From assembly GCF_002980495.1 (NCBI RefSeq), contig NZ_PVBR01000003.1:124001-188000 (forward strand): a DNA stretch of 64,000 bases. Reading direction: 5' to 3'. The DNA comes from Phyllobacterium phragmitis. Lineage in GTDB: Bacteria; Pseudomonadota; Alphaproteobacteria; Rhizobiales; Rhizobiaceae. Below, piece by piece: positions 1 to 64,000 of this stretch. The notes below the pieces were generated by a model. That model was not told where the DNA came from, searched no databases, and was given only the letters and a program-made list of their open reading frames with translations. How positions within the stretch are numbered: the stretch's first letter is position 1; each line of letters opens with the position of its first letter. Position numbers and translations under genes: made by a program.

Positions 1-2
1 GC

Positions 3-785
3 ATCACCCGTGCCAAGGCGCGTATCGGCTCGGGCGATTTGCCGTTCGAGACGCCCGGCCCCATCGAACGGGCCGAACGGCTCGCAGTGGTCAGCGCCAT
101 GGTCTATCTCATCTTCAACGAGGGTTATTCGGCAAGCGGCAATGAGGGCAAGGCGCGCTTCCCGCTTTGCGATGAGGCCATAAGGCTGGCCCGGTTGCTA
201 TTGCGCATCTTCCCGACCGAACCCGAGATCATGGGGCTGATGGCTTTGCTGCTGCTCCAGCATGCGCGTGCCGCAGCCCGCTTTGATAACGACGGTGCGA
301 TCGTTCTGCTTGAAAACCAGGATCGGAACCTCTGGAACAGGCAGATGATCGCCGAGGGTCTGGCGCTGATCGACAAGGCGATGCGGCACAGGCGTCCCGG
401 CCCTTACCAGATCCAGGCGGCAATCGCCGCGCTCCATGCCCGCGCAGCGCGCGCGGAAGACACCGACTGGGTTGAAATCGAACAGCTTTATTCGGCACTC
501 GAAACGCATACGCCCTCGCCCGTCATTACGCTCAACCGCGCTGTCGCAGTCGCCAAGACACGCGGACCGGCCGATGCGCTCGCCCTCATCGAGCCGCTGG
601 AGGAAAGGCTTTCCGGCTATTTCCACTATTTCGGCGTCAAGGGCGGACTGCTGATGAAACTCGGCCGTACGGAGGAAGCACGCCTTGCCTTCGACCGCGC
701 CATTTCGCTGGCCAATACGGCCGCCGAAGCCGCCCATATCCGCATGCATCTCGACCAGCTTGCGCAGGTCGACGCTTCCGCCTGA
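3..785 (+). CDS. ECF42-type RNA polymerase sigma factor, C-terminal part (5' end outside window)
   Basis: The frame is open from base 3 with no stop, so the gene starts before the window; the promoter-binding domains are not visible. What is seen is a C-terminal extension with FNEGYSAS near the visible start, then helical TPR-like repeats including TPSPVITLNRAVAVAK and a second repeat ending in RLAFDRAISLANTAAEAAHI. This is the typical tail of ECF42-group sigma factors, which carry a TPR domain instead of using a classical anti-sigma factor. In that group the gene commonly lies beside YCII/DGPF-domain protein genes, which would be upstream and out of view. Assignment rests on the tail only; the start codon cannot be chosen. 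Confidence 0.8.
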   Translation: MTRAKARIGSGDLPFETPGPIERAERLAVVSAMVYLIFNEGYSASGNEGKARFPLCDEAIRLARLLLRIFPTEPEIMGLMALLLLQHARAAARFDNDGAIVLLENQDRNLWNRQMIAEGLALIDKAMRHRRPGPYQIQAAIAALHARAARAEDTDWVEIEQLYSALETHTPSPVITLNRAVAVAKTRGPADALALIEPLEERLSGYFHYFGVKGGLLMKLGRTEEARLAFDRAISLANTAAEAAHIRMHLDQLAQVDASA

Positions 786-1006
786 ACAACTATCTGAGGG
801 CGGCAAGAGGCGATACACGGCCCGCGTCCGCCATTGGAGCGCTGCCGACTGCAAGGCGCATGAGGAGATGGGCTTTCACAAAGGTTGGGGCCCAGTGCGC
901 CGATCAGCTCACGGCGCTCGTTGCCAAACGCTGAACTGCTCCCACCAAAGATTCGACACAAACCGTTCCTAGCCTTGGTCCTTCAACAACAGTTGGAGTG
1001 ACTTTC

Positions 1007-1246
1007 ATGCACAGACTAGCCATCGTCGCCACGACGTCACTGCTCGCCCTCGGTAGCACGGCCCTTGCCGCTAACAGCCAATTCGGCAGCGTGAAAATAA
1101 AAGCCGATACCATTAAAGTCGATAGCAAGAATTTAACGCATGCCTCCGGCAATGTGGTCGTTCTCAGCGGCAAAGCGACGATCAAGATGGACAAGGCTTC
1201 CATTTCCAAGAAGGATGGCAAGATCGTCATCGAAGCGGAGCACTGA
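1007..1246 (+). CDS. small secreted protein with LptA/OstA-like repeat
   Basis: 79 residues. I chose the ATG at 1007, with GGAG at 995-998 eight bases upstream, over the in-frame GTG at 998. Residues 1-21 form a Sec signal peptide ending in ALA. The mature part has one beta-strand repeat (ADTIKVDSKNLTHASGNVVV followed by GKATIKMDKA) that resembles a single repeat of the periplasmic LptA/OstA fold. Full LptA proteins are two to three times longer, so this is at most an LptA-like mini-protein, probably periplasmic. It stands alone, and a hairpin overlaps its stop codon. No function is claimed. Confidence 0.7.
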   Translation: MHRLAIVATTSLLALGSTALAANSQFGSVKIKADTIKVDSKNLTHASGNVVVLSGKATIKMDKASISKKDGKIVIEAEH

Positions 1247-1269
1247 AAACCGCTCCTTCTGCGGTTTTC
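1245..1269 (+). terminator. Hairpin terminator of the small secreted protein gene
   Basis: Perfect 9-bp stem GAAAACCGC (1245-1253) / GCGGTTTTC (1261-1269) with a 7-base loop. It starts inside the stop codon of the preceding gene. The A-run and T-run lie in the stem itself, so it could act in both directions. Confidence 0.6.
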
Positions 1270-1403
1270 GATCTCGGAGCCCGCTGATTTCATCTTTATT
1301 TTTTGAGAATTTCCTGCGTTTTGGCACGGTTTGCACCCGTATTTGATGCGCAATTCGTGCCAAATCCTCTTGATCGTGGTAGATGAACTTATCATCACCG
1401 CCC

Positions 1404-1540
1404 TCAGATGCCGATCGCTTCCATGACCCGCTGCTCATCATTGGCAGATCGTAAAGCCGGTTTCCGGTCGCCGCACGGATCGCATTGCCGACAGCGGCGA
1501 CAGATGTGCTGTCGCGCCGGAGGCACCAATCCGGCGGAAA
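1404..1540 (-). pseudogene. Remnant of a molybdenum hydroxylase (xanthine dehydrogenase-type) large subunit C-terminus
   Basis: On the minus strand the codons at about 1447-1515 read SVAAVGNAIRAATGNRLYDLP, which matches the conserved end of molybdopterin-binding subunits of the xanthine dehydrogenase/isoquinoline oxidoreductase family. Directly after this the frame that continues the family pattern shifts: the other frame reads NDEQRVMEAIGI and stops at 1404, like the usual ERVLEAI-type ending. The upstream sequence does not continue the homology. So only about 35 C-terminal residues survive, with a frameshift. The rest of 1270-1934 holds no gene I can support; it is partly AT-rich near 1790-1870 and probably contains the promoter of the next operon. 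Confidence 0.5.
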
Positions 1541-1934
1541 GGCAATGCCCTTTTTGACCGATCCCATTCGCATCGTTTGCGCTGACGGCGCCTCCCAAGT
1601 GGTGATGGGCCACTTGATGGTCAACGCCAGGGATCTTGCCATTCGCCCCCTCTTGGGTGAAACATTTCACGATAATATGGATTGCGTATCGCAGGCGTTT
1701 TGGACGCTGGCGGACACACGAATTTTCCCGGAAAAGACAGCAATCTATGCGTGAAAAAAGGGCAAAACACACCACAACCTGAAGGGAAATCTGCGAGAAA
1801 AAGTCATCAAGGCTTTGATTTTACGGCGCATCCGTATAGTTTGCCGCAAAATTCGCCGCTCGCCCCCGGAATAAACGAAAATAAGCAGCGTGGCCCCGGG
1901 CGCATAAAAGAGCCAACCAGAGAAGGAACAGGAA

Positions 1935-3524
1935 ATGAGCAACTACACCAAATATCTTGCCAGCCATGTGACGTCAGGCGGCATGAGCCGCCGTGAGTTC
2001 ATGGGCCGCGCCATGGCCGCCGGACTGACACTGACGGCCGCAAGTCAGCTTTTCACGGAAAGCGCCGAGGCCCAGGAGCCGAAGCGCGGTGGCCATCTGA
2101 AACTCGGTCTTGAAGGCGGTGCAGCCACTGATTCGAAAGATCCGGCAAAATTCCTGTCGCAGTTCATGTTCGTCGTCGGTCGCTGCTGGGGCGACATGCT
2201 GGTCGAATCGGACCCGCTGACCGGCAAGCCGGTTCCCGCACTGGCGGAATCCTGGGAGCCGTCCGCCGACGCTGCGACCTGGACCTTCAACATCCGCAAG
2301 GGCGTGCAATTCCACGACGGCAAGGAACTCACCATCGACGATGTCGTCGCCACCTTGAAGCGCCATACCGACGAGAAATCGGAATCCGGCGCGCTCGGCG
2401 TGATGAAATCGATCAAGGAAATCAAGGCTGACGGCGGCAAGCTGGTGCTGACGCTGAGCGAGGGCAATGCCGACATGCCGTTGCTCTTGTCGGACTACCA
2501 CCTCGTCATCCAGCCGAATGGCGGTGTCGACGATCCCGGCGCATCGATCGGCACCGGCCCCTACAAGATGGCAAGCTTCGAACCGGGCGTCCGTGCCACG
2601 TTCGAAAAGAACCCCGACGACTGGCGTTCCGATCGCGGCTATGTCGATTCGATCGAAATCATCGGCATGAACGACGCGACCGCCCGTATCGCCGCGCTCT
2701 CGTCGGGCCAGGTGCACTACATCAACCGCGTCGGTCCGAAGACGGTCGACCTCCTGAAACGCGCACCGAATGTAGAAATATTCAATACGTCGGGCCGTGG
2801 TCATTACGTCTTCATCATGCACTGCAATACCGCGCCGTTCGACAATAACGACCTGCGGCTGGCGCTGAAATACGCCATGGACCGCGAGACGATGGTCCAG
2901 CGGATCCTCGGCGGCTATGGCAAGGTCGGCAACGACTTCCCGATCAATGAAACCTATGCCCTCTTCCCGGAAGGCATCGAGCAGCGCAGCTACGACCCCG
3001 ACAAAGCCGCCTTCCACTACAAGAAATCAGGCCATGACGATTCCGTGCTGCTGCGCACCTCGGAAGTCGCTTTTCCTGGCGCCGTCGATGCGGCGGTTCT
3101 CTACCAGGAAAGCTGCAAGAAGGCCGGCATCAACATCGAGGTCAAGCGCGAGCCGGGCGACGGCTACTGGAGCAATGTCTGGAATGCGCAGCCATTCTGC
3201 ACCTCCTACTGGGGCGGGCGGCCGACACAGGACCAGATGTATTCGACAGCCTATCTCTCGACCGCCGACTGGAACGACACGCGCTTCAAGCGTCCGGATT
3301 TCGACAAGCTGCTCTATGAAGCCCGTTCCGAACTCGATGAAGCCAAGCGAAAGGACATGTATCGCGAAATGGCGATGATGGTCCGCGACGAAGGCGGCCT
3401 TATCCTGCCGATGTTCAACGATTTCGTGAATGCGGCCAGCAAGAATGTAAAAGGCTACGTCCACGATATCGGCAACGACATGTCCAACGGTTATGTCGCT
3501 ACCCGCGTGTGGCTGGAAAGCTGA
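1935..3524 (+). CDS. ABC transporter substrate-binding protein, peptide/opine (SBP_bac_5) family, Tat-exported
   Basis: 529 residues, the normal length for DppA/OppA-type binding proteins. The N-terminus has a twin-arginine signal: SRREF at residues 18-22, then a hydrophobic stretch MAAGLTLTAA. The core shows the family pattern: AESWEPSADAATWTFNIRKGVQFHDG, then GTGPYKM, and NNDLRLALKYAMDRE. It binds a peptide-like ligand in the periplasm and delivers it to the permeases encoded next. The Shine-Dalgarno is AGAAGGAACAGGAA before ATG 1935. First gene of a five-gene set; a stem-loop follows it at 3550-3593. The ligand cannot be read from sequence; the linked CocE hydrolase suggests a peptide or acylated amino acid. 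Confidence 0.93.
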   Translation: MSNYTKYLASHVTSGGMSRREFMGRAMAAGLTLTAASQLFTESAEAQEPKRGGHLKLGLEGGAATDSKDPAKFLSQFMFVVGRCWGDMLVESDPLTGKPVPALAESWEPSADAATWTFNIRKGVQFHDGKELTIDDVVATLKRHTDEKSESGALGVMKSIKEIKADGGKLVLTLSEGNADMPLLLSDYHLVIQPNGGVDDPGASIGTGPYKMASFEPGVRATFEKNPDDWRSDRGYVDSIEIIGMNDATARIAALSSGQVHYINRVGPKTVDLLKRAPNVEIFNTSGRGHYVFIMHCNTAPFDNNDLRLALKYAMDRETMVQRILGGYGKVGNDFPINETYALFPEGIEQRSYDPDKAAFHYKKSGHDDSVLLRTSEVAFPGAVDAAVLYQESCKKAGINIEVKREPGDGYWSNVWNAQPFCTSYWGGRPTQDQMYSTAYLSTADWNDTRFKRPDFDKLLYEARSELDEAKRKDMYREMAMMVRDEGGLILPMFNDFVNAASKNVKGYVHDIGNDMSNGYVATRVWLES

Positions 3525-3549
3525 CGCCTGAAACCGGGTTCAACAGCCC

Positions 3550-3593
3550 GAGAACCCCGGAACAAGGATCGCAGGTTCATCCCTGCGGTTCTC
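3550..3593 (+). promoter_or_regulatory. Intercistronic stem-loop between binding protein and permease genes
   Basis: Outer stem GAGAACC (3550-3556)/GGTTCTC (3587-3593), inner stem CGCAGG (3570-3575)/CCTGCG (3582-3587). There is no T-run, so it is more likely an mRNA-stabilising element or weak attenuator than a full terminator. Confidence 0.4.
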
Positions 3594-3624
3594 CCGATCC
3601 GTTTCAGAGCGAGGCCTCTTGTCC

Positions 3625-4647
3625 ATGTCAGAATCCGTAGATACCGGCAGCCCGCCCGGCCAGAAAGAATCCGGTTTGCGCTATAAAGAGCGCTTTCCAT
3701 TGCTGGCGCTCATCGTCGAGCGGCTTTTGCTGAGCGCCGCGCTGCTTCTTGCCGTTTCCGTCCTTATCTTCGGTGGTGTCGAGGCACTGCCCGGCGACTT
3801 CGCCGAGACCTATCTCGGCCAGTCCGCGACACCGCAGGCCGTCGCCAATATCCGCAGCGATCTCGGCCTCGACCGGCCTGTCGTCACCCGTTATTTCGAA
3901 TGGCTCGGCAATGCCGTGCAGGGCGATTTCGGCACTTCATGGGCGAGCCGCAATTCGGTGAGCGAACAGATCGGCAAGCGGCTTGGAAACTCGCTGTTCC
4001 TTGCCTTTTGCGCGGCCATCATATCGGTGCCGCTGGCGGTGGGGCTCGGCATGCTCGCCGTCCATTTCCGCAACCGCATTCCCGACAAGATCATCAATGT
4101 GGTCTCGCTTGCCGCGATTTCGCTTCCGGAATTCTTCATCGGCTATCTTCTCATCCTGTTTTTCGCCGTCAAATTCGGCGTGGCGACCTTTCCCGCCACC
4201 GTTTATGACAGCATGACCTTCGTCGAGCGTCTGAAGGCCGTCGCGCTGCCCGTCGCAACGCTCGTCCTCGTGGTGCTTGCCCATATGATGCGCATGACGC
4301 GCGCCGCAATCCTCAGCGTCATGTCCTCGGCCTATATGGAAACGGCGGAACTGAAAGGCCTCGGCGCTTTCCGCTCCATCGTCCGCCATGCCGCGCCCAA
4401 TGCGCTGGCGCCGATCATCAATGTCGTGGCGCTCAATCTCGCCTATCTCGTCGTCGGTGTCGTGGTGGTCGAAGTCGTCTTCGTCTATCCCGGCATGGGT
4501 CAATATATGGTCGATGCGGTGACCGTGCGCGACATGCCCGTGGTGCAGGCCTGCGGCCTCATCTTCGCCGCCGTCTATATCCTTTTGAACATGCTGGCGG
4601 ATATCCTCGCGATTATCGCCAACCCACGGCTGAGGCACCCGCGATGA
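3625..4647 (+). CDS. ABC transporter permease, DppB/OppB type
   Basis: 340 residues from ATG 3625, preferred over TTG 3619 because GAGG at 3611-3614 is correctly spaced from the ATG. Membrane segments are clear, for example LLLSAALLLAVSVLIF near the start and VVGVVVVEVVFVYPGMG near the end. The EAA-type cytoplasmic loop reads METAELKGLGAFRSIVRHAAPNAL, the contact site for the ATPase. It forms the inner-membrane channel with the next permease. An N-terminal cytoplasmic tail of about 25 residues precedes the first helix. Its stop codon overlaps the next start (ATGA at 4644-4647), showing translational coupling. Confidence 0.92.
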   Translation: MSESVDTGSPPGQKESGLRYKERFPLLALIVERLLLSAALLLAVSVLIFGGVEALPGDFAETYLGQSATPQAVANIRSDLGLDRPVVTRYFEWLGNAVQGDFGTSWASRNSVSEQIGKRLGNSLFLAFCAAIISVPLAVGLGMLAVHFRNRIPDKIINVVSLAAISLPEFFIGYLLILFFAVKFGVATFPATVYDSMTFVERLKAVALPVATLVLVVLAHMMRMTRAAILSVMSSAYMETAELKGLGAFRSIVRHAAPNALAPIINVVALNLAYLVVGVVVVEVVFVYPGMGQYMVDAVTVRDMPVVQACGLIFAAVYILLNMLADILAIIANPRLRHPR

Positions 4648-5471
4648 GATTGCGCGACATCCCCTTCACGGCCTGGATCGGCATTGCAGGCATTCTGCTT
4701 GCTTTCTTCTGCGCCATCTTCGCGCCCTGGATCGCCCCTCACGGCGAAACGGAGATCGTCGGCAATGTCTGGCAACCGCCCGATGGACAGTTCGTCTTCG
4801 GCACAGACAATCTCGGCCGCGATATCCTGTCCCGGCTGATCTATGGAGCAAGAACGACGCTGCTCGTGGCGCTTGCCGCCACCATCATTTCCTTCTCGCT
4901 CGGCGTCATACTGAGCTTTACCGCGGCCACGTCACGCGGGCTGATCGATCAGGTCCTGTCGCGCTTCAACGATCTGATGATGTCGATCCCGACGCTCATC
5001 TTCGCGCTGGTCGTGCTCGCCGTCCTGCCGCAGAACCTCATCGTCCTGATCCTCGTCATGGCCATTCTCGATTCCACCCGCGTCTACCGGCTCGGACGAG
5101 CGGTCGCGCTCGATGTCGCGGTCATGGAATTCGTCGAGGCGGCAAAGCTGCGCGGCGAAGGCCGGCTATGGATCATCTTTCGCGAGATCCTGCCCAACAC
5201 GCTGTCGCCGCTTCTGGCCGAATTCGGCTTGCGCTTCGCCTTTTCGATCCTGTTTCTCTCCACCCTCTCCTTTCTCGGGCTCGGTATCCAGCCGCCGGCC
5301 GCCGACTGGGGCGGCATGGTCAAGGATAACAAGGATGGGATCATCTTCGGCATATCCGCCGCGCTGGTGCCGGGGGCGGCCATCGCCATCCTGGCCATTT
5401 GCGTCAACATGGTGGTGGACTGGCTTATGAAACGGACATCCTCTCTGAAAGGGGGACGCGGCGATGCATGA
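4644..5471 (+). CDS. ABC transporter permease, DppC/OppC type
   Basis: 275 residues. Typical DppC features: FGTDNLGRDILSRLIYGARTTL after the first helix, and the EAA loop VEAAKLRGEGRLWIIFREILPNTLSPLL. The C-terminal SFLGLGIQPPAADWGGMV is the family signature ahead of the last helix. It pairs with the DppB-type permease in the inner membrane. The start overlaps the upstream stop by four bases, and its own end overlaps the ATPase start by eight bases. Confidence 0.92.
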   Translation: MRLRDIPFTAWIGIAGILLAFFCAIFAPWIAPHGETEIVGNVWQPPDGQFVFGTDNLGRDILSRLIYGARTTLLVALAATIISFSLGVILSFTAATSRGLIDQVLSRFNDLMMSIPTLIFALVVLAVLPQNLIVLILVMAILDSTRVYRLGRAVALDVAVMEFVEAAKLRGEGRLWIIFREILPNTLSPLLAEFGLRFAFSILFLSTLSFLGLGIQPPAADWGGMVKDNKDGIIFGISAALVPGAAIAILAICVNMVVDWLMKRTSSLKGGRGDA

Positions 5472-7098
5472 ACCTCTTCTTTCGGTCCGCAATCTCAAGA
5501 TCGAGGCGAAAATCTACCCGCAAGGTGAGCCCCCCCGCGACATCACCATTCTGGAGGACGTGTCCTTCGACCTTGAAAAAGGCAAGGTGCTTGGGCTCAT
5601 CGGCGAATCCGGCGCGGGAAAATCGACCGTTGGCCTGAGCACGCTCGGCTATGGACGCGGCGGCATCCGCATCACCGGCGGCGAGGTGCTGTTGAACGGC
5701 CAGGACATACTGAAGCTTGGAAAGAGCGGCCTGAGATCGCTGCGCGGCGCCAAGGTCTGCTATGTCGCGCAATCGGCAGCCGCCGCGTTCAATCCGGCGC
5801 ATCGCCTCGGCGATCAGGTGATCGAGGCGAGCGTCGAACATGGCATCATGAGCCGCGAGAAAGCCAGCGAACGGGCGATCTATCTCTTTCGCGTCCTCGG
5901 CCTCCCCAACCCAGAAAGCTTCGGCGAGCGCTATCCGCACCAGGTCTCGGGCGGCCAACTCCAGCGGGCGATGACCGCCATGGCGCTTTGCCCCAACCCC
6001 GAGCTGATCGTTTTCGACGAGCCCACCACGGCTCTCGACGTGACGACCCAGATCGACGTTCTGGCGGCCATCAAACATGCGATCGAGGAAACCGGTGTCG
6101 CCGCTCTCTACATCACCCATGATCTGGCCGTGGTCGCGCAGGTTGCCGACGACATCATGGTGCTGCGCAACGGCAAAACCGTCGAATACGGCACCGCCAG
6201 GCAGATCATCGAGGCACCGAAGGAGGACTATACCAAGGCGCTCGTCGGCGTGCGCGAGATGCAGCATGAAGAAGCCGTCGACCAGAGCGAACCGCTTTTG
6301 AGGCTCGATAATATCAGCGCCGCCTATTCGAATATCATCCAGGTGCTGTTCGACGTTTCGATGCATCTGCCCAAGGGACAGACGCTTGCCATCGTCGGCG
6401 AATCCGGTTCGGGGAAGTCGACGCTCGCCCGCGTCATTACCGGACTGCTTCCGCCCAGCGCGGGAAATGTCGTCTTCGACGGCGAGGTTCTGCCGAAGGC
6501 GCTGGCGCAGCGCACACGCGAACATCTGCGCCGTATCCAGATGATCTACCAGATCGCCGATACCGCCATGAACCCACGGCAGACCGTGCGCGATATCATC
6601 GGTCGCCCGCTGACCTTCTATTACGGCATGCACGGGCGCAAGAAGACCGAGCGCGTTGCCGAACTACTCGAACAGATCGAGATGGACCCGCAATACCTCG
6701 ACCGCTATCCCGCCGAACTCTCCGGCGGACAGAAGCAGCGTGTCGCCATCGCCCGCGCACTGGCGGCAAAGCCGGATCTCATCCTTTGCGACGAACCGAC
6801 CTCGGCGCTCGATCCCCTGGTCGCCGAGGGCATTCTCAAGCTGCTCATGCGGCTTCAGGCGGAAACCGAAGTCTCCTATGTCTTCATCACCCATGACATC
6901 GCCATCGTTCGCGCCATCGCGGATTCGGTCGCCGTCATGCATCGCGGCAAACTCGTCCGGTTCGGGCCGAGGCATGTCGCCCTCTCGCCTCCCTTCGACG
7001 ACTATACCGACCTGCTCCTGCAATCGGTTCCCGAAATGCGGATCGGCTGGCTCGAACAGGTATTGAAAACCCGCCGCATGGAAAGTGCCGGCAATTAG
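5464..7098 (+). CDS. Fused double ATPase of peptide-type ABC transporter (DppD-DppF fusion)
   Basis: 544 residues with two complete nucleotide-binding domains. First: Walker A GESGAGKST at residues 47-55, signature VSGGQ, Walker B LIVFDEP and an H-loop ITHD. Second, from about residue 275: Walker A GESGSGKST, signature LSGGQKQR, Walker B LILCDEP and again ITHD. In most peptide importers these are two genes, dppD and dppF; the fusion is common in rhizobia. It powers the DppB/DppC-type pair encoded just upstream, with which it overlaps by eight bases. The second domain lacks an obvious oligopeptide C-terminal cysteine motif. Confidence 0.93.
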   Translation: MHEPLLSVRNLKIEAKIYPQGEPPRDITILEDVSFDLEKGKVLGLIGESGAGKSTVGLSTLGYGRGGIRITGGEVLLNGQDILKLGKSGLRSLRGAKVCYVAQSAAAAFNPAHRLGDQVIEASVEHGIMSREKASERAIYLFRVLGLPNPESFGERYPHQVSGGQLQRAMTAMALCPNPELIVFDEPTTALDVTTQIDVLAAIKHAIEETGVAALYITHDLAVVAQVADDIMVLRNGKTVEYGTARQIIEAPKEDYTKALVGVREMQHEEAVDQSEPLLRLDNISAAYSNIIQVLFDVSMHLPKGQTLAIVGESGSGKSTLARVITGLLPPSAGNVVFDGEVLPKALAQRTREHLRRIQMIYQIADTAMNPRQTVRDIIGRPLTFYYGMHGRKKTERVAELLEQIEMDPQYLDRYPAELSGGQKQRVAIARALAAKPDLILCDEPTSALDPLVAEGILKLLMRLQAETEVSYVFITHDIAIVRAIADSVAVMHRGKLVRFGPRHVALSPPFDDYTDLLLQSVPEMRIGWLEQVLKTRRMESAGN

Positions 7099-7165
7099 AG
7101 CGCGGCTCTTTCCCAGAACGTGCCTGAAACGGCATGCCCCTCCCCTATCTTCAGGACAAACAACC

Positions 7166-9163
7166 ATGGCGACACACCCATTCACCGTGATTGAAAACGA
7201 GTGGATCACCCTTGCCGACGGAACGAGACTTGCCGCCCGGATATGGATGCCCGAAGGCGCGGCGGCCGATCCGGTGCCCGCCGTACTGGAATATCTTCCC
7301 TATCGCAAACGTGACGGCACGTCTCCGCGCGATGAATCCACCTATCCCGTATTTGCCGCCGCCGGCATTGCCGGCGTTCGCGTCGATATTCGCGGCTCAG
7401 GCGAATCCGACGGCGTGATCGATGGCGAATATACGCCGCGCGAACTCGATGACGCCTGCCAGGTGATCGCCTGGATCGCCGCGCAGAAATGGTCGAACGG
7501 CTCCGTCGGAATGATGGGGATTTCCTGGGGCGGCTTCAATTGCCTGCAACTGGCGGCCCTGCGTCCGCCAGCGCTGAAGGCGGTCATTTCCATCGCCTCC
7601 TCCGTCGATCGCTATAATGACGACATCCATTACAAGAACGGCTGCCAGCTTTCCACGCAGTTGTCCTGGGCCGCGACGATGCTTGCATATCAGTCACGTC
7701 CGGCCGATCCGGCCCTTGTCGGCGAGGCCTGGCGCGAGCAATGGCTTGAGCGCCTCGAAGGCGAGCCCTTCTTCATGGAGGAGTGGCTGTCGCACCAGCG
7801 CCGCGACGCATTCTGGCAGCACGGGTCGATATGCGAGGATTTCTCCGCCGTTCAGATTCCGGCGTTGGTCATCGCCGGATGGGCCGACGGGTATCGCAAT
7901 ACGCCGCTGATGGCGGCAGAAGGTCTCGGCAGCCAGGCCAAAGTCATCCTGGGGCCATGGGTGCATAAATATCCGCACTTCGCCTGGCCGAAACCGCGCG
8001 CCGATTTCCACGGCGAAGCGATCCGCTGGTGGAACCGCTGGCTGCGCGGTGATGAGAACGGCGCAGAAGATCTGCCGCAGGTGCGCGCCTATATTCTCGA
8101 CGGGCCGCGCCCGGCGCTTCGACGGGACTTCGATCCGGGACGCTGGATCGCCAAGCCGGAATGGCACAAACCGGAGATGGAGGAACTCCACGTCTCGGTG
8201 GCAGGCATTCTTGATTTCGGTCCGCGGCGGGAAGGAGACGCGCGCGACGTTTTTCTCAAGTCACCGCTCGATCTGGGAACGACATCAGGCGAATACTTCA
8301 CCTTGAAGCCGGACGCCGAAATGGCGGGAGACCAGCGTGCCGACGATGCGCAATCCCTCGTCTTCGAAACCGAACCGCTGGCGCAGGCGCGCGATTATCT
8401 CGGCCGTCCCGTCCTCACGCTGGAAATTTCCTGTGACGGGGACTGGGCCAATCTTGCCGCGCGGCTCGTGGATATCCATCCCGATGGTACCGCAACCCGT
8501 GTCAGCTTTGGTGTGCTGAACCTTGCCCATCGCGACGGCAATGCCCAACCCAAGAAGATGCAAAAGGGCCAGAAAATCACGATCAAGCTGCTCCTCGATG
8601 CCTGTGGCTACCGGTTCGAGAAGGGCCATCGCATCCGCCTGGCGCTTTCCACCGCCTATTGGCCGATGATCCTTCCCTCCCCGGCCGATCCTGGCCTGAC
8701 GATCGATGGGGCAAGCCTTCAGCTCGATCTGCCGAAGCTTGGTGCGCATCGAGACCTCCACATGCCCGAGCCGGAGAATCCCGATCCGCTGCCAAGATAT
8801 ATCGACCATGAACCCGCCGGAACCCGCCGTTCGGTCGAACGCGATCTGGTCGCCGGGAAGACGCATTACCGCATCCATGAAGACACCGGGCTGTCGGAGC
8901 ATCCGCAAACCGGGCTTGCCACGCGCCAGATCCGCGACGAGGACTGGGCGATCGCGCCCGAGGATCCGCATTCCATGACCGGCCGATCGACCTGGACTTG
9001 CGAAATGAAGCGCGGCGACTGGTCGGTGCGCACGATATGCAGCGCCCACCTTGCCTGCACGAAGGACCATTGGCTGGTGAGCGCCCATGTGAAGGCCTAT
9101 GAGGGCGGAGCGCTGGTTTTCGAAAAGGAATATGAGAAGAAGGTCGCGCGCGATTTCATGTGA
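7166..9163 (+). CDS. CocE/NonD family hydrolase (X-Pro dipeptidyl-peptidase-like acyl hydrolase)
   Basis: 665 residues from ATG 7166, with AGGA at 7153-7156; a longer frame back to 7085 overlaps the ATPase gene and has no good ribosome site. The alpha/beta-hydrolase core has the nucleophile elbow GISWGG with Ser120, the acid region AGWADGYRN, and the histidine region GPWVHKYPH. A jelly-roll C-terminal domain follows (from about residue 340), as in CocE and glutaryl-7-ACA acylase relatives. No signal peptide, so it is cytoplasmic and probably cleaves the ligand brought in by the transporter. The substrate (peptide, ester or amide) is unknown. It closes the operon after a 67-base gap. Confidence 0.88.
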   Translation: MATHPFTVIENEWITLADGTRLAARIWMPEGAAADPVPAVLEYLPYRKRDGTSPRDESTYPVFAAAGIAGVRVDIRGSGESDGVIDGEYTPRELDDACQVIAWIAAQKWSNGSVGMMGISWGGFNCLQLAALRPPALKAVISIASSVDRYNDDIHYKNGCQLSTQLSWAATMLAYQSRPADPALVGEAWREQWLERLEGEPFFMEEWLSHQRRDAFWQHGSICEDFSAVQIPALVIAGWADGYRNTPLMAAEGLGSQAKVILGPWVHKYPHFAWPKPRADFHGEAIRWWNRWLRGDENGAEDLPQVRAYILDGPRPALRRDFDPGRWIAKPEWHKPEMEELHVSVAGILDFGPRREGDARDVFLKSPLDLGTTSGEYFTLKPDAEMAGDQRADDAQSLVFETEPLAQARDYLGRPVLTLEISCDGDWANLAARLVDIHPDGTATRVSFGVLNLAHRDGNAQPKKMQKGQKITIKLLLDACGYRFEKGHRIRLALSTAYWPMILPSPADPGLTIDGASLQLDLPKLGAHRDLHMPEPENPDPLPRYIDHEPAGTRRSVERDLVAGKTHYRIHEDTGLSEHPQTGLATRQIRDEDWAIAPEDPHSMTGRSTWTCEMKRGDWSVRTICSAHLACTKDHWLVSAHVKAYEGGALVFEKEYEKKVARDFM

Positions 9164-9354
9164 AGGATCAGGATCCGTTCATTGTGCCTTATGCGGATCG
9201 CTTCGCCTGCCTTCCCGCCTTATGATGCCTTTTTGCCGCCTCCTCACATTTGCGGCGGAACGCCTCGACTTCCGACGAGGGCAGGTGCTCGATGCCTATG
9301 AAGCTGTTGCAACATCCCGTTGACCGCCCCTTCACAAAACCTGTTCCCTGGATA

Positions 9355-9528
9355 TTGACAATGCGGTGAATATGGCTTATCTACAGGCCTCGATAGTTGT
9401 TTGCCGATATTTGTTTTTGCTGGCGCCTTGTGCGCTCACTTGACGAACTTCCCACTTCAATAATCGAGATAAAGTGGCCGCCGTGCGTCGTACGGTGGTA
9501 TAAGATGTTGCTATTGAAAGGGTTCGTT
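9355..9528 (+). promoter_or_regulatory. Sigma-70 promoter and long leader of the cold-shock gene
   Basis: TTGACA at 9355-9360 and TATCTA at 9378-9383 are separated by exactly 17 bases. Transcription should begin near 9390, which leaves an untranslated leader of about 140 bases before ATG 9529. Long leaders are a hallmark of cspA-type genes, where they act as temperature-sensing RNA. The stretch 9164-9354 upstream holds no gene or other signal that I can support. Confidence 0.65.
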
Positions 9529-9738
9529 ATGGCCACTGGCACAGTAAAATGGTTTAATTCCACAAAGGGCTTCGGCTTCATTCAGCCTGATAATGGCGGT
9601 CCGGACGTTTTCGTTCATATCTCCGCTGTCGAGCGCGCCGGAATGCGCGAACTCGTCGAAGGCCAGAAGATCGGCTTCGAGATGGAACGCGACAACAAGT
9701 CGGGCAAGATGTCCGCAGGTCAGCTTCAGGCTGCCTAA
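9529..9738 (+). CDS. Cold-shock protein, CspA family
   Basis: 69 residues, normal for the family. It has the two RNA-binding motifs: KGFGFI near residue 16 and VFVHIS near residue 31, within a five-strand beta barrel. It binds single-stranded RNA and DNA and melts mRNA structure. Start chosen at ATG 9529 ([16 protein letters not shown]), because the family begins there; the frame upstream is open but lies in the leader. A perfect terminator follows at 9801-9826. The next gene is a DUF6481 gene, a frequent neighbour of csp genes in this order. Confidence 0.95.
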
Positions 9739-9800
9739 CTGTATTTGACCTCGCCATGACCACGGATGTACTGGCATGCTGCAGAGGTGAATTCCAGAAA

Positions 9801-9826
9801 AGGCCAGGCAATCGCCTGGCCTTTTT
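9801..9826 (+). terminator. Rho-independent terminator of the cold-shock gene
   Basis: Perfect 9-bp stem AGGCCAGGC (9801-9809)/GCCTGGCCT (9814-9822), loop AATC, then a T-run. A-run just before the stem makes it potentially bidirectional. Confidence 0.9.
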
Positions 9827-9890
9827 GCATGCCGGGAATGCTTCCCATAATGCTTGATATGAAATCTGTAACGACAAGGACGACGCTGGA

Positions 9891-10271
9891 TTGAGACGTG
9901 TAACAGATAATGGCTTCGCTGAACGCCGCAAAGCGGCCGCCGAGGCCAAACAACAGCTCCTGAAGAAGTTCGAGACCGCACCGAAGCCCACCGATCCGGA
10001 AGTACTGGCAAAACGGGAAGAGCGGATGGCTATATCCGCCGCGCGTGAAGCACGACGTGCCGAACGCGAGCGATTGAAGCAGGAAGAACAAGATCGCCAG
10101 CTTGCCGAGGCCGCAGCCTTGGCTGAAGCGGCAGATGCCGAGGCGAAAGCCCAGGCGGAGGCGCAGCAAGCCGAGATGAAAGAACGCATCGCACGCGTCG
10201 TTGCGGATGATGCAGAGCGGAAGGCCGAGCGCGATCGTCGATATGCCGCCCGTAAGGCCCGGCAGCGCTGA
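9891..10271 (+). CDS. DUF6481 family protein, highly charged coiled coil
   Basis: 126 residues. Start is TTG 9891 with AAGGA about ten bases upstream; no nearby ATG gives the conserved N-terminus. The opening GFAERRKAAAEAKQQLLKKF matches the conserved block of DUF6481, after which the chain is almost entirely Ala, Glu, Lys, Arg and Gln (about residues 40-126), predicting one long helix or coiled coil. No signal peptide or membrane segment. These proteins are found in alphaproteobacteria, often beside csp genes; the function is unknown, and an RNA-related role is only a guess from context. Confidence 0.75.
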   Translation: MRRVTDNGFAERRKAAAEAKQQLLKKFETAPKPTDPEVLAKREERMAISAAREARRAERERLKQEEQDRQLAEAAALAEAADAEAKAQAEAQQAEMKERIARVVADDAERKAERDRRYAARKARQR

Positions 10272-10366
10272 ACCGAAGACCGGACGAAGCCCGAAGATTA
10301 CAGCGGGATCGACCAGCCTGAAGGCAGCCCCGGGCCGCCTTCAGTATTCGCGGGATTTCGGTGGGC

Positions 10367-10924
10367 TCAGTTTTGCGGTTCAACCTGCTCGGCCCAGCTC
10401 TTCGCCCCGCTTTTCCCGTCCAGGAAAGACCGCACGGTCCTGGCCACCTCAGGCGCCATGAAAACCTCGTAATGCGTCAGGTCCGGAAGGATAGCCAGCC
10501 GGTTCTGCGACATGTGCTCACGCATCCAGCCAGCATCCTTCAGTCCGCCGCCGAGCAATTGGTAGAATTCGACAATGTGTTCGGGGCGAAACATATCGCT
10601 GTCGCCATAGACGAGCATGACCGGCATGGTGAGCTTCTTCACGTCCGCCGACCAGTCATAGGGCCTGCGCATAAAATCGCCCATCCGGTCGAGCAGCGTC
10701 GGGAATTCCTCCGGGTTCGGCGCGATTGCCGCATATGACTGATACATCGGCGTATCCTTCATGATATCCGCCATGCCCGCATTCACTTGCGCCTGCATCG
10801 GCAGCATCTCGGGATAGAACCCGTTTTGCGCAAAGCCGCCCGAAACCAGCGCCAACCGGCGCACCATATCGGGATGCTGCATTGCACCGGAAACATTGCT
10901 GCTATGCACTATTGTGCATTCCAT
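10367..10924 (-). pseudogene. Alpha/beta hydrolase, 5'-truncated
   Basis: The minus-strand frame carries the C-terminal half of an alpha/beta hydrolase: QHPDMVRRLALVSGGFAQNGFYPEML, the acid region MPVMLVYGDSDMFRPEH, and the His region LPDLTHYEVF. Homology begins only at about 10879; the fifteen codons before it do not look like the family, and the nucleophile elbow GxSxG, normally 10-15 residues upstream of QHPD, is missing. A full enzyme would need roughly 100 more N-terminal residues. So this is a broken gene. The break lies just beside the sRNA locus at 10985. Confidence 0.65.
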
Positions 10925-10984
10925 TCCCCGCGAAATGAATTAGTATCACCTTAGAAGATAGAGCTTCGTAAGGGTTTACCTCCG

Positions 10985-11081
10985 CCCAAACCCAAGCGAT
11001 TGAGGCTGGCACTCCTCCTCCCAGTCAGCCTTAACCTAACGACACCCGCCGCACCTCCTCCCGCGGCGGGTGTTGTTTTTT
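10985..11081 (+). ncRNA. Cuckoo-type (CCUCCUCCC-loop, alpha-r14-like) small RNA, copy 1
   Basis: Two hairpins, both with an anti-Shine-Dalgarno loop. Hairpin 1: stem 11000-11008/11026-11034 (nine pairs, one G-U) with loop containing TCCTCCTCCCA. Hairpin 2: perfect 11-bp stem ACACCCGCCGC (11042-11052)/GCGGCGGGTGT (11063-11073) with loop ACCTCCTCCC, followed by a T-run to 11081, which makes it the terminator. This two-hairpin, twin CUCCUCCC-loop design defines the cuckoo RNA family of alphaproteobacteria (CcsR RNAs of Rhodobacter, alpha-r14 of rhizobia). The 5' end is a guess; family members are often processed from a longer transcript. No DUF1127 gene, the usual upstream partner, is present here. 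Confidence 0.8.
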
Positions 11082-11244
11082 CGGCTTGGGAATCCGTCTC
11101 CCCTATATGTTTGGCCCGCTTCCATCCCGGTCAGATCACGATTCCCGCACATTGCGCTTATATGCTCGCGGATACTTTGCCGTTGTTGATCGTATGAACA
11201 GCACCGCAGAATAAATCTGCGCTCCGGAAATGAAACTCTCCCGG

Positions 11245-11335
11245 AAAACGAAAATGACCCGCTGCGGGAGGAGGTGCAGCGGGTCAGATCTTTGAACACG
11301 GCAGGGAGGAGAGCGCCATGTTCAGTATTGAGTTC
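11245..11335 (-). ncRNA. Cuckoo-type small RNA, copy 2, convergent with copy 1
   Basis: On the minus strand: hairpin 1 with stem GAACATGGC/GCCGTGTTC (plus coordinates 11315-11323 and 11294-11302, one G-T wobble) and loop GCTCTCCTCCCT; hairpin 2 with perfect 10-bp stem GACCCGCTGC/GCAGCGGGTC (11276-11285 and 11256-11265), loop ACCTCCTCCC, then a T-rich tail ATTTTCGTTTT at 11255-11245. Same architecture as copy 1 but different stems, so a paralogue rather than a recent duplication. The 3' ends of the two RNAs face each other across about 160 bases that contain no gene. Confidence 0.78.
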
Positions 11336-11593
11336 AGGGGAGGAGCCAAAGCATTGAACTCAATGATTCGGTTATATCACACGCGCAAATAAAAACAGAA
11401 GCAATTATGCAAATGACGGTTATCAGAACGTTTCTTTCCGGTATTTCTATAAATACAAATCGATAAATACATCCCGTAAAAGTAAGCCATCTTGTATCAT
11501 TTTGCGTGTATTCTATATCGGCTCCTAATTTGATGGAATCGCCTAGCCTTACGTCATCCTGCACCGTCGGAATTGTGGAGATGGTGAGGGGAC

Positions 11594-11748
11594 TCCTGTG
11601 ACAAGCACAGGCCCGGGCACAGGAATGACGGTAGATTGACTGTTGGCAGCTAATTGCAGACGTTTTCGCCCGCAGAACGGTTGTTTATAGGGGCGAAAGC
11701 ATCTCCACTTCCGTCATTCCTGTGCCCGGGCCTGTGCTTGTCACAGGA
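11594..11748. repeat. Pair of 38-bp REP-like palindromes in inverted orientation
   Basis: Arm 11594-11631 and arm 11711-11748 are perfect reverse complements over 38 bases, separated by 79 bases. Each arm itself contains two short palindromes, CCTGTGACAAGCACAGG and CCTGTGCCCGGGCACAGG. This is the form of a BIME-type repetitive extragenic element. The surrounding stretch 11346-11984 is AT-rich at first and holds no gene I can support. Confidence 0.85.
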
Positions 11749-11984
11749 ATCCTGTGTCACCGATGCCGCTGTTGCTACGGTTGGAATAGGGTGTTTGCCA
11801 CCGTCAAGATTGAGGAACGCCTGAACGCATCGTTTCCGTCTGAAAGTGAAAGGCACTATTGCTAAGCTTTATGAAGACAATTTCAAGAAACCCGGCCGAG
11901 ATCAGCGGAACGGGCCATAGAGAATTCATCGCCAGCATTCGCTGTCGCGGCGACAACAGCACCGTCAACGGCAACCATCGATGT

Positions 11985-13937
11985 TCAGGTGGCGTGAGAT
12001 CCCTGCGTGCTGATGACGGCGTCCGCTTCCTTGCCGTACAATTCCTCGAAATGATCGAAGGCCTTTGAAAAATAGCCGATGCCCTGCGTGGCTGAGCGAA
12101 GCGAGCGCGCCAGCTCGTCCAGCGCACTGCCGGAAACAAGAGCCCGAAAGATATCCCAACCCTTTACCGTTTCATTCCGGTCAAAGCCGAGAACCTGGCC
12201 TTTGAGGGCTGAAACGATCGGCACGAGGCTGCCGGAGTAGATGGAGGGGATGTGAATTTCAATCCGGAACATCGGCTGCATCAGCACGGCTGAAGCCTGG
12301 GAAAGCGCCTGCCGCACACCCATCTTTGCCGCCGCCCGGAAAGCGAATTCCGAACTGTCGACGGAATGATGCTGACCGTCGGTCAGTGTCACGCCGACAT
12401 CCATAACCCTGAAACCCAGGGGACCTTTTTCCATCGCCTCGCGGGCTCCCGTCTCGACGGCTGGTATGTAGTTTCGCGGAACTGCTCCGCCTTTGACGGT
12501 TTTGCCAAAGCTGAAATCTTCACCACGCCCGTTGGGACGGACGCTCAGCTTCACATCGGCGAATTGACCGGCTCCGCCGGTTTGCTTGCGATGACGATAA
12601 TGGATTTCGGCCGTTTTTGTGATCGTCTCCCGGTAAATCGCACTGGGCGCTTTATCGGACACACCGACGTGAAAGACCTCGGACAACATCTTGCAGATAT
12701 CGCGCAAATGCACCGGTCCCTGAACGCAGACCAGGTGCGCACCGGTCTCTTCTTCCTGCATGACGCGCAGACCGCGATCCGTTTCGGCGAGCTTTGCCAA
12801 CATTCCTGAAAGCTTGGTCTCGTCGCGTTCGCTGGCAGGCACGAGAATTCTTTCGAGCATCGGCGGCGGTGGTGCGGTCCATTGTGGCGGCGTCACGGCA
12901 GCATCGGCGGCGAGCAGGGACGGAACGGGCAAATGATCCGACTTGACTGCAGCGACGACATCTCCGGCCGCGGCCGCCGCGGAAACGGGCCGACCGGTTA
13001 CCGGATCCTGCACGGAGCCCAATCCCAAGCCACCCAGTGTGGATCCTTGTTTGAGCCCATCCGCCAGAGCACGGACGAGAACTGTCTTGCCGACGCTCGG
13101 GCGATGATAGGCGTGAAAGCTGACGCCAGCCAAAGCGGCCTCGTCAATATTACTGGAAGCGGCAAGGCGCTTTCGCAGCGCGATGACGGGCGGGGCTTCA
13201 TGACGAAGCGCTTTCATCAATCGCAGCATGCCATTGCCATGGCTTGCCGCGCCGACGAGAACCGGGATGATCTTGTTTTCCCGAAGGACCCGCGAGGCGA
13301 TGGCATAGACAGCGTCGCTCGCCGGTTCGCGGTCTTCAACGAGTTCCTCCAGCAGCCAGTCATCGAAATCCGAGAGCTGTTCCAGGAGTTCGGCGCGTGC
13401 CTCGCGTTCGCGTTCCGCGACGTTTTCCGGCATCTCGACCAGCGACGACGGCTGACCTTCGCGATAACGCCAGGCACGCTCCGATATCAGATCGCAGCTG
13501 CCGATGATCCTGTCGCCTTCGCGGATCGGAACCTGCCGGAGAAGCAAAGTGTGGCTGGAATAGTCCTGAAGCGCGGCGATGACGTCTCTCAGCCGCCCTC
13601 TCGGCTCATCCATCCGGTTTACGAACAGGATGCAGGGCGTTCCCGAGGCTTCGATCGCCCGTAAATGCGGTGCGGCCAGAACGGCCTCGTCCGGCGCGGA
13701 AGAAACACACAGGATACAGGCATCGCTGGCCAAAAGCGCGTCCTGTATATGCGCCAGAGCCTCGTTGGGTCCCGGTGCATCCAGCGCGCACCATGCCTCG
13801 TTTCCGAATTCGAACTCCGTCACACCGACGCCATATGGAGAGACGGATTTCTTCGGCACACCTTCCAGCGAGCCCAGTTTTTCCACGAGCGTGGATTTTC
13901 CGGTCTGTGACGGTCCAAGGACTGTAAAGCAACGCAT
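11985..13937 (-). CDS. Elongation factor G-like translational GTPase, divergent paralogue
   Basis: 650 residues against about 700 for housekeeping EF-G. P-loop GPSQTGKS at residues 8-15. The G3 motif reads DAPGPNEA where EF-G has DTPGH: the catalytic histidine is replaced by proline. G4 is NRMD. Domains II to V follow, with the domain IV segment HYRHRKQTGGAGQFADVKL and the domain V region MFRIEIHIPSIYSGSLVPIVSALKGQVLG. This matches the EF-G-like proteins of alphaproteobacteria that lie apart from the str operon. It is probably a ribosome-associated factor rather than the main translocase. No neighbour hints at its role. Confidence 0.85.
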   Translation of the reverse strand: MRCFTVLGPSQTGKSTLVEKLGSLEGVPKKSVSPYGVGVTEFEFGNEAWCALDAPGPNEALAHIQDALLASDACILCVSSAPDEAVLAAPHLRAIEASGTPCILFVNRMDEPRGRLRDVIAALQDYSSHTLLLRQVPIREGDRIIGSCDLISERAWRYREGQPSSLVEMPENVAEREREARAELLEQLSDFDDWLLEELVEDREPASDAVYAIASRVLRENKIIPVLVGAASHGNGMLRLMKALRHEAPPVIALRKRLAASSNIDEAALAGVSFHAYHRPSVGKTVLVRALADGLKQGSTLGGLGLGSVQDPVTGRPVSAAAAAGDVVAAVKSDHLPVPSLLAADAAVTPPQWTAPPPPMLERILVPASERDETKLSGMLAKLAETDRGLRVMQEEETGAHLVCVQGPVHLRDICKMLSEVFHVGVSDKAPSAIYRETITKTAEIHYRHRKQTGGAGQFADVKLSVRPNGRGEDFSFGKTVKGGAVPRNYIPAVETGAREAMEKGPLGFRVMDVGVTLTDGQHHSVDSSEFAFRAAAKMGVRQALSQASAVLMQPMFRIEIHIPSIYSGSLVPIVSALKGQVLGFDRNETVKGWDIFRALVSGSALDELARSLRSATQGIGYFSKAFDHFEELYGKEADAVISTQGSHAT

Positions 13938-14164
13938 CGGCCATCCTCCCTGCCATGATCATGGATTTCCACCGTCAGGATGCCCCCATCTGGCCCGAAG
14001 CGCCAGAGACGGACGATTTTTCTTGATCACGTCATTTTTCACGGGCGCGGGATTTGGCGGACCTCCTAAAAGTTTTTACCCCTCATAATTGGGAGGTACC
14101 AGCGTTGTTGAGCTTGTGTTATTTTATACTCTTCCGCGATGATTTCGTTAGCATTGGGGGCGTT

Positions 14165-14380
14165 ATGGCTGATCAGACCTATCCAAAGCAGCAATATTCC
14201 GTCGAATATTTCGCAAAAAAACATCGCATAACGCCATTGCAAGCGGAAATGATCCTCCGCCGCGCCGGCGGATCGAGAGCAGCCGCCAACGAAGAAGCGA
14301 TCAAGTTCAAGACCGCTTTGCGACTGCCTTTCCGTATCGATGGCCGCTCGCACGAACGCCGCCCATCTCAGTCACGATGA
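14165..14380 (+). CDS. Small DUF3606-like protein
   Basis: 71 residues from ATG 14165, which follows a GGGGG run at a suitable distance; a longer frame to 14054 lacks family-like sequence. The core QYSVEYFAKKHRITPLQAEMILRRAGGSRAAANEEA resembles the short DUF3606 helix-turn pattern common in rhizobia. Highly basic tail (SHERRPSQSR). No signal peptide. TATACT at 14125-14130 is a plausible -10 box. Family assignment is tentative and the function is unknown. Confidence 0.6.
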   Translation: MADQTYPKQQYSVEYFAKKHRITPLQAEMILRRAGGSRAAANEEAIKFKTALRLPFRIDGRSHERRPSQSR

Positions 14381-14458
14381 AGGAGCGGCTTCATAACGAT
14401 GGAATGATCGAACCGATCCCGTCGCCGTCACCGTTATCTCCCGCATTGTGAGCCGTGA

Positions 14459-15370
14459 CTATGCCGCCAATGGTTCGAAAATCAGCGCCTGATGCAATTG
14501 GGCGCCAGCGATAACACCATCCGCAGAAGCAAGGGTCGCGTTGTGCGCAGGACGCGCAATATCGCCGGCCGCGTAGACACCCGGCACCGATGTCATCTTG
14601 GCGGCATCGGTGTGGATGACCGCTCCGAACGGTCCATCATCGAATGCACAGCCAAGCCGTTCGGCGATCGGGCTAGCCATGGTGGTCCGTGATCCGATGT
14701 AGAGGGCGGAAATTTCCACCAGGCGCCCATCGGCGAGACGGACACCCGCAAGATCGGGCGCATGCCCCTCAAGCCGTGCGATCGGACCGGCCTCTATCGT
14801 AACGTTTCGCTGTTCGAGCTTTCTTAATGTCGCGTCATCCGGCATTGGGGCTCCGTTGAGGAAGAATGTCGTGTCTCCCCAATCCGGAATGAGCAGAGCC
14901 TGGTGGGTCGACATCGGCACGACATTCAGTACGCCGAGCCTCTGCCCCTTGAATTCATAGCCGTGACAATAGGGACAATGGAGGACGGTTACCCCCCAAC
15001 GCTCCTTGAGACCTGGAATTTCTTCGGGAAGCCCGTCGATCAACCCGAAGGCCAGGATGAGCTTGTGCGCCCAAAGCTCTTCTCCCGACGCCAATTTCAC
15101 CACAAAACCGGAACCGTCCGCTCGCGCATCGCTCGCCACCCCGTCAACAAAGCTGACGCTGGGATAGGCCGCGACCTTGGCGCGCGCCTGTGCGATCATC
15201 TCGCGCGGCGGCACACCGTCCTGCCCGAAGAACCCATGCGATGCCGCGGCAAAGCGGTTCCGCGGCTGACCCGCATCAACGACACATACCGACCTGCCGG
15301 CACGTGCAAGCTGCATAGCGGCCGACAGGCCGGCGAAACTCCCGCCGATAATAACAGCATCATGCCACAT
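14459..15370 (-). CDS. NAD(P)/FAD-dependent oxidoreductase, thioredoxin reductase-like
   Basis: 303 residues, the length of low-molecular-weight thioredoxin reductases. FAD-binding motif [12 protein letters not shown] at residues 9-20; a redox-active pair CPYC at residues 132-135 in [10 protein letters not shown], in place of the usual CATCDG; C-terminal FAD motif [10 protein letters not shown]. The central NAD(P) domain is less canonical ([13 protein letters not shown]), lacking a clear GxGxxA, so the electron donor is uncertain. It overlaps the upstream Rrf2 regulator gene by 11 bases and is surely in one transcript with it, which suggests a redox or electrophile response. Confidence 0.85.
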
Positions 15371-15821
15371 GGGTTTGCTCCTTCAGACTTTGGCCGTGTT
15401 CAAGAAGACGCTTTCTGAAATCCTGCGCCAGCGCGGCAAGCGTCACATCGTGCAGGCGCGCTATAAGGATGGCTTCGGCCTCGCGGAACGCATTGTCGAG
15501 CGCCGCATTCACCGCCTGCTCGACAAGGCAGCCGGGGCTTTCCATGCGATGCCCCATGGCGAGAATGGTCGGAGCGCCAACGGCGCGATAGATATCGGCG
15601 AGCGTAATGGCGGATGGATCACAGGCGATCGTCCAGCCGCCGCCATGCCCCTTTTCCGATTTCACGAATCCCTCATCGCGCAAGCCGGCCATGATGCGGC
15701 GGATCACGACGGGATTTGTCGTCATCAGCTTCGCCAATTGCTCGGATGTCGCGGGCTTTTCCATCCCGACCATGTGCATGAGGACGTGCAGCACGCCCGA
15801 TAATCTGCTATCTCTTTTCAT
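15360..15821 (-). CDS. Rrf2 family transcriptional repressor
   Basis: 153 residues. Winged helix in residues 1-80 with [41 protein letters not shown], the Rrf2 recognition helix and wing. The three clustered cysteines that hold an Fe-S cluster in IscR/NsrR are absent; only isolated Cys in IACDP and SPGCLVEQ are seen, so it is of the YwnA-like, cluster-free kind and may sense oxidants or electrophiles by thiols. The start ATG (15821-15819) sits inside a palindromic operator and directly at the predicted transcription start, so the mRNA is probably leaderless. It likely represses itself and the overlapping reductase gene. Confidence 0.88.
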
Positions 15822-15857
15822 GCAACACTATATGTTGCAAGAGAGCCTGAAAGTCAA
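15821..15857 (-). promoter_or_regulatory. Promoter and autoregulatory operator of the Rrf2/reductase operon
   Basis: Minus strand: -35 TTGACT (15857-15852), 17-base spacer, -10 CATATA (15834-15829). The predicted start of transcription falls on the ATG of the regulator gene. A perfect 7-5-7 inverted repeat, TGCAACActataTGTTGCA (15821-15839), covers the -10 box and the start codon; it is the likely repressor site. Confidence 0.7.
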
Positions 15858-15940
15858 GCCGGGAGTGCAATGCGATAATTGGAGTATTTATTCTTGTTGC
15901 ACCGCAAAAATGACATTACTCTCGTATCAGCTTTGATATG

Positions 15941-15967
15941 CAGCGCCAGCTATCCCATCTGGCGCTG
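15941..15967 (+). other. Hairpin upstream of the pyruvyltransferase gene
   Basis: Perfect 9-bp inverted repeat CAGCGCCAG (15941-15949)/CTGGCGCTG (15959-15967), no T-run. It lies between the divergent Rrf2 and pyruvyltransferase genes and could be a leader structure or an operator. Confidence 0.35.
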
Positions 15968-16041
15968 GACTAGCCTGACCATTCGCCCGAGTTGAGGCGA
16001 TCCGTCTCCTGCTCAAATCAGTCCTTGAGGGTGAAGCTTTC

Positions 16042-17424
16042 GTGAAAATCATCGTTGAAAACACCGTCTGCCTGAATACCGGGGATGCAGCCATTCTCCT
16101 GGCAATCAGGCACATTTTGAGATCGACATGGGGAGAAAATCTGCGTTTTCTGGTCTTCGACAGCCAACCCGCTGTGGCCGCAAGGCTTTATCCCGATAAA
16201 GACTACCCGGATATCGAGTTCCACAAGCTCCTCTCGGAATCCGTCTTCAAATACAGATACGACGATAATTTTCTGAAGAATGCTCTCAAGCCGCCTTACA
16301 ATCGCGTCGCATTGCAGGCCCTGCGCCATTTCGGCAGGAGCCGCCATATCGACGAAACAATCTTCAGCGCAGACGCCCGTCGCGGCCTCGCCATGTACAG
16401 GGAGGCCGATCTGGTCGTCACGACGGGCGGGACCTATCTCGTAGAGACATATAATCTCGAGAAGCGGCTCAATCAGTTTCGCATCGATGCCATCCTCGGC
16501 AAGGATCCGGTCTTCTTCACCCAGTCTCTTGGCCCGTTCAACAAGAGCTATAATCGTGATGAGCTGAAGCCTATTCTCGATCGCAGTCCGCTGATCCTGC
16601 TTCGCGATGCCCGTTCGTTGGGGCACATTCGCGATCTCGTGGACGATCCGGAGAAATGTCACGTGGTGGCGGATGCCGTCTTCGCGCTCGCCGACACGGA
16701 CAGGATTTCGGGTATCCTCGCCTCCAAAAAGCCGGCGGCCACGACAGGCCGCGTCGCCATTTCCGTTCGGCACTGGAACTATGTCAAGGGCGGGGGCGGT
16801 GGCATGGACCGCTACATCGATTCCATCCGCAAGATCGTAACTGCGCTTGTCCGCGAACACGCCAAGGAGGTGACCTTCATCTCCACCTGCCAGGGCGTTC
16901 CCGAATACGCGCATGACGATTCCAAGACGGCACGGGCGATCGTCGCGGGGCTCGACCCCGATGTCGCCAGGCATATCAAGGTGGACGCGTCCTTTCACAC
17001 GCCTGAGCAACTGATGACGCTCGTCAGGGATTTCGATTTCGTCGTCGCCACGCGCATGCACATGATGATCATGTCGCTTTGCGTTGGCACGCCGGTGCTC
17101 CCCATCGCCTATGAGTTCAAGACGAGGGAACTCGCCAAACGCATCGGTGTCTCGGACGTACTGCTCGACATCGATACCATTACAGCCGAAGAAGCCAGCG
17201 AGAAGCTCAATGCCTTCATCGGCAATCTCGAGCATTATCGCAGCCAAAGCCTCCAGGCGGTGCTGCAGGAATACGCTTCGGCAATGTCGGTGACGGAACT
17301 CCTCAGGCCGCTTCTCACCGCCCCATCAGCGGATGGCGCTGGTGACCTTGGACAAGACGGCGGACAGGGCCTTGCGCGGTTGCGGGAAGAGAAGGACCAG
17401 GATCAGCGCGATCGCGTAGTTTAG
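16042..17424 (+). CDS. Polysaccharide pyruvyl transferase family protein
   Basis: 460 residues from GTG 16042 (GAGG at 16027-16030). Family features: N-terminal NTGDAAILLAI, VVTTGGTYLVETYN, QSLGPFN, and the C-terminal RDFDFVVATRMHMMIMSLCVGTPVLPIAYEFKT, the conserved histidine-containing block of CsaB/WcaK-type enzymes. It probably adds a ketal pyruvate to a sugar of the exopolysaccharide made by the neighbouring genes. The last 33 codons overlap the flippase gene on the other strand by 99 bases; this tail is low-complexity and probably not functional sequence. Confidence 0.85.
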   Translation: MKIIVENTVCLNTGDAAILLAIRHILRSTWGENLRFLVFDSQPAVAARLYPDKDYPDIEFHKLLSESVFKYRYDDNFLKNALKPPYNRVALQALRHFGRSRHIDETIFSADARRGLAMYREADLVVTTGGTYLVETYNLEKRLNQFRIDAILGKDPVFFTQSLGPFNKSYNRDELKPILDRSPLILLRDARSLGHIRDLVDDPEKCHVVADAVFALADTDRISGILASKKPAATTGRVAISVRHWNYVKGGGGGMDRYIDSIRKIVTALVREHAKEVTFISTCQGVPEYAHDDSKTARAIVAGLDPDVARHIKVDASFHTPEQLMTLVRDFDFVVATRMHMMIMSLCVGTPVLPIAYEFKTRELAKRIGVSDVLLDIDTITAEEASEKLNAFIGNLEHYRSQSLQAVLQEYASAMSVTELLRPLLTAPSADGAGDLGQDGGQGLARLREEKDQDQRDRVV

Positions 17425-18786
17425 AACGACCGCCAGGGCGACGGCGACAATGTCCGAGTGCGCGGTCAGCGATCCGGGCAGAAGACGATACGTGGCCCAG
17501 GCGAGCAGTGCCGATGCGATGAAAAGGCCCTGTATCATGAGAAAATCGGCGGCGGATACCGGACCGACGCGCTGCATGAGAACGGCAAGAACCGGCACCC
17601 GCAACACATAGCCGCTGATCGCATAGGCCGCAGCCACGCCGACGGCGCCCCATTGCAGGCCGACGGCAAAGGCCAGAACCGTCGTCAGCGAGGAGTATAT
17701 ACCCCAGCGAAACATTGTTTTCGTCCGGCCCTGGCAGATGAATATCCAGCCTGTCGTACTCGAAATGGGCTGGATGAGGCCTGCGAGCCCCAGCCATGCG
17801 AAGATCGGCGCGACGGGCAGCCATCGCTGCCCAAAGAGAATACCGATAACCTGCTCGGAGGTCAGGGTCAGCGCCGCAATTCCCGGTATGGTGACGGCCG
17901 CAAGAAGCCAGTTGGTCCGCATGTAGATATCGCGGAACCGCGCCTTGTCGTCCTGGACACGGCTCAACAGCGGGATCATGACCCGCGTCAACGGCTGGTT
18001 GATGTTTTGCAGGGGGAATAGCAAAAGCTTGTAAGCCCGGTCGTAATAGCCAAGCTCGACGGCGCCCGAGAACTTGCCGATCAGGATGTTGTCGAGATTG
18101 CGGGAAAAGAAGTTGACGATGTTGAAGCCCGTCAGATTGGCGCCGAACGATATTATATCGGAATCGATTCCGAAGACTGGCCGGTCCGGTTTCCACTTGG
18201 CTGCTCGCCAGGCTGCAACGAGCGCCACGATCGCGGAGACCGCCGGTCCAATGACCAGCGACCAATAGCCCAATCCCGCATAGGCCGCGGCGATGACAGC
18301 CAGAAGTCCTGCCACCGCCGTTATGACGTCGTTGACCGCCAATTGCCCGAACTGAAGCTGCCGGTTCATCAGCGCGAATGGCAACGCCGCCAGGCTGCCG
18401 AAGAAAAGCGGCAGGCCTGCTGCAATGGTGATCCCCGTCATGCGCATGTCGCCATAAAATGCCGCGACCGCCGGAGCAAGCGCTGCAACGATCACCGTGC
18501 TGCAAAGGCCGACAAGTGCGCTGATCCAGAAAACCTGATTGAGTTGCCTTTGATCGATCGCCTTGCGTTGAATGACCGCTTGCTGCAGCCCGAGGTTCTG
18601 AAAGAGCCCGACAAATGCCACGATCGGGCCCACGGATGCGATGAGACCGAAATCTTCCGGCGCCAGCAGGCGGGCCAGAATGATGACGGAGAGGAACTGC
18701 AAGCCCATCTTGATGGCTTGCGCACCCGCTGTAACGATCCCGCCGCGAACGGCAATCCGACCGAACTGAGCCGGCTCCGCGTTCAC
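17326..18786 (-). CDS. Lipopolysaccharide/exopolysaccharide flippase, Wzx/RfbX (MATE-like PST) family
   Basis: 486 residues with about 12 to 14 hydrophobic helices across the whole length. Family start: GIVTAGAQAIKMGLQFLSVIILARLLAPEDFGLIA, then NLDNILIGKFSGAVELGYYDRAYKLLLFPLQNI, the classic Wzx central motif. It moves lipid-linked repeat units across the inner membrane. It is the last gene of a minus-strand operon and overlaps the upstream glycosyltransferase gene by four bases; its 3' end overlaps the convergent pyruvyltransferase gene. Confidence 0.92.
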   Translation of the reverse strand: MNAEPAQFGRIAVRGGIVTAGAQAIKMGLQFLSVIILARLLAPEDFGLIASVGPIVAFVGLFQNLGLQQAVIQRKAIDQRQLNQVFWISALVGLCSTVIVAALAPAVAAFYGDMRMTGITIAAGLPLFFGSLAALPFALMNRQLQFGQLAVNDVITAVAGLLAVIAAAYAGLGYWSLVIGPAVSAIVALVAAWRAAKWKPDRPVFGIDSDIISFGANLTGFNIVNFFSRNLDNILIGKFSGAVELGYYDRAYKLLLFPLQNINQPLTRVMIPLLSRVQDDKARFRDIYMRTNWLLAAVTIPGIAALTLTSEQVIGILFGQRWLPVAPIFAWLGLAGLIQPISSTTGWIFICQGRTKTMFRWGIYSSLTTVLAFAVGLQWGAVGVAAAYAISGYVLRVPVLAVLMQRVGPVSAADFLMIQGLFIASALLAWATYRLLPGSLTAHSDIVAVALAVVLNYAIALILVLLFPQPRKALSAVLSKVTSAIR

Positions 18787-19964
18787 GCGGCCGCCTTTGC
18801 TTCAGCCAGCCGGGTAACGATTTGCGCCAGACGATCAGCCAATATTTGCGCGTTGAAGTCAGCCTCGATCTTTCGCCTGGCGGCGAGCGAGACGCGCTCG
18901 CACTCCAGCGGGTTCCCGGCGATCCATGCCAGCTTGCCGGCGAGCGTTTCGACGTCCCTTTCAGGCGCCAGAAAGCCCGTCTTCTGGTCCGCGATAAGTT
19001 CGGGAATGCCCGAATGGTCGGTGCTGACCACGATCAGGCCGGCTGCCATCGCCTCCATCAAAGCCACCGGGATGCCCTCCATATCCCCATCGGCGGCGGT
19101 GACGCTGGGCAACAGGAAGACGTGTGCCTGCCGCAGCGATTGCTTGACTTCATCGTGAGGGCGGTTCCCCAGAAATGTCACCCGATCCGCGATCTCCAGA
19201 CTTTCCGCCAATCGTTGCAGGGTATGCAGAAGCTCTCCGCTTCCTATGATCGTATAATTCCAGTCGAGCCGCGGCCGCGACTTCGACAGCGCGCCAAGGG
19301 CGCGAAGGGCAAACTCTATTCCTTTTTTTTCGGTCAGGCGGCAAACCGAGATGAAGCGCAGCATGCCCTGGTCCCAGGAACGCCATGAATATCCGATCTC
19401 GTCGGTCCGCACGCCCATATGTTGCACCATGACCTGATCAGGGGGAGCACCCGCATCGATCAGCACCCTGCGGAACAGATCATTAACCGTCAGTTGAAGA
19501 CCGCCATGCTCGAAGATAGGCTTGTAACGCCAAAGAGTGTTGTCATGCAGGGGAACACCCACATCATTTCCATGGAATATGGTGACCAGGGGAACGGCGA
19601 TTTTTCTTCTCTTCAAAACACGGGCGATGCGCAGTCCGTTACCCCCAAAATGGGCGATAATCACATCGAAATTGCGGAGCTTGTCCGAGAATAGAATATC
19701 GATAGCCGTCGAGGACTTGTCCCACAGGCTTCCCGACCATCTTCGCAGGAATGGACGCAGCCGCCCGGCGCCCCCCCACCAGCAAACCGTATTGTCAGAC
19801 AAGGCCTGCCAGTCCCCCGGCCGGCCGCTTTTATATTGCTCCACCGCGTTCTCATTGCAGATGACGCCTACTTCAAAACCTCTTTCCAGCAATCCATGCA
19901 CTTGGTCCAACACGAAAGTTTCTGACAATGACGGGAACCTGTCTACAACCACCCCAATTTTCAT
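18783..19964 (-). CDS. Glycosyltransferase, GT4 family
   Basis: 393 residues. GT-B fold: N-terminal DRFPSLSETFVLDQVHGLLERGFEVGVIC, typical of ExoL/AmsK-type enzymes; FHGNDV loop; acceptor domain then FISVCRLTEKKGIEFALRALG and the donor-binding block GIPVALMEAMAAGLIVVSTDHSGIPELI with the EX7E-like glutamates. It transfers a nucleotide-sugar-derived residue to the growing repeat unit on the cytoplasmic face. Sugar specificity is not readable. It is coupled with the flippase gene. Confidence 0.92.
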   Translation of the reverse strand: MKIGVVVDRFPSLSETFVLDQVHGLLERGFEVGVICNENAVEQYKSGRPGDWQALSDNTVCWWGGAGRLRPFLRRWSGSLWDKSSTAIDILFSDKLRNFDVIIAHFGGNGLRIARVLKRRKIAVPLVTIFHGNDVGVPLHDNTLWRYKPIFEHGGLQLTVNDLFRRVLIDAGAPPDQVMVQHMGVRTDEIGYSWRSWDQGMLRFISVCRLTEKKGIEFALRALGALSKSRPRLDWNYTIIGSGELLHTLQRLAESLEIADRVTFLGNRPHDEVKQSLRQAHVFLLPSVTAADGDMEGIPVALMEAMAAGLIVVSTDHSGIPELIADQKTGFLAPERDVETLAGKLAWIAGNPLECERVSLAARRKIEADFNAQILADRLAQIVTRLAEAKAAA

Positions 19965-20019
19965 AATCTAGTGTTCTTCCGGTTTCCGAATATTTGCGGC
20001 GGTTTATCGTTACGCCCCA

Positions 20020-21099
20020 TTACGCCGCTTGTCTGGTCTTTTTACTGGAAGCTCGATCGAGAACATCGAGGAAAGTTGCAAACTGGCTCTGCGGGTTCAG
20101 CTGTGGCCGTTCGGAGAATTTCTTTGCCGCCCGCGAGAGCCGTTCGTATTCGCGTTCGTCGCTCCAAAGCCGCCTGATCGCTTCGACCCATTCCTCGAGC
20201 GGAGCATCATAGTCGAGCACCACCCCGCCATCACCGATCGCCTCCGGCAATCCGCCGCGCCGCGAGCCTACGACCGGTATGCCGCTGCAATGGGCCTCGG
20301 ATGCGACCCGGCCCCATGCCTCCTCCCATTTGCTGGGTGCGAGCAGGATCCTGGTGCGTCCATAGACGGTCTTCATGTCGCTGGTGCGGCTCTCCAGCCT
20401 GATATTCTTGAACGGCGCGATCGTCTGTTCGATCTGCGCCCGATGATCGGCGTCAAGCTTCCAGCTTTCCACGATCAGAAAGGGAATATCGGAGCATCGC
20501 TCGGCAATGCGCACGGCAAGCTCAAATCCTTTTTCATTATAGGGATTGATCAGCGTCACATACTCGCCCGTCGTCGGGGTCTGGTAAAGACCGGGATCAA
20601 TCGTCGGCGGAATGACCGTGGCATCGATTCCAAATTTGTTCTTGTAAGCCTGCGCCGTGAATTGGGAGTTCGCGATGTAGTGCGCCGAAGGCAGATCCCG
20701 CAGATCTCCGGCCAATTCATGGAATTCGACATTTCTGAGATAGACCACCAACGGCACGTTATACGACTGCAAGGCCTTTCCGATCGGCACCGACTTATGA
20801 CATTGCACCACTGCGACCTGCGGCTTCACGCGCTCGACGGCAAAGCCCACCGCTTCCCAGGGAAACCAGGCGCGGACAACGGGATATCCGGGGAAATTGT
20901 CGATCGCGGCCGGTTGCCGAAGCAGTTTCATCTTGGCGCGGGCCTTGAAGCCAAACACGCCGTCACCGAACAGGGCAGCCAGCACCGCGGCTTCGTGTCC
21001 GTGAGCGCGCAACTGTTCAACGAGGTGATGGGTACTCGATTGAACGCCGCCGTTGAATTCCGGATAATAGCCGTTGCCGCCGGCAAACAGAACATTCAT
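20020..21099 (-). CDS. Glycosyltransferase, GT4 family
   Basis: 359 residues. N-terminal FAGGNGYYPEFNGGVQSSTHHLVEQLRAHGHEAAVLAA shows the glycine-rich acceptor loop of GT4 enzymes; the C-terminal part has LAPSKWEEAWGRVASEAHCSGIPVVGSRRGGLPEAI with the conserved EX7E (E...E) block. It lies between the UDP-glucose dehydrogenase and the second glycosyltransferase gene. Given its neighbour, UDP-glucuronate or a related donor is possible, but this is inference. Confidence 0.9.
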   Translation of the reverse strand: MNVLFAGGNGYYPEFNGGVQSSTHHLVEQLRAHGHEAAVLAALFGDGVFGFKARAKMKLLRQPAAIDNFPGYPVVRAWFPWEAVGFAVERVKPQVAVVQCHKSVPIGKALQSYNVPLVVYLRNVEFHELAGDLRDLPSAHYIANSQFTAQAYKNKFGIDATVIPPTIDPGLYQTPTTGEYVTLINPYNEKGFELAVRIAERCSDIPFLIVESWKLDADHRAQIEQTIAPFKNIRLESRTSDMKTVYGRTRILLAPSKWEEAWGRVASEAHCSGIPVVGSRRGGLPEAIGDGGVVLDYDAPLEEWVEAIRRLWSDEREYERLSRAAKKFSERPQLNPQSQFATFLDVLDRASSKKTRQAA

Positions 21100-21128
21100 G
21101 GATGTGGTTCCTCGTTTTTCCGGCGTCT

Positions 21129-22508
21129 CTACGCCAGCGCCTGCTCCTTTGGCACAGTCAGCTCCGCCGCCACGATCGCTGCCGCCTTTCTACCAATGCT
21201 ATGATATTCGAGCCCGTAACGGGCCATGATTTTCGGATCATAGAGATTTCGTCCGTCGAAGACGACCGGCGTCTTCAAAGCCTCGCGCATCATGTCGAAG
21301 GACGGCGCCCGAAAAACCTTCCATTCGGTTGCAATAAGCAGGGCGTCGGCGCCCCGCAACGCTGCTTCCTTGGTTCCGCAAAGAAGCAGGTCATCACGCT
21401 GACCATAGATGTTCTGGCACTCCTGCATCGCCTCGGGATCGAAGGCTTGCACGGCCGCCCCGGCCTGCCACAGCGCCTCCATCAGCACGCGCGACGGAGC
21501 CTCACGCATGTCATCGGTGTTCGGTTTGAAGGCCAGGCCCCAAAGCGCGAATGTCTTGCCCTCAAGATCGCCCTTGAAATAGCGGTTCACCTTGTCGAAC
21601 AGGACCGATTTTTGCTCATTGTTGCGCTCTTCCACCGCCTTCAGCATCCTGGCATCGAAACTGACGCCTTCCGCCGTCTTGATCAGAGCACGCACGTCCT
21701 TGGGAAAGCACGAGCCGCCATATCCCAATCCCGGATAGATGAAGTCGTAGCCGATGCGCGGATCGCTGCCGATGCCCCTGCGGACTTCCTCGACATCGGC
21801 ATCGAGCCTTTCGGCCAGGCTGGACATCTCGTTCATGAAGCTGATCTTGGTGGCAAGCATGCAATTGGCCGCATATTTGGTGAATTCGGCGCTGCGTACG
21901 TCCATCACGATCATGCGTTCATGGTTGCGATTGAATGGAGCATAGAGTTCCCGTATCACCTTCTCGGCTTCCTGGCTGCTGGTCCCGACGATGATGCGGT
22001 CGGGTTTCATGCAGTCGGCCACGGCCGAACCTTCCTTGAGGAATTCCGGGTTCGACACGACGTCGAATGCGAGATCTTCGCGGGCTCGCTCCTTGAGTAT
22101 TTCAGCGATCCTGGACGCTATCCGGTCGCAGGTGCCGACCGGCACCGTCGATTTGCTGACGACGATCTTCGGCCCGTCCATTTCGCGCCCGATAATTTCT
22201 GCAACGGCAAGCACATATTGGAGATCGGCCGATCCGTCGTCGCCGGGCGGCGTACCAACCGCACTCATCAGGATCCGACCATGCTTCACGGCTGCCGCGG
22301 CATCCATCGTGAACCTGATGCGGCCGGCCGCGTGGTTTTCCCTGACAAGCCCCTCGAGGCCAGGCTCGTAAATCGGGATGATCCCCTGGTTCAGCCGCTT
22401 CACCTTGTCGGCGTCGATATCGACACAGACGACATCATGGCCGACCTCGGCCAGCACCGCCGCCTGCACCAGACCGACATAGCCAATTCCAAAGACCGTC
22501 AAATTCAT
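21129..22508 (-). CDS. ugd: UDP-glucose 6-dehydrogenase
   Basis: 459 residues from ATG 22508 (AGGA ahead), the first good site; fourteen more codons upstream are open but do not match the family. NAD-binding [26 protein letters not shown] at the start, [20 protein letters not shown], catalytic Cys in [10 protein letters not shown], and [19 protein letters not shown] in the C-terminal domain. It oxidises UDP-glucose to UDP-glucuronate, precursor of acidic exopolysaccharide or capsule. It is the first gene of the minus-strand polysaccharide operon (dehydrogenase, two glycosyltransferases, flippase). Confidence 0.95.
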
Positions 22509-22954
22509 TCGGTGGGTTCCTATGCAAGCGCCGGATCGCCATTGATCCAATCGTCGTAGGTCTCAAGCCAAAGGCCCAGTATAGCCGGAAAAGCGCCGCT
22601 GCTCACCTGGATCGAAATCGATGTCAGCAGCCGAATGCTCAAACTGCCGAGAGTAACGGAATTCCTCATGCGCATTCCCTGCCGCTTTATGAATGGCGCA
22701 TGAACGACGATAGGAAAAAGATGCTGCAGCGCAATACAACATCGTGACGCCATTGAAATATTTCGTGTGAATGTCGTCCGGCGTAAAGACACGATTACAA
22801 CATATATATGACACTTTTCTGCCTAATTTCATATTGCTGAAATAAATTTCATCAATATCAACAATAAAAATATTCCATTTAATCCCATCAATAGATCAAT
22901 CCGGAAGATCAGATGTAATCTCCGCATGAATTCTGTGCCGGGCGTAAACGGACG
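22509..22954. other. Intergenic region upstream of the polysaccharide operon
   Basis: 446 bases with no gene. The part at about 22795-22900 is strikingly AT-rich with many TA steps, unlike its GC-rich surroundings. It should contain the promoter of the ugd operon. AT-rich, TA-rich stretches are the known binding targets of MucR/Ros proteins, and a MucR gene lies at 31468; that link is inference. Confidence 0.5.
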
Positions 22955-23197
22955 ATGCAAGATGAGATCCGCGCCTGGCATGAGGAAGGTCGCCGCTTGC
23001 CGCTCAAGGACGCAGGGAGGGGAAGCGATGTTCTTGTTTTCGAGATCGCTGTCCGACATCAACTGTCCGGCAACGATGGCAGCTATGTCGCGCTTGCGCT
23101 TGAGCAAAAGGCATCATTAGCGACAGCCGACCGAAAAATGGCCGAGGCAGCCCGCCGGGAGGGCGTCACCATCGTCGGCCTACTTGCCCGTGGGTAA
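22955..23197 (+). pseudogene. PIN-domain toxin remnant
   Basis: 80-codon frame. The C-terminal part, NDGSYVALALEQKASLATADRKMAEAARREGVTIVG, matches the end of VapC-type PIN ribonucleases (conserved Asp after the first strand and DRKMAxAA). The N-terminal half with the first catalytic Asp and Glu is not recognisable, and the whole is about 50 residues too short. No antitoxin gene is present upstream. I read it as a decayed toxin gene; an intact small unrelated protein is less likely. Confidence 0.5.
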
Positions 23198-23222
23198 ATG
23201 AAGCGACCAACTATCTGATACT

Positions 23223-23252
23223 CCCGCGGCCCGGCGATGACCGGGCCGCGGG
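23223..23252 (-). terminator. GC-rich hairpin after the polyamine-type binding protein gene
   Basis: Perfect 12-bp stem CCCGCGGCCCGG (23223-23234)/CCGGGCCGCGGG (23241-23252), loop of six. No T-run on either strand. It lies 11 bases past the stop of the last gene of the minus-strand operon and probably terminates or protects its mRNA 3' end. Confidence 0.6.
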
Positions 23253-23263
23253 ATGAAAGCCTG

Positions 23264-24316
23264 TTATTGTTCGATCGTCTTGTTCCAGCGGCTGTTCCAC
23301 TCCGGCCGCTTGGCGTTGATCGCGTCCCAGTCCAACGTCACCGCAGTCTTCATATCGCCGTGGAAGGTCTTGAGCTTCTTTTCCGCCTCCGGCGTCGTCG
23401 CCTTGGCTTGTTCGTTCGATGGTACGATATTGCCGGCGGCGAGCGCCTTGGACTGGGCATCGCCTGAGAGAAGATAAGCGGCGAGCTTCTGTGCCAGTTC
23501 GGGCTCGGAATTGTTGGCGATGACGCATTCCGCCACCACCAGCATGACGGAGCCTTCCTTCGGCTGGGCATATTCCACCGGGATGCCCTTATCCTTGAGC
23601 GTCGAGACGGCGGTCGGTGTCAGCGGGAAGATGGCCGCTTCGCCGGTCTGAACCATTTCCGAAATCTTGGCGGAGTTCGGAATGAATTCGAGAACGTTCT
23701 TGCCGATGGTATCGGGGAACTTCTCGAAACCGGGCTCTACATTCTCCTCATTGCCGCCCTCGATGCGGTTGAACATCAAAAAGGCATGCAGCCCGTAGGA
23801 GGATGCCGCCGCCGACTGGAAGATGACCTTACCCTCGAATTTCGGATCGGCAAGATCCATCCAGGAGGTCGGGGCCGCCCAGCCGTTCTCGTCGAACATC
23901 TTCCTGTTATAGGCGATACCGGTCATGCCGAGGTCGATGCCTGCCGCCATGTCGTCTTTCAGCCGCGCGTTAGGCGCGATCTCATCCAGTTCTGGACTTG
24001 GCTTCAGCTTTTCGCACAGGCCCGCGCCGATGGCGCGCACCATCACCCCGTCATCGAGGAACATGAGGTGCATCTGCGGATTGTCCTTGGCCGCGGTCGC
24101 CTTGGCGAGGATATCGGAGGATGTGCCCGGCACGACGACGATCTTGACGTCATTGGCCTTTTCGAAATCCGGAAAGACGGCCTGCAGATAGGTACGCTCG
24201 AAATTGCCGCCATTCATGCCGACATAAAGTGTCTTCGTCTCCGCCAAGGCAGCACCCGAGGCGGTCAGCGCCAACGCGGCGATGCCGGTGGCAAATGCGG
24301 TTCGATGATTGATCAT
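23264..24316 (-). CDS. ABC transporter substrate-binding protein, spermidine/putrescine (PotD-like) family
   Basis: 350 residues. Signal peptide in residues 1-25 (TGIAALALTASGAALAE). Mature part starts TKTLYVGMNGGNFERTYLQAVFPDFEKAN and has GMTGIAYNRKMFDENGWAAPTSWMDLADPKFEGKV, typical of PotD/FbpA-like cluster D/F binding proteins. Periplasmic. It is the last gene of a seven-gene operon, an unusual place for a binding protein. The ligand may be an amine, amino acid or opine that feeds the dehydrogenase encoded just upstream. Confidence 0.9.
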   Translation of the reverse strand: MINHRTAFATGIAALALTASGAALAETKTLYVGMNGGNFERTYLQAVFPDFEKANDVKIVVVPGTSSDILAKATAAKDNPQMHLMFLDDGVMVRAIGAGLCEKLKPSPELDEIAPNARLKDDMAAGIDLGMTGIAYNRKMFDENGWAAPTSWMDLADPKFEGKVIFQSAAASSYGLHAFLMFNRIEGGNEENVEPGFEKFPDTIGKNVLEFIPNSAKISEMVQTGEAAIFPLTPTAVSTLKDKGIPVEYAQPKEGSVMLVVAECVIANNSEPELAQKLAAYLLSGDAQSKALAAGNIVPSNEQAKATTPEAEKKLKTFHGDMKTAVTLDWDAINAKRPEWNSRWNKTIEQ

Positions 24317-24320
24317 GCTA

Positions 24321-25514
24321 TTAAACTCCCCTTTGTTGCGGCTCTAAATTCTGCCCCGCACCCGAGCCGTGAATGGTGCGGTTGATGGATGTTGCCGCGT
24401 TCGATGCGAAGCGGGCGATCGAGAAGGCCTCGATCGGCGTCGTCGAGCGGCCGTCGCGAACAAGCTCGGCCAACACCTCGCCAACGCCAGGTGCGATCTG
24501 GAAGCCGGTGCCGGAAAAGCCGAAGGCATGGATCAGGCCCGGCGTCGTCCGGCTCGGCCCGATGACCGGGTTTCTGTCCGGCATCGACGCTTCCGTGCCG
24601 CTCCAAACGCGGATGGCATGGGCATGCGCGAGGCCGGGAAAAAGCGCTGCGGCGCGGTTCATCATGGCAAGCGCGCCTTCCCCACTTGGGCGCGAGAAAT
24701 CCGCGTCGGCAAGCGGCATCCCGCGTTCGCCGCCAACGATGCAATTGCCGCGCTCGACCTGCCTGATATAGATGCCGCCGCCCTCCATGCCGACATTGAC
24801 GTTCAGCACGGGGCTGAGCGGTTCCGTCACCACCATGGAGGGATAGATGCGTGTGAGCGGCACCGGCTCGCCAAAGAGCGCGGCAAATTGGTCGGCCCAG
24901 GCGCCGGCGCTGTTGATGACGATGCGGGCGGCGATATCAGTCCCCTCGCCCGCCTCCAGCGCAAATCCCGCGCCATTGCGGGTGATCTCCGTCACCGGGC
25001 TGTTCTCCAGCACATGCACCCCGGCGCGGCGCGCCGCAGCGGCAAAGCCGGTTGAGACGAGGCGTGGATTGGCATGCCCGTCACCGGGACAGAAGGAAGC
25101 GCCGACAATGCCCTTCCCGAGAAAGGCGAACCGCCGATGCAATTCGTTATGGCCGATGAGTTCCAGATCTAGATCAAAATCCGATACCTTTGCGGCATAA
25201 ATCTCGAGCGCGGCCATGTCAGCCTCATCCGCCGCCAGCTTGAGATGGCCCGAGCGCAGATATTCGCCATCGATATCGATCAGCGCCTTCAGGCGCGGCC
25301 ATATCGCGTGGGCGCGCTGCGCCAGCGGCAATTGTTCGGGCGGGCGGCCCTGGCGGCGCACGCCGCCATAATTGACGCCGCTTGCCTGAGCGCCGCAATA
25401 ACGCCCGTCGATCAGCGCGACGTCTATACCAGCCGTCCGCAGCGCCAGTGCAGCGGAGCTACCGACGAGGCCGCCACCGATGATCGCAACATCGACATTA
25501 AGACGCCGGCTCAT
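24321..25514 (-). CDS. FAD-dependent oxidoreductase, DAO family (HcnC/OoxB-like beta subunit)
   Basis: 397 residues from ATG 25514, whose ATGA overlaps the stop of the upstream gene; a longer frame runs into that gene and is rejected. FAD motif DVAIIGGGLVGSSAALALRTAGIDVALID at the start; the C-terminal VWSGTEASMPDRNPVIGPS and FGFSGTGFQIAPGVGEVLAELV close the flavin site. This is the amine-oxidising subunit in heterotrimeric dehydrogenases such as HcnABC, opine oxidase and D-hydroxyproline dehydrogenase. It works with the two proteins encoded upstream. Confidence 0.88.
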   Translation of the reverse strand: MSRRLNVDVAIIGGGLVGSSAALALRTAGIDVALIDGRYCGAQASGVNYGGVRRQGRPPEQLPLAQRAHAIWPRLKALIDIDGEYLRSGHLKLAADEADMAALEIYAAKVSDFDLDLELIGHNELHRRFAFLGKGIVGASFCPGDGHANPRLVSTGFAAAARRAGVHVLENSPVTEITRNGAGFALEAGEGTDIAARIVINSAGAWADQFAALFGEPVPLTRIYPSMVVTEPLSPVLNVNVGMEGGGIYIRQVERGNCIVGGERGMPLADADFSRPSGEGALAMMNRAAALFPGLAHAHAIRVWSGTEASMPDRNPVIGPSRTTPGLIHAFGFSGTGFQIAPGVGEVLAELVRDGRSTTPIEAFSIARFASNAATSINRTIHGSGAGQNLEPQQRGV

Positions 25515-26896
25515 TCCACCGTCTCCCGTTTCTGTTCTGTCTTCAGCGTCAAGGGCAGCGGCTTGACTGGGGCCTGCGCGCGCAACCGGCCGACAGCTTC
25601 GATGCCCTGCCCGGTTTCGGAGCCAAGAATTTCCGCCGCCGCCGCGCCGCAAAAACGCCCCTGGCAACGGCCCATGCCGATGCGGCTGACGGCCTTGAGC
25701 CGATTGACCTCATCGAGCGCGAAATCGCGCACCGACTGGCGCAGAGTGCCGGTGCTCACCTCCTCGCATCGGCAGACGAGCGTTTCATCGGCGACCCGCT
25801 TCGCCCAATGTGCGGGGTAGGGAAAGGCTGCCTCCAGCACATCGCGGAAGCGGTCGATATGGCTGATCTTGCGCTCCAGAACCGCTGCCCGTTCAGGCGC
25901 GTATGGCAGGTCGCGATCCTCCAGCAGGGCCAGTGCGGCGCGCTCGCCGGCAAGTTCCGCCGCATCGGCTCCGGCGATTCCGGCACCGTCGCCGGCGAGA
26001 TAAACACCCGCGATACTGCTGCGTCCGCTGATATCGCGCTGTGGCAGAAAAGCCCGGTCACGCGCATTGAAGGAAAAGGCGCAACCGGCGAGATCGGCGA
26101 GTTGGGTCTCGGAGCGCAACGACAGGCCATAACCGATGCCGTCGCAGGGCAGGTTGCGCTCGCGTCCGCCCTGCCGCCAGCGGACGCTCGTCACACGCGT
26201 TTCGCCCTCAATGGCGAAATCCTCGATGCCATGGTGAATAGCGACGCCGCGCAGCTTTAATTCCGCGACAAAACGCATGCCGCGCAGCACGATGCCGGGG
26301 GCAAGCGCCAGGCCGCGCAGGAGATGACGCTTGGCCATCAGCGGGGCGGCGTCGAGCACGGCGGCGACATCGACGCCGGCCTTCATATATTGCCAGGCGA
26401 CGAGATAGAGCAGCGGTCCGCAGCCGGCGAAGACGACGCGGCTGCCGATGGCGCAGCCCTGCGCCTTGAGGGCGATCTGCGCGCCGCCAAGCGTGAAGAC
26501 ACCCGGCAACGTCCACCCCGGAACGGGCAGCACACGATCGCTTGCCCCTGTCGCCAGGATGAGGCCGTCATAGACGACCTCGCGGCTAACGCCTGCGACC
26601 GCGACATGCGCCTTTCCGTTATCGAGGTTCCAGACAAGCGCCTGCGGCCAATAGTCGATGCGCCCGGAAAGTGCCGCGAAATCGCGGTGGAGCCGCTCCG
26701 CCTTGGGTGCTTCGGAGCCGTAGAGCGCACGGGTGCTGCGTCCATCTTCGATGAGCCGCTGGCGATAGATTTGCCCGCCGCAGGCCGGTGCTTCATCGAC
26801 GACGAGCGGACGCAGGCCGGCGGCAACGAGCGCTTGCGCCGCGCGCACGCCTGCCGGACCGGCACCGACGATGAGCGGTTGCCGTTGGTTTTTCAT
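25511..26896 (-). CDS. NAD(P)/FAD-dependent oxidoreductase with BFD-like [2Fe-2S] domain (HcnB/OoxA-like alpha subunit)
   Basis: 461 residues from ATG 26896, which overlaps the stop of the ferredoxin-like gene. N-terminal FAD motif IVGAGPAGVRAAQALVAAG, second dinucleotide site SRVVFAGCGPLLYLVA, and AGDGAGIAGADAAELAG. The C-terminus has a BFD-like cluster site: CRCEE, then 34 residues later GRCQGRFC. This set matches the alpha subunits of opine oxidase, HcnB and D-hydroxyproline dehydrogenase. It passes electrons from the DAO-type subunit onward, probably to quinone. Confidence 0.88.
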   Translation of the reverse strand: MKNQRQPLIVGAGPAGVRAAQALVAAGLRPLVVDEAPACGGQIYRQRLIEDGRSTRALYGSEAPKAERLHRDFAALSGRIDYWPQALVWNLDNGKAHVAVAGVSREVVYDGLILATGASDRVLPVPGWTLPGVFTLGGAQIALKAQGCAIGSRVVFAGCGPLLYLVAWQYMKAGVDVAAVLDAAPLMAKRHLLRGLALAPGIVLRGMRFVAELKLRGVAIHHGIEDFAIEGETRVTSVRWRQGGRERNLPCDGIGYGLSLRSETQLADLAGCAFSFNARDRAFLPQRDISGRSSIAGVYLAGDGAGIAGADAAELAGERAALALLEDRDLPYAPERAAVLERKISHIDRFRDVLEAAFPYPAHWAKRVADETLVCRCEEVSTGTLRQSVRDFALDEVNRLKAVSRIGMGRCQGRFCGAAAAEILGSETGQGIEAVGRLRAQAPVKPLPLTLKTEQKRETVE

Positions 26897-27183
26897 GCGG
26901 GGTCTCCTGTCCCCGTGAGGATCTGCATACCGGCGGTGAGCCGTGTCGTGCAGGCGCGGGTCCGCTCGCCATTTGCAAGCGTTACCCAGCAATCCTGACA
27001 GGCCCCCATCTGGCAGAAGCCGGCGCGTGGGCTCCCGGAAAACTCGCTGGAGCGCACGGCGATACCGGCGCTGAGGATGGCGGTGAGCAATGTGTCACCC
27101 TCCCGCCCGACACAAGGGTTTCCATCGACCGTAAAGGGAACCGGTGCATGATCATGGCGGGAGATGCGGTGAAAAAGCTGCAT
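26893..27183 (-). CDS. (2Fe-2S)-binding protein (HcnA-like gamma subunit)
   Basis: 96 residues from ATG 27183, eight bases after the permease stop. A plant-type ferredoxin pattern is visible: Cys57, Cys62, Cys65 in CQMGACQDC and Cys78 in RACTTRL. N-terminal part VDGNPCVGREGDTLLTAILSAGI is the usual beta-grasp start. It is the small electron-transfer subunit of the three-part dehydrogenase and is followed with overlap by the alpha and beta subunit genes. Confidence 0.88.
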   Translation of the reverse strand: MQLFHRISRHDHAPVPFTVDGNPCVGREGDTLLTAILSAGIAVRSSEFSGSPRAGFCQMGACQDCWVTLANGERTRACTTRLTAGMQILTGTGDPA

Positions 27184-27191
27184 TGCCTGCC

Positions 27192-27986
27192 TCACTTTTC
27201 GCCCACGAGGATCTTGTCGAGCCCGAACATGCGGTCGAGCACCAGCATGGCGATGGCGGTGAGCGCAATCATCAGGGCCGAAACGGCGGCCATCATCGGA
27301 TCTATGGACTCGGTCGCGTACATATACATGCGCACCGGCAGGGTGACCGTGGCAGGCGATGTCACGAAGATCGACATGGTCAGTTCGTCGAAGCTGTTGA
27401 TGAAGGCGAGTAGCCAGCCGCCGGTGACGCCGGGCAGGATCATCGGCAGGGTGATGCGACGAAAGACGGTCCAACGCGAGGCGCCGAGCGTCATGGCCGC
27501 CTGCTCGGCGCTACGGTCGAGCCCCGAGAGTGCCGCGATGACCAGGCGCAGCACATAGGGCGTGATGACGATGACATGGCTCAACACCAGCCAGCCGAAG
27601 CTGCCGGTGACGCCGATGAGCGCGAAAAGCCGGAGGAAAGCGACGCCGAGCACGAGATGCGGGATGATCAGCGGTGAGAGGAAAAGCGCATTGAGCGCAT
27701 CGCGACCGGCAAAATGATAGCGGTCTATGGCAAGCGCCGCCGGCACGGCGATGACCGCCGATAGCGTTGCCGCGATGGTCGCGAGCCACAGCGAATTGCC
27801 GAAAGCGGTGACGAAATCAGGATAATCCAGAATGGCGCGAAACCAGCGCAGCGAGAACTGCGTCGTCGGTATCGTCAGCGTGTTCTCGGGCGTGAAGGCG
27901 ACGAGGCAGATGACGACGAGCGGCGCAAGCACGAAGGCGACGACGAGCGTATGGAAAAGGATTGCGACGGGACCATTCTTCTGCAT
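27192..27986 (-). CDS. ABC transporter permease, PotC-like
   Basis: 264 residues, six predicted helices. First helix ILFHTLVVAFVLAPLVVICLVAF, then SLRWFRAILDYPDFVTAFGNSLWLA, the usual start of PotC-type proteins. EAA loop EQAAMTLGASRWTVFRRITLPMILPGV. It forms the channel with the PotB-like protein, whose gene ends six bases before it starts. Inner membrane. Confidence 0.92.
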   Translation of the reverse strand: MQKNGPVAILFHTLVVAFVLAPLVVICLVAFTPENTLTIPTTQFSLRWFRAILDYPDFVTAFGNSLWLATIAATLSAVIAVPAALAIDRYHFAGRDALNALFLSPLIIPHLVLGVAFLRLFALIGVTGSFGWLVLSHVIVITPYVLRLVIAALSGLDRSAEQAAMTLGASRWTVFRRITLPMILPGVTGGWLLAFINSFDELTMSIFVTSPATVTLPVRMYMYATESIDPMMAAVSALMIALTAIAMLVLDRMFGLDKILVGEK

Positions 27987-27991
27987 GACGC

Positions 27992-28843
27992 TTACCCCAG
28001 AGCCCGGCGCGCCCGTGCCTCGACGGCACGGTTATAGGCGAGCATGATGACGAGATTGGCCAGCAGCACGATGATGGCGATTGCCGCGCCCATCGGCCAG
28101 TTCAGTTCCTGCATATATTCGTCATAGACGAGCGTCGCCGCCATCTTGAGCCGCCGCCCGCCGAGGAGACCGGGGATGGCAAACGCGCTGGCCGAGAGCC
28201 CGAAGACGATGAGGCTGCCGGAGAGAAGGCCGATGCTGACCTGCGGCATCACCACGCGCCGCAAGGCGGTAAAGCGCGAGGCCCCGAGGCTCCACGCTGC
28301 CGCCTCCACTTGTGGATCGAGCTTCTGCAACGCGGTCCAGACCGGGATGACCATGAAGGGCAGCATGACGTGGACGAGCGCGATGACGATGGCCGTCTCC
28401 GTATAGAGCAACTTGACCGGGCCGAGGCCCAAAATTTCAAGGGCGCCATTGATGAGGCCGGTAGAGCCCAGCAACATGCTCCAGCCGAAAGCGCGGACCA
28501 CCACCGATACGAGCAGCGGGCCTATGATCACCAGAAGGAAGATGGAGCGCCAGGGCTTGCGCATCCGCGACAGGATATAGGCCTCGGGCGCGCCGATCAG
28601 CGCGCAGAGAAGCGTCGTCAGGAATGCAAGGCGCAGCGTGCGCCAGAAGATGCCGAGATAATAGCTGTCGGAAAGCACCTCCCCGTAATGGGCGAGCGTA
28701 TACTGGTCGCCGATGCCGGTGTCGTAATGATAGGTGAGAAAGGAAAGGATGACCGTCAGGACGAGCGGCACGATGACGAGCCCGGCAAAGAGCACCGCAG
28801 CGGGCGAAACGAGCAGCCAGGGTGCAGCGGGCGACCGGTTCAT
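27992..28843 (-). CDS. ABC transporter permease, PotB-like
   Basis: 283 residues. First helix LLVSPAAVLFAGLVIVPLVLTVILSFLTY; EAA loop EAAAWSLGASRFTALRRVVMPQVSIGLL; last helix AIAIIVLLANLVIMLAYNRAVE. The start overlaps the ATPase stop by four bases. Pairs with the PotC-like permease. Confidence 0.92.
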   Translation of the reverse strand: MNRSPAAPWLLVSPAAVLFAGLVIVPLVLTVILSFLTYHYDTGIGDQYTLAHYGEVLSDSYYLGIFWRTLRLAFLTTLLCALIGAPEAYILSRMRKPWRSIFLLVIIGPLLVSVVVRAFGWSMLLGSTGLINGALEILGLGPVKLLYTETAIVIALVHVMLPFMVIPVWTALQKLDPQVEAAAWSLGASRFTALRRVVMPQVSIGLLSGSLIVFGLSASAFAIPGLLGGRRLKMAATLVYDEYMQELNWPMGAAIAIIVLLANLVIMLAYNRAVEARARRALG

Positions 28844-29907
28844 GTCGTAGCCTCGCCGCCTGAGGCTTCGATGCGCAAGCTGGCGGGCGTCCAGCCGATC
28901 CCGACATGTTCGCCTTCACGCGCCGGCTCCTCACCATCATTCGGCATCGAGACGACGATGACACCGACCGGGGTCTCGATATTGAAGAGCCAGTGCCCGC
29001 CGAGAAAGAACCGGCTGGTCACATGCCCGTCGAGGCGGCCTTCGCCCGCCTTGTGCAGACGGAGCTTTTCTGGACGGATCGTTGCCGTTACCACGCTACC
29101 CGCGGGAATATCCGCGGCTTCGCTCGCCAGCACCGTGCCCGCCACTTCGATCGCACTGGCCGAGCCATTGCGCCGCCACACGCCTTCAAGCCGGTTCATC
29201 CTGCCGACAAAGGACGCGATGAAGGCCGTCGCCGGCTTCTCGTAGAGGCGGTACGGCGCATCGATCTGCGTCATGCGCCCTGCCTCCATCACCACCACAC
29301 GGTCGCTGATCGAAAGCGCCTCGGCCTGGTCGTGCGTGACCATGATCGTCGTGGTACCGACACTGCGCTGGATACGGCGCAGCTCGAACTGCATCTCTTC
29401 ACGCAGCTTGGCATCCAGATTGGAAAGCGGCTCATCGAGCAGCAGCACCGGCGGCTCGATGACCAGCGCGCGGGCAATGGCGACGCGCTGGCGCTGCCCG
29501 CCCGAGAGCTGGCGCGGATAACGCTCCGCGAAAGCGGAAAGATGCACGAGGGCCAGCATTTCGCCGATGCGCCTGTCCCGCTCGGCACGGGGCACCTTGC
29601 GCATCTCCAGCCCGAAGGCGACATTCTGCGCCACCGTCATATGCGGAAACAGCGCGTAGCTCTGAAAGACGATGCCAAGCCCACGCCGGTTCGGCTTCTC
29701 ATGCGTGATGTCCCGACCGTCGAGCATGATGCGACCGCTCGTCGGCTCGACCAGCCCGGCGATCATCTGCAGCGTCGTCGTCTTGCCGCAGCCGGAAGGC
29801 CCGAGCAGCGAGACGAATTCACCTCTGGCGACGCTGAGATCGACGTCACGAACCGCGGCGAGTTCGCCATAGAATTTGTTCACCTGCTCAAGTGTCAGGA
29901 AAGCCAT
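28840..29907 (-). CDS. ABC transporter ATPase, PotA-like
   Basis: 355 residues. Walker A GPSGCGKTT, Q-loop FQSYALFPHMTVAQN, signature LSGGQRQR, Walker B VLLLDEPLSNLD, H-loop VTHDQAEA, then a C-terminal TOBE domain (about residues 270-355). It energises the two permeases encoded next. It is the first gene of the operon, transcribed away from the IclR gene across a 165-base control region that contains an inverted repeat. Confidence 0.93.
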   Translation of the reverse strand: MAFLTLEQVNKFYGELAAVRDVDLSVARGEFVSLLGPSGCGKTTTLQMIAGLVEPTSGRIMLDGRDITHEKPNRRGLGIVFQSYALFPHMTVAQNVAFGLEMRKVPRAERDRRIGEMLALVHLSAFAERYPRQLSGGQRQRVAIARALVIEPPVLLLDEPLSNLDAKLREEMQFELRRIQRSVGTTTIMVTHDQAEALSISDRVVVMEAGRMTQIDAPYRLYEKPATAFIASFVGRMNRLEGVWRRNGSASAIEVAGTVLASEAADIPAGSVVTATIRPEKLRLHKAGEGRLDGHVTSRFFLGGHWLFNIETPVGVIVVSMPNDGEEPAREGEHVGIGWTPASLRIEASGGEATT

Positions 29908-29974
29908 GCACCCACCAACAGCGTTCTTTGAAACTCTTCAAAAGAGGCTGCAGCGGTTCTGCATAGTCAATTTG

Positions 29975-30027
29975 AAATTCCATTTAACAGAATTTTTCTT
30001 GACATATTTCCGTCATATGGAATTTCT
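29975..30027. promoter_or_regulatory. Divergent control region with inverted repeat, probable IclR operator
   Basis: Perfect 10-bp inverted repeat GAAATTCCAT (29975-29984)/ATGGAATTTC (30018-30027) between the divergent ATPase and IclR genes. A second, shorter palindrome AAATTC-N9-GAATTT overlaps the left arm. TTGACA at 30000-30005 is a likely -35 box for the IclR gene. The site can control both directions. Confidence 0.5.
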
Positions 30028-30072
30028 TCGGTAGTTTACCCAAGTGGATTTCATTTACGGATACCTGAATTC

Positions 30073-30891
30073 ATGCCTGATCAAGAAAAAGGCCCCTCCA
30101 GCCTGCGCCGCGCGCTCGCTCTGCTGCGCATCGTCGCTGGTGGCGATCCCGCCGGGATGCGGCTGAAGGATATTGCCGGCACAGCCGGCTGCAGCCAGTC
30201 AACGGCGCACCGCGCGCTGCAGGATATGATGGCGGAAGGCTTTGTCGAGCAGGTCGAGGGCGCAAAACGCTATCGCCCTTCGCTCGATTTCTTCGTGCTC
30301 GCCGCGCGGGCCGGGCAGGCCGGCGGCATACGCGATCTTGCCCGGCCGGTGCTGCTGCGGCTTGCCACCACCTTGAGCGATACGATCTTCTTTCTGGTGC
30401 GCAACGGCTATGACGCGGTGTGTCTCGATCGTGTCGAGGGGCCTTTCCCGATCCGGTCTTTCACCGGCGACATCGGCGGCAAGGTGCCGCTCGGACTTGG
30501 CCAGGGCAGCCTGGCGATCCTTGCCCATCTGCCGGAGGCAGAGCAGGAAGAGGTCATCCGTTTCAACATTCCGCGCCTCATCGACCGCGGCTTCCTCGAT
30601 GAGGCAGGCCTGCGTGCAGCACTTGCCACGGCGCGAGAACAGGGCTGGGTCAATCTCAACACCGGCCTGATCCCCGGCATGGCAGGGGTCGGCGTACCGG
30701 TCATCGACGCGCAGGGCCGCCCCGTCGCAGCCCTCAGCGTCGGCACGCTGGCCGAACGGCTTGGTCCGGAACGCCTGCCCGGCGTGGTGCGCATCCTCAA
30801 AACCGAGGCAATGAACCTTGCCGCCGGCCTCAATCCCTTCGATGTCACCCTGCGCTATCCCCTGCGCAGCCTCAGTAACATTGGCCGGTAA
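30073..30891 (+). CDS. IclR family transcriptional regulator
   Basis: 272 residues. N-terminal winged helix with SLRRALALLRIVAGGDPAGMRLKDIAGTAGCSQSTAHRALQDMMAEGFVE (about residues 9-58); C-terminal effector domain with DTIFFLVRNGYDAVCLDRVEGPFPIRSFTGDIGGKVPLG and GVPVIDAQGRPVAALSVGT. It is divergent from the transporter/dehydrogenase operon and most probably controls it, with the imported amine or its oxidation product as the signal. Confidence 0.93.
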   Translation: MPDQEKGPSSLRRALALLRIVAGGDPAGMRLKDIAGTAGCSQSTAHRALQDMMAEGFVEQVEGAKRYRPSLDFFVLAARAGQAGGIRDLARPVLLRLATTLSDTIFFLVRNGYDAVCLDRVEGPFPIRSFTGDIGGKVPLGLGQGSLAILAHLPEAEQEEVIRFNIPRLIDRGFLDEAGLRAALATAREQGWVNLNTGLIPGMAGVGVPVIDAQGRPVAALSVGTLAERLGPERLPGVVRILKTEAMNLAAGLNPFDVTLRYPLRSLSNIGR

Positions 30892-31467
30892 CTGCTTCGT
30901 CGTACTATTCCTAGTAGTAAATTCGACGTCCGAACCATGTCAAGTTGCACACGCGATCATTCGTCGCACGCGTGCGTTCAAATACCAAACCAGAAAAATC
31001 CACTCCATTCATGAAGTTACAGGGGATATTTTTGATCCTGACATTTTCTTACTCTTGATGACAATGGGGCATATGTCGAACCGAGACCGCCGAATCCAGT
31101 AGAAACACAACAACGTTTAACACGATATCACGAATATCATAATTAAATTCCGATATATTGATCAATATCTCTTCAATAATATCCGACATTAAATAAATAA
31201 ACTTGAAATACTGAGAAAAAACGTTTAATAGTACAACATCAGTTTCTTGATTATCTGGTGATTTGCGATCGCCCCGCTTCCCGGGACATGCCTAGACTCA
31301 GGAAGGCTGTGTCCTTCTTCAAGCAGCTGACATCAGGCAGATTCGAGAACGTGAAGAATTAACGAAACCGTTATTTCTTGGGAGGTATTGCGAAAATTGT
31401 GGAAAGTTACTAGGTCAAGCGAATTGCGTAACGAGTCTCAAATTACATAATGATTCCAGAGGAGCAT
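30892..31467. other. Long AT-rich intergenic region upstream of the mucR-like gene
   Basis: 576 bases with no gene I can support. 31090-31230 is very AT-rich with TA-rich runs such as AATAAATAAACTT, far from the GC-rich average of the window. Such regions are typical targets of MucR proteins, which often repress their own genes. The mucR promoter must lie here, but I do not see a clear -35/-10 pair. Confidence 0.5.
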
Positions 31468-31911
31468 ATGGTGGTAGAAGAAAAGAACACGACCGATCTT
31501 ATTGAACTCACGGCCGGGTTAATGTCGGCTTACGTCAGCAACAATTCGGTTCCCGCAGCCGAACTGCCTGCCTTGATTGCGCAAATCCACGCATCATTTT
31601 CAGGTCTGGCGACGGGTGAAGCAACAGCGCCTGAAGAAAAGCCGATACCTGCAATCGCGATCAAGAAATCGATCGCGCAGGACTACATCGTCTGTCTTGA
31701 GGACGGCAAGAAGTTCAAGTCACTCAAGCGGCACTTGATGACACACTATGGACTTACACCCGACGAATATCGCGCGAAGTGGAACCTTCCGGCGGACTAT
31801 CCGATGGTCGCGCCGAATTACGCTGCAACCCGGTCGGCCCTCGCAAAGCGAATGGGTCTCGGGCGGAAGGCGAAGGACCCGGTGAAGCGAATCCAGAAGA
31901 AGGCGGCCTGA
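31468..31911 (+). CDS. MucR/Ros family transcriptional regulator
   Basis: 147 residues from ATG 31468; GAGGAG lies only three bases before it, so the ATG at 31450, six codons earlier, cannot be excluded. N-terminal oligomerisation part (DLIELTAGLMSAYVSNNSVPAAELPALIAQIHASF), then the Ros-type single zinc-finger domain: CLEDGKKFKSLKRHLMTHYGLTPDEYRAKW and SALAKRMGLGRK. The second zinc ligand is Asp (C-x2-D) instead of Cys, a variant known in MucR/Ml proteins. It is an H-NS-like repressor of AT-rich DNA and commonly controls exopolysaccharide genes. A strong terminator follows at 32007. Confidence 0.92.
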   Translation: MVVEEKNTTDLIELTAGLMSAYVSNNSVPAAELPALIAQIHASFSGLATGEATAPEEKPIPAIAIKKSIAQDYIVCLEDGKKFKSLKRHLMTHYGLTPDEYRAKWNLPADYPMVAPNYAATRSALAKRMGLGRKAKDPVKRIQKKAA

Positions 31912-32006
31912 CGCATCAGACGTTGCGTGGCTGAAAAAGCCATGGAACCTGTCGCCCACCCAGCGGTGAGCGACGACTGTCAGTTCGATCGCCACGACTC
32001 GGCCCA

Positions 32007-32046
32007 GGCGGCGCCCTTCATTCCCTGAAGGGCGCCGCCATTGTTT
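32007..32046 (+). terminator. Rho-independent terminator of the mucR-like gene
   Basis: Perfect 14-bp stem GGCGGCGCCCTTCA (32007-32020)/TGAAGGGCGCCGCC (32026-32039), loop TTCCC, then ATTGTTTT. Confidence 0.88.
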
Positions 32047-32346
32047 TCACCATATATATTTTCCCAGTTTCCGGGCATGTCACGCAGTTGCGCGCTGATC
32101 TGATCCGTCGACCATCATCTCGACAGATCCTGAATATTTGCCCGCTTGCGCTAAGCATCCACGCCACGGGAACGCCGCGTTCAAGTCGACGCGCCAAGGA
32201 CGCTCACAGCTATTTCTTTGCTTTTATGCAGGTGTTCTGTGGTCGCGATCGGGCCATGAGCTGTCCGACGTTCATAATTTGAGAGACGAAAGTACAATGA
32301 ACCGCCATTATGTGGAATGGCTATCGTCTCAATATGGGAGGAAGAA
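32047..32346. other. Intergenic region upstream of the DUF2380 gene
   Basis: 300 bases; no gene, repeat or clear promoter recognised apart from a good ribosome site (GGGAGGAAG) at its end. Confidence 0.4.
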
Positions 32347-32892
32347 ATGTCCAATGTGCGCGGGGTAAACAGGCAGTTTCGGTCTCGCTCTTTTGTCTAT
32401 GGAAGGTTTTTTGCGTTCCTGGTAAGCGCAGGTGCGATTGCATCGGCCGCTTTTGCCGAGACCGGCGGCCGGCCGGCTTTGGCTACCACCAATTTTGATT
32501 TCAGGGATACGTCTGGTGAAGTCAGGGACCAGACCGCTGAACACGAAGCACGGCTGGAGGCATTTAATGTCACGCTGCGCAACGGTCTTTCCGAGAACCC
32601 AAAGTTCGATCTCGTTGCGTTAACCTGCCAGACAGATCAGTGCACCGCCAAAGACCCTGGCCTCGACGTTCTCTCCGCACGAGCAAAAACGGCCGGCGCG
32701 AGATTTTTCCTGTTCGGAGAAATCCACAAGATGAGCACACTGGTCGGCTGGGTGAAGTTTGCGGTGCTGGATTTGAATGAAAACAAGCCGGTCTGCGATC
32801 GGTTCATGACTTACCGGGGCGACACCGACGAGGCTTGGCAACACGCAGCAAAATTCACTGTGCGCGACATCGAGAAGCACTGCTTTCCGTAA
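32347..32892 (+). CDS. DUF2380-like secreted protein
   Basis: 181 residues from ATG 32347, chosen because GGGAGGAAG lies directly upstream; a longer start at 32317 would place that site inside the gene. After a basic N-terminus (RQFRSRSFVYGRFF) comes a signal helix AFLVSAGAIASAAFAE. The mature part, with FDFRDTSGEVRDQTAEHEARLEAFNVTLRNGL and GARFFLFGEIHKMSTLVGWVKFAVLDL, matches the DUF2380 pattern of alphaproteobacterial periplasmic proteins. It has four Cys, including CQTDQC and a C-terminal HCFP. The function is unknown. It stands alone. Confidence 0.75.
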   Translation: MSNVRGVNRQFRSRSFVYGRFFAFLVSAGAIASAAFAETGGRPALATTNFDFRDTSGEVRDQTAEHEARLEAFNVTLRNGLSENPKFDLVALTCQTDQCTAKDPGLDVLSARAKTAGARFFLFGEIHKMSTLVGWVKFAVLDLNENKPVCDRFMTYRGDTDEAWQHAAKFTVRDIEKHCFP

Positions 32893-33192
32893 AATCAAAA
32901 GACGTTTGCGGATGCGGCGGGTCGATGGTGGTTGCATTGAACATATGTTGGCAACCGCAACATTTCGTTCATGTGATTGGCGGGCCGGGTTGCTATAGTC
33001 CCGCAGTGTTCCCGTGGAATGCAACCGCATCGCGTCCCCCAAGCCCCCCGCTCAGAACGCGATGCGGACCCATCCCAGGGTCGCGTCTGCTCCAATCATA
33101 GCGGTTTTGAATCTTCAGGGCCTCCCCCAGGCCCTGAAAGCTTATCCGTATGCAGGCGTCAGACGGGCTGAACCGACAATTGCAGCAAACCC
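32893..33192. other. Intergenic region between the DUF2380 gene and dctM, with a hairpin
   Basis: 300 bases between convergent genes. It contains a perfect 10-bp hairpin TTCAGGGCCT (33114-33123)/AGGCCCTGAA (33129-33138) with a five-C loop, no T-run, which may end transcription from one or both sides. No gene is recognised. Confidence 0.45.
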
Positions 33193-34818
33193 TCACCGCG
33201 CCCTAATCTCCGGCCCCATCAAACTATACGGCAGCCAGGTCGACAAAACCGGAACATAAGTCACCAGAATCAGAAACAGGAAAAGCACGCCGACAAATGG
33301 CAAAGCGGCGCGCACCACCTGGATGAGGCTCATTCCGGTGATACCCGAGGTCACGAAAAGGTTGAGGCCGATCGGCGGCGTGATCATGCCGATCTCCATG
33401 TTCACGACCATGATGATGCCGAGGTGGACCGGGTCGATGCCGAGTTCCATCGCGATCGGAAATACCACCGGCGCGACGATAAGCAGGAGACCGGAAGGCT
33501 CCATAAATTGTCCGCCGAGCAGCAGCAGGATATTGACGGCGATCAGGAAGGTGAACCAGTTGAAGCCGGCATCGAGCATCATTCCGGTGATTACCTGCGG
33601 TATCCTTTCCGACGTCAGCACATGCGCGAACAGCAGCGCATTGACGATGATGAACATCAGCATGATCGTCGTGCGCGCGGCGTCTACCGTAACCTTGCGG
33701 GTTTCCTCGTTGAAGAATGCCGCGGGCAGAGAGCGTATCATCAATGACAGGTTGCGGCCCCAGATCGGGGCGCTGGCGGCAAGTTGCGACGGGATTGCGC
33801 CGAGGCTCTTGCGTTCGCCGCGCCACAGCGAATAGGCGACGAGAACGGCCAGCGACATCACAAGCCCGGCAACCGTGCGTGACCCGAAACCGACATGGTA
33901 TGTTTCGGACCGACCGACCGCGAAAAAGGACAGGATCATCCACACGAAGAAGAATGAGATGGCATAGACCATGGCCGAAAAGCCGACGCGCCCGCGCCGC
34001 GAATCCGTATCCTTGACCCAATGCTCGCCTTTCATCGGTCCCATGTCGCGATAGATGAACACCGCAACGAAGAATGCATAGATTGCGGCGACCGAAGCCG
34101 CCTCGGTGGGCGTGAAGACACCGCCATAGATGCCGCCGAGAATGATGATGATAAGGAACAGTCCCCAGCCGGCTTCCTTGCCGCCTGCGATCAGTTCGGA
34201 AAAGCCGCGCCATGGTTCGGCCGGCAATCCCTTGATCCTGGCCATGATATAGATCGCCACCATTAGCATGAGCCCTGCGACGAGGCCCGGAACCACACCG
34301 GCGAGAAACATCCGGCCGACCGAAACATCGGTAGCGGCGGAATAGACGACCATGACGATCGACGGCGGGATCAGGATGCCGAGCGTTCCGGCATTAGCGA
34401 TGATGCCGGCCGCGAACTCCTTGCTGTAGCCGACCTGCCGCATTCCGGCGATGGCGATGGTGCCTATCGCGACCACCGTCGCCGGCGACGAACCGGAGAG
34501 TGCTGCAAACAGCATGCAGGCGAGCACCGAGGCCATGGCGAGGCCGCCGCGGAAATGGCCGACCGTTGCGATGGCGAAACGTATCAGACGCTTGGCCACC
34601 CCGCCCGTCGACATGAAGGCGGACGCCAGAACGAAAAACGGAATGGCCAGCAGCGTGTAGTTCTGCGAGGCGGTGAAAAGCTGCAGCGCCACCGACGACA
34701 TCGAATCCGTTGAGAAAAACGCGATGGTGATGATCGACGAAAGGCCGAGCGCGATGGCGACCGGCGCGCCAAGAAACAGCAGCCCGAGGACGAGGATGAA
34801 CAGGATTGAGACTTCCAT
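33193..34818 (-). CDS. dctM: TRAP transporter large permease (DctM)
   Basis: 541 residues, about 110 more than standard DctM. The N-terminal half has the family core (GAPVAIALGLSSI, ATVVAIGTIAIAGMRQVGYSKEFAAGIIANAGTLGILIPPSI) and the C-terminal half VNILLLLGGQFMEPSGLLLIVAPVVFPIAMELGIDPVHLGIIMVVNMEIGMITPPIGLNLFV. Between them, at about residues 255-385, lies an extra segment with two more hydrophobic helices and soluble loops, a variant known from some rhizobial TRAP systems. It is the ion-driven channel subunit in the inner membrane. The upstream dctQ ends five bases before its start. Confidence 0.93.
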   Translation of the reverse strand: MEVSILFILVLGLLFLGAPVAIALGLSSIITIAFFSTDSMSSVALQLFTASQNYTLLAIPFFVLASAFMSTGGVAKRLIRFAIATVGHFRGGLAMASVLACMLFAALSGSSPATVVAIGTIAIAGMRQVGYSKEFAAGIIANAGTLGILIPPSIVMVVYSAATDVSVGRMFLAGVVPGLVAGLMLMVAIYIMARIKGLPAEPWRGFSELIAGGKEAGWGLFLIIIILGGIYGGVFTPTEAASVAAIYAFFVAVFIYRDMGPMKGEHWVKDTDSRRGRVGFSAMVYAISFFFVWMILSFFAVGRSETYHVGFGSRTVAGLVMSLAVLVAYSLWRGERKSLGAIPSQLAASAPIWGRNLSLMIRSLPAAFFNEETRKVTVDAARTTIMLMFIIVNALLFAHVLTSERIPQVITGMMLDAGFNWFTFLIAVNILLLLGGQFMEPSGLLLIVAPVVFPIAMELGIDPVHLGIIMVVNMEIGMITPPIGLNLFVTSGITGMSLIQVVRAALPFVGVLFLFLILVTYVPVLSTWLPYSLMGPEIRAR

Positions 34819-34823
34819 CGCGA

Positions 34824-35504
34824 TCAGTCCCTCAGGATGTTCTTGTTGTCGGCAACGAGGTCTTCAGCCTCATGTCCGGCAATGATCAGTTCGCGTTCTC
34901 CCCTCCAGATCTGGACGATCGCCTGCAGGGACCGAAATCCGAGAAGCGCCAGCCCGATCGGAAGGATGAGATAGGCAATCCAGCGCTGAACGCGCTCCTG
35001 CGTCCCGAATGTGTGCTGGATCCATTCGGGATAGCGCAGATCGTCGAGCCCGATTCCCGCATTGAAGAAGCGGGTCCAGTAGAAGACCGCTCCGCCCTTC
35101 GTTTGCGCACCAAAGATCGATAGCCAGTCGGCCGATAGCAGGATTGCCGCATAAAGGATGACCGTGAAGGCCCCGAACAGCGCGGCACCCCTGAACAGCC
35201 GCTTTGGAAAGAGGCGAATGGCCGCGTCGACGCCGAGATGAAGCCCTTGTTTGATGCCGTATCCCATGCCGAAGAGGATCATCCAGGCAAACAGGATGCG
35301 GGTCAGTTCCAGCGCGCCCGACCAGCCGCTGTTGAACCCGTAACGCGCTACGACCTGGGAAAAGGAAATGATGGTGATCGCCGCCAGCAGCACCGCCAGA
35401 ATGTTTTCTTCCACCCGTGTCACCGCCGCCGGATACCGCCGTTCGATCAGGAACAGCGCGACGATCAGTGCAAGGATGGCGAAGTAGGGCCAGTAAGCGA
35501 CCAT
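34824..35504 (-). CDS. dctQ: TRAP transporter small permease (DctQ)
   Basis: 226 residues, longer than the usual 160-180. Four-helix DctQ pattern: FAILALIVALFLIERRYPAAVTRVEENILAVLLAAITIISFSQVVARYGFNSGWSGALELTRILFAWMILFGMGYGIKQGLHLGVDAAIRLFP. An additional loop of about 50 residues (FGAQTKGGAVFYWTRFFNAGIGLDDLRYPEWIQHTFG) precedes the last helix. It forms the membrane part together with DctM. A hairpin at 35576-35600 separates it from dctP. Confidence 0.92.
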   Translation of the reverse strand: MVAYWPYFAILALIVALFLIERRYPAAVTRVEENILAVLLAAITIISFSQVVARYGFNSGWSGALELTRILFAWMILFGMGYGIKQGLHLGVDAAIRLFPKRLFRGAALFGAFTVILYAAILLSADWLSIFGAQTKGGAVFYWTRFFNAGIGLDDLRYPEWIQHTFGTQERVQRWIAYLILPIGLALLGFRSLQAIVQIWRGERELIIAGHEAEDLVADNKNILRD

Positions 35505-35575
35505 TTATGTTCCCCTGGATGATCCGCACTCTGACGGGCGGCTCTTGCTACGACAAACAATTGTTAAATCATGGG

Positions 35576-35600
35576 GACCGGGCGCAGCTTGCGCCCGGTC
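35576..35600 (-). promoter_or_regulatory. Intercistronic stem-loop between dctP and dctQ
   Basis: Perfect 10-bp stem GACCGGGCGC (35576-35585)/GCGCCCGGTC (35591-35600), loop AGCTT. It begins 11 bases after the dctP stop, about 70 bases before the dctQ start. Likely a partial terminator or mRNA-stabilising element that raises dctP over dctQM. Confidence 0.6.
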
Positions 35601-35610
35601 CGAAGCTTGT

Positions 35611-36618
35611 TCAGTTGCTCTCGTTCGACGCGACAGCGGCATCAATCAGATCCTTGCCGATGTCGCCCTCGAACTTGGTCCAGACGGGCTTCATCGTCTC
35701 CACCCACTGCGCGCGCTGCTCGGGGGTCAGTTCCCGAACGGTGCCGCCGGCGTCGATGATGTTCTGGCGGTTCTTGGCCTCGGTCGCCGCGACGGCGGCG
35801 TTGGCCTCCATCGTCACGTCATCGACGACCTTGAGGAACTGGTCACGAAAATCAGGTTCAAGACCGTCCAGCCATTCGGTCGAGGTCACCAGCAGATAGG
35901 CGAGGAGCTGGTGGTTGGTCTCGGTGATGCCATCCTGCACCTCGAAGAACTTCTGCGTGTAGATGTTCGACCAGGTATTTTCCTGACCGTCGACAACGCC
36001 GGTCTGCAGCGCGCCATAAACTTCCTTGAAGGCGAGTTTCTGGGCCGAGCCGCCCATCGCCTCGATCATCGCCTGGGCCACGTCTGAGGTCTGGATGCGG
36101 AACTTGAGCCCCTTGGCGTCGCTCGGAACCAGCAACGGCTTGTTGGCGGAGAACTGCTTGAGGCCGGACGACCAGTAGCCGAGGCCCGTATAGCCCTTGT
36201 CTTCCATGACGGTCAGCAGGGCCTTGCCGTTGTCGCTGGTGATGAAATTGTCCACGGACTTCAGGCTTGAAAACAGAAACGGCAGGTCAAAAAGCCGATA
36301 TTTCAGTGTGTAGGCCTCGAATTTGGACAGCGAGGGCGCGGCAAGCTGCACGTCGCCAAGAAGCAACGCCTCAAGCACCTTGTCATCGTCGAAAAGCGTC
36401 GAATTCGGGAACACCCGCATACAGGCCTTGCCGTTCATTTCCTTGTTGACGCGCTCGGCAAGAAGCGTGGCGGCATCGCCCTTGGGATGACCGGTCGCCG
36501 CCACCACGTGGCTGAATTTGATGATCATCTCGCCATCGTCGCAATCGTCGGCCAGCGCCGCCGAGGCGCTGAAAGCGAGGGCGACGGCGGATACCGTGCC
36601 AAGAAGCAGTTTCTTCAT
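35611..36618 (-). CDS. dctP: TRAP transporter C4-dicarboxylate-binding protein (DctP)
   Basis: 335 residues. Signal peptide KKLLLGTVSAVALAFSASAALAD (residues 2-24). The mature part starts with FSHVVAATGHPKGDAATLLAERVN; the carboxylate-binding Arg is in GLKFRIQTSDV; GALQTGVVDGQENTWSNIYTQKFFEVQ is the characteristic C4-dicarboxylate DctP block. Periplasmic. The Shine-Dalgarno GGAGGAC precedes ATG 36618. First gene of dctPQM, driven by a sigma-54 promoter at 36804-36818 under control of DctB/DctD encoded next door. Confidence 0.93.
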   Translation of the reverse strand: MKKLLLGTVSAVALAFSASAALADDCDDGEMIIKFSHVVAATGHPKGDAATLLAERVNKEMNGKACMRVFPNSTLFDDDKVLEALLLGDVQLAAPSLSKFEAYTLKYRLFDLPFLFSSLKSVDNFITSDNGKALLTVMEDKGYTGLGYWSSGLKQFSANKPLLVPSDAKGLKFRIQTSDVAQAMIEAMGGSAQKLAFKEVYGALQTGVVDGQENTWSNIYTQKFFEVQDGITETNHQLLAYLLVTSTEWLDGLEPDFRDQFLKVVDDVTMEANAAVAATEAKNRQNIIDAGGTVRELTPEQRAQWVETMKPVWTKFEGDIGKDLIDAAVASNESN

Positions 36619-36792
36619 AAGTCAGTCCTCCACATCGGGCATGCAGCGCCCATGACAAAAGCCCGGCGGCCGCTTCTGCCGGCCGACGGACAAATCACCA
36701 TGATCGGAAGGTGCGCGAGAGTTCCCCGGCCCCGCGCGTTTGCGCGTCATCAGCCAAGTTTCCCCCGACGATGCCTCCCGGCCATCGCGATA

Positions 36793-36910
36793 AAATTATG
36801 TAAGCAATTCATGTGCCAGTTCGCCGACATGCCGGAAACCCGCTATCTTCCGGGCCGCATCTGAAACGATGAGGCGACAGGTCACGGAAAATGGGTCAAT
36901 TCCTACCCAT
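36793..36910 (-). promoter_or_regulatory. Sigma-54 promoter of dctPQM with candidate DctD upstream sites
   Basis: Minus strand TGGCAC (36818-36813), N5, TTGC (36807-36804): a perfect -24/-12 element. Transcription would start near 36793, leaving a leader of about 175 bases before dctP. Upstream lie two inverted repeats: CCGGAA/TTCCGG (36832-36837, 36848-36853) and ATGGGT/ACCCAT (36891-36896, 36905-36910). The second is about 105 bases before the start site, a usual enhancer distance for DctD. Enhancer assignment is inference. Confidence 0.8.
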
Positions 36911-36935
36911 CAACATCCCGACAATGCGTGTTCCT

Positions 36936-38321
36936 TTACCCGTCGCGGTCGCCATCCGGATCGGATCCGGTTTCGATGCCGAGGCGTTTCATCTTGTCGT
37001 AGAGCCCCTTGCGCGAAATGCGCAATGCCTCGTAGGTCGGCTTCATCGCGCCGCCGTTGCGCACCAGCTCGGCCTCGATGACCGACCGCTCAAAGCGTCG
37101 GACGCGCTCGGCCAGGTCGCCCGCGGGATCGTCGTCCGTTTCCGGTTGCGCGGGTGCCGAGCCCGAAAACCCGCCCCACATGCCAAGCACGAAACGGTCC
37201 GCATAGTTTCTCAATTCGCGCACATTGCCCGGCCAGTCATAGGCCATCAGTTGCGCCTCCAGGGCACGCGGCACGTCGGGTATCTCGCGCCGGTAGCGCC
37301 CACGCGCCTCGCGCGCCAGATGAAAGAACAGCAGCGGAATGTCGTCACGCCGCTCGCGCAACGGCGGCAGTGCGAGGGTCACGACATTGAGGCGGTAATA
37401 GAGGTCGGAACGGAATGCCCCGCGCGCGCCGGCCGTGGCCAGATCGGTCTTGGTCGCTGCGACGAAGCGGACGTCCAGGGCGATGGATTTGTTCGAGCCG
37501 AGCCGCTCGACCGATCGCGCCTCGATCGCCCTCAGCAGCTTGGCCTGCAGGCCGAGCGGCATGGATTCGATCTCGTCCAGGAAGATGGTGCCGCCATTGG
37601 CGTGCTCAAGCTTGCCGACGCGCAGCTTCTGCGCCCCGGTAAATGCGCCGGGCTCATGGCCGAAGAGTTCAGCCTCGATGATGTCAGCGGGCAGCGCCGC
37701 GCAATTGATGGCGACGAAATTGCCTTGCGCGCGTCCGCCCAGATCATGCAGCGCGCGGGCCACCACTTCCTTGCCGGCGCCGGTTTCACCGGTAACAAGC
37801 ACATCCACGTCTGTGTCGGCCAGCATGACGATCTGTTCGCGCAGGCGCGTGATCGCCGGACTGCGGCCGACCAGCCGCATCGACAGCGCCTCGCGGCCAT
37901 CGAGTTCGGACCGCAATGTGCGGTTTTCCAGAATGAGACGCCGTTTTTCCAGCGCGCGCTCGATAACGGCGTAGAGACGCGACACCGGAAACGGCTTTTC
38001 GATGAAATCGTAGGCCCCGGCACGCATCGCCTCGACCGCCATCTGTACGTCGCCATGCCCTGTTATGAGGATCACCGGCAGGGTAGGATCGATGGCGAGG
38101 GCCTGCCGCAGGAGTTCCATGCCACCCATCCCAGGCATGCGGATGTCGCTGACGATGATCGCGTATGCCTCGTGGCCGATCTGCGACAATGCGGCTTCGG
38201 GGGCCCGGTGCACCGCAACCGGCAGCCCCTCCAGCTCAAGGCCCTGGGCCAGGGCATGGCGCAGATCGTCGTCATCGTCGACAAGATGGACGATCGGCTT
38301 CCCGGATCCCAGTACGTTCAT
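36936..38321 (-). CDS. dctD: Sigma-54-dependent response regulator (DctD)
   Basis: 461 residues in three domains. Receiver (about 8-125) with acidic pocket DDDDD and phosphorylation site Asp59 in SDIRMPG, Lys in EKPF. AAA+ domain (about 145-375) with Walker A GETGAGKE, the sigma-54 contact loop EPGAFTGA, Walker B GTIFLDEIE and R-fingers RFRSDLYYRLNV-like region. Fis-type HTH at the end (MKPTYEALRISRKGLYDKMKRLGI). It activates the sigma-54 promoter of dctPQM on the same strand. It is preceded by dctB with a three-base gap. Confidence 0.94.
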   Translation of the reverse strand: MNVLGSGKPIVHLVDDDDDLRHALAQGLELEGLPVAVHRAPEAALSQIGHEAYAIIVSDIRMPGMGGMELLRQALAIDPTLPVILITGHGDVQMAVEAMRAGAYDFIEKPFPVSRLYAVIERALEKRRLILENRTLRSELDGREALSMRLVGRSPAITRLREQIVMLADTDVDVLVTGETGAGKEVVARALHDLGGRAQGNFVAINCAALPADIIEAELFGHEPGAFTGAQKLRVGKLEHANGGTIFLDEIESMPLGLQAKLLRAIEARSVERLGSNKSIALDVRFVAATKTDLATAGARGAFRSDLYYRLNVVTLALPPLRERRDDIPLLFFHLAREARGRYRREIPDVPRALEAQLMAYDWPGNVRELRNYADRFVLGMWGGFSGSAPAQPETDDDPAGDLAERVRRFERSVIEAELVRNGGAMKPTYEALRISRKGLYDKMKRLGIETGSDPDGDRDG

Positions 38322-38324
38322 GGT

Positions 38325-40085
38325 CTATTCCGCAGCAATGCCGTGCGCTTCGGCGAGCTTGAGCGTTATCGCGAAGGTGCAATTGCCTTCTTCCTGATCA
38401 TGCAAAACGATCTGTCCCCCGAATTCCCGAACGATGTTGTAGGCAATGGACAGGCCGATGCCTATGCCCTCGCCTGCCTGCTTGGTGGTGAAGAAGGGCT
38501 CGAATATGAAGGCGCGGTGCGCCTTGTCAATGCCGGGGCCGCTATCCGATACATTGATGGTCAATTCATCGCTCAGCGATGCCAGAGTGATGCGAACCAC
38601 GCCATCATCCTGACCCGCCATGGCATCGATGGCATTATTGACCAGATTGACGAATACCTGGGACAGCCGAATGCGGCCGCCCAGCACAGACAGTGTGCGC
38701 AGTGCCGGATCGAGTTCGATCGCGACATGCGCCTTGCGCGCTCTTGGACGCACCAGAATAAGCGCTTCGTCGAGCACGGCCGCCAGAGGCACGATGCCCG
38801 TCGTCGTGCCCGATTTCCTCGAAAACGACAGCAGGGCACGCGACAGCTCGGCCATGCGGTCGACCATCGCCGCAATGCGCGAAAAATTGTCCGTCGCCTG
38901 TTCGGAGCACCCTTTCGACAGCAATCTGGCGCCATTGTCGGCATAGGTGCGGATGGCGGCGAGCGGCTGGTTGAACTCGTGACTTAAAGTGGCGGACATT
39001 TGACCCAGGGCAGCGAGCTTTGCCGCCTGAACGAGCTCGGTCTGCGTCTTGCGCAGCTTGTCCTCGGCCAGCCGGCGTTCCTCGATCTCTCGTGACAGCG
39101 AGACATTCGTTCGGCTGAGCGCAAGCGTCCTGTCGCGCACCATCCGCTCAAGGCGCAGCGCGGCGGCGCGATCCTTGCGCAGTTTCAATACCGCCGTTTC
39201 ACGGCGGCGGATCAGAAGAAATACGGCCGTCGCCAGCACCAGACAGGCAAGTGCGGCAGCGAGTGCACCAAACAAGCGCGCCTCTTCCAATGGCTTGCGG
39301 TCGGCCAGGACATGCAATTGCCAATCCAGAAGCGGCAAGTCCCGGGAAAGATCGATATGAGCGACATAATCGTTCCCTGCCCTGAACCGCTGCGTACCCG
39401 AGGCTTCCTCGGCGATGGCGCTGACCGGCCTCAACTTCCATTCGGAACGGTTGGTCAGGAAAACCGTGCCCGAGCGATCACTGACGAAAATCGGGTTGGC
39501 CGAAAGCGACCATGTCGCCTCGACACTGTCAAACCCGACATAAACGACGACGACCCCGATCATGGCACCGCGACGACGCACGCCGGAACTGAAGGCGTAG
39601 CCACGCTCCCTGTTGTCGAGCGACACGACGGCGCGGCCCAGTTGGCCCTGCCGGGCGGCTTCGATCAACGCCCTTCGGCCCGCCGGATCATCGTCGAAAA
39701 CGCGGCGCGCGGAGGCGAGCAAACGCCCGTCCGGCAGGAAGAAAGCAACTTCTTTTGCGCCTGACAGGCCGGTCACCTCTTCAGCCTTGCGGCGCGCCTT
39801 GCCGATCAGGTCCGGCGTGAGGCCTGTTTCGGGAAACAACGCGGCAATGTCGTCCTGGCGTGACAGAAGCGGCGGCAAAACCCTGTATTTATCGAGCATG
39901 CCGGCCAGTATCTCGGCCTGAACTGCAAGCGTTTCCGCGGCCTTTCGCCGGATCTGGACATCGGCGCGGTCACGCCAATAGGTGGAGACGACATAGATCG
40001 CGGCAACCGAAATCAGGGCAACGGCGATCGCGGCCGCCACCCTGGCAATGCGAAAACGCGAACGTATCTTGTGGCCGCTGATCAT
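38325..40085 (-). CDS. dctB: C4-dicarboxylate sensor histidine kinase (DctB)
   Basis: 586 residues from ATG 40085; GGGAGGA sits upstream of it, inside the longer frame that begins at 40109. Helix 1 VAAAIAVALISVAAIYVV (about 15-32), a periplasmic PAS-like sensor of about 250 residues with SGVRRRGAMIGVVVVYVGFDSVE, helix 2 LFGALAAALACLVLATAVFLLI, a coiled linker, then the H-box SHEFNQPLAAIRTYADNGA, N-box NLVNNAIDAMAG, and ATP lid DSGPGI and GEGIGIGLSI. It senses C4-dicarboxylates and phosphorylates DctD. Confidence 0.93.
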   Translation of the reverse strand: MISGHKIRSRFRIARVAAAIAVALISVAAIYVVSTYWRDRADVQIRRKAAETLAVQAEILAGMLDKYRVLPPLLSRQDDIAALFPETGLTPDLIGKARRKAEEVTGLSGAKEVAFFLPDGRLLASARRVFDDDPAGRRALIEAARQGQLGRAVVSLDNRERGYAFSSGVRRRGAMIGVVVVYVGFDSVEATWSLSANPIFVSDRSGTVFLTNRSEWKLRPVSAIAEEASGTQRFRAGNDYVAHIDLSRDLPLLDWQLHVLADRKPLEEARLFGALAAALACLVLATAVFLLIRRRETAVLKLRKDRAAALRLERMVRDRTLALSRTNVSLSREIEERRLAEDKLRKTQTELVQAAKLAALGQMSATLSHEFNQPLAAIRTYADNGARLLSKGCSEQATDNFSRIAAMVDRMAELSRALLSFSRKSGTTTGIVPLAAVLDEALILVRPRARKAHVAIELDPALRTLSVLGGRIRLSQVFVNLVNNAIDAMAGQDDGVVRITLASLSDELTINVSDSGPGIDKAHRAFIFEPFFTTKQAGEGIGIGLSIAYNIVREFGGQIVLHDQEEGNCTFAITLKLAEAHGIAAE

Positions 40086-40268
40086 CGACGCGCAATTCCT
40101 CCCATCCAAGCGTTTACCAGAATGAGGCTGCGAAAAACAGCAGGCAGGCCATCACCTGCGCGCAATCGAGCCAGACAGCCCGGAAGGGCGATAAGCCGAT
40201 AAACGCCCAGGAACTCGCAAAATCCTGCGCAGCGATGCGGATTTCAGGTCATATTGATTTGATGCCGA

Positions 40269-40952
40269 TCAGACGACCGACTTCACCCGTTCCCAGCCAT
40301 TTTCGAGGTGAATGTCCAACTCGCGGGCCAATGTCTCGGCATCGCGGGCCTCCAAAGCGGCGATGATCCGCTCGTGCTCGGCCACCGCGGACGCCCATCG
40401 CTCCGCTCCCTCATGTCCGATGAAACGGATACGCTTGACGCGCGATTGCAGCAGACCATGGACTTCGGTCAGCGGAGCGTTATCGGCAAGGGCGACGATG
40501 CCGGTGTGGATCTGCTGGTTGAGCTTGTAATATTCCAGGCGCTCGCCGGCCTGGTAATGGCGCACCATGGCATCGTGCAGCACGCGCAGCCGCGCTATTG
40601 CCTCGTCGCTCGCCTTGGCGCAGGCAAGGCGCGCCGCCAGCATCTCCATCGACCGGATGACGATCAGCATGTCCTCGACATCCTTTGCCGAGAAGCGCTT
40701 GACCACGGCGCCGCGGCTCGGCACCAGTTCGACAAGCCCTTCGCTGGCCAGGAACTTCAGCGCCTCGCGCAGCGGCGTGCGCGAGACGCCCAATTCCTCA
40801 CCAAGCTGGTTCTCATAGATGCGCTGACCGGGTTGCAGATCACCCTCGATGATCATGTCGCGCAAGCGGCTGACGATCTCGCCATGCAGCGACTGACGGG
40901 AAATCGCTGTGACCGTACGCCGCCCAGCCTGTTCGATCACTTCTGAAGCCAT
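40269..40952 (-). CDS. GntR family (FCD/FadR-type) transcriptional regulator
   Basis: 227 residues from ATG 40952 with GGGAGAG before it; codons upstream of it to 41060 do not look like the family. Winged helix: SLHGEIVSRLRDMIIEGDLQPGQRIYENQLGEELGVSRTPLREALKFLASEGLVELVPSRGAVV. FCD domain from about residue 90 with the metal-ligand pattern in DEAIARL, H..., and HERIIAALEARDAE. It is divergent from the pdxA2-tct operon and most likely represses it by the palindrome at 41066-41088. Confidence 0.93.
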   Translation of the reverse strand: MASEVIEQAGRRTVTAISRQSLHGEIVSRLRDMIIEGDLQPGQRIYENQLGEELGVSRTPLREALKFLASEGLVELVPSRGAVVKRFSAKDVEDMLIVIRSMEMLAARLACAKASDEAIARLRVLHDAMVRHYQAGERLEYYKLNQQIHTGIVALADNAPLTEVHGLLQSRVKRIRFIGHEGAERWASAVAEHERIIAALEARDAETLARELDIHLENGWERVKSVV

Positions 40953-41065
40953 CGTCTCTCTCCCGCTTTCGGTCCTGCCGGCCACCCAGCTTGCACAGCC
41001 TGCCAGCCCTGTTGAAAACCATTTTCGCATTCGCAACGGCAAAATGATACCGCCTTCCATGTATT

Positions 41066-41088
41066 ATTTTTTATACTGTATACAAAAT
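41066..41088. promoter_or_regulatory. Near-perfect palindrome, probable GntR operator
   Basis: A 23-base palindrome centred on 41077 with core TATACTGTATA flanked by T-run and A-run; only one base pair breaks symmetry (41071/41083). It lies between the divergent GntR and pdxA2 genes and includes a possible -10 box TATACT. Confidence 0.6.
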
Positions 41089-41149
41089 GCTTGCATAAGG
41101 GAAAATCCGCTTGTAATCTCCAGACGGTATCGAAGAAGGAGGAGCTTTC

Positions 41150-42202
41150 ATGGCCGCAAGCGAAACAGGCGTCGAGGCGCAGGCGAACCGTCCTGTCCTG
41201 GCCTTCGCCATGGGCGATCCGGCGGGCATCAGTTCCGAACTGACCGCTCGGATACTCTCCTTGCCGGAGCTTCGGAATACCGCGCACTTGGTCGTCATCG
41301 GCGACCGCCGCATTCTGGATGAGGGCGCGGCAATCGCGAAGGTCACGCTCGACCTGGATTATCGCACGCCGGCCGATTTCTCGACCGATGTCGCCGAGCG
41401 GCCCGTCTTCATCGATCTGGGTCATCTCGACCCCGGCGATGTCACGCGCGGCGAGGCGACGCTTGCCGGTGGCATGTTCGCGACCGAGAACTTCCGTTTC
41501 GCGCTGCACCTTGCCGATAAGGGCCACGTCGATGGCGTCTGCTTCACGCCCTTTAACAAAAAGGCGATGCGCTACGCTTATCCCGGCTATGACGACGAGA
41601 TTCGTTTCGTCTCCGATGTGCTCTCCTTCAAGGGCAGGATGCGCGAATTCAACGTGCTCGAGCGGGTATGGAACGCACGGGTAACCTCGCATATCCCGCT
41701 ATCGGCGGTTTCGGCCCATATCAGCCAGCAAGCCATTCTGGCGGAGGTCGAGCTGACGGTTGCGTGTCTGCGTCTTGCGGGAATCGACGAGCCGAAGATC
41801 GCGGTGGCGGGGCTCAATCCGCATGCCGGCGACGGCGGCAGCTTCGGGATGGAGGAAATCGAAATCATCGAGCCGGCGGTAGAGCGGGCGAAGGCCGAAG
41901 GTTATGCCGTAGAGGGGCCGTTCCCCGCCGACACCGTCTTCCTGCGCGCGCTGAAGGAAGGTTTTCACGCCGTGTTGACCATGTATCACGATCAGGGCCA
42001 GATCGCGATGAAGATGATGGGTTTCGACAAGGGCGTGACGATGATGGGCGGCCTGCCGTTCCCGCTCTGCACGCCAGCCCACGGCACGGCCTATGATATT
42101 GCCGGCCGCGGCATCGCCGATGTCGGTGCATCGCGCGAGGCCGTGTTGCTGGCGGCGAAGATGGCCAGGCGGCAGGCAGTCTTGAAGGAGGCTGCCGAAT
42201 AG
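41150..42202 (+). CDS. pdxA2: PdxA2-type 4-phospho-sugar-acid dehydrogenase
   Basis: 350 residues; AGGAGGAG before ATG 41150. Family features: FAMGDPAGISSELTA at the start, CFTPFNKKAMR, GLNPHAGDGGSFGMEE, TMYHDQGQIAMK and HGTAYDIAGRG with metal-binding His and Asp. It belongs to the PdxA2 branch, which works in catabolism (oxidation and decarboxylation of 4-phosphoerythronate or 4-phosphothreonate) rather than vitamin B6 synthesis; the fit to catabolism is supported by its GntR, transporter and dehydrogenase neighbours. The usual partner, a four-carbon acid sugar kinase (DUF1537), is not in the window. Confidence 0.88.
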   Translation: MAASETGVEAQANRPVLAFAMGDPAGISSELTARILSLPELRNTAHLVVIGDRRILDEGAAIAKVTLDLDYRTPADFSTDVAERPVFIDLGHLDPGDVTRGEATLAGGMFATENFRFALHLADKGHVDGVCFTPFNKKAMRYAYPGYDDEIRFVSDVLSFKGRMREFNVLERVWNARVTSHIPLSAVSAHISQQAILAEVELTVACLRLAGIDEPKIAVAGLNPHAGDGGSFGMEEIEIIEPAVERAKAEGYAVEGPFPADTVFLRALKEGFHAVLTMYHDQGQIAMKMMGFDKGVTMMGGLPFPLCTPAHGTAYDIAGRGIADVGASREAVLLAAKMARRQAVLKEAAE

Positions 42203-42293
42203 ACTGCCCCAATAGACTGATTGATGAAACTGGGTCGAACCGCCGGGGGTAGGAGCTTGCGGCGGGACGGTCCGACAACCGGGAGGAACCGAT

Positions 42294-43277
42294 ATGCTGA
42301 AACAGATTACCCTGGCGCTGCTTGCGCTGACGACCACGGGGCCGGCACTCGCCTTCGAGCCGACGCGGCCGGTCGAGTTCGTCGTCACATCGGGCCCAGG
42401 CGGCGGCACCGATAATTTTGCCAGAACGGTGCAATCCATCATCGCCAAGCACAAGCTGATGAATGCTCCAGTCGTCGTCACCAACAAGGGCGGCGGCAGC
42501 GGAGCGGAGGGCTTCGTCTACGCCGCCGGCTACAAGGGCGACCCCTACAAGCTGACATTCGGCACCAACAATGAATATCTCCTGCCGAGCGTCGCGGCGG
42601 TTCCCTATGCGCCGGAAGACCTGACGCCCGTCGCAACGCTTGCGCTGGATGAATTCCTGATCTGGGTGAATGGCCAATCCAAATTCGGCGACGTCAAATC
42701 ATTCGTGGAGGCGGCGAAGGCCGAGCCGAAGGCGCTCCAGTTCGGCGGCAGCCAGTCGAAGGATACCGATCAGATTCTCGTCTCGACCATTGCGGACGTG
42801 ACGGGGGCGGAATTCCGCTACATTCCGTTCAAGAGCGGCGGCGAGGCAGCCGTTCAGCTGGCCGGCGGTCATATCGACGCCAATGTGAACAATCCCAACG
42901 AAAATCGCGGCCAGTGGCAGGCCGGCATGGTGAAGCCGCTCTGCGTCTTCCGCCCGGACCGCTTTCCGCAAAGCGAACCCGTGCATGAGGGCAAGGGCTG
43001 GCACGATATACCGACCTGCGCCGAGGCCGGCCTGGCGATCGACAATTATCGCATGCCGCGCACCGTCTGGCTGCCGGCCGGTGTCGACGAGGACGCGGTC
43101 GCCTTCTACCGCGATGTCCTGAAGAAAGTTTCCGAGACACCGGAATGGGCGGATTACGTTGCCAAGACTTCGCAGACATCGCAGTTTATGGCGGGTGATG
43201 AATTCAAGGCCTATCAGACCCGCGACAGGGATAATGTCCAGAAAGTGCTGAAACGCGAGGGTTGGCTGGTCGAGTGA
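42294..43277 (+). CDS. tctC: Tripartite tricarboxylate transporter substrate-binding protein (TctC family)
   Basis: 327 residues; GGGAGG before ATG 42294. Signal peptide LKQITLALLALTTTGPALA. Mature part opens FEPTRPVEFVVTSGPGGGTDNFARTV, the TctC/Bug pattern, with NKGGGSGAEGFVYAAGYKGDPYKLTFGTNNEYLLP. Periplasmic receptor for a carboxylate. Bug-type family members are diverse, so the ligand may be a sugar acid rather than citrate. A hairpin at 43287 follows, then tctB and tctA. Confidence 0.9.
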   Translation: MLKQITLALLALTTTGPALAFEPTRPVEFVVTSGPGGGTDNFARTVQSIIAKHKLMNAPVVVTNKGGGSGAEGFVYAAGYKGDPYKLTFGTNNEYLLPSVAAVPYAPEDLTPVATLALDEFLIWVNGQSKFGDVKSFVEAAKAEPKALQFGGSQSKDTDQILVSTIADVTGAEFRYIPFKSGGEAAVQLAGGHIDANVNNPNENRGQWQAGMVKPLCVFRPDRFPQSEPVHEGKGWHDIPTCAEAGLAIDNYRMPRTVWLPAGVDEDAVAFYRDVLKKVSETPEWADYVAKTSQTSQFMAGDEFKAYQTRDRDNVQKVLKREGWLVE

Positions 43278-43286
43278 ACCAATCCA

Positions 43287-43314
43287 GGGGGACGCTCCCA
43301 AAGGGGCGTCTCCC
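43287..43314 (+). promoter_or_regulatory. Intercistronic stem-loop between tctC and tctB
   Basis: Stem 43287-43295/43306-43314 (nine pairs, one G-T) with an inner CCC/GGG extension around AAA. It starts ten bases after the tctC stop. No T-run, so attenuation or mRNA protection. Confidence 0.6.
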
Positions 43315-43340
43315 ATTCCTGCAACGCTCGGGAGGCGAGC

Positions 43341-43841
43341 ATGGCTGAATTTGAAAAGCAATCAGTGTCGCGCAAGATGATGGAAATCATCACGGCGCTC
43401 CTGACGGCGGGGGCGGGTCTCGCCATCTGCTACGGGTCGTGGCGGAGCGGTATCGGCTGGAGCGACATGGGACCGGAAGCGGGCTATTTTCCCTTCTATG
43501 TCGGCGTCCTGATCATCCTGGGCAGTCTGGTGACCCTGCTGCGCAGCATGTTCTTTTACCAGCATGACGGCGAGGTGTTCCTCGATATCGAGAGGGCCAG
43601 GCCGGTTCTCGGTTTCTTTCTGCCGCTCGTCGCCTTCATGATCGTTTCGCTGCTTCTCGGCCTCTATGTGGGCACGGCGCTCTACATTTGCGGCGCCATG
43701 ATGTGGCAAGGAGGCTATCGCTGGTGGATATCCGCCCTGGCGGCACTGGCCGTCACCGGCCTTTTCTATCTCGTGTTCGAGATCGGCTTTCAGGTTCCGC
43801 TTTTGAAGGGACCTATCGAGGGCTGGCTCGGCATCTACTGA
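43341..43841 (+). CDS. tctB: Tripartite tricarboxylate transporter small membrane subunit (TctB family)
   Basis: 166 residues with four hydrophobic helices: MMEIITALLTAGAGLAICYGS, YFPFYVGVLIILGSLVTLLRSM, VLGFFLPLVAFMIVSLLLGLYVGTALYICGAMM and ISALAALAVTGLFYLVFEIGFQ. The pattern MGPEAGYFPFYVG is the TctB signature. Inner-membrane partner of TctA. Lies between tctC and tctA as usual. Confidence 0.9.
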   Translation: MAEFEKQSVSRKMMEIITALLTAGAGLAICYGSWRSGIGWSDMGPEAGYFPFYVGVLIILGSLVTLLRSMFFYQHDGEVFLDIERARPVLGFFLPLVAFMIVSLLLGLYVGTALYICGAMMWQGGYRWWISALAALAVTGLFYLVFEIGFQVPLLKGPIEGWLGIY

Positions 43842-43897
43842 TCCGACGATAGACGACGATCTCCGGATCGTCGGAACCGCTTGGGAGGAAACAGGCG

Positions 43898-45421
43898 ATG
43901 GGCAATTTCGGCTATCTGATGGACGGCTTCGCCACCGTCCTCACCATGCATCATCTCATGATCATGATGATCGGGGTCATGCTGGGCATCCTGGTCGGCG
44001 TGCTGCCGGGCCTCGGAGCGCCGAACGGTGTCTCGCTGCTCCTGCCGCTGACTTTCACGATGGATCCGATCTCGGCCATCATTCTTCTCTCCTGCATGTA
44101 TTGGGGTGCGCTTTTCGGGGGATCGACCACCTCGATCCTTTTCAACATTCCCGGAGAGCCTTCCTCGGTCGCGACCACGTTCGACGGCTATCCGATGGCC
44201 AAGAGTGGCCAGGCGACGCGGGCGCTGACGCTTGCCTTCATGTCCGCCGGCATCGGAGCGCTGGCCGGCGTCGTGATGATCACGCTGCTTTCCGGCTGGG
44301 TCGCGCGGTTTGCGCTGCAGTTCTCATCGCCGGAATTCTTCGCCGTCTATTTCCTCGCCTTCGCCAGCTTCATCGGCATGAGCGCCAACGCACCCGCCAA
44401 GACATTGGTCACGATGATGCTGGGCTTCGCCTTCGCCACCGTCGGCATGGACACGATCTCCGGCGGGCTTCGCCTCACCTTCGGCATTCCGGATCTGATC
44501 AAGGGCATTTCCTTCCTCGTTGCCGTCATGGGTCTCTTCGGCATCGGCGAATTGCTTTTGACGACGGAGGAGGGGCTGCGCTTCGACGGCATCAGGGCGC
44601 GCGTCAGGCCCCTCGACGTGCTGAAGACGCTGAAGGAGATGCCGCGCTATGGCTGGTCGATCCTGCGCTCGACGCTGATCGGCATCTGGATGGGCATCAC
44701 GCCCGCCGGTCCGACCGCCGCATCCTTCATGAGCTATGGTCTCGCCCGGCGATTCGCCAAGGACAAATCGCAATTCGGTAAGGGCGATCCGCGCGGCATC
44801 GTCTCGCCGGAAACCGCCGATCATTCTGCCGGTACGTCGGCTCTGCTGCCGATGCTGGCCCTCGGCGTTCCCGGTTCGGCTACCGCCGCGGTGATGATGG
44901 GCGGGCTGATGATCTGGGGCCTGACGCCGGGGCCGATGCTCTTCATCGACAGGCCTGATTTCGTCTGGGGACTCATCGCATCGATGTATCTCGGCAATGT
45001 CGTCGCCGTGCTTTTGGTGCTCGCCACCGTTCCGCTCTACGCCTCGATCCTGCGGGTGCCGTTTACGATCGTCGGACCGGTGATCGTCGCGATCATCTTC
45101 TCCGGCGCCTATCAGGTGGCCAATTCGACCTTCGATATGTGGCTGGTGCTCGGCTTCGGGGTTCTCGGCTATCTCTTCAAGAAGCTGAATTACCCGATTG
45201 CGCCACTCGTCCTCGCCATGGTTCTCGGCGACAAGGCCGAGGATGCCTTCCGCCAGTCGATGCTGATGTCGAATGGATCGCTGAGCATCTTCTGGTCGAA
45301 CCCGCTCGTCTCGGGGATCATGGCGCTCGGGGTCCTGATGCTCATCTGGCCGCTGCTCGCCAGGGCTGTCGGCCTGCGCAGCTTGCACCGCCGCGCCGCC
45401 GGGCATCCGGCCAAGGTCTGA
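43898..45421 (+). CDS. tctA: Tripartite tricarboxylate transporter large membrane subunit (TctA family)
   Basis: 507 residues, about 12 helices. Clear TctA blocks: IGVMLGILVGVLPGLGAPNGVSLLLPLTF near the start, YWGALFGGSTTSILFNIPGEPSSVATTFDGYPMAKSGQA, and GIVSPETADHSAGTSALLPMLALGVPGSATAAVMMGGLMIWGL. It is the ion-driven channel subunit for the carboxylate bound by TctC. Confidence 0.95.
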   Translation: MGNFGYLMDGFATVLTMHHLMIMMIGVMLGILVGVLPGLGAPNGVSLLLPLTFTMDPISAIILLSCMYWGALFGGSTTSILFNIPGEPSSVATTFDGYPMAKSGQATRALTLAFMSAGIGALAGVVMITLLSGWVARFALQFSSPEFFAVYFLAFASFIGMSANAPAKTLVTMMLGFAFATVGMDTISGGLRLTFGIPDLIKGISFLVAVMGLFGIGELLLTTEEGLRFDGIRARVRPLDVLKTLKEMPRYGWSILRSTLIGIWMGITPAGPTAASFMSYGLARRFAKDKSQFGKGDPRGIVSPETADHSAGTSALLPMLALGVPGSATAAVMMGGLMIWGLTPGPMLFIDRPDFVWGLIASMYLGNVVAVLLVLATVPLYASILRVPFTIVGPVIVAIIFSGAYQVANSTFDMWLVLGFGVLGYLFKKLNYPIAPLVLAMVLGDKAEDAFRQSMLMSNGSLSIFWSNPLVSGIMALGVLMLIWPLLARAVGLRSLHRRAAGHPAKV

Positions 45422-45466
45422 TGCCTGCGCCCGCCTCCTGCCTTTGCTAGAAAAGGACCGACTTTC

Positions 45467-46951
45467 ATGAACTTCCACGATTATTTTGCCGACGCGACCC
45501 GGCCTGTCGAAGCATGCATCGTCGGCACCGGCGGGTTCGGCCGAAGTTTCCTGGCGCAGGCGCAGCGTGTTTCCCTGATGAATGCGCGCATCGCGGTGGA
45601 TATCGACAGCGCCACGGCCTGGACCGCCCTGAAATCCGTGGGGGTGGAGACTATAGCCGAGTGTCACAGCCAGGAAGAGGCGAGCCGCGCCTGGGCGGAG
45701 GGTTGCTCCATCGCCGCCGGCGCGCTCCAGCATGTCGTCCATCTGCCGTTCGATGTGCTGGTCGAGGCGACCGGCCATCCCGAAGCGGGCGCCCGCCATG
45801 CCGAACTCGCGATCGAAGCCGGCAAACATGTTGCGCTGGTCTCGAAGGAGGTCGACAGCGTCATCGGTCCCGGTCTCGCCTTGCTCGCCGCCGGCAAGGG
45901 AAAGGTGGTTACGCCGGTCGATGGGGACCAGCCGAGCCTGCTGATCGGCCTCGTCACCTGGGCGGAAATTCTCGGCTTCGAGATCGTCTGCGCCGGCAAG
46001 TCGAGCGAATATGATTTCGTCTTCAATCCCACGACCGAAACGTTGACGAGCAACGGCGTCACCATCGATGCCGCCGGCTTTGCCCGTCATCTCGATCCTG
46101 GCGAGGGTGACATTGCCGAACTCGTCGCGGCACGGGCGAAGGCGGCGGCGAAACTGCCGCAACGCGCGGTTCCCGATCTCTGCGAACTCGCCGTCGCGGC
46201 CCATTCCATCGATCTCGTCCCCGACCGGCCGGAGCTTCATTGTCCCCTCGCCCGTATATCGGAGGTGCCAAGCTTGTTTTCGACGCGGGAGGATGGTGGG
46301 CTTCTCCAAGGCGGGCGGCGGATGGATGTCTTTCACTGCCTGCGCCTTCCCGGCGAAATCAGCTTTGCCGGCGGCGTTTTCGTCGTGATCCGCTGCCGGG
46401 ATGCGGCAAGCTGGGAACTTCTCGCCGGGAAAGGGCATATCGTCAGCCGCAACGGCGCGACGGCCATGGTCTATCTGCCCCGTCATCTTCTGGGTCTGGA
46501 GGCTGCCACCAGCGTGCTCGAAGCGGGGCTCAAGGGGCTCTCCTGCGGCTCCCGGCATCCCCGGCCGCGCTTCGATCTCGTTGCCATTGCCGATGCCGAT
46601 CTTGGCGCCGGGACATTACTGACGGCCACCGGGCATCATCACGCGATCGAGAACGTCTCGTCGGCGCTCATTCCGGGAGCACCGCTCGAAGCGGAGCGGC
46701 CGGCGCCGTTCTACCTCATCGCCAACCGACGGCTGGTCCGCCCGGTGAAAGCCGGCAGCGCGATCCGTCTCGGTGATATCGCCGCAGAGGATTCGCGCCT
46801 TCTCGACTTACGCCGGCGGCAGGATGCGCTCTTCTTCGGGAACGCATATGACGCCGAGCATGAGTTGGGAGAGAAGCGTCGCGGACAGCCATCAGACGCG
46901 CCCGGCTGTTTGGAGCATGGCAGACCGCAGGAGGAGAAACCCTCGATATAA
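45467..46951 (+). CDS. NAD(P)-dependent dehydrogenase with C-terminal SAF domain (homoserine-dehydrogenase-like, COG4091 type)
   Basis: 494 residues. Rossmann start VEACIVGTGGFGRSFLAQAQRV; then DVLVEATGHPEAGARHAELAIEAGKHVALVSKEVDSVIG, VTPVDGDQPSLL and AGKSSEYDF, as in COG4091 proteins. A SAF domain follows near residues 415-465 (PFYLIANRRLVRPVKAGSAIRLGDIA). The last 35 residues are polar and untypical. SAF domains occur in sugar-acid dehydratases and sialate synthases, so the substrate is probably a branched or phosphorylated sugar acid, not homoserine. It ends the pdxA2-tctCBA operon. Confidence 0.82.
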   Translation: MNFHDYFADATRPVEACIVGTGGFGRSFLAQAQRVSLMNARIAVDIDSATAWTALKSVGVETIAECHSQEEASRAWAEGCSIAAGALQHVVHLPFDVLVEATGHPEAGARHAELAIEAGKHVALVSKEVDSVIGPGLALLAAGKGKVVTPVDGDQPSLLIGLVTWAEILGFEIVCAGKSSEYDFVFNPTTETLTSNGVTIDAAGFARHLDPGEGDIAELVAARAKAAAKLPQRAVPDLCELAVAAHSIDLVPDRPELHCPLARISEVPSLFSTREDGGLLQGGRRMDVFHCLRLPGEISFAGGVFVVIRCRDAASWELLAGKGHIVSRNGATAMVYLPRHLLGLEAATSVLEAGLKGLSCGSRHPRPRFDLVAIADADLGAGTLLTATGHHHAIENVSSALIPGAPLEAERPAPFYLIANRRLVRPVKAGSAIRLGDIAAEDSRLLDLRRRQDALFFGNAYDAEHELGEKRRGQPSDAPGCLEHGRPQEEKPSI

Positions 46952-46996
46952 ACAGCGTCGCCCTTATCGAAAATCGCCCGATGACGCCGTTTGACT

Positions 46997-47034
46997 ATAT
47001 CAAAATGTCTGATATGGATCAAATCAAAGATTTG
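46997..47034 (+). promoter_or_regulatory. Promoter and operators of the ArsR-like regulator gene
   Basis: TTGACT (46991-46996) and TATGGA (47013-47018) form a -35/-10 pair with 16-base spacing. The spacer holds a 19-base pseudo-palindrome with ends ATATC (46997-47001) and GATAT (47011-47015). A second, perfect palindrome CAAATCaaaGATTTG lies at 47020-47034, near the predicted transcription start. The 19-base element recurs upstream of the GH51 gene. Confidence 0.55.
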
Positions 47035-47045
47035 AGGGCGACGCT

Positions 47046-47966
47046 ATGAGCAACCGGTTCCTGATGATAACTCCGGACAGCGGAAAGGAGGTCTTGAAAT
47101 GCCTTTCCGCCCCGGCGCGCTTGTCGATACTGGAACTGCTGCATAGCCGCGGCCCCCTGAACGTCAACGAAATCGCGGAAATCCTCGACCTGCCGCAATC
47201 GACCACCTCCACCCATCTCAACCTGCTCGAAGAGGTCGGCCTCATCCGGACGGAGGCGCAGAAGGCGCGCAAGGGCAGTCAGAAAATCTGCCACGCCATA
47301 CATGATGAGATCGTGCTGTCCTTTGCCAGCCCGGCCAAGACCGCCGACGAGGCGATCGAGGTCGCCATGCCCGTCGGCCTTTACAGCGGTTACGATGTCG
47401 CCGCGCCCTGCGGAATGTGCTCGCAGGATGGCATCATCGGCTATCTCGACAATCCGGATACGTTCCTCACCCCTGACCGGATGAAAGCCGGATTGCTATG
47501 GTTTACAAGGGGTTATGTCGACTATCAGTTCCCCAACAACGCCAGGATCAAGGGATCGAACGTCAAGGAACTGGAACTGATCCTGGAACTCTCGTCGGAG
47601 GTTCCCGGCACCTCCGACAACTGGCCGTCCGACATCACGCTGTCGATCAATAGCAAAGCCATCGCCACCTGGACTTCCCCCGGCGACTTCGGCGACCGAC
47701 GCGGAAAATATACCCCGGACTGGTGGAAGCTTCGCGGTAGCCAATACGGCGTCCTGAAATGCTTCCGCGTGACATCCAGTGGCACATTCATCGACGGCGT
47801 GCGTGTTTCCGACACAAGCCTCGATGACCTCGACCTCCTCGGCCATCGCTCGATCCGCCTGCGTATCGAAGTGCCTGAAACCGCAGAGCATCCGGGCGGC
47901 ATCAATATTTTCGGGCGGGGCTTTGGAAACTACGATCAGGATATCGTCCTGCGGCTGAAAACCTGA
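47046..47966 (+). CDS. ArsR-type winged-helix regulator with C-terminal sensor domain
   Basis: 306 residues, about three times the length of plain ArsR proteins. N-terminal winged helix (residues 10-75): VLKCLSAPARLSILELLHSRGPLNVNEIAEILDLPQSTTSTHLNLLEEVGLIRTE. The remainder (about 95-306) is a beta-rich domain with PCGMCSQDG and strands such as LELILELSSEVPGTSDNWPSDITLSINSKAIATW and HPGGINIFGRGFGNYDQDIVLRL; no ArsR metal site is seen. Such long ArsR-like proteins occur next to glycosidase and sugar-transporter genes. It probably represses itself and the following arabinofuranosidase operon, with a pentose or oligosaccharide as inducer. Confidence 0.85.
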   Translation: MSNRFLMITPDSGKEVLKCLSAPARLSILELLHSRGPLNVNEIAEILDLPQSTTSTHLNLLEEVGLIRTEAQKARKGSQKICHAIHDEIVLSFASPAKTADEAIEVAMPVGLYSGYDVAAPCGMCSQDGIIGYLDNPDTFLTPDRMKAGLLWFTRGYVDYQFPNNARIKGSNVKELELILELSSEVPGTSDNWPSDITLSINSKAIATWTSPGDFGDRRGKYTPDWWKLRGSQYGVLKCFRVTSSGTFIDGVRVSDTSLDDLDLLGHRSIRLRIEVPETAEHPGGINIFGRGFGNYDQDIVLRLKT

Positions 47967-47997
47967 TGCATCGCCGCCACTTGATCGGCAAGACCGG

Positions 47998-48061
47998 TTG
48001 ACGCCCGTGCAATCGCGTGTATCTTATCCTCAATAATGATATATATCTGATTTTCAGATAT
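47998..48061 (+). promoter_or_regulatory. Promoter and operator of the GH51/CUT1 operon
   Basis: Candidate -35 TTGACG (47998-48003) and -10 TATCTT (48020-48025), 16-base spacer. Just downstream of the expected start lies the palindrome ATATCTGA-TTT-TCAGATAT (48043-48061), also 19 bases with the same ATATC/GATAT ends as the site at 46997-47015. A TATAAT at 48059 is too close to the ribosome site to serve as -10. Confidence 0.55.
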
Positions 48062-48075
48062 AATGGGAGGAAAGC

Positions 48076-49584
48076 ATGCGGGCAGCCGGAACCGTCCACA
48101 GCGGCTACATCATCAGCACTATCGATCCACGCCTTTACGGTTCATTCATCGAGCATCTGGGCCGCGCCGTCTACACCGGCATCTACGAACCCGATCATCC
48201 GACCGCGGACAGCAATGGCATGCGCCAGGACGTCATCGATCTCGTCCGTGAACTCGACGTGCCGATCGTGCGCTATCCCGGCGGCAATTTCGTTTCGGCC
48301 TATGATTGGGAGGACGGAGTCGGCCCGCGCGATCAGCGCCCTGTCCGCCTCGACCTCGCCTGGCACAGTTCGGAGTCCAACCAGGTCGGCATCCACGAAT
48401 TTGCCGACTGGGCCGAAGCCGCCGGTACGCAGATGATGCTTGCGGTCAATCTGGGTTCGCGCGGGCTCGATGCGGCGCGCGCCTTCCTCGAATATGTCAA
48501 CCATCCGGGCGGCAGCTATTGGTCTGACCTGCGCCGCAAGAATGGCCGCGAGGCGCCGTGGGGCGTCAAGATGTGGTGCCTGGGCAACGAGATGGACGGT
48601 CCGTGGCAGATCGGCCAGAAGACGGCGGACGAATATGGCCGCATCGCGTTTGAGACCGCAAAGGCCATGCGGGCCTTCGACAAGTCGATCGAGCTCGTCG
48701 TCTGCGGATCGTCATCGCCCAAGATGGCGACCTATCCGGCGTGGGAAGCCACGGTGCTCGACTACACCTATGATTCCGTCGATTACATCAGCCTGCACAT
48801 GTATTTCGACAATCACGCCGATAACACAGCCGATTATCTGGCGCAGAACGCCCGCCTCGACGATTATATCGGCACCATCGCCGGGGTGATTGCCTATACC
48901 AAGGCGAAGAAGCGCTCGAAGAAGGACGTCTATATCAGCTTCGATGAATGGAACGTCTGGTATCACTCCCGCGAGGCGGACAGGCAAGTGCTGGAGGGCA
49001 ATGACGGATGGCCTCATGCGCCGGCGCTGCTGGAGGATATCTACAATTTCGAGGACGTGCTGCAGGTGGGCCTCATCCTCAACACCTTCATCCGCCGCTG
49101 CGATGTGGTGAAGGTCGGCTGCCTGGCGCAACTCGTCAACGTCATCGCTCCCATCATGACCGTTCCGGGCGGTCCGGCATGGCGGCAGACGACATTCTTC
49201 CCCTATCTCTTCGCCTCGCAATACGGGCGCGGAAAGGCATTCCAGATTTCGCTCGACTGCCCGAGCTATTCCACCGATTTTGCCGAGAATGTGCCCTATC
49301 TCGATGTCTCGGCCGTCGAGAGCGAAGCGGACGGCGCCCTGACCTTCTTCATCGTCAATCGCCATCAGGAAAAGGCGATCGAATTCGACCTTGCCCTGCA
49401 GGGTTTCGGCGAGCGCAGCGTAATCATGGACAAGGTGATCGAGGGGCACGGGCTTCGCGACGTCAACGGGCCGGGGCAAGAAGCGATAGCGCCGCGTGAC
49501 GGAGCGGGCGCGAAAGTCTCGAACGGCGGGCTCGCCATGACCGTCGCACCGCTAAGTTACCGAATGATCCGGCTCGGCGCGTAA
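48076..49584 (+). CDS. abfA: Alpha-N-arabinofuranosidase, glycoside hydrolase family 51
   Basis: 502 residues; GGGAGG before ATG 48076. GH51 pattern throughout: RLYGSFIEHLGRAVYTGIYEP, VPIVRYPGGNFVSAYDWEDGVGP, acid/base Glu in MWCLGNEMDGPWQIG (about residue 175), and the nucleophile Glu in YISFDEWNVWYHSRE (about residue 293). No signal peptide, so it acts in the cytoplasm on imported arabino-oligosaccharides, releasing L-arabinose. It starts an operon with a CUT1 sugar importer, and the ArsR-like regulator lies upstream. Confidence 0.95.
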   Translation: MRAAGTVHSGYIISTIDPRLYGSFIEHLGRAVYTGIYEPDHPTADSNGMRQDVIDLVRELDVPIVRYPGGNFVSAYDWEDGVGPRDQRPVRLDLAWHSSESNQVGIHEFADWAEAAGTQMMLAVNLGSRGLDAARAFLEYVNHPGGSYWSDLRRKNGREAPWGVKMWCLGNEMDGPWQIGQKTADEYGRIAFETAKAMRAFDKSIELVVCGSSSPKMATYPAWEATVLDYTYDSVDYISLHMYFDNHADNTADYLAQNARLDDYIGTIAGVIAYTKAKKRSKKDVYISFDEWNVWYHSREADRQVLEGNDGWPHAPALLEDIYNFEDVLQVGLILNTFIRRCDVVKVGCLAQLVNVIAPIMTVPGGPAWRQTTFFPYLFASQYGRGKAFQISLDCPSYSTDFAENVPYLDVSAVESEADGALTFFIVNRHQEKAIEFDLALQGFGERSVIMDKVIEGHGLRDVNGPGQEAIAPRDGAGAKVSNGGLAMTVAPLSYRMIRLGA

Positions 49585-49613
49585 GTCAGGACGGACGGCA
49601 GGGGAGGAAAACC

Positions 49614-50711
49614 ATGTCGGCATCGATCGAAATCGCCAATGTCACCAAGAGGTACGGCACGCTTTCCGTGCTGGACGACATCTCGCTTTCCATCAAGCCG
49701 GGCGAGTTCGTCGTCTTTCTCGGCCCATCCGGGTGCGGCAAGTCAACGCTGCTGCGGATGATCGCCGGCCTCGAGGACGTGACCCAAGGTACGATTGCGG
49801 TGGGCGATCAGCGGATCGACACGCTTCCTCCGGGAAAACGCGGCGTCGCCATGGTCTTCCAATCCTATGCGCTCTATCCGCACATGACGGTCGCCCAGAA
49901 CATGTCCTTCGGCCTTGAAAACATCAAGGTGCCGAAGAAGGAGATCGTACGACGTGTCCGCTTCGCCGCCGAGACACTGGAAATCGCCCATCTGCTCGAC
50001 CGCAAGCCTCAAAAACTGTCGGGCGGCCAGCGGCAGCGCGTGGCGATCGGCCGTGCCATCGTCAAGGAGCCGAAGGCCTTTCTCTTCGACGAGCCGCTGT
50101 CGAACCTTGACGCAGCCTTGCGGGGGCGCACCCGTCTGGAGCTTGCCCAATTGCACACCCGCCTCGGCAGCACCATGATCTTCGTCACCCACGATCAGGT
50201 CGAGGCCATGACGCTCGCCGACCGGATCGTCGTCATGCACAACCGCAAGATCGAGCAGATCGGCACGCCGATAGCGATCTACCGCCGGCCGGCAACACGC
50301 TTCGTCGCCGGCTTCGTCGGCTCTCCGGCGATGAACTTCATCCCGGTCCGAAACATCTCACAAAATGGCAACGGCGCATCGATCGATACCGCCGGCCTTG
50401 GAACACTTGACGCGGCCTTCCGCCTGCCTGCCGCTTTCTCCTCTGAGGGCGCCACGCTCGGCATTCGCGCCGAAGACATATCCGTGCTTCCGGCAGGCCA
50501 GCCCGGCATTCCGCTCATCGTCGAAGTGGTCGAACGGCTGGGCGATCGCACGCTGGTCTATGGCCGTCTTTCCGATGGCACGCGGTTGACAGCCGAAGCC
50601 GACGGCCGCAGCGAAGCCAGCGCCAGCGACCGGCTCGAGATCGCGCTCGACACATCGGCAATTCATTTATTCGGCGCCGACGGCGTGGCCCACCATGCGG
50701 ATGGGGGCTGA
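49614..50711 (+). CDS. Sugar ABC transporter ATPase, UgpC/MsmK type
   Basis: 365 residues; GGGGAGG before ATG 49614. Walker A GPSGCGKST, Q-loop FQSYALYPHMTVAQN, signature LSGGQRQR, Walker B AFLFDEPLSNLD, H-loop VTHDQVEA, then an OB-fold/TOBE region (about 240-355) with GIRAEDI. CUT1-type ATPase for the two following permeases. Its stop is one base before the next start. Confidence 0.94.
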   Translation: MSASIEIANVTKRYGTLSVLDDISLSIKPGEFVVFLGPSGCGKSTLLRMIAGLEDVTQGTIAVGDQRIDTLPPGKRGVAMVFQSYALYPHMTVAQNMSFGLENIKVPKKEIVRRVRFAAETLEIAHLLDRKPQKLSGGQRQRVAIGRAIVKEPKAFLFDEPLSNLDAALRGRTRLELAQLHTRLGSTMIFVTHDQVEAMTLADRIVVMHNRKIEQIGTPIAIYRRPATRFVAGFVGSPAMNFIPVRNISQNGNGASIDTAGLGTLDAAFRLPAAFSSEGATLGIRAEDISVLPAGQPGIPLIVEVVERLGDRTLVYGRLSDGTRLTAEADGRSEASASDRLEIALDTSAIHLFGADGVAHHADGG

Positions 50712-50712
50712 C

Positions 50713-51588
50713 ATGGCCGAAAGTTACCGCCGCAGCCATTGGGGCCATGGCCTCTTCGTCCTACCTTATCTCACGGTTTTCGCCGCGCTCCTCGTCTTCC
50801 CGCTTTTCTGGAGCGTGTGGCTGAGCCTTCACAAGGTGGATCTGTTCGGGTCGGGGCGGTTCGTTGGTCTTACCAATTACGCCAGGGTTCTGGCCGATCC
50901 GGTCTTCCTGCAGGCGCTCCGCAATACCGTCGTGTTCGTCGCGCTCAGTGTTCCCACCCTTGTAGCGCTCGGCCTCTTTTGCGCCCTTGCCTTGAACAGG
51001 ACGACGCGCGCCACTTCGTTCCTGCGCGGGCTTTTCTTTTCCTCATCCGTGTTGTCGGTCGCCACCGTCACGCTGATCTGGCGTTTTGTCTTCATCCCGG
51101 GCGACGGCCTGATACCGATGATCTTCGGGCAACTCGGCCTGCAGCCGATCAATTTCCTGTCGACTGCCGGCTGGTCGCTCTTGTCTATCGGCGTGGCAAC
51201 GGTCTGGTGGTGCCTCGGCCTGCCGATGATGCTCTTCCTGGCAGCGCTGCAGCAGATCCCGGCTGATCTCTACGAGGCAGCCGCGCTCGACAATGCAAGC
51301 CGCTGGCGCATGCTGACCCGGATCACCCTGCCGTCGATCGCACGGACGGTCATGCTGGTGACGATTATCCAGATCGTCATGCAGTTCCAGCTTTTCGGCC
51401 AGGCGCAGCTCATGACCAATGGCGGCCCAAGCGGCACGTCGCGCCCGCTCGTCATGTATATCTACGAGGTGGGTTTCGTGCGCTGGGATGTCGGCAAGGG
51501 GGCGGCGGCTTCAGAACTGCTCTTCCTCATCATCCTTTGCGCGGCCATGGTGCAGTACATCGTCTCGAACAGGAAAGCGGAGGGGTAG
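50713..51588 (+). CDS. Sugar ABC transporter permease, CUT1 (UgpA/MalF type)
   Basis: 291 residues from ATG 50713 (GGGGG at 50704-50708), preferred over ATG 50695 inside the ATPase gene. Six helices, first LFVLPYLTVFAALLVFPLFWSVWLSL; EAA loop YEAAALDNASRWRMLTRITLPSIARTVML; SGTSRPLVMYIYEVGF near the end. Inner-membrane channel half for an arabinose-containing oligosaccharide, by context. Confidence 0.93.
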   Translation: MAESYRRSHWGHGLFVLPYLTVFAALLVFPLFWSVWLSLHKVDLFGSGRFVGLTNYARVLADPVFLQALRNTVVFVALSVPTLVALGLFCALALNRTTRATSFLRGLFFSSSVLSVATVTLIWRFVFIPGDGLIPMIFGQLGLQPINFLSTAGWSLLSIGVATVWWCLGLPMMLFLAALQQIPADLYEAAALDNASRWRMLTRITLPSIARTVMLVTIIQIVMQFQLFGQAQLMTNGGPSGTSRPLVMYIYEVGFVRWDVGKGAAASELLFLIILCAAMVQYIVSNRKAEG

Positions 51589-51591
51589 GGA

Positions 51592-52440
51592 ATGAGCCGG
51601 GACATGACCTACAAGCCGGATAACTCAGGCGGCAGCCGGTCGCTTCTATGGATGGCTGCGCTTCTGTCGATCGTGATGATGGCGCCCGTCGCCTGGCTCG
51701 TCGGCCTGTCGATCAAGAACAACCAGGAACTCATGCTGGGGACGGAATCGGTCTTCCGACTGCCCTATACGCTCGTCAACTATATCAACATCCTGCACTC
51801 CTCGCAGGCCTTCGGCTGGTTCTTCAACAGCATGGTGGTCGCCGTCGGCCAGACTCTGGGCGTGCTCGTCCTGTCATCGCTGGCAGGCTATGCCTTCGCG
51901 CGGCTCGAATTTCCATTTCGGCGGACGATCTTCGTCATCGTCCTTTTCGGGCTCGCCGTGCCGGAACAGGCCGTCATCATCGCCCGCCATCAGATGTTCA
52001 ACTGGTTCGGCCTCCACAACACCCATCTCGGCCTGATGCTGCCGGGCATGTCGTCCGCCTTCGGCGTCTTCCTGATGACGCAGTTCTTCAAGGCGATTCC
52101 CAAGGAGATCGACGAGGCGGCGCTTCTCGACAACGCCTCGCAGTTCCGCATCTTCTGGAAAATCATGCTGCCGCTGACCCTGCCGGCGCAGGCCACGCTC
52201 GGCATCTTCACCTTCCTGCAGGCCTGGAACGATTTTTGGTGGCCGCTGATCTCGGCCACGAAGAAGGAAATGTTCACGCTCACCATCGGCATCGCCTCGT
52301 CGCAAATCAACTTTGCGCAAAGCGAGGGACTCGGCTTCCTGAGCGCGCAGGCGGTGTTCGCCAGCCTGCCGGTGCTGATCGTCTACATCATCTTCCAGCG
52401 CCATATCGTCACCGCGGTTTCCGGCGGCGCTGTGAAATGA
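51592..52440 (+). CDS. Sugar ABC transporter permease, CUT1 (UgpE/MalG type)
   Basis: 282 residues; GGAGGGG ahead of ATG 51592. First helix LLWMAALLSIVMMAPVAWLVGLSI; GWFFNSMVVAVGQTLGVLVLSSLAGYAFARLEFPFR; EAA loop DEAALLDNASQFRIFWKIMLPLTLPAQA. Second channel half. An 80-base gap with a fresh ribosome site separates it from the binding-protein gene. Confidence 0.93.
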   Translation: MSRDMTYKPDNSGGSRSLLWMAALLSIVMMAPVAWLVGLSIKNNQELMLGTESVFRLPYTLVNYINILHSSQAFGWFFNSMVVAVGQTLGVLVLSSLAGYAFARLEFPFRRTIFVIVLFGLAVPEQAVIIARHQMFNWFGLHNTHLGLMLPGMSSAFGVFLMTQFFKAIPKEIDEAALLDNASQFRIFWKIMLPLTLPAQATLGIFTFLQAWNDFWWPLISATKKEMFTLTIGIASSQINFAQSEGLGFLSAQAVFASLPVLIVYIIFQRHIVTAVSGGAVK

Positions 52441-52520
52441 CCTCTGTTTTCGGTCGGGAGGAGCTTGGCCGGGCAGGTTTTAGACCAAGGGGCGAGAGCC
52501 CACAAAAGGGAGGTAATAGC

Positions 52521-53831
52521 ATGAGAAATTTTCTTCTGAGTACCGCAGCAATCGTCGCATTGAGTTGGGCCGGCGCCGCTGAAGCCAAGACGACCATTGA
52601 CCTCCAGCGCTTCTTTGGCGCCTGTGAGGCCGACTATGGCAAGGTCACCGATGTTTCCGCCGCCGTCGGCGAATGCGGCATCATCACCTCGTTGATCAAC
52701 AAGTTCGAGGCCGACAATCCCGATATCGACGTCAATGTGACCACCGTGGAATGGCCGGGCTACGATCAGCTGAACGCCCAGCTAGCCTCCCGCGCCGCGC
52801 CCGACGTGGTGTCGATGCATTATTCCGCGATCTCCGATTATCAGGCGCGCGGCCTGATCGATCCCGTCGATGAGATACTGAAATCGCAGGGCATCGCGCC
52901 TGCCGATTTCACCGACGCGGCGCGTGATGGAGTCACCAAGGAAGGGCAGATGTTCGGCCTGCCCTTCGACAACTGGACCATGCTTTTCCACGTCAATCTC
53001 AATCTGATGAAGCAGGCCGACCTCGTCAACGCCGACGGCACGCCTGTCTTGCCCACGTCGATCGACGAGTTCTTCGCCCAGGGCAAGCAGTTCAAGGAAA
53101 AGACCGGCAAGCCCTATCTCGTGCAGATCCTCGCCAATGAGACGGCGGTTTACGCCCGTATACTCTACACATTCCTGCAGCAGCAGAACTCCGACTTCTT
53201 CGCCGATCCGACCAAGATTAAGCTGACCACGCCGGAAGCCAGGGCGGTCGTGGAGTTCATGAAGCGGATCAACGACGAAGGGCTTACGACGCTCGGCCTC
53301 GACTATGCGGCGGCCGTTTCCGCCTTTGCCGGCGGCGCCGGCGGCATTGCCGTCAACGGCACATGGCTGATCGGCGATTATGTCGCGCAGTCGCAAAAGA
53401 GCGACACCGCACTGGCGGGCGGCTATACTGTCTATCCCGTCCCACAACTTTTCCCCGCGCGCGACAGCACCTATGCCGACGGCCATAGCTGGGTCCTGCC
53501 GCACAAGGACCGCACGCCGGAGCAGACCGCCGCCATCGGCAAGCTCTTCAAGTTCCTTGCCGACAATGATTTCCAGTGGGCCCGTACCGGTCATCTGCCG
53601 GCAGTCAAGGCGGTTTTCGACACGCCGGAGTTCAAGGCGCTGCCTTTCCGCGACAATATCGCGAAAATCGCCGAAACCGGCCGGTCACTGCCCGGGGCCG
53701 TTCAGCGCCAGTTCGCCATCCAGGAGATCCTCAGCGAAGAACTCGGCGCAGCCATAAACGGCGACAAATCGGTCGATGACGCCCTGAGCACCGCCGAAAG
53801 CCGCATAAACGATCTGCTCGCCAACATCTGA
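52521..53831 (+). CDS. Sugar ABC transporter substrate-binding protein (CUT1, SBP_bac_1 family)
   Basis: 436 residues from ATG 52521 with GGGAGG; the frame is open far upstream but only this start gives a signal peptide (LLSTAAIVALSWAGAAEA). Mature part: IITSLINKFEADNPDIDVNVTTVEWPGYDQLNAQLASRAAPDVVSMHYSAI, typical of CUT1 receptors, with three Cys near the N-terminus (GACEADYG, GECG) that may form a disulfide. It is the last gene of the operon, the reverse of the usual order. Confidence 0.93.
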   Translation: MRNFLLSTAAIVALSWAGAAEAKTTIDLQRFFGACEADYGKVTDVSAAVGECGIITSLINKFEADNPDIDVNVTTVEWPGYDQLNAQLASRAAPDVVSMHYSAISDYQARGLIDPVDEILKSQGIAPADFTDAARDGVTKEGQMFGLPFDNWTMLFHVNLNLMKQADLVNADGTPVLPTSIDEFFAQGKQFKEKTGKPYLVQILANETAVYARILYTFLQQQNSDFFADPTKIKLTTPEARAVVEFMKRINDEGLTTLGLDYAAAVSAFAGGAGGIAVNGTWLIGDYVAQSQKSDTALAGGYTVYPVPQLFPARDSTYADGHSWVLPHKDRTPEQTAAIGKLFKFLADNDFQWARTGHLPAVKAVFDTPEFKALPFRDNIAKIAETGRSLPGAVQRQFAIQEILSEELGAAINGDKSVDDALSTAESRINDLLANI

Positions 53832-53898
53832 CGTTTCCGGGAGGCGCCGCTTCGCGCGTCGATACCGGCGCGCGGAGTACCAGCAACTGGCCTCTTCC

Positions 53899-54669
53899 TC
53901 AGCGGCGGCGGAAGACTGGCCGCCGTTTTTCCTTAAATGCCGCCCTGCCCTCGGCAGCATCGGCCGTAGCAAAACAGATGGTCTGAAGATCGCGCTCGTA
54001 TTCGATCGCCTTTTCGAGCGGCATCGAAACGGCCGCCTTGAGATTGAGCTTGGCCGTCTCCGCGGCGATCGGTGCGCGCGCAGCGATTGTTTCGGCGATG
54101 GCACGCGCACGAGCAAGCAATTCACGCTGTGGCGCCACCTCGCTTACCAGACCCCAGGAAAGAGCCTTCTCAGCCGAAATCGGATCACCGGTCATCAGCA
54201 TCAGCGCTGCATTGGACGCGCCGATCGAATGCGAGAGATGTGCCGCCATGCCGCCGCCGCCGATCCAGCCAAGCTTGATCTCAGGTGCGGCGAACTGGGC
54301 GTTTTCCGAAGCCAGTCGGATATCGCAGGACATCGCCGTTTCCAGCCCGCCACCGAAGGCATAACCGTTGACGGCGCAGATGCTGGGTTTCAGAAGTGCG
54401 CGAAATGCATCGCAATAATCCGGCCGGTTGCGGAACTGCCATGGGGTTTCATAAGCATCGAGCTCCCGAATGTCGGAGCCGGCACAGAAGGCGCGTTCGC
54501 CCGCACCCGTCAGGATGACGCAGCGTATCGTATCGTTGTCGTTGCATGTCTTGACGGCGGCAACGATGGCATCCGCCATCTCCGGCGTCACGGCATTGAG
54601 CTTCTGCGGCCGGTTCAGCGTGATGACCGCGATCGCACCATCAACCTCAAACAGAATATCGTCAGTCAT
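53899..54669 (-). CDS. Enoyl-CoA hydratase/isomerase (crotonase) family protein
   Basis: 256 residues. Crotonase features: VITLNRPQKLNAVTPEM, oxyanion hole GAGERAFCAGSDIREL, second oxyanion Gly in NGYAFGGGLETAMSCDIRLASENAQFAAPEIKLGWIGGGG. It resembles carnitinyl-CoA dehydratase-like members, and the partner gene is a CaiB-type CoA-transferase, so it probably hydrates or dehydrates an acyl-CoA made by that enzyme. Third gene of a minus-strand operon (CoA-transferase, binding-like protein, crotonase), nine bases after the second. Confidence 0.9.
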   Translation of the reverse strand: MTDDILFEVDGAIAVITLNRPQKLNAVTPEMADAIVAAVKTCNDNDTIRCVILTGAGERAFCAGSDIRELDAYETPWQFRNRPDYCDAFRALLKPSICAVNGYAFGGGLETAMSCDIRLASENAQFAAPEIKLGWIGGGGMAAHLSHSIGASNAALMLMTGDPISAEKALSWGLVSEVAPQRELLARARAIAETIAARAPIAAETAKLNLKAAVSMPLEKAIEYERDLQTICFATADAAEGRAAFKEKRRPVFRRR

Positions 54670-54678
54670 CCCTGGCTC

Positions 54679-55827
54679 CTATCGTTCGCTGCCGGCGATG
54701 CGATGTTCGCTATAAAGTTCTTGGAGGGCAGACAGCGTGTCTTTCGCTTTGGCACGTGCTCCAAAGGCTTGTCGCAGCAGCGCGGAAGCCTTGCTCTGAA
54801 AGGCGATATATCCGTCGTGCCGGGGCCTGACATAGGCCGCCTCCAGCGTATCGGCGGTAGCGCGGTAGAACCCGTTCCAGCGGGTGTTCACACTGGAATC
54901 GCGCCAGGCTTCGCGACGCGACGGCTGCCCATCATGAGCGGGAATGAACCCGATCTGCGCCTCGGCACTCATCAGCCACAGCAGATGATCCCTTAGCGCC
55001 GGGCTCATCTCGCATCGCGTCGAAATTCCGATACCAGTGCCGCCGAGCGTGGAACCCGGACGCCCACCCGCAACAGCGCGGGGTGCATTGTGGAAGGCGA
55101 TAGCACGCCCTGCCGACGGCGCGGCATAATTCACATAGCCGTATATGAGCGGGCAAAGGATAATGTCATCGTTTTGCGCCATATGTTCGAGAATGCCGAT
55201 GGGATTCTTGTCGCGAACCGAAACCGGACTGCGCGCCGCAAGATCGAGCATGAGTTCATAGACTTTTTCACCCGTTCTTCCAGAGACGAGCAAGTCCGGA
55301 TCTGCTTTCGCGGGCGGCTCGCCGAAAGCAGCTGCTATGGACAGGAAGGAAAGAATGGCATGCGGCCCGGCAAGCGACAACGCCACCTTGCCCGTCTCCT
55401 TCGACAGCGCTGCAACCGCATCCCATGTCATGGGCACCGGTGAAGCCAGGAGATCGGCACGCAAAGCCATGACCTGCGTCGCCGCATCGAGTGGCAGTGC
55501 CCAGTGCGCACCGCCGAAGCGGTAGCTGGCAAGCGAAGGCCCGATACTGTCGGCTTGGAGCTTCGCAATCCTTTCCTCGCCGAAAACCTCTTCGAGAGGC
55601 TGAAGGCACCCCGACTTCACCGCTTTGCCAATGTGCGGATGATCGAGCACCACCAGATCATAGCGCGCACAGAGATCGGCGATCGGGTGGCTTTCGAAAC
55701 CTTCGAGCGGCTGCTTGTCCCACTCGATGGCGATGCCCGCTTCGGCCGGGGCGGGAAGCCTGGCGGCCGCCGCCAGCGCATTATATCCGCGCGGATGATC
55801 CCAGGTCAGGGCCTTGTAGCGCTTCAT
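54679..55827 (-). CDS. Solute-binding-protein-like protein without signal peptide
   Basis: 382 residues with the fold pattern of family 1 solute-binding proteins: LVVLDHPHIGKAVKSGCLQPLEEVFG, ALPLDAATQVMALRADLLASPVPMTWDAVAALSKETGKVALSL, and a C-terminal RPRHDGYIAFQSKASALLRQAF. The N-terminus MKRYKALTWDHPRGYNALAAAARLPAP is not hydrophobic, so the protein should stay in the cytoplasm. WDHPRGY is recurrent in a subgroup found beside CoA-transferase genes. It overlaps the CaiB gene by four bases. A cytoplasmic ligand-binding or sensing role is possible; transport is unlikely unless export is by another route. Confidence 0.7.
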   Translation of the reverse strand: MKRYKALTWDHPRGYNALAAAARLPAPAEAGIAIEWDKQPLEGFESHPIADLCARYDLVVLDHPHIGKAVKSGCLQPLEEVFGEERIAKLQADSIGPSLASYRFGGAHWALPLDAATQVMALRADLLASPVPMTWDAVAALSKETGKVALSLAGPHAILSFLSIAAAFGEPPAKADPDLLVSGRTGEKVYELMLDLAARSPVSVRDKNPIGILEHMAQNDDIILCPLIYGYVNYAAPSAGRAIAFHNAPRAVAGGRPGSTLGGTGIGISTRCEMSPALRDHLLWLMSAEAQIGFIPAHDGQPSRREAWRDSSVNTRWNGFYRATADTLEAAYVRPRHDGYIAFQSKASALLRQAFGARAKAKDTLSALQELYSEHRIAGSER

Positions 55828-57023
55828 GATGAGGGCGTCTCGATGGCGATCGCGCCGGAATTTGCCAATGCCTCGATGCTCTCGGCATCATATCCCGCCT
55901 CCTCCAGCACTTCACGCGTATGCTGGCCAGCCAGCGGCGCGCCCCGACCGACTGTCGATGGCGTCTTCGAAAATCTGATCGGAAAGCCCGGCGTCTTCAC
56001 ACGGCCTTCCGTTGGATGATCATACTCGACGAAAGTGCCATTGTGCTTGATCTGCTCGTCCTCGACCAGATCGGCATAGCCATAGACCGGCCCGCACCAG
56101 ATGTCGGCAGCGCGCAACAATGCAAGCCATTCTTCTGATGTCCTGGTCTTCAGCTTCTCACGCGTCTTGGCAAAGATTTCGTCACGCCGCGTCCAGGTGT
56201 CGACATCGTCGACCATGGTCAAAAAGCTCTCCTCGCCAATCACTTCACCGAGCGTTTTCAGCTTCGGGAAGGCGATGATGATGAAGCCGTCGCTGGTGGC
56301 GAAGGCGCCATAAGGCGCGCGGATATAGACATGGGCATGCGGTTCGGCCGAGCGCGTCTGCGGCTTGCCGCCGACGGTAAAGACCGACAGTTCCTGCATC
56401 TGGATGGTGGTGATAGCATCCAGCATATTTACCTGGACCAATTGCCCCTCGCCCGTCCGCTCCCGGTGCAGCAGGGCTGCCAGTGCTCCCTCGAAAGCGT
56501 TGTAAGCGGTGACCGCATCGACCAGATATTGACCGGCAGCCGTCGGCGGCTCGCCGTCACGCCCCGCCGAGAGCATGGCGCCGGACATACCTTGCAGGAC
56601 AAGATCCTGCCCCGGGCGATGAACATAGGGACCGTCTTCGCCATAGCCCGAGATGGACACATAGATCAGTCGCGGATTGATCGCGGAAAGCGTCTCGTAA
56701 TCGACGCCCAGCCTTTTTGCGACGCCGGGGCGATAGTTCTGCAGAAACACGTCGGCAGATTTCACGAGGTCGATGAGCACGTCCTTACCGCCGGGCGATT
56801 TCAGGTCGACAGCCAGGGACCGCTTGTTGCGGTTGAGCGAGAGGAAAGACACATTGACCTTATTGCCCTCGGCACCGCCGGCGGCCACATGGCGCTGCCA
56901 TTCGCCGGTGACCGGTTCCACCTTCACCACATCGGCGCCGAGGTCGCCCAGCCTCTGGGCTGCGAACGGGCCCGCCATGGCGATCGAACAATCCAGCACG
57001 CGATAGCCCGACAATATTCCCAT
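55824..57023 (-). CDS. CaiB/BaiF family CoA-transferase (type III)
   Basis: 399 residues from ATG 57023 with AAGGA; a longer frame to 57173 runs through the operator region and is rejected. Start GYRVLDCSIAMAGPFAAQRLGDLGADVVKVEPVTGEWQRH is the family block; the catalytic Asp is in GQDLVLQGMSGAMLS; C-terminal FSKTPSTVGRGAPLAGQHTREVLEEAGYD. It moves CoA from a donor acyl-CoA to a carboxylic acid, activating the substrate for the crotonase. It is transcribed divergently from the CUT2 transporter operon across a region with two LacI-type operators. Confidence 0.92.
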   Translation of the reverse strand: MGILSGYRVLDCSIAMAGPFAAQRLGDLGADVVKVEPVTGEWQRHVAAGGAEGNKVNVSFLSLNRNKRSLAVDLKSPGGKDVLIDLVKSADVFLQNYRPGVAKRLGVDYETLSAINPRLIYVSISGYGEDGPYVHRPGQDLVLQGMSGAMLSAGRDGEPPTAAGQYLVDAVTAYNAFEGALAALLHRERTGEGQLVQVNMLDAITTIQMQELSVFTVGGKPQTRSAEPHAHVYIRAPYGAFATSDGFIIIAFPKLKTLGEVIGEESFLTMVDDVDTWTRRDEIFAKTREKLKTRTSEEWLALLRAADIWCGPVYGYADLVEDEQIKHNGTFVEYDHPTEGRVKTPGFPIRFSKTPSTVGRGAPLAGQHTREVLEEAGYDAESIEALANSGAIAIETPSS

Positions 57024-57096
57024 TGTGCTTGTTCCTTCCGCAGACAGGTCTTTTACTCGGCCCGGACAGTACGCAAAGTTTTTCGTTTGTCTAGAG

Positions 57097-57172
57097 TGAG
57101 CGCTAACATTTTTATCCGATTTTTGGCATTCCTCGCCTTTCGCCCATTGACAATCCCCGACGTTAGCGCTCA
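57097..57172. promoter_or_regulatory. Paired LacI-type operators in the divergent control region
   Basis: TGAGCGCTAACA (57097-57108) and the inverted copy CGTTAGCGCTCA (57161-57172), each centred on GCGC, the pattern of LacI/GalR operators. Centres are 64 bp apart, about six helical turns. TTGACA at 57147-57152 is a good -35 box for the rightward operon, and the right operator covers its spacer and -10 region. The LacI-type gene at 63180 is the likely repressor. Confidence 0.7.
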
Positions 57173-57257
57173 CTTTTCTTCTTGACCCATTTCCCGGAAA
57201 TGAATAACAAATTTATGGGTAAAGGCGGCGGGAGGCCGCCGTGGAGGAGGAAATAAC

Positions 57258-58454
57258 ATGTCCCAATTTTGTTCGGGCGTCAGCTTGAAGGCGCTGGCTG
57301 TTGCGTTGCTGGCCTTGTCGGCGGCAACGGCGCAGGCGCAGGATCGCGCTGAAATCATCGGCGCCCTGCCGGAAAACCTTCAGCTACTCTATACGGATGC
57401 CATCGAAGTCGGACCCTCGATGTACGCGGATTTCAAAGCACCGGCCAAGCCCTGGCGCTGGTGCCATTCCGAATCCTATATGGGCAACCCGTGGCGCGTG
57501 ACCTTCAATGATGAACTCCAGCGTCTGGTCGAAGGTGCGAAGGCGACAGGCGATGTCTCGGAATTTATCGTTTCCGATTCCAACGGAGACGCCACCCAGC
57601 AGATATCGCAGATGCGCGCCTTCATCGAACAGGGCTGCTCAGTCATAACCACGATCGCCGGATCGTCCACGGCTCTCAATGCCGTCATCGAAGACGCCTA
57701 CAAGGCGGGCATCCCCGTCATCACCAGCGCCGGCGCTGTCACTACACCCTATGCTATCAATGTGATGCACAACCAGAACCTCTGGGGCTACCAGATGGGC
57801 AAAGGTATCGCTGAAAATCTACCCGATGGCGGAACGATCCTTCAGATTGAAGGCATTTCCGGTCATCCGCTGGTCCAGCAGGAAAATGCCGGTCTCGACA
57901 AGGCGGTGGCCGAAGCTGAAAACCTGACAATCGCTCGCAAGGTCAGCGGCGAATGGACTGGTACGACAACGAAATCGGCCGTGCTTCAGGCGCTCGCCAC
58001 GACCCCGCAACAAATCGACGCCGTCTGGTCGACGGGCAGCGAAGGCCGTTTCATCGCCGAGGCCTTCCAGCAAGCGGGCCGCCCCCTGCCGTTGATCACC
58101 GCCTCGATCTCTGGCGATGCGCTGGGTTTCTGGCATGAGAACCAGGACAGTTTCAAATTCTACGGTGGTGAAGTCTCTCCGCATGTCGCGGCACAAAATG
58201 CCTTCCGCGTGGCTCTACGCATGATCGAAGGGCAAAAGCCGCTCATCAACACCATTATCGCGCCGATGCCGACGATCACGCAGGCCGATCTGCCTTCCTG
58301 GTACAAGGACTGCATGAAGCCGGATTCCGCGGCAATCTTCCCCATCCCGCCGACCGATCCGTTTCCGGAAGAGCTGTTGAACGGCTACTTCTCCAACGGT
58401 GCGGCGACGCCACTCTACGATTTCTCCAAGGTGCCGGCTTCGTGCACCAATTGA
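57258..58454 (+). CDS. Periplasmic binding protein of a ribose-type (CUT2) ABC transporter
   Basis: 398 residues, about 80 more than RbsB. GGAGGAGG before ATG 57258. Signal peptide LKALAVALLALSAATAQAQ. The core is RbsB-like: VSEFIVSDSNGDATQQISQMRAFIEQGCSVITTIAGSSTALNAVIEDAYKAGIPVITSAGAV, GWQMGK-type helix WGYQMGKGIAENL, and VWSTGSEGRFIAEAFQQAG. Extra length sits at both ends (about 40 residues each), with two Cys (WRWCHSE, KDCMKP, ASCTN) that may be paired. The ligand is unknown; first gene of the CUT2 operon. Confidence 0.9.
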   Translation: MSQFCSGVSLKALAVALLALSAATAQAQDRAEIIGALPENLQLLYTDAIEVGPSMYADFKAPAKPWRWCHSESYMGNPWRVTFNDELQRLVEGAKATGDVSEFIVSDSNGDATQQISQMRAFIEQGCSVITTIAGSSTALNAVIEDAYKAGIPVITSAGAVTTPYAINVMHNQNLWGYQMGKGIAENLPDGGTILQIEGISGHPLVQQENAGLDKAVAEAENLTIARKVSGEWTGTTTKSAVLQALATTPQQIDAVWSTGSEGRFIAEAFQQAGRPLPLITASISGDALGFWHENQDSFKFYGGEVSPHVAAQNAFRVALRMIEGQKPLINTIIAPMPTITQADLPSWYKDCMKPDSAAIFPIPPTDPFPEELLNGYFSNGAATPLYDFSKVPASCTN

Positions 58455-58460
58455 GTGCGT

Positions 58461-58499
58461 CCGCACGGGCATGGTCTAAATCCGGCCATGCCCGTGCGG
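58461..58499 (+). promoter_or_regulatory. Strong intercistronic stem-loop after the CUT2 binding-protein gene
   Basis: Perfect 14-bp stem CCGCACGGGCATGG (58461-58474)/CCATGCCCGTGCGG (58486-58499), loop of 11. It begins six bases after the stop and ends 27 bases before the ATPase start. No T-run. Confidence 0.7.
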
Positions 58500-58526
58500 C
58501 AACGGTATTGAAAGACACCGCAGATC

Positions 58527-59366
58527 ATGTTCGAGACTGCCAAACCGCAATCCAAACCGAGCAGTCAGCCGTCGCGCATTCACCAAGTGCTGCTGTCCGC
58601 GTGTGGCGACGATGTCAGGCAGGCGGCGCCCGTCACATCGCTCGGCATGGAAAACATCGGCAAGCGCTATGGAGAAACAGCCGCGCTTACCACGGTAACT
58701 GTGAATTTCCGGCCCGGCATCCACACAATTTTAGGCGAAAACGGATCTGGCAAAAGCACCATGCTGAAGATCCTGTCCGGTGTGGTCGCCCCGTCGGATG
58801 GACGGGTGGTTCTCGATGGTCAAACTATCGTCGCCTCCTCACCACGCGACATGCAGAATCGGGGCCTTTCGACAGTCTTCCAGGAGGTGTTGATCGCACC
58901 TCATCGCTCGGTCGCCGACAATATTTTCCTCGGCTATGACGGATTTTTCCTAAGGTCACTCGACAAGTCGCGCAGGCGGGCTGCAGCCGAAGGTCTGCTT
59001 GCCGTCCTTGGCCGGTTCCCGATTGATCTTGACGCCCCGGCAGGTTCCCTGGCACTCGCTGCACAACAACTTGTGGTCATCGCCCGCGCCTTCATGCGCC
59101 TGCCTTCGATTCTTCTGCTCGACGAGGCGACTGCCGCTCTCGATTATGCCGATCGCGATCTCGTATTCGATGCTGTGGAGGATTATGCCCGGGCAGGCAA
59201 CATCGTGATCTTCATTTCGCATCGCATGGAAGAGGTCAAGCGGCTGTCCGATCACGTCACCGTGCTGCGCAGCGGCCGTATCATTGAGACCATTGAGCGC
59301 GACGGCATTACCAGCCAACGGCTGCTCGATCTCATGGCACCGGAGGCACATATCCATGTCGAATGA
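58527..59366 (+). CDS. CUT2 ABC transporter ATPase, N-terminal-type half (separate polypeptide)
   Basis: 279 residues. Only one nucleotide-binding domain, equal to the first half of RbsA: after a 40-residue polar extension, MENIGKRYGETAALTTVTVNF, Walker A GENGSGKST, Q-loop FQEVLIAPHRSVADN, signature region LALAAQQLVVIARAF (degenerate LSxxQ), Walker B ILLLDEATAALD, H-loop ISHRMEEV. The ribosome site at 58527 is weak; ATG 58647 is an alternative. RbsA proteins are normally about 500 residues with both domains. The second half is encoded next, in another frame, with an 11-base overlap. Confidence 0.85.
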   Translation: MFETAKPQSKPSSQPSRIHQVLLSACGDDVRQAAPVTSLGMENIGKRYGETAALTTVTVNFRPGIHTILGENGSGKSTMLKILSGVVAPSDGRVVLDGQTIVASSPRDMQNRGLSTVFQEVLIAPHRSVADNIFLGYDGFFLRSLDKSRRRAAAEGLLAVLGRFPIDLDAPAGSLALAAQQLVVIARAFMRLPSILLLDEATAALDYADRDLVFDAVEDYARAGNIVIFISHRMEEVKRLSDHVTVLRSGRIIETIERDGITSQRLLDLMAPEAHIHVE

Positions 59367-60117
59367 CGGTGTCATGCTACAATATGAAAACCTCAGGCTG
59401 GCGCCGGGGCGTAACCCCGTCTCCGGCACGCTGCGTGCCGGCGAGATCACCGGCCTTGCCGGGCTCGAAGGTCACGGGCAGGAGCAGTTCCTGCTGGCAC
59501 TGGCGGGCTTCAACCGGCCCCGAGACAGCATGGTTCGCATCAATACCGCAGGTGGAAATTTCGTGGGCTACTCCAGTCATCATTCCGCCGCCCGCCATGG
59601 TGTTGTGTACCTGCCGCGCGACCGGCGCTCGACCGGCATCTTCCCGGTTCTTTCCGTCCTCGACAATTTCGGCATCCCCTCCATGCCCCGTTTTTCCTTC
59701 GCCGGTATTCTCGATCGCAAAAAGCAGAAGGAAAAGCTTGCCGCCTACACGGAATTTCTCTCGATCCGCTATCCCTCGATGGGAGCTCCCATTTCGTCGC
59801 TGAGCGGTGGCAATCAGCAAAAGATACTGCTTGCAAGGCTGCTTGCCCTCGAGCCGAGGGTGATGCTGCTCAACGATCCCACCCGCGGTGTCGATCTCAA
59901 CACCCGGCTGAAATTCTACGACGCTTTCCGGCAGCTTGCCCGCGAAAAGGGCATCGCTCTGGTCATTTTGTCGAGCGAAATCGAGGAGATCCTGCAAATC
60001 TGCGATACCGTATCGATCTTTCGTGATTTCGAGCGCACCGAGGTGATCGAAAAGAAGGCCATGACCATGAGCCGTGTCATCGCCGCCATGTTCGGTCAAA
60101 AGGAGGTGGCCTTATGA
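59356..60117 (+). CDS. CUT2 ABC transporter ATPase, C-terminal-type half (separate polypeptide)
   Basis: 253 residues from ATG 59356, with GGAGG nine bases upstream, inside the end of the previous gene. It matches the second half of RbsA: LRAGEITGLAGLEGHGQEQFLLALAGF with a degenerate Walker A (GHGQEQ, lacking GKS/T), VYLPRDRRSTGIFPVLSVLDNF, a full signature LSGGNQQKILLARLLALEP, and a Walker B MLLNDPTRGVD in which the catalytic Glu is Asp. It should pair with the N-terminal-type half to give one competent ATP site. Its stop overlaps the next start. Confidence 0.85.
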   Translation: MSNDGVMLQYENLRLAPGRNPVSGTLRAGEITGLAGLEGHGQEQFLLALAGFNRPRDSMVRINTAGGNFVGYSSHHSAARHGVVYLPRDRRSTGIFPVLSVLDNFGIPSMPRFSFAGILDRKKQKEKLAAYTEFLSIRYPSMGAPISSLSGGNQQKILLARLLALEPRVMLLNDPTRGVDLNTRLKFYDAFRQLAREKGIALVILSSEIEEILQICDTVSIFRDFERTEVIEKKAMTMSRVIAAMFGQKEVAL

Positions 60118-61097
60118 CCACGAAATCGGTTCGCCCTGGAGGGCTCGCCCGCTTTTTCATCGAACGGCGGAATACGCGGCTTGCAGCCCTGCTTTTCTTT
60201 ATCCTGCTGGCGGCCAATATCTGGCTCAACCCTGCACGATTCATGCCTCATAACTGGGGCTCCGTTCTTGGGCTGGCCGCTCCCCTGCTTCTCGCCTCTC
60301 TCGCCATGACGATCCCCTTTCTGGCAGGACGCGGCTCCATCGACGTGTCGGTCGGCCCGCTCATGGGCTTGATCAACGTGATCATCGTCAAGGGGCTGAT
60401 CATGGCGGCGGGAGTGACCTCTCCCCTGATCATCGTGCCGGCGGCACTGTTGATCGGCCTGGCTTCCGGCGCGCTGAATGGCTTTCTGGCAGCAATTCTG
60501 CGAATCCAGCCGATCGTCGCTACACTGGGAACCTATCTGATCTATGCCGGCCTGGCGCTTACGGTGCTCCCTTCTCCATCCGGCTCCGTTCCGGCCTGGC
60601 TGGCAGCACTCGCAGGGCCCTGGTCCATTCTGCCGGTCGGCCTTGCCGTGCTCCTATGGCTCTTGGTCAAGCGACTGCCCTATTACGATCTTCTGATGGC
60701 GACCGGCAGCGACGATCGCGCAGCCTACACATCAGGTGTCGATGTGCCGGCCGTACGATTTGTCGCGTATCTGCTCGCAGGGGTCTTCGCCAGTCTTGCC
60801 GCGCTTTCGCTGACGGCGCTGATCGGCTCCGGCGATCCCAATATCGGTCCGGGCTACACGCTTATCGCAATCGCTGCCGTTGCCTTGGGCGGGGTGGGCC
60901 TTGCCGGCGGTGTCGGTGGCATGACGGCGGCTTTTCTGGGCGCCGCCGACATCTTCCTTCTCCAGAGCATGCTGACAGCCTTCAATGTCTCGACATTCGT
61001 GCTGCAAATGGCCTATGGCGCGGTTCTCGTCCTGGCGGTCTGCCTGAATTCGGAAAAACTGAAACACCTATTCAAAGCTCGAGCGGTGCCGCGATGA
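60114..61097 (+). CDS. CUT2 ABC transporter permease (RbsC-like), first
   Basis: 327 residues, about nine helices. RbsC pattern: LASLAMTIPFLAGRGSIDVSVGPLMGLINVIIV, SGALNGFLAAILRIQPIVATLGTYLIYAGLAL, and GYTLIAIAAVALGGVGLAGGVGGMTAAFLGA. Start overlaps the ATPase stop (ATGA) and its end overlaps the second permease. Two different permeases suggest a heterodimeric channel, unlike the RbsC homodimer. Confidence 0.92.
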   Translation: MTTKSVRPGGLARFFIERRNTRLAALLFFILLAANIWLNPARFMPHNWGSVLGLAAPLLLASLAMTIPFLAGRGSIDVSVGPLMGLINVIIVKGLIMAAGVTSPLIIVPAALLIGLASGALNGFLAAILRIQPIVATLGTYLIYAGLALTVLPSPSGSVPAWLAALAGPWSILPVGLAVLLWLLVKRLPYYDLLMATGSDDRAAYTSGVDVPAVRFVAYLLAGVFASLAALSLTALIGSGDPNIGPGYTLIAIAAVALGGVGLAGGVGGMTAAFLGAADIFLLQSMLTAFNVSTFVLQMAYGAVLVLAVCLNSEKLKHLFKARAVPR

Positions 61098-62059
61098 ACA
61101 CGGTTCTTACGCACCTGGCAGGCAATCGCGCGCTGATCGCATATGCCGGGGTAATATTGGTCTTTGTGGTCGGGGCTACACTGATACCCGGCTTTTCAAG
61201 CGTCTTCTCGATCCGGGCTATGCTGATCCTTGCCTCGCTCCTGGCGATCGCCGCGCTCGGGCAGACCCTGGTCATGATCCTGGGCGGCATAGACCTGTCC
61301 ATTCCTTTTGTCATCGGCTTTGCCAATGTCGTCTTTGCCAGTCTTTACGGCGGTGGCATGCCGGTCTGGTTGGTGTTGGCGATCGTTCTCGTTGGCGCGG
61401 CACTGATTGGCGCCTTCTCGGGCGCGATCTCTGCTGCACTGGCGATCCATCCACTCATCGTGACGCTGGGTGTGGGCACTGTGGTCCAGGCGCTCGTGCA
61501 GATCTGGACGCGCGGCCTGCCGACGGGATCCGCCCCACCCTTCATCAACGAATTCGTTTCACTCGGCGGCTCTGTCGGTCCGCTGCCTTTTCCCTGGCTG
61601 ATACCGTTTACCCTCATCTTGACGATAGCCACGATCTTCGTCCTGCGCAGGACCATCTATGGCCGCAAACTCTACGCGCTCGGTTCCAATCCGAAGGCTG
61701 CGGAACTCGCCCTTGTCCGGCCCGTCGTCATGTGGGCCATGACATTTGCGATCAGCGCCATCTTTGCGGCGCTTGCCGGCATCTTTCTCCTGGGCTTCAC
61801 CGGCTCATCCAGTGCCGGCGTCGGCACGCCCTATCTCTTCCAGACCGTTTCAGCCGTCGTTATTGGCGGCACCGCGCTTATCGGCGGACGCGGGGGATTC
61901 GTCGGAACAATCGCGGGCGCCATCGTGCTGATCGAACTCAGAACCGTACTGATCGGCATCGGGCTTTCCGAAGCCATGGTTCAATCAGCGCTCGGCGTCC
62001 TTATCCTGCTTCTCGTTGCGGCCTATGGGCGCGACCAGCATATTCGTAACCTGATCTGA
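61094..62059 (+). CDS. CUT2 ABC transporter permease (RbsC-like), second
   Basis: 321 residues from ATG 61094, which overlaps the previous stop by four bases; a longer frame inside the first permease gene is rejected. Pattern: LASLLAIAALGQTLVMILGGIDLSIPFVIGFANVV, GAISAALAIHPLIVTLGVGTVVQALVQIWTRG, YGRKLYALGSNPKAAELA and VGTPYLFQTVSAVVIGGTALIGGRGGFVGTIAGA. Forms the channel together with the first permease. Confidence 0.92.
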   Translation: MNTVLTHLAGNRALIAYAGVILVFVVGATLIPGFSSVFSIRAMLILASLLAIAALGQTLVMILGGIDLSIPFVIGFANVVFASLYGGGMPVWLVLAIVLVGAALIGAFSGAISAALAIHPLIVTLGVGTVVQALVQIWTRGLPTGSAPPFINEFVSLGGSVGPLPFPWLIPFTLILTIATIFVLRRTIYGRKLYALGSNPKAAELALVRPVVMWAMTFAISAIFAALAGIFLLGFTGSSSAGVGTPYLFQTVSAVVIGGTALIGGRGGFVGTIAGAIVLIELRTVLIGIGLSEAMVQSALGVLILLLVAAYGRDQHIRNLI

Positions 62060-62070
62060 GGAGCCCGGTG

Positions 62071-63183
62071 ATGAACGAGCGTCTTGCCAGAACCATAGCC
62101 GCGATCAAGGCGTCAGGGGCCGACTGGGGCCTCTTCACCAGTCCGGACGGCGTCGCCTATTCGACGGGACATATCGTTTCGATCGAAGCGGGTCCATCGC
62201 CATTTGCTGGAGGGCCGAGCCTTGCGATCATCGGCACCGACGGGCAATGCGGCCTGGTTGTCACCAATCTGGAGGGGGGTACGCCGAGCTGGGCGGATCG
62301 GATCGTCACCTATGAAGGCTTTTCCTATAAGGATCCGACAGACGTCTTTGCCAATTATCGGACGGCCGCAGCCGAAATGGCCAAAGAACTCGGTATCGGC
62401 GGCGTGATCGCAATCGACGAGCAGAGTTTTCCCTTGTCGCTCCTGCCGCTCGTCGAGCGCTTTTCGCGCGTCTCTGTCGAACCTGCCTTCAAGCGTGAAC
62501 GGGCGATCAAGTCCAAAACCGAGATCGTGCTGTTGCGGGAAGCTGCGCTGACGGCTTCGGCGGGGCAGCGCGCCTTTCTCCAGGCTGCGCGCGCAGGTCG
62601 CAGTGAACTGGAGATTTTCGCCGATGTCCGGCTGGCGATGGAAAGCCGTATCGGCGAACGCCTTCCAGTGACGGGCGATCTGATTTCGGGCAAGGAGCGC
62701 ACGTCGGCTTTCATGGGCTGGCCGGGCAACCGCCGGATCGCCACGGGCGATCCGCTGATCTGCGACCTCGCCCCCCGCGTCCAGGGTTATTGGGGCGACA
62801 GTTGTGCCTCGGCCATGATCGGCACTCCCTCGCCCGGTTTCCTCAAGCTCTATTCGGCGGCCAAATCCGCGCTGAAACTGGCGATCGAAACGGTGAGGCC
62901 CGGTGTCGTCATCGGCGCGCTCGACCGCAGCCTGCAGGATCATATCCACCGTCACGGCTATTCATATGCACATCATTCGGGTCATTCAATCGGCACCGGT
63001 GTTCACGAATGGCCGCGCCTCGTCGCCTATGAGCGCGAGACGCTGAAAAAAGACATGGTCATCATGGTGGAGCCGACGGCGCTTGATCCCGATATCGGTG
63101 GCGTGCGACTCGAATTCATGCTGCATGTGACGGATGACGGCTGTGAAATTCTGACAGATTTCGCGCATCAGCCCGGGATCTAG
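62071..63183 (+). CDS. M24 family metallopeptidase/creatinase-like hydrolase
   Basis: 370 residues from ATG 62071 with GAGGAG; GTG 62068 is an alternative. N-terminal creatinase-type domain (1-140), then the pita-bread domain. All five metal ligands can be placed: Asp in ICDLAP, Asp in YWGDSCAS, His in HHSGHSIGTGVHEWPR, Glu in MVEPTA, Glu in GVRLEFMLHV. This group includes Xaa-Pro dipeptidases and creatinase, so it may cleave a C-N bond in the imported compound. Cytoplasmic. Last gene of the CUT2 operon; its stop overlaps that of the convergent LacI gene. Confidence 0.88.
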   Translation: MNERLARTIAAIKASGADWGLFTSPDGVAYSTGHIVSIEAGPSPFAGGPSLAIIGTDGQCGLVVTNLEGGTPSWADRIVTYEGFSYKDPTDVFANYRTAAAEMAKELGIGGVIAIDEQSFPLSLLPLVERFSRVSVEPAFKRERAIKSKTEIVLLREAALTASAGQRAFLQAARAGRSELEIFADVRLAMESRIGERLPVTGDLISGKERTSAFMGWPGNRRIATGDPLICDLAPRVQGYWGDSCASAMIGTPSPGFLKLYSAAKSALKLAIETVRPGVVIGALDRSLQDHIHRHGYSYAHHSGHSIGTGVHEWPRLVAYERETLKKDMVIMVEPTALDPDIGGVRLEFMLHVTDDGCEILTDFAHQPGI

Positions 63184-64000
63184 CCGCTTTGCCGGATCAT
63201 CAGTCGGAAGCCGACATCGATACGCTTTTGTGATGGCGCTTGGCCCTTCATGCCTTCTAATAGAAGTCTGCCCGCTTCGCGGCCGATCCTCGCCGACGGC
63301 ACCGCGACCGTGGTCAAAGGCGGGTTGAGATGACGTGCAAACTCGAAATCACCGAAACCGGTGATGGCAAGCTTTTCCGGTACGGGCAGCTTGCGTCGCA
63401 CGGCTTCGAGCAATGCGCCGGAGGCGATGATATCGCTGGAAAACATGATGGCATCCGCATCCAGGTGCTCGGCACGGACACGGGAAAGCAGCTCAATGCC
63501 GGATTCCATCGCCAGCGGCAAATCGTGCGCGATGCACAGGCGCGGCTTTTCGCCGGGAAAAAGCTCCGCCATCGCCGCGACGAACCCATCTCGACGCTCC
63601 GCCGCACGACTGTCGCCCTGGCGCAGCACGCCGGCGAAAACGATCCGCCGGCGGCCCGACCGGGCGAGATGCCGGGCCATGTCCGCAATTGCCTCGCTGT
63701 TGGAGAAGCCGACCAGCCCGTCGATCGGCCGTGCCGTCATATCCCAACCCTCCACAATTGGAATCTGGGCACGACGCAAGAGTGTGATGCTATTTCTCGT
63801 ATGCTGGGTTCCGATGATGAAAAGCCCATCCGGACGCCGTCCGAGCAGGCTGCGGATCACCGCCTCCTCGCGATTGGATTGGTAATCCGTATTGCCGAGA
63901 AAGATCTGATAACCCTCGGCATTTAGTACGTCGGAGAAATGCTGGATCGTCTCCGCGAAGACCGAGGCGGAGAGGGTCGGAATGACAGCCGCGACCGTAT
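63180..64000 (-). CDS. LacI family transcriptional repressor (N-terminus outside window)
   Basis: The minus-strand frame is open to the window edge; the visible 273 codons cover the periplasmic-binding-like effector domain: TVAAVIPTLSASVFAETIQHFSDVL, GYQIFLGNTDYQSNREEAVIRSLLGRRPDGLFIIGTQHT, FSNSEAIADMARHLARSGRRRIVFAG, DADAIMFSSDIIASGALLEAVRRKLPVPEKLAITGFGDFEFARHLNPPLTTVAVP. This is the GntR/gluconate-repressor branch of the LacI family. The DNA-binding domain lies beyond base 64000. It is the best candidate for binding the GCGC-centred operators at 57097 and 57161. Confidence 0.92.
   Translation of the reverse strand, partial: TVAAVIPTLSASVFAETIQHFSDVLNAEGYQIFLGNTDYQSNREEAVIRSLLGRRPDGLFIIGTQHTRNSITLLRRAQIPIVEGWDMTARPIDGLVGFSNSEAIADMARHLARSGRRRIVFAGVLRQGDSRAAERRDGFVAAMAELFPGEKPRLCIAHDLPLAMESGIELLSRVRAEHLDADAIMFSSDIIASGALLEAVRRKLPVPEKLAITGFGDFEFARHLNPPLTTVAVPSARIGREAGRLLLEGMKGQAPSQKRIDVGFRLMIRQSG

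Follow-up and report, generated by a model that had tools for sequence, protein, structure and literature searches.

A conserved facing pair of ar14 small RNAs in Phyllobacterium phragmitis and its relatives

The analysed window, a 64-kb stretch of the Phyllobacterium phragmitis genome, carries two small RNAs of the Rfam family ar14 (NfeR1 type), which lie on opposite strands of one intergenic region with their 3' ends toward each other. We suggest that they are convergent, trans-acting RNAs, each with its own promoter, which serve as Shine–Dalgarno-pairing repressors under different control; the probability of this reading is, in our estimate, about 0.8. The ar14 family is already known, and what sets this pair apart is the uncommon but conserved facing arrangement, which looks special to the genus. 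No convergent ar14 pair was found in a limited search, covering titles and the beginnings of abstracts, of the literature on cuckoo RNAs, NfeR1/ar14, DUF1127 and convergent anti-Shine–Dalgarno RNAs.

Exactly two Rfam matches occur in the window, both to ar14 (RF02344): copy 1 (c1) at 10961-11078 on the plus strand (96.4 bits, E 1.9e-16) and copy 2 (c2) at 11250-11368 on the minus strand (73.4 bits, E 2.4e-11). Both exceed the gathering score of the model (58.8 bits), and c1 and c2 are real members of the family; the covariance-model search which the preliminary description of this DNA had proposed as its own check returned a match for each unit. The folds are far more stable than those of shuffled sequences (z of -7.24 for c1 and -7.01 for c2; for neither RNA did any of 200 shuffles do equally well). 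The RNAs, their hairpins and their loops are arranged as follows.

10961 to 11082, plus strand: c1, an ar14 small RNA of three hairpins with a run of T after the third (RF02344 score, fold z, six-member genus clade)
10966 to 10999, 11000 to 11034 and 11038 to 11077, plus strand: hairpins 1, 2 and 3 of c1 (folding)
10978 to 10987, plus strand: loop 1 of c1, ACCTCCGCCC, the anti-Shine–Dalgarno motif with one substitution (fold, alignment)
11011 to 11023, plus strand: loop 2 of c1, containing CCTCCTCCC (fold, motif count)
11053 to 11062, plus strand: loop 3 of c1, ACCTCCTCCC (fold, motif count)
11246 to 11368, minus strand: c2, an ar14 small RNA with three hairpins and a T-rich end (RF02344 score, fold z, six-member genus clade)
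11364 to 11327, 11324 to 11293 and 11286 to 11255, minus strand: hairpins 1, 2 and 3 of c2 (folding)
11338 to 11345, minus strand: loop 1 of c2, anti-Shine–Dalgarno motif (fold, motif count)
11304 to 11311, minus strand: loop 2 of c2, anti-Shine–Dalgarno motif (fold, motif count)
11266 to 11273, minus strand: loop 3 of c2, anti-Shine–Dalgarno motif (fold, motif count)

The preliminary description had recognised two distinct units on opposite strands, facing 3' to 3', with CTCCTCCC in their loops and T-rich ends, and the Rfam matches and the folds agree with it. It had assigned two hairpins to each unit, where folding gives three in c1 and three in c2: its span, 10985-11335, begins within hairpin 1 of c1 and truncates hairpin 1 of c2, and the last two hairpins of each RNA were what had been seen. 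As a whole, its observation was sound and the family broadly right, while the hairpin number was wrong and the history that it proposed was mistaken.

Exact CTCCTCCC occurs seven times in the window, five of them inside 331 bases at c1 and c2, against an expectation of 2.25 for the whole window; seven was reached by one of 100 shuffles. When the loops were tested for CCUCCUCCC, c1 showed CCTCCTCCC in two of its three loops and CCTCCGCCC in loop 1, and c2 showed CTCCTCCC in all three, with the full 9-mer in one. In the window, loop 1 of c1 has ACCTCCGCCC, which differs by a single base from the ACCTCCTCCC present in all five relatives; the alignment of the genus copies also reveals one degraded loop in the c2 of G005, and two pairs of the c2 consensus fold extend into loop 1. 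Covariation is slight, with a two-sided change at one pair of 35 in c1 and at one of 32 in c2. A terminator scan, which permits loops of 3-8 bases only, found none in the c1/c2 region, where the loops have 10 bases.

The facing arrangement was followed in six genomes of the genus (a query for up to 100 returned six): the window's own (G000) and five relatives, presumably Phyllobacterium leguminum (G001), Mesorhizobium sp. RMAD-H1 (G002), Paramesorhizobium deserti (G003), “Brucella endophytica” (G004) and Phyllobacterium salinisoli (G005). The ar14 search covered 61 genomes, these six and 55 others, and gave a match in 45 (39 of them outside the genus). Neighbour counts rest on the 150 ar14 matches listed out of a larger number, obtained with stricter search filters by which weak matches are lost; among these matches, neighbours within 5 kb are tandem in 30 cases, divergent in one and convergent in six. 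The six convergent pairs among the matches listed fall one to each genus genome, and these listed matches show the convergent layout in none of the 55 non-genus genomes. The sole divergent pair among the matches listed lies elsewhere, at L053 (G021:C6:84335-85162), with its members 590 bases apart.

Nine of the ten orthologues in the five relatives score above the RF02344 gathering score, and the tenth, c2 of G005, reaches 52.5 bits. A model derived from c2, applied to a sample of 199 genomes of the family, gave 136-146 bits for the three genus members in that sample and at most 73.3 bits elsewhere; in plasmid records c2 had no match and c1 two partial ones. Since the pair is convergent in all six genomes, c1 and c2 each form one clade and the high scores of the c2 model in the sample fall to genus members, the simplest reading is that the facing pair was already present in their common ancestor. 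A recent birth of the pair was rejected on the ground of the same layout.

The distance between c1 and c2 varies (171, 58, 276, 1959, 55 and 1934 bases in G000 to G005, respectively). The constant 3'-to-3' order and the merely 58 and 55 bases left between the RNAs in G001 and G004 would suit an action in cis, in which convergent transcription, read-through or antisense pairing links the expression of c1 to that of c2. Yet in the two genomes with the widest spacing, G003 and G005, two genes, for an AraC-type regulator and a short-chain dehydrogenase, intervene, so neither proximity nor cis interaction is required, and we consider such a linkage unlikely.

The two RNAs are not sister copies; to judge by identities and the tree, they come from different lineages. 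Identity is 83-84% between c1 and dA_G005b, one of the DUF1127-linked copies, from G005, and 73% between c2 and L118, a stand-alone copy from G021, against 62-64% between c1 and c2, which rejects a local inverted duplication as the origin of the pair. In the tree, built without L127 and the w2 and w3 rows and with L016 and L142 being the same locus, the six genus copies of c1 form one clade (support 100/97) and those of c2 another (100/99). c2 groups with six other-genus copies lacking an upstream DUF1127 signature (96/84), and c1 groups with a DUF1127-linked copy at 97/70, below the threshold for a sure branch; the bootstrap had not converged and 41 of 78 inner branches are unresolved. The stems differ, as the preliminary description stated in calling the units diverged paralogues, but their origin is to be sought in separate lineages and not in duplication on the spot.

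The genome of the window holds six ar14 matches above the cut-off: a DUF1127-adjoining tandem pair and a single copy, c1, c2, and a weaker copy near a tRNA gene; three of the copies outside the window sit just behind DUF1127 genes. A seventh, weak match (G000:C2, 33 bits) was rejected, being an ar15/AbcR RNA. DUF1127 (PF06568) has no match on the contig that carries c1 and c2, and all five matches in the genome lie elsewhere, which bears out the earlier statement that the partner gene is absent.

Degeneration of the pair must also be weighed. One loop of c1 is mutated, c2 scores below four of the five other above-cut-off copies of its genome, and in S. meliloti, according to the accessible part of PMC7143759, only one of six NfeR1-like copies was reliably detected on Northern blots; c1 and c2 may by this account be decaying, functionless relics. 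However, both RNAs remain paired and folded in six genomes while their neighbours vary, and we regard decay as improbable.

The neighbourhood of the pair is the variable part of the locus, and two features mark the side of c1.

10367 to 10924, minus strand: 3' fragment of an alpha/beta-hydrolase-like gene (match to longer frames of relatives)
10871 to 10921, plus strand: conserved block upstream of c1, a putative promoter/operator (aligns in five of five relatives though the flanking gene differs)

Compared with longer open reading frames of G012 and G016, the fragment shows homology from residue 14 onward, immediately after the GYSFGG stretch of those frames; its N-terminal part is therefore missing, and the broken hydrolase gene previously reported next to copy 1 is real. 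The fragment has no Pfam or NCBIfam match, and the label “hydrolase” is our assumption, based on the sequence of the relatives. Its junction falls at the boundary of the conserved c1 upstream block, and it occupies the place of an amino-acid permease gene which in G001-G004 ends directly upstream of c1 on the same strand (PF13520, matched by the protein of G003). The window's genome and G005 also carry the permease gene on the same contig as the pair, but 93 and 78 kb off, respectively. In G001 (15 kb compared) and G004 (9 kb, near a contig end) only the two RNA regions align with window positions 2001-22000, so the pair stands there in other surroundings. These data show that the pair and its upstream regions are steadier than the neighbouring genes.

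It was supposed at first that the locus had been recently rearranged, leaving orphan RNAs under new control. The broken hydrolase at the junction, the location of the permease gene elsewhere in the window's genome and the presence of a repeated inverted repeat close by all speak for this, and the break itself is real and local. However, the facing pair is present in all six genus genomes and so existed before the local rearrangement to which the hydrolase fragment is due; the block upstream of c1 is conserved; and 40 of 50 sampled non-genus copies likewise lack a DUF1127 signature within 200 bases upstream. A freshly rearranged locus, already weakened as an explanation by the age of the pair, is in our opinion very unlikely. 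The position of the permease gene in G001-G004 raises another possibility, namely that c1 is released by cleavage within the 3' UTR of the permease mRNA, in the way that CcsR RNAs are cut from the ccaF1 transcript; but c1 and its upstream block were kept in the two genomes where the permease lies far away, which makes this origin highly improbable.

Other elements surround the pair. The AraC-type regulator and short-chain dehydrogenase genes between c1 and c2 were seen at 7172-8955 of L039 (G003) and 7005-8783 of L041 (G005). In the window, a cold-shock-like gene (recognised by eye) and then a DUF6481 gene occupy 9397-10271, a stretch that aligns beside the pair in three relatives, and an elongation-factor-G-like protein (NF009379 above cut-off) is encoded at 11985-13937 on the minus strand. 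A 45-nt inverted repeat (11590-11634 and 11708-11752, 96% complementary) belongs to a genome-wide repeat family: the 186-base stretch holding it has 69 genome matches including itself, some overlapping on both strands, and one copy of the repeat is near a DUF1127-linked ar14 copy on contig C1.

Upstream of the RNAs, the following elements were recognised.

10883 to 10905, plus strand: LsrB-like box TGCA-N6-ACAT-T-GCTGC-TAT upstream of c1, one change from GCAT-N3-TG-N3-T (pattern search)
10904 to 10919, no strand assigned: palindrome ATGCAC-TATT-GTGCAT adjoining the LsrB-like box (by eye; mostly conserved in relatives)
11369 to 11432, minus strand: upstream region of c2 (in three of five relatives the alignment extends to its far end)

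A scan for the sigma-70 consensus gave no promoter in the c1/c2 region, and c1 has no clear -35/-10 elements; before c2, a CTTC...N17-18...TATA core can be seen by eye. The six genus genomes together contain 21 occurrences of the composite motif TGCAN6RCATNGCTGC, with 1-5 in each, against none in any of the six for the reversed pattern. The motif stands at c1 in all six and, among the 15 other loci, before ar15/AbcR at four, including in the window's own genome. The c1 block, with up to two changes, was found in three of 61 family genomes, two of them in the genus, and the third, G065, has no ar14 match there; a pattern scan of genome contigs for the block gave 18 records, five being genus members with the c1 ar14 match and 13 having no above-gathering match.

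Previously, LsrB was reported to activate both AbcR1 and NfeR1, with GCAT-N3-TG-N3-T as the proposed consensus (PMC8844928, in the part available), and excerpts of PMC10746234 describe a TGCA-N6-GCAT motif in the NfeR1 promoter; a stand-alone ar14 gene with its own promoter is known in NfeR1 (PMC10746234 and PMC7143759, likewise in part). In our set, in which 22 rows were picked for similarity to c2 or for score, DUF1127 linkage was called from a crude protein motif sought in the bases upstream (c1_G001, misflagged, was counted as c1), some of the 40 unlinked rows are second copies of tandems and the shuffles preserve single-base content only, the perfect consensus lies upstream of 10 of the 40 copies that have no DUF1127 signature nearby (mean of 0.12 in shuffles). 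With at most one change allowed, it lies upstream of 22 of the 40 (shuffled mean 2.9) and of none of the 19 DUF1127-linked copies. A one-change box is present at c1 in six of six genus genomes and at c2 in one of six; in the c1 box the first G is replaced by A in all six, and the position of the box relative to the model start is -67 to -69, nine of the ten perfect stand-alone boxes being about ten bases nearer (-56 to -58). Since the one-change motif is found at c1 in every genus genome and the composite motif both at c1 and before AbcR, control of c1 by LsrB may be proposed as a good guess. A box of the same kind as that reported for AbcR1 and NfeR1 does not favour the “new control” once imagined for these RNAs. 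It is possible, though doubtful, that RNA bodies and control regions were swapped in the ancestor of the genus, whereby an RNA of the DUF1127 lineage came behind an LsrB-type stand-alone block (c1) and an RNA of the stand-alone lineage lost its box (c2), giving two controls over one shared action.

Comparison with known systems places c1 and c2 closest to their own family. Like ar14/NfeR1 (SmelC397, Smr14C2), they have three hairpins, loops resembling the CCUCCUCCC type, variable stems, multiple copies per genome and a putative LsrB-type motif before stand-alone genes; unlike it, two copies face each other here, c2 has no conserved LsrB-like box, and pairing with ntrB is unsupported by a simple estimate. 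With CcsR1-4 of Rhodobacter sphaeroides (the cuckoo group, CIN1 locus) they share the anti-Shine–Dalgarno loops, but c1 and c2 have three hairpins, are convergent and lie on a contig without a DUF1127 gene. We take RS0680a-d to be the same RNAs as CcsR1-4. The four CcsR RNAs are described as co-transcribed with a DUF1127 gene (PMC10253847, in part), and the available text of PMC3927594 gives RS0680a two hairpins and proposes one wider family for it and the three-hairpin NfeR1-like RNAs. The initial assignment to a cuckoo/alpha-r14 design therefore held for ar14 membership and failed for the CIN1 traits, namely co-location with DUF1127, same-strand tandem order and two stem-loops. AbcR1/2 (ar15, RF02345) are also anti-Shine–Dalgarno repressors, and the LsrB-like box is common to c1 and AbcR in the window's genome; they are, however, a separate RNA family that binds Hfq in S. 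meliloti (PMC8844928, in the part available).

According to the accessible text of PMC10746234, NfeR1 is an Hfq-independent repressor of translation that acts at Shine–Dalgarno sequences, its redundant loops pairing with the translation start region to silence mRNAs. By analogy with NfeR1 of Sinorhizobium meliloti, whose anatomy they share, repression of translation through Shine–Dalgarno pairing is the most likely action of c1 and c2. Each RNA would be made from its own promoter and end at its third hairpin, and the loops would pair with GGAGG-type Shine–Dalgarno sequences of many mRNAs, blocking their translation. c1 would probably be switched by LsrB, a regulator of the LysR type, along with AbcR, and c2 would be under another promoter with no conserved LsrB-like box, the pair thereby representing two differently controlled inputs into one shared repression mechanism. 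A fixed pair with distinct bodies and upstream regions, alongside DUF1127-linked copies in the same genome, is well suited to asking why such genomes keep many near-redundant anti-Shine–Dalgarno RNAs, since its members can be compared with the other copies for the time of their action and for the mRNAs that they target.

As regards targets, the published pairing of NfeR1 with ntrB is unsupported in this genus by a simple duplex estimate, the loop duplex energy being -6.0 in all six genomes against a median of -8.0 for 50 open reading frames of the window. The pattern GGGAGGAGG-N3-10-ATG occurs 15 times in the genome, against three for the reversed control, and few of 13 among the matches listed resemble gene starts. 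The trehalose-synthesis gene otsA (TIGR02400 above cut-off; L084 100-1503, minus strand, G000:C4) has the leader GGGAGGAGGT, a ten-base full complement of the ar14 loop. This sequence lies upstream of the otsA start in three of the six genomes (G000, G005 and G002, in the last about 20 bases from the start used), differs by one change in G003 and is weak in G001 and G004; otsA may be taken as a lead only to a target of the ar14 loops.
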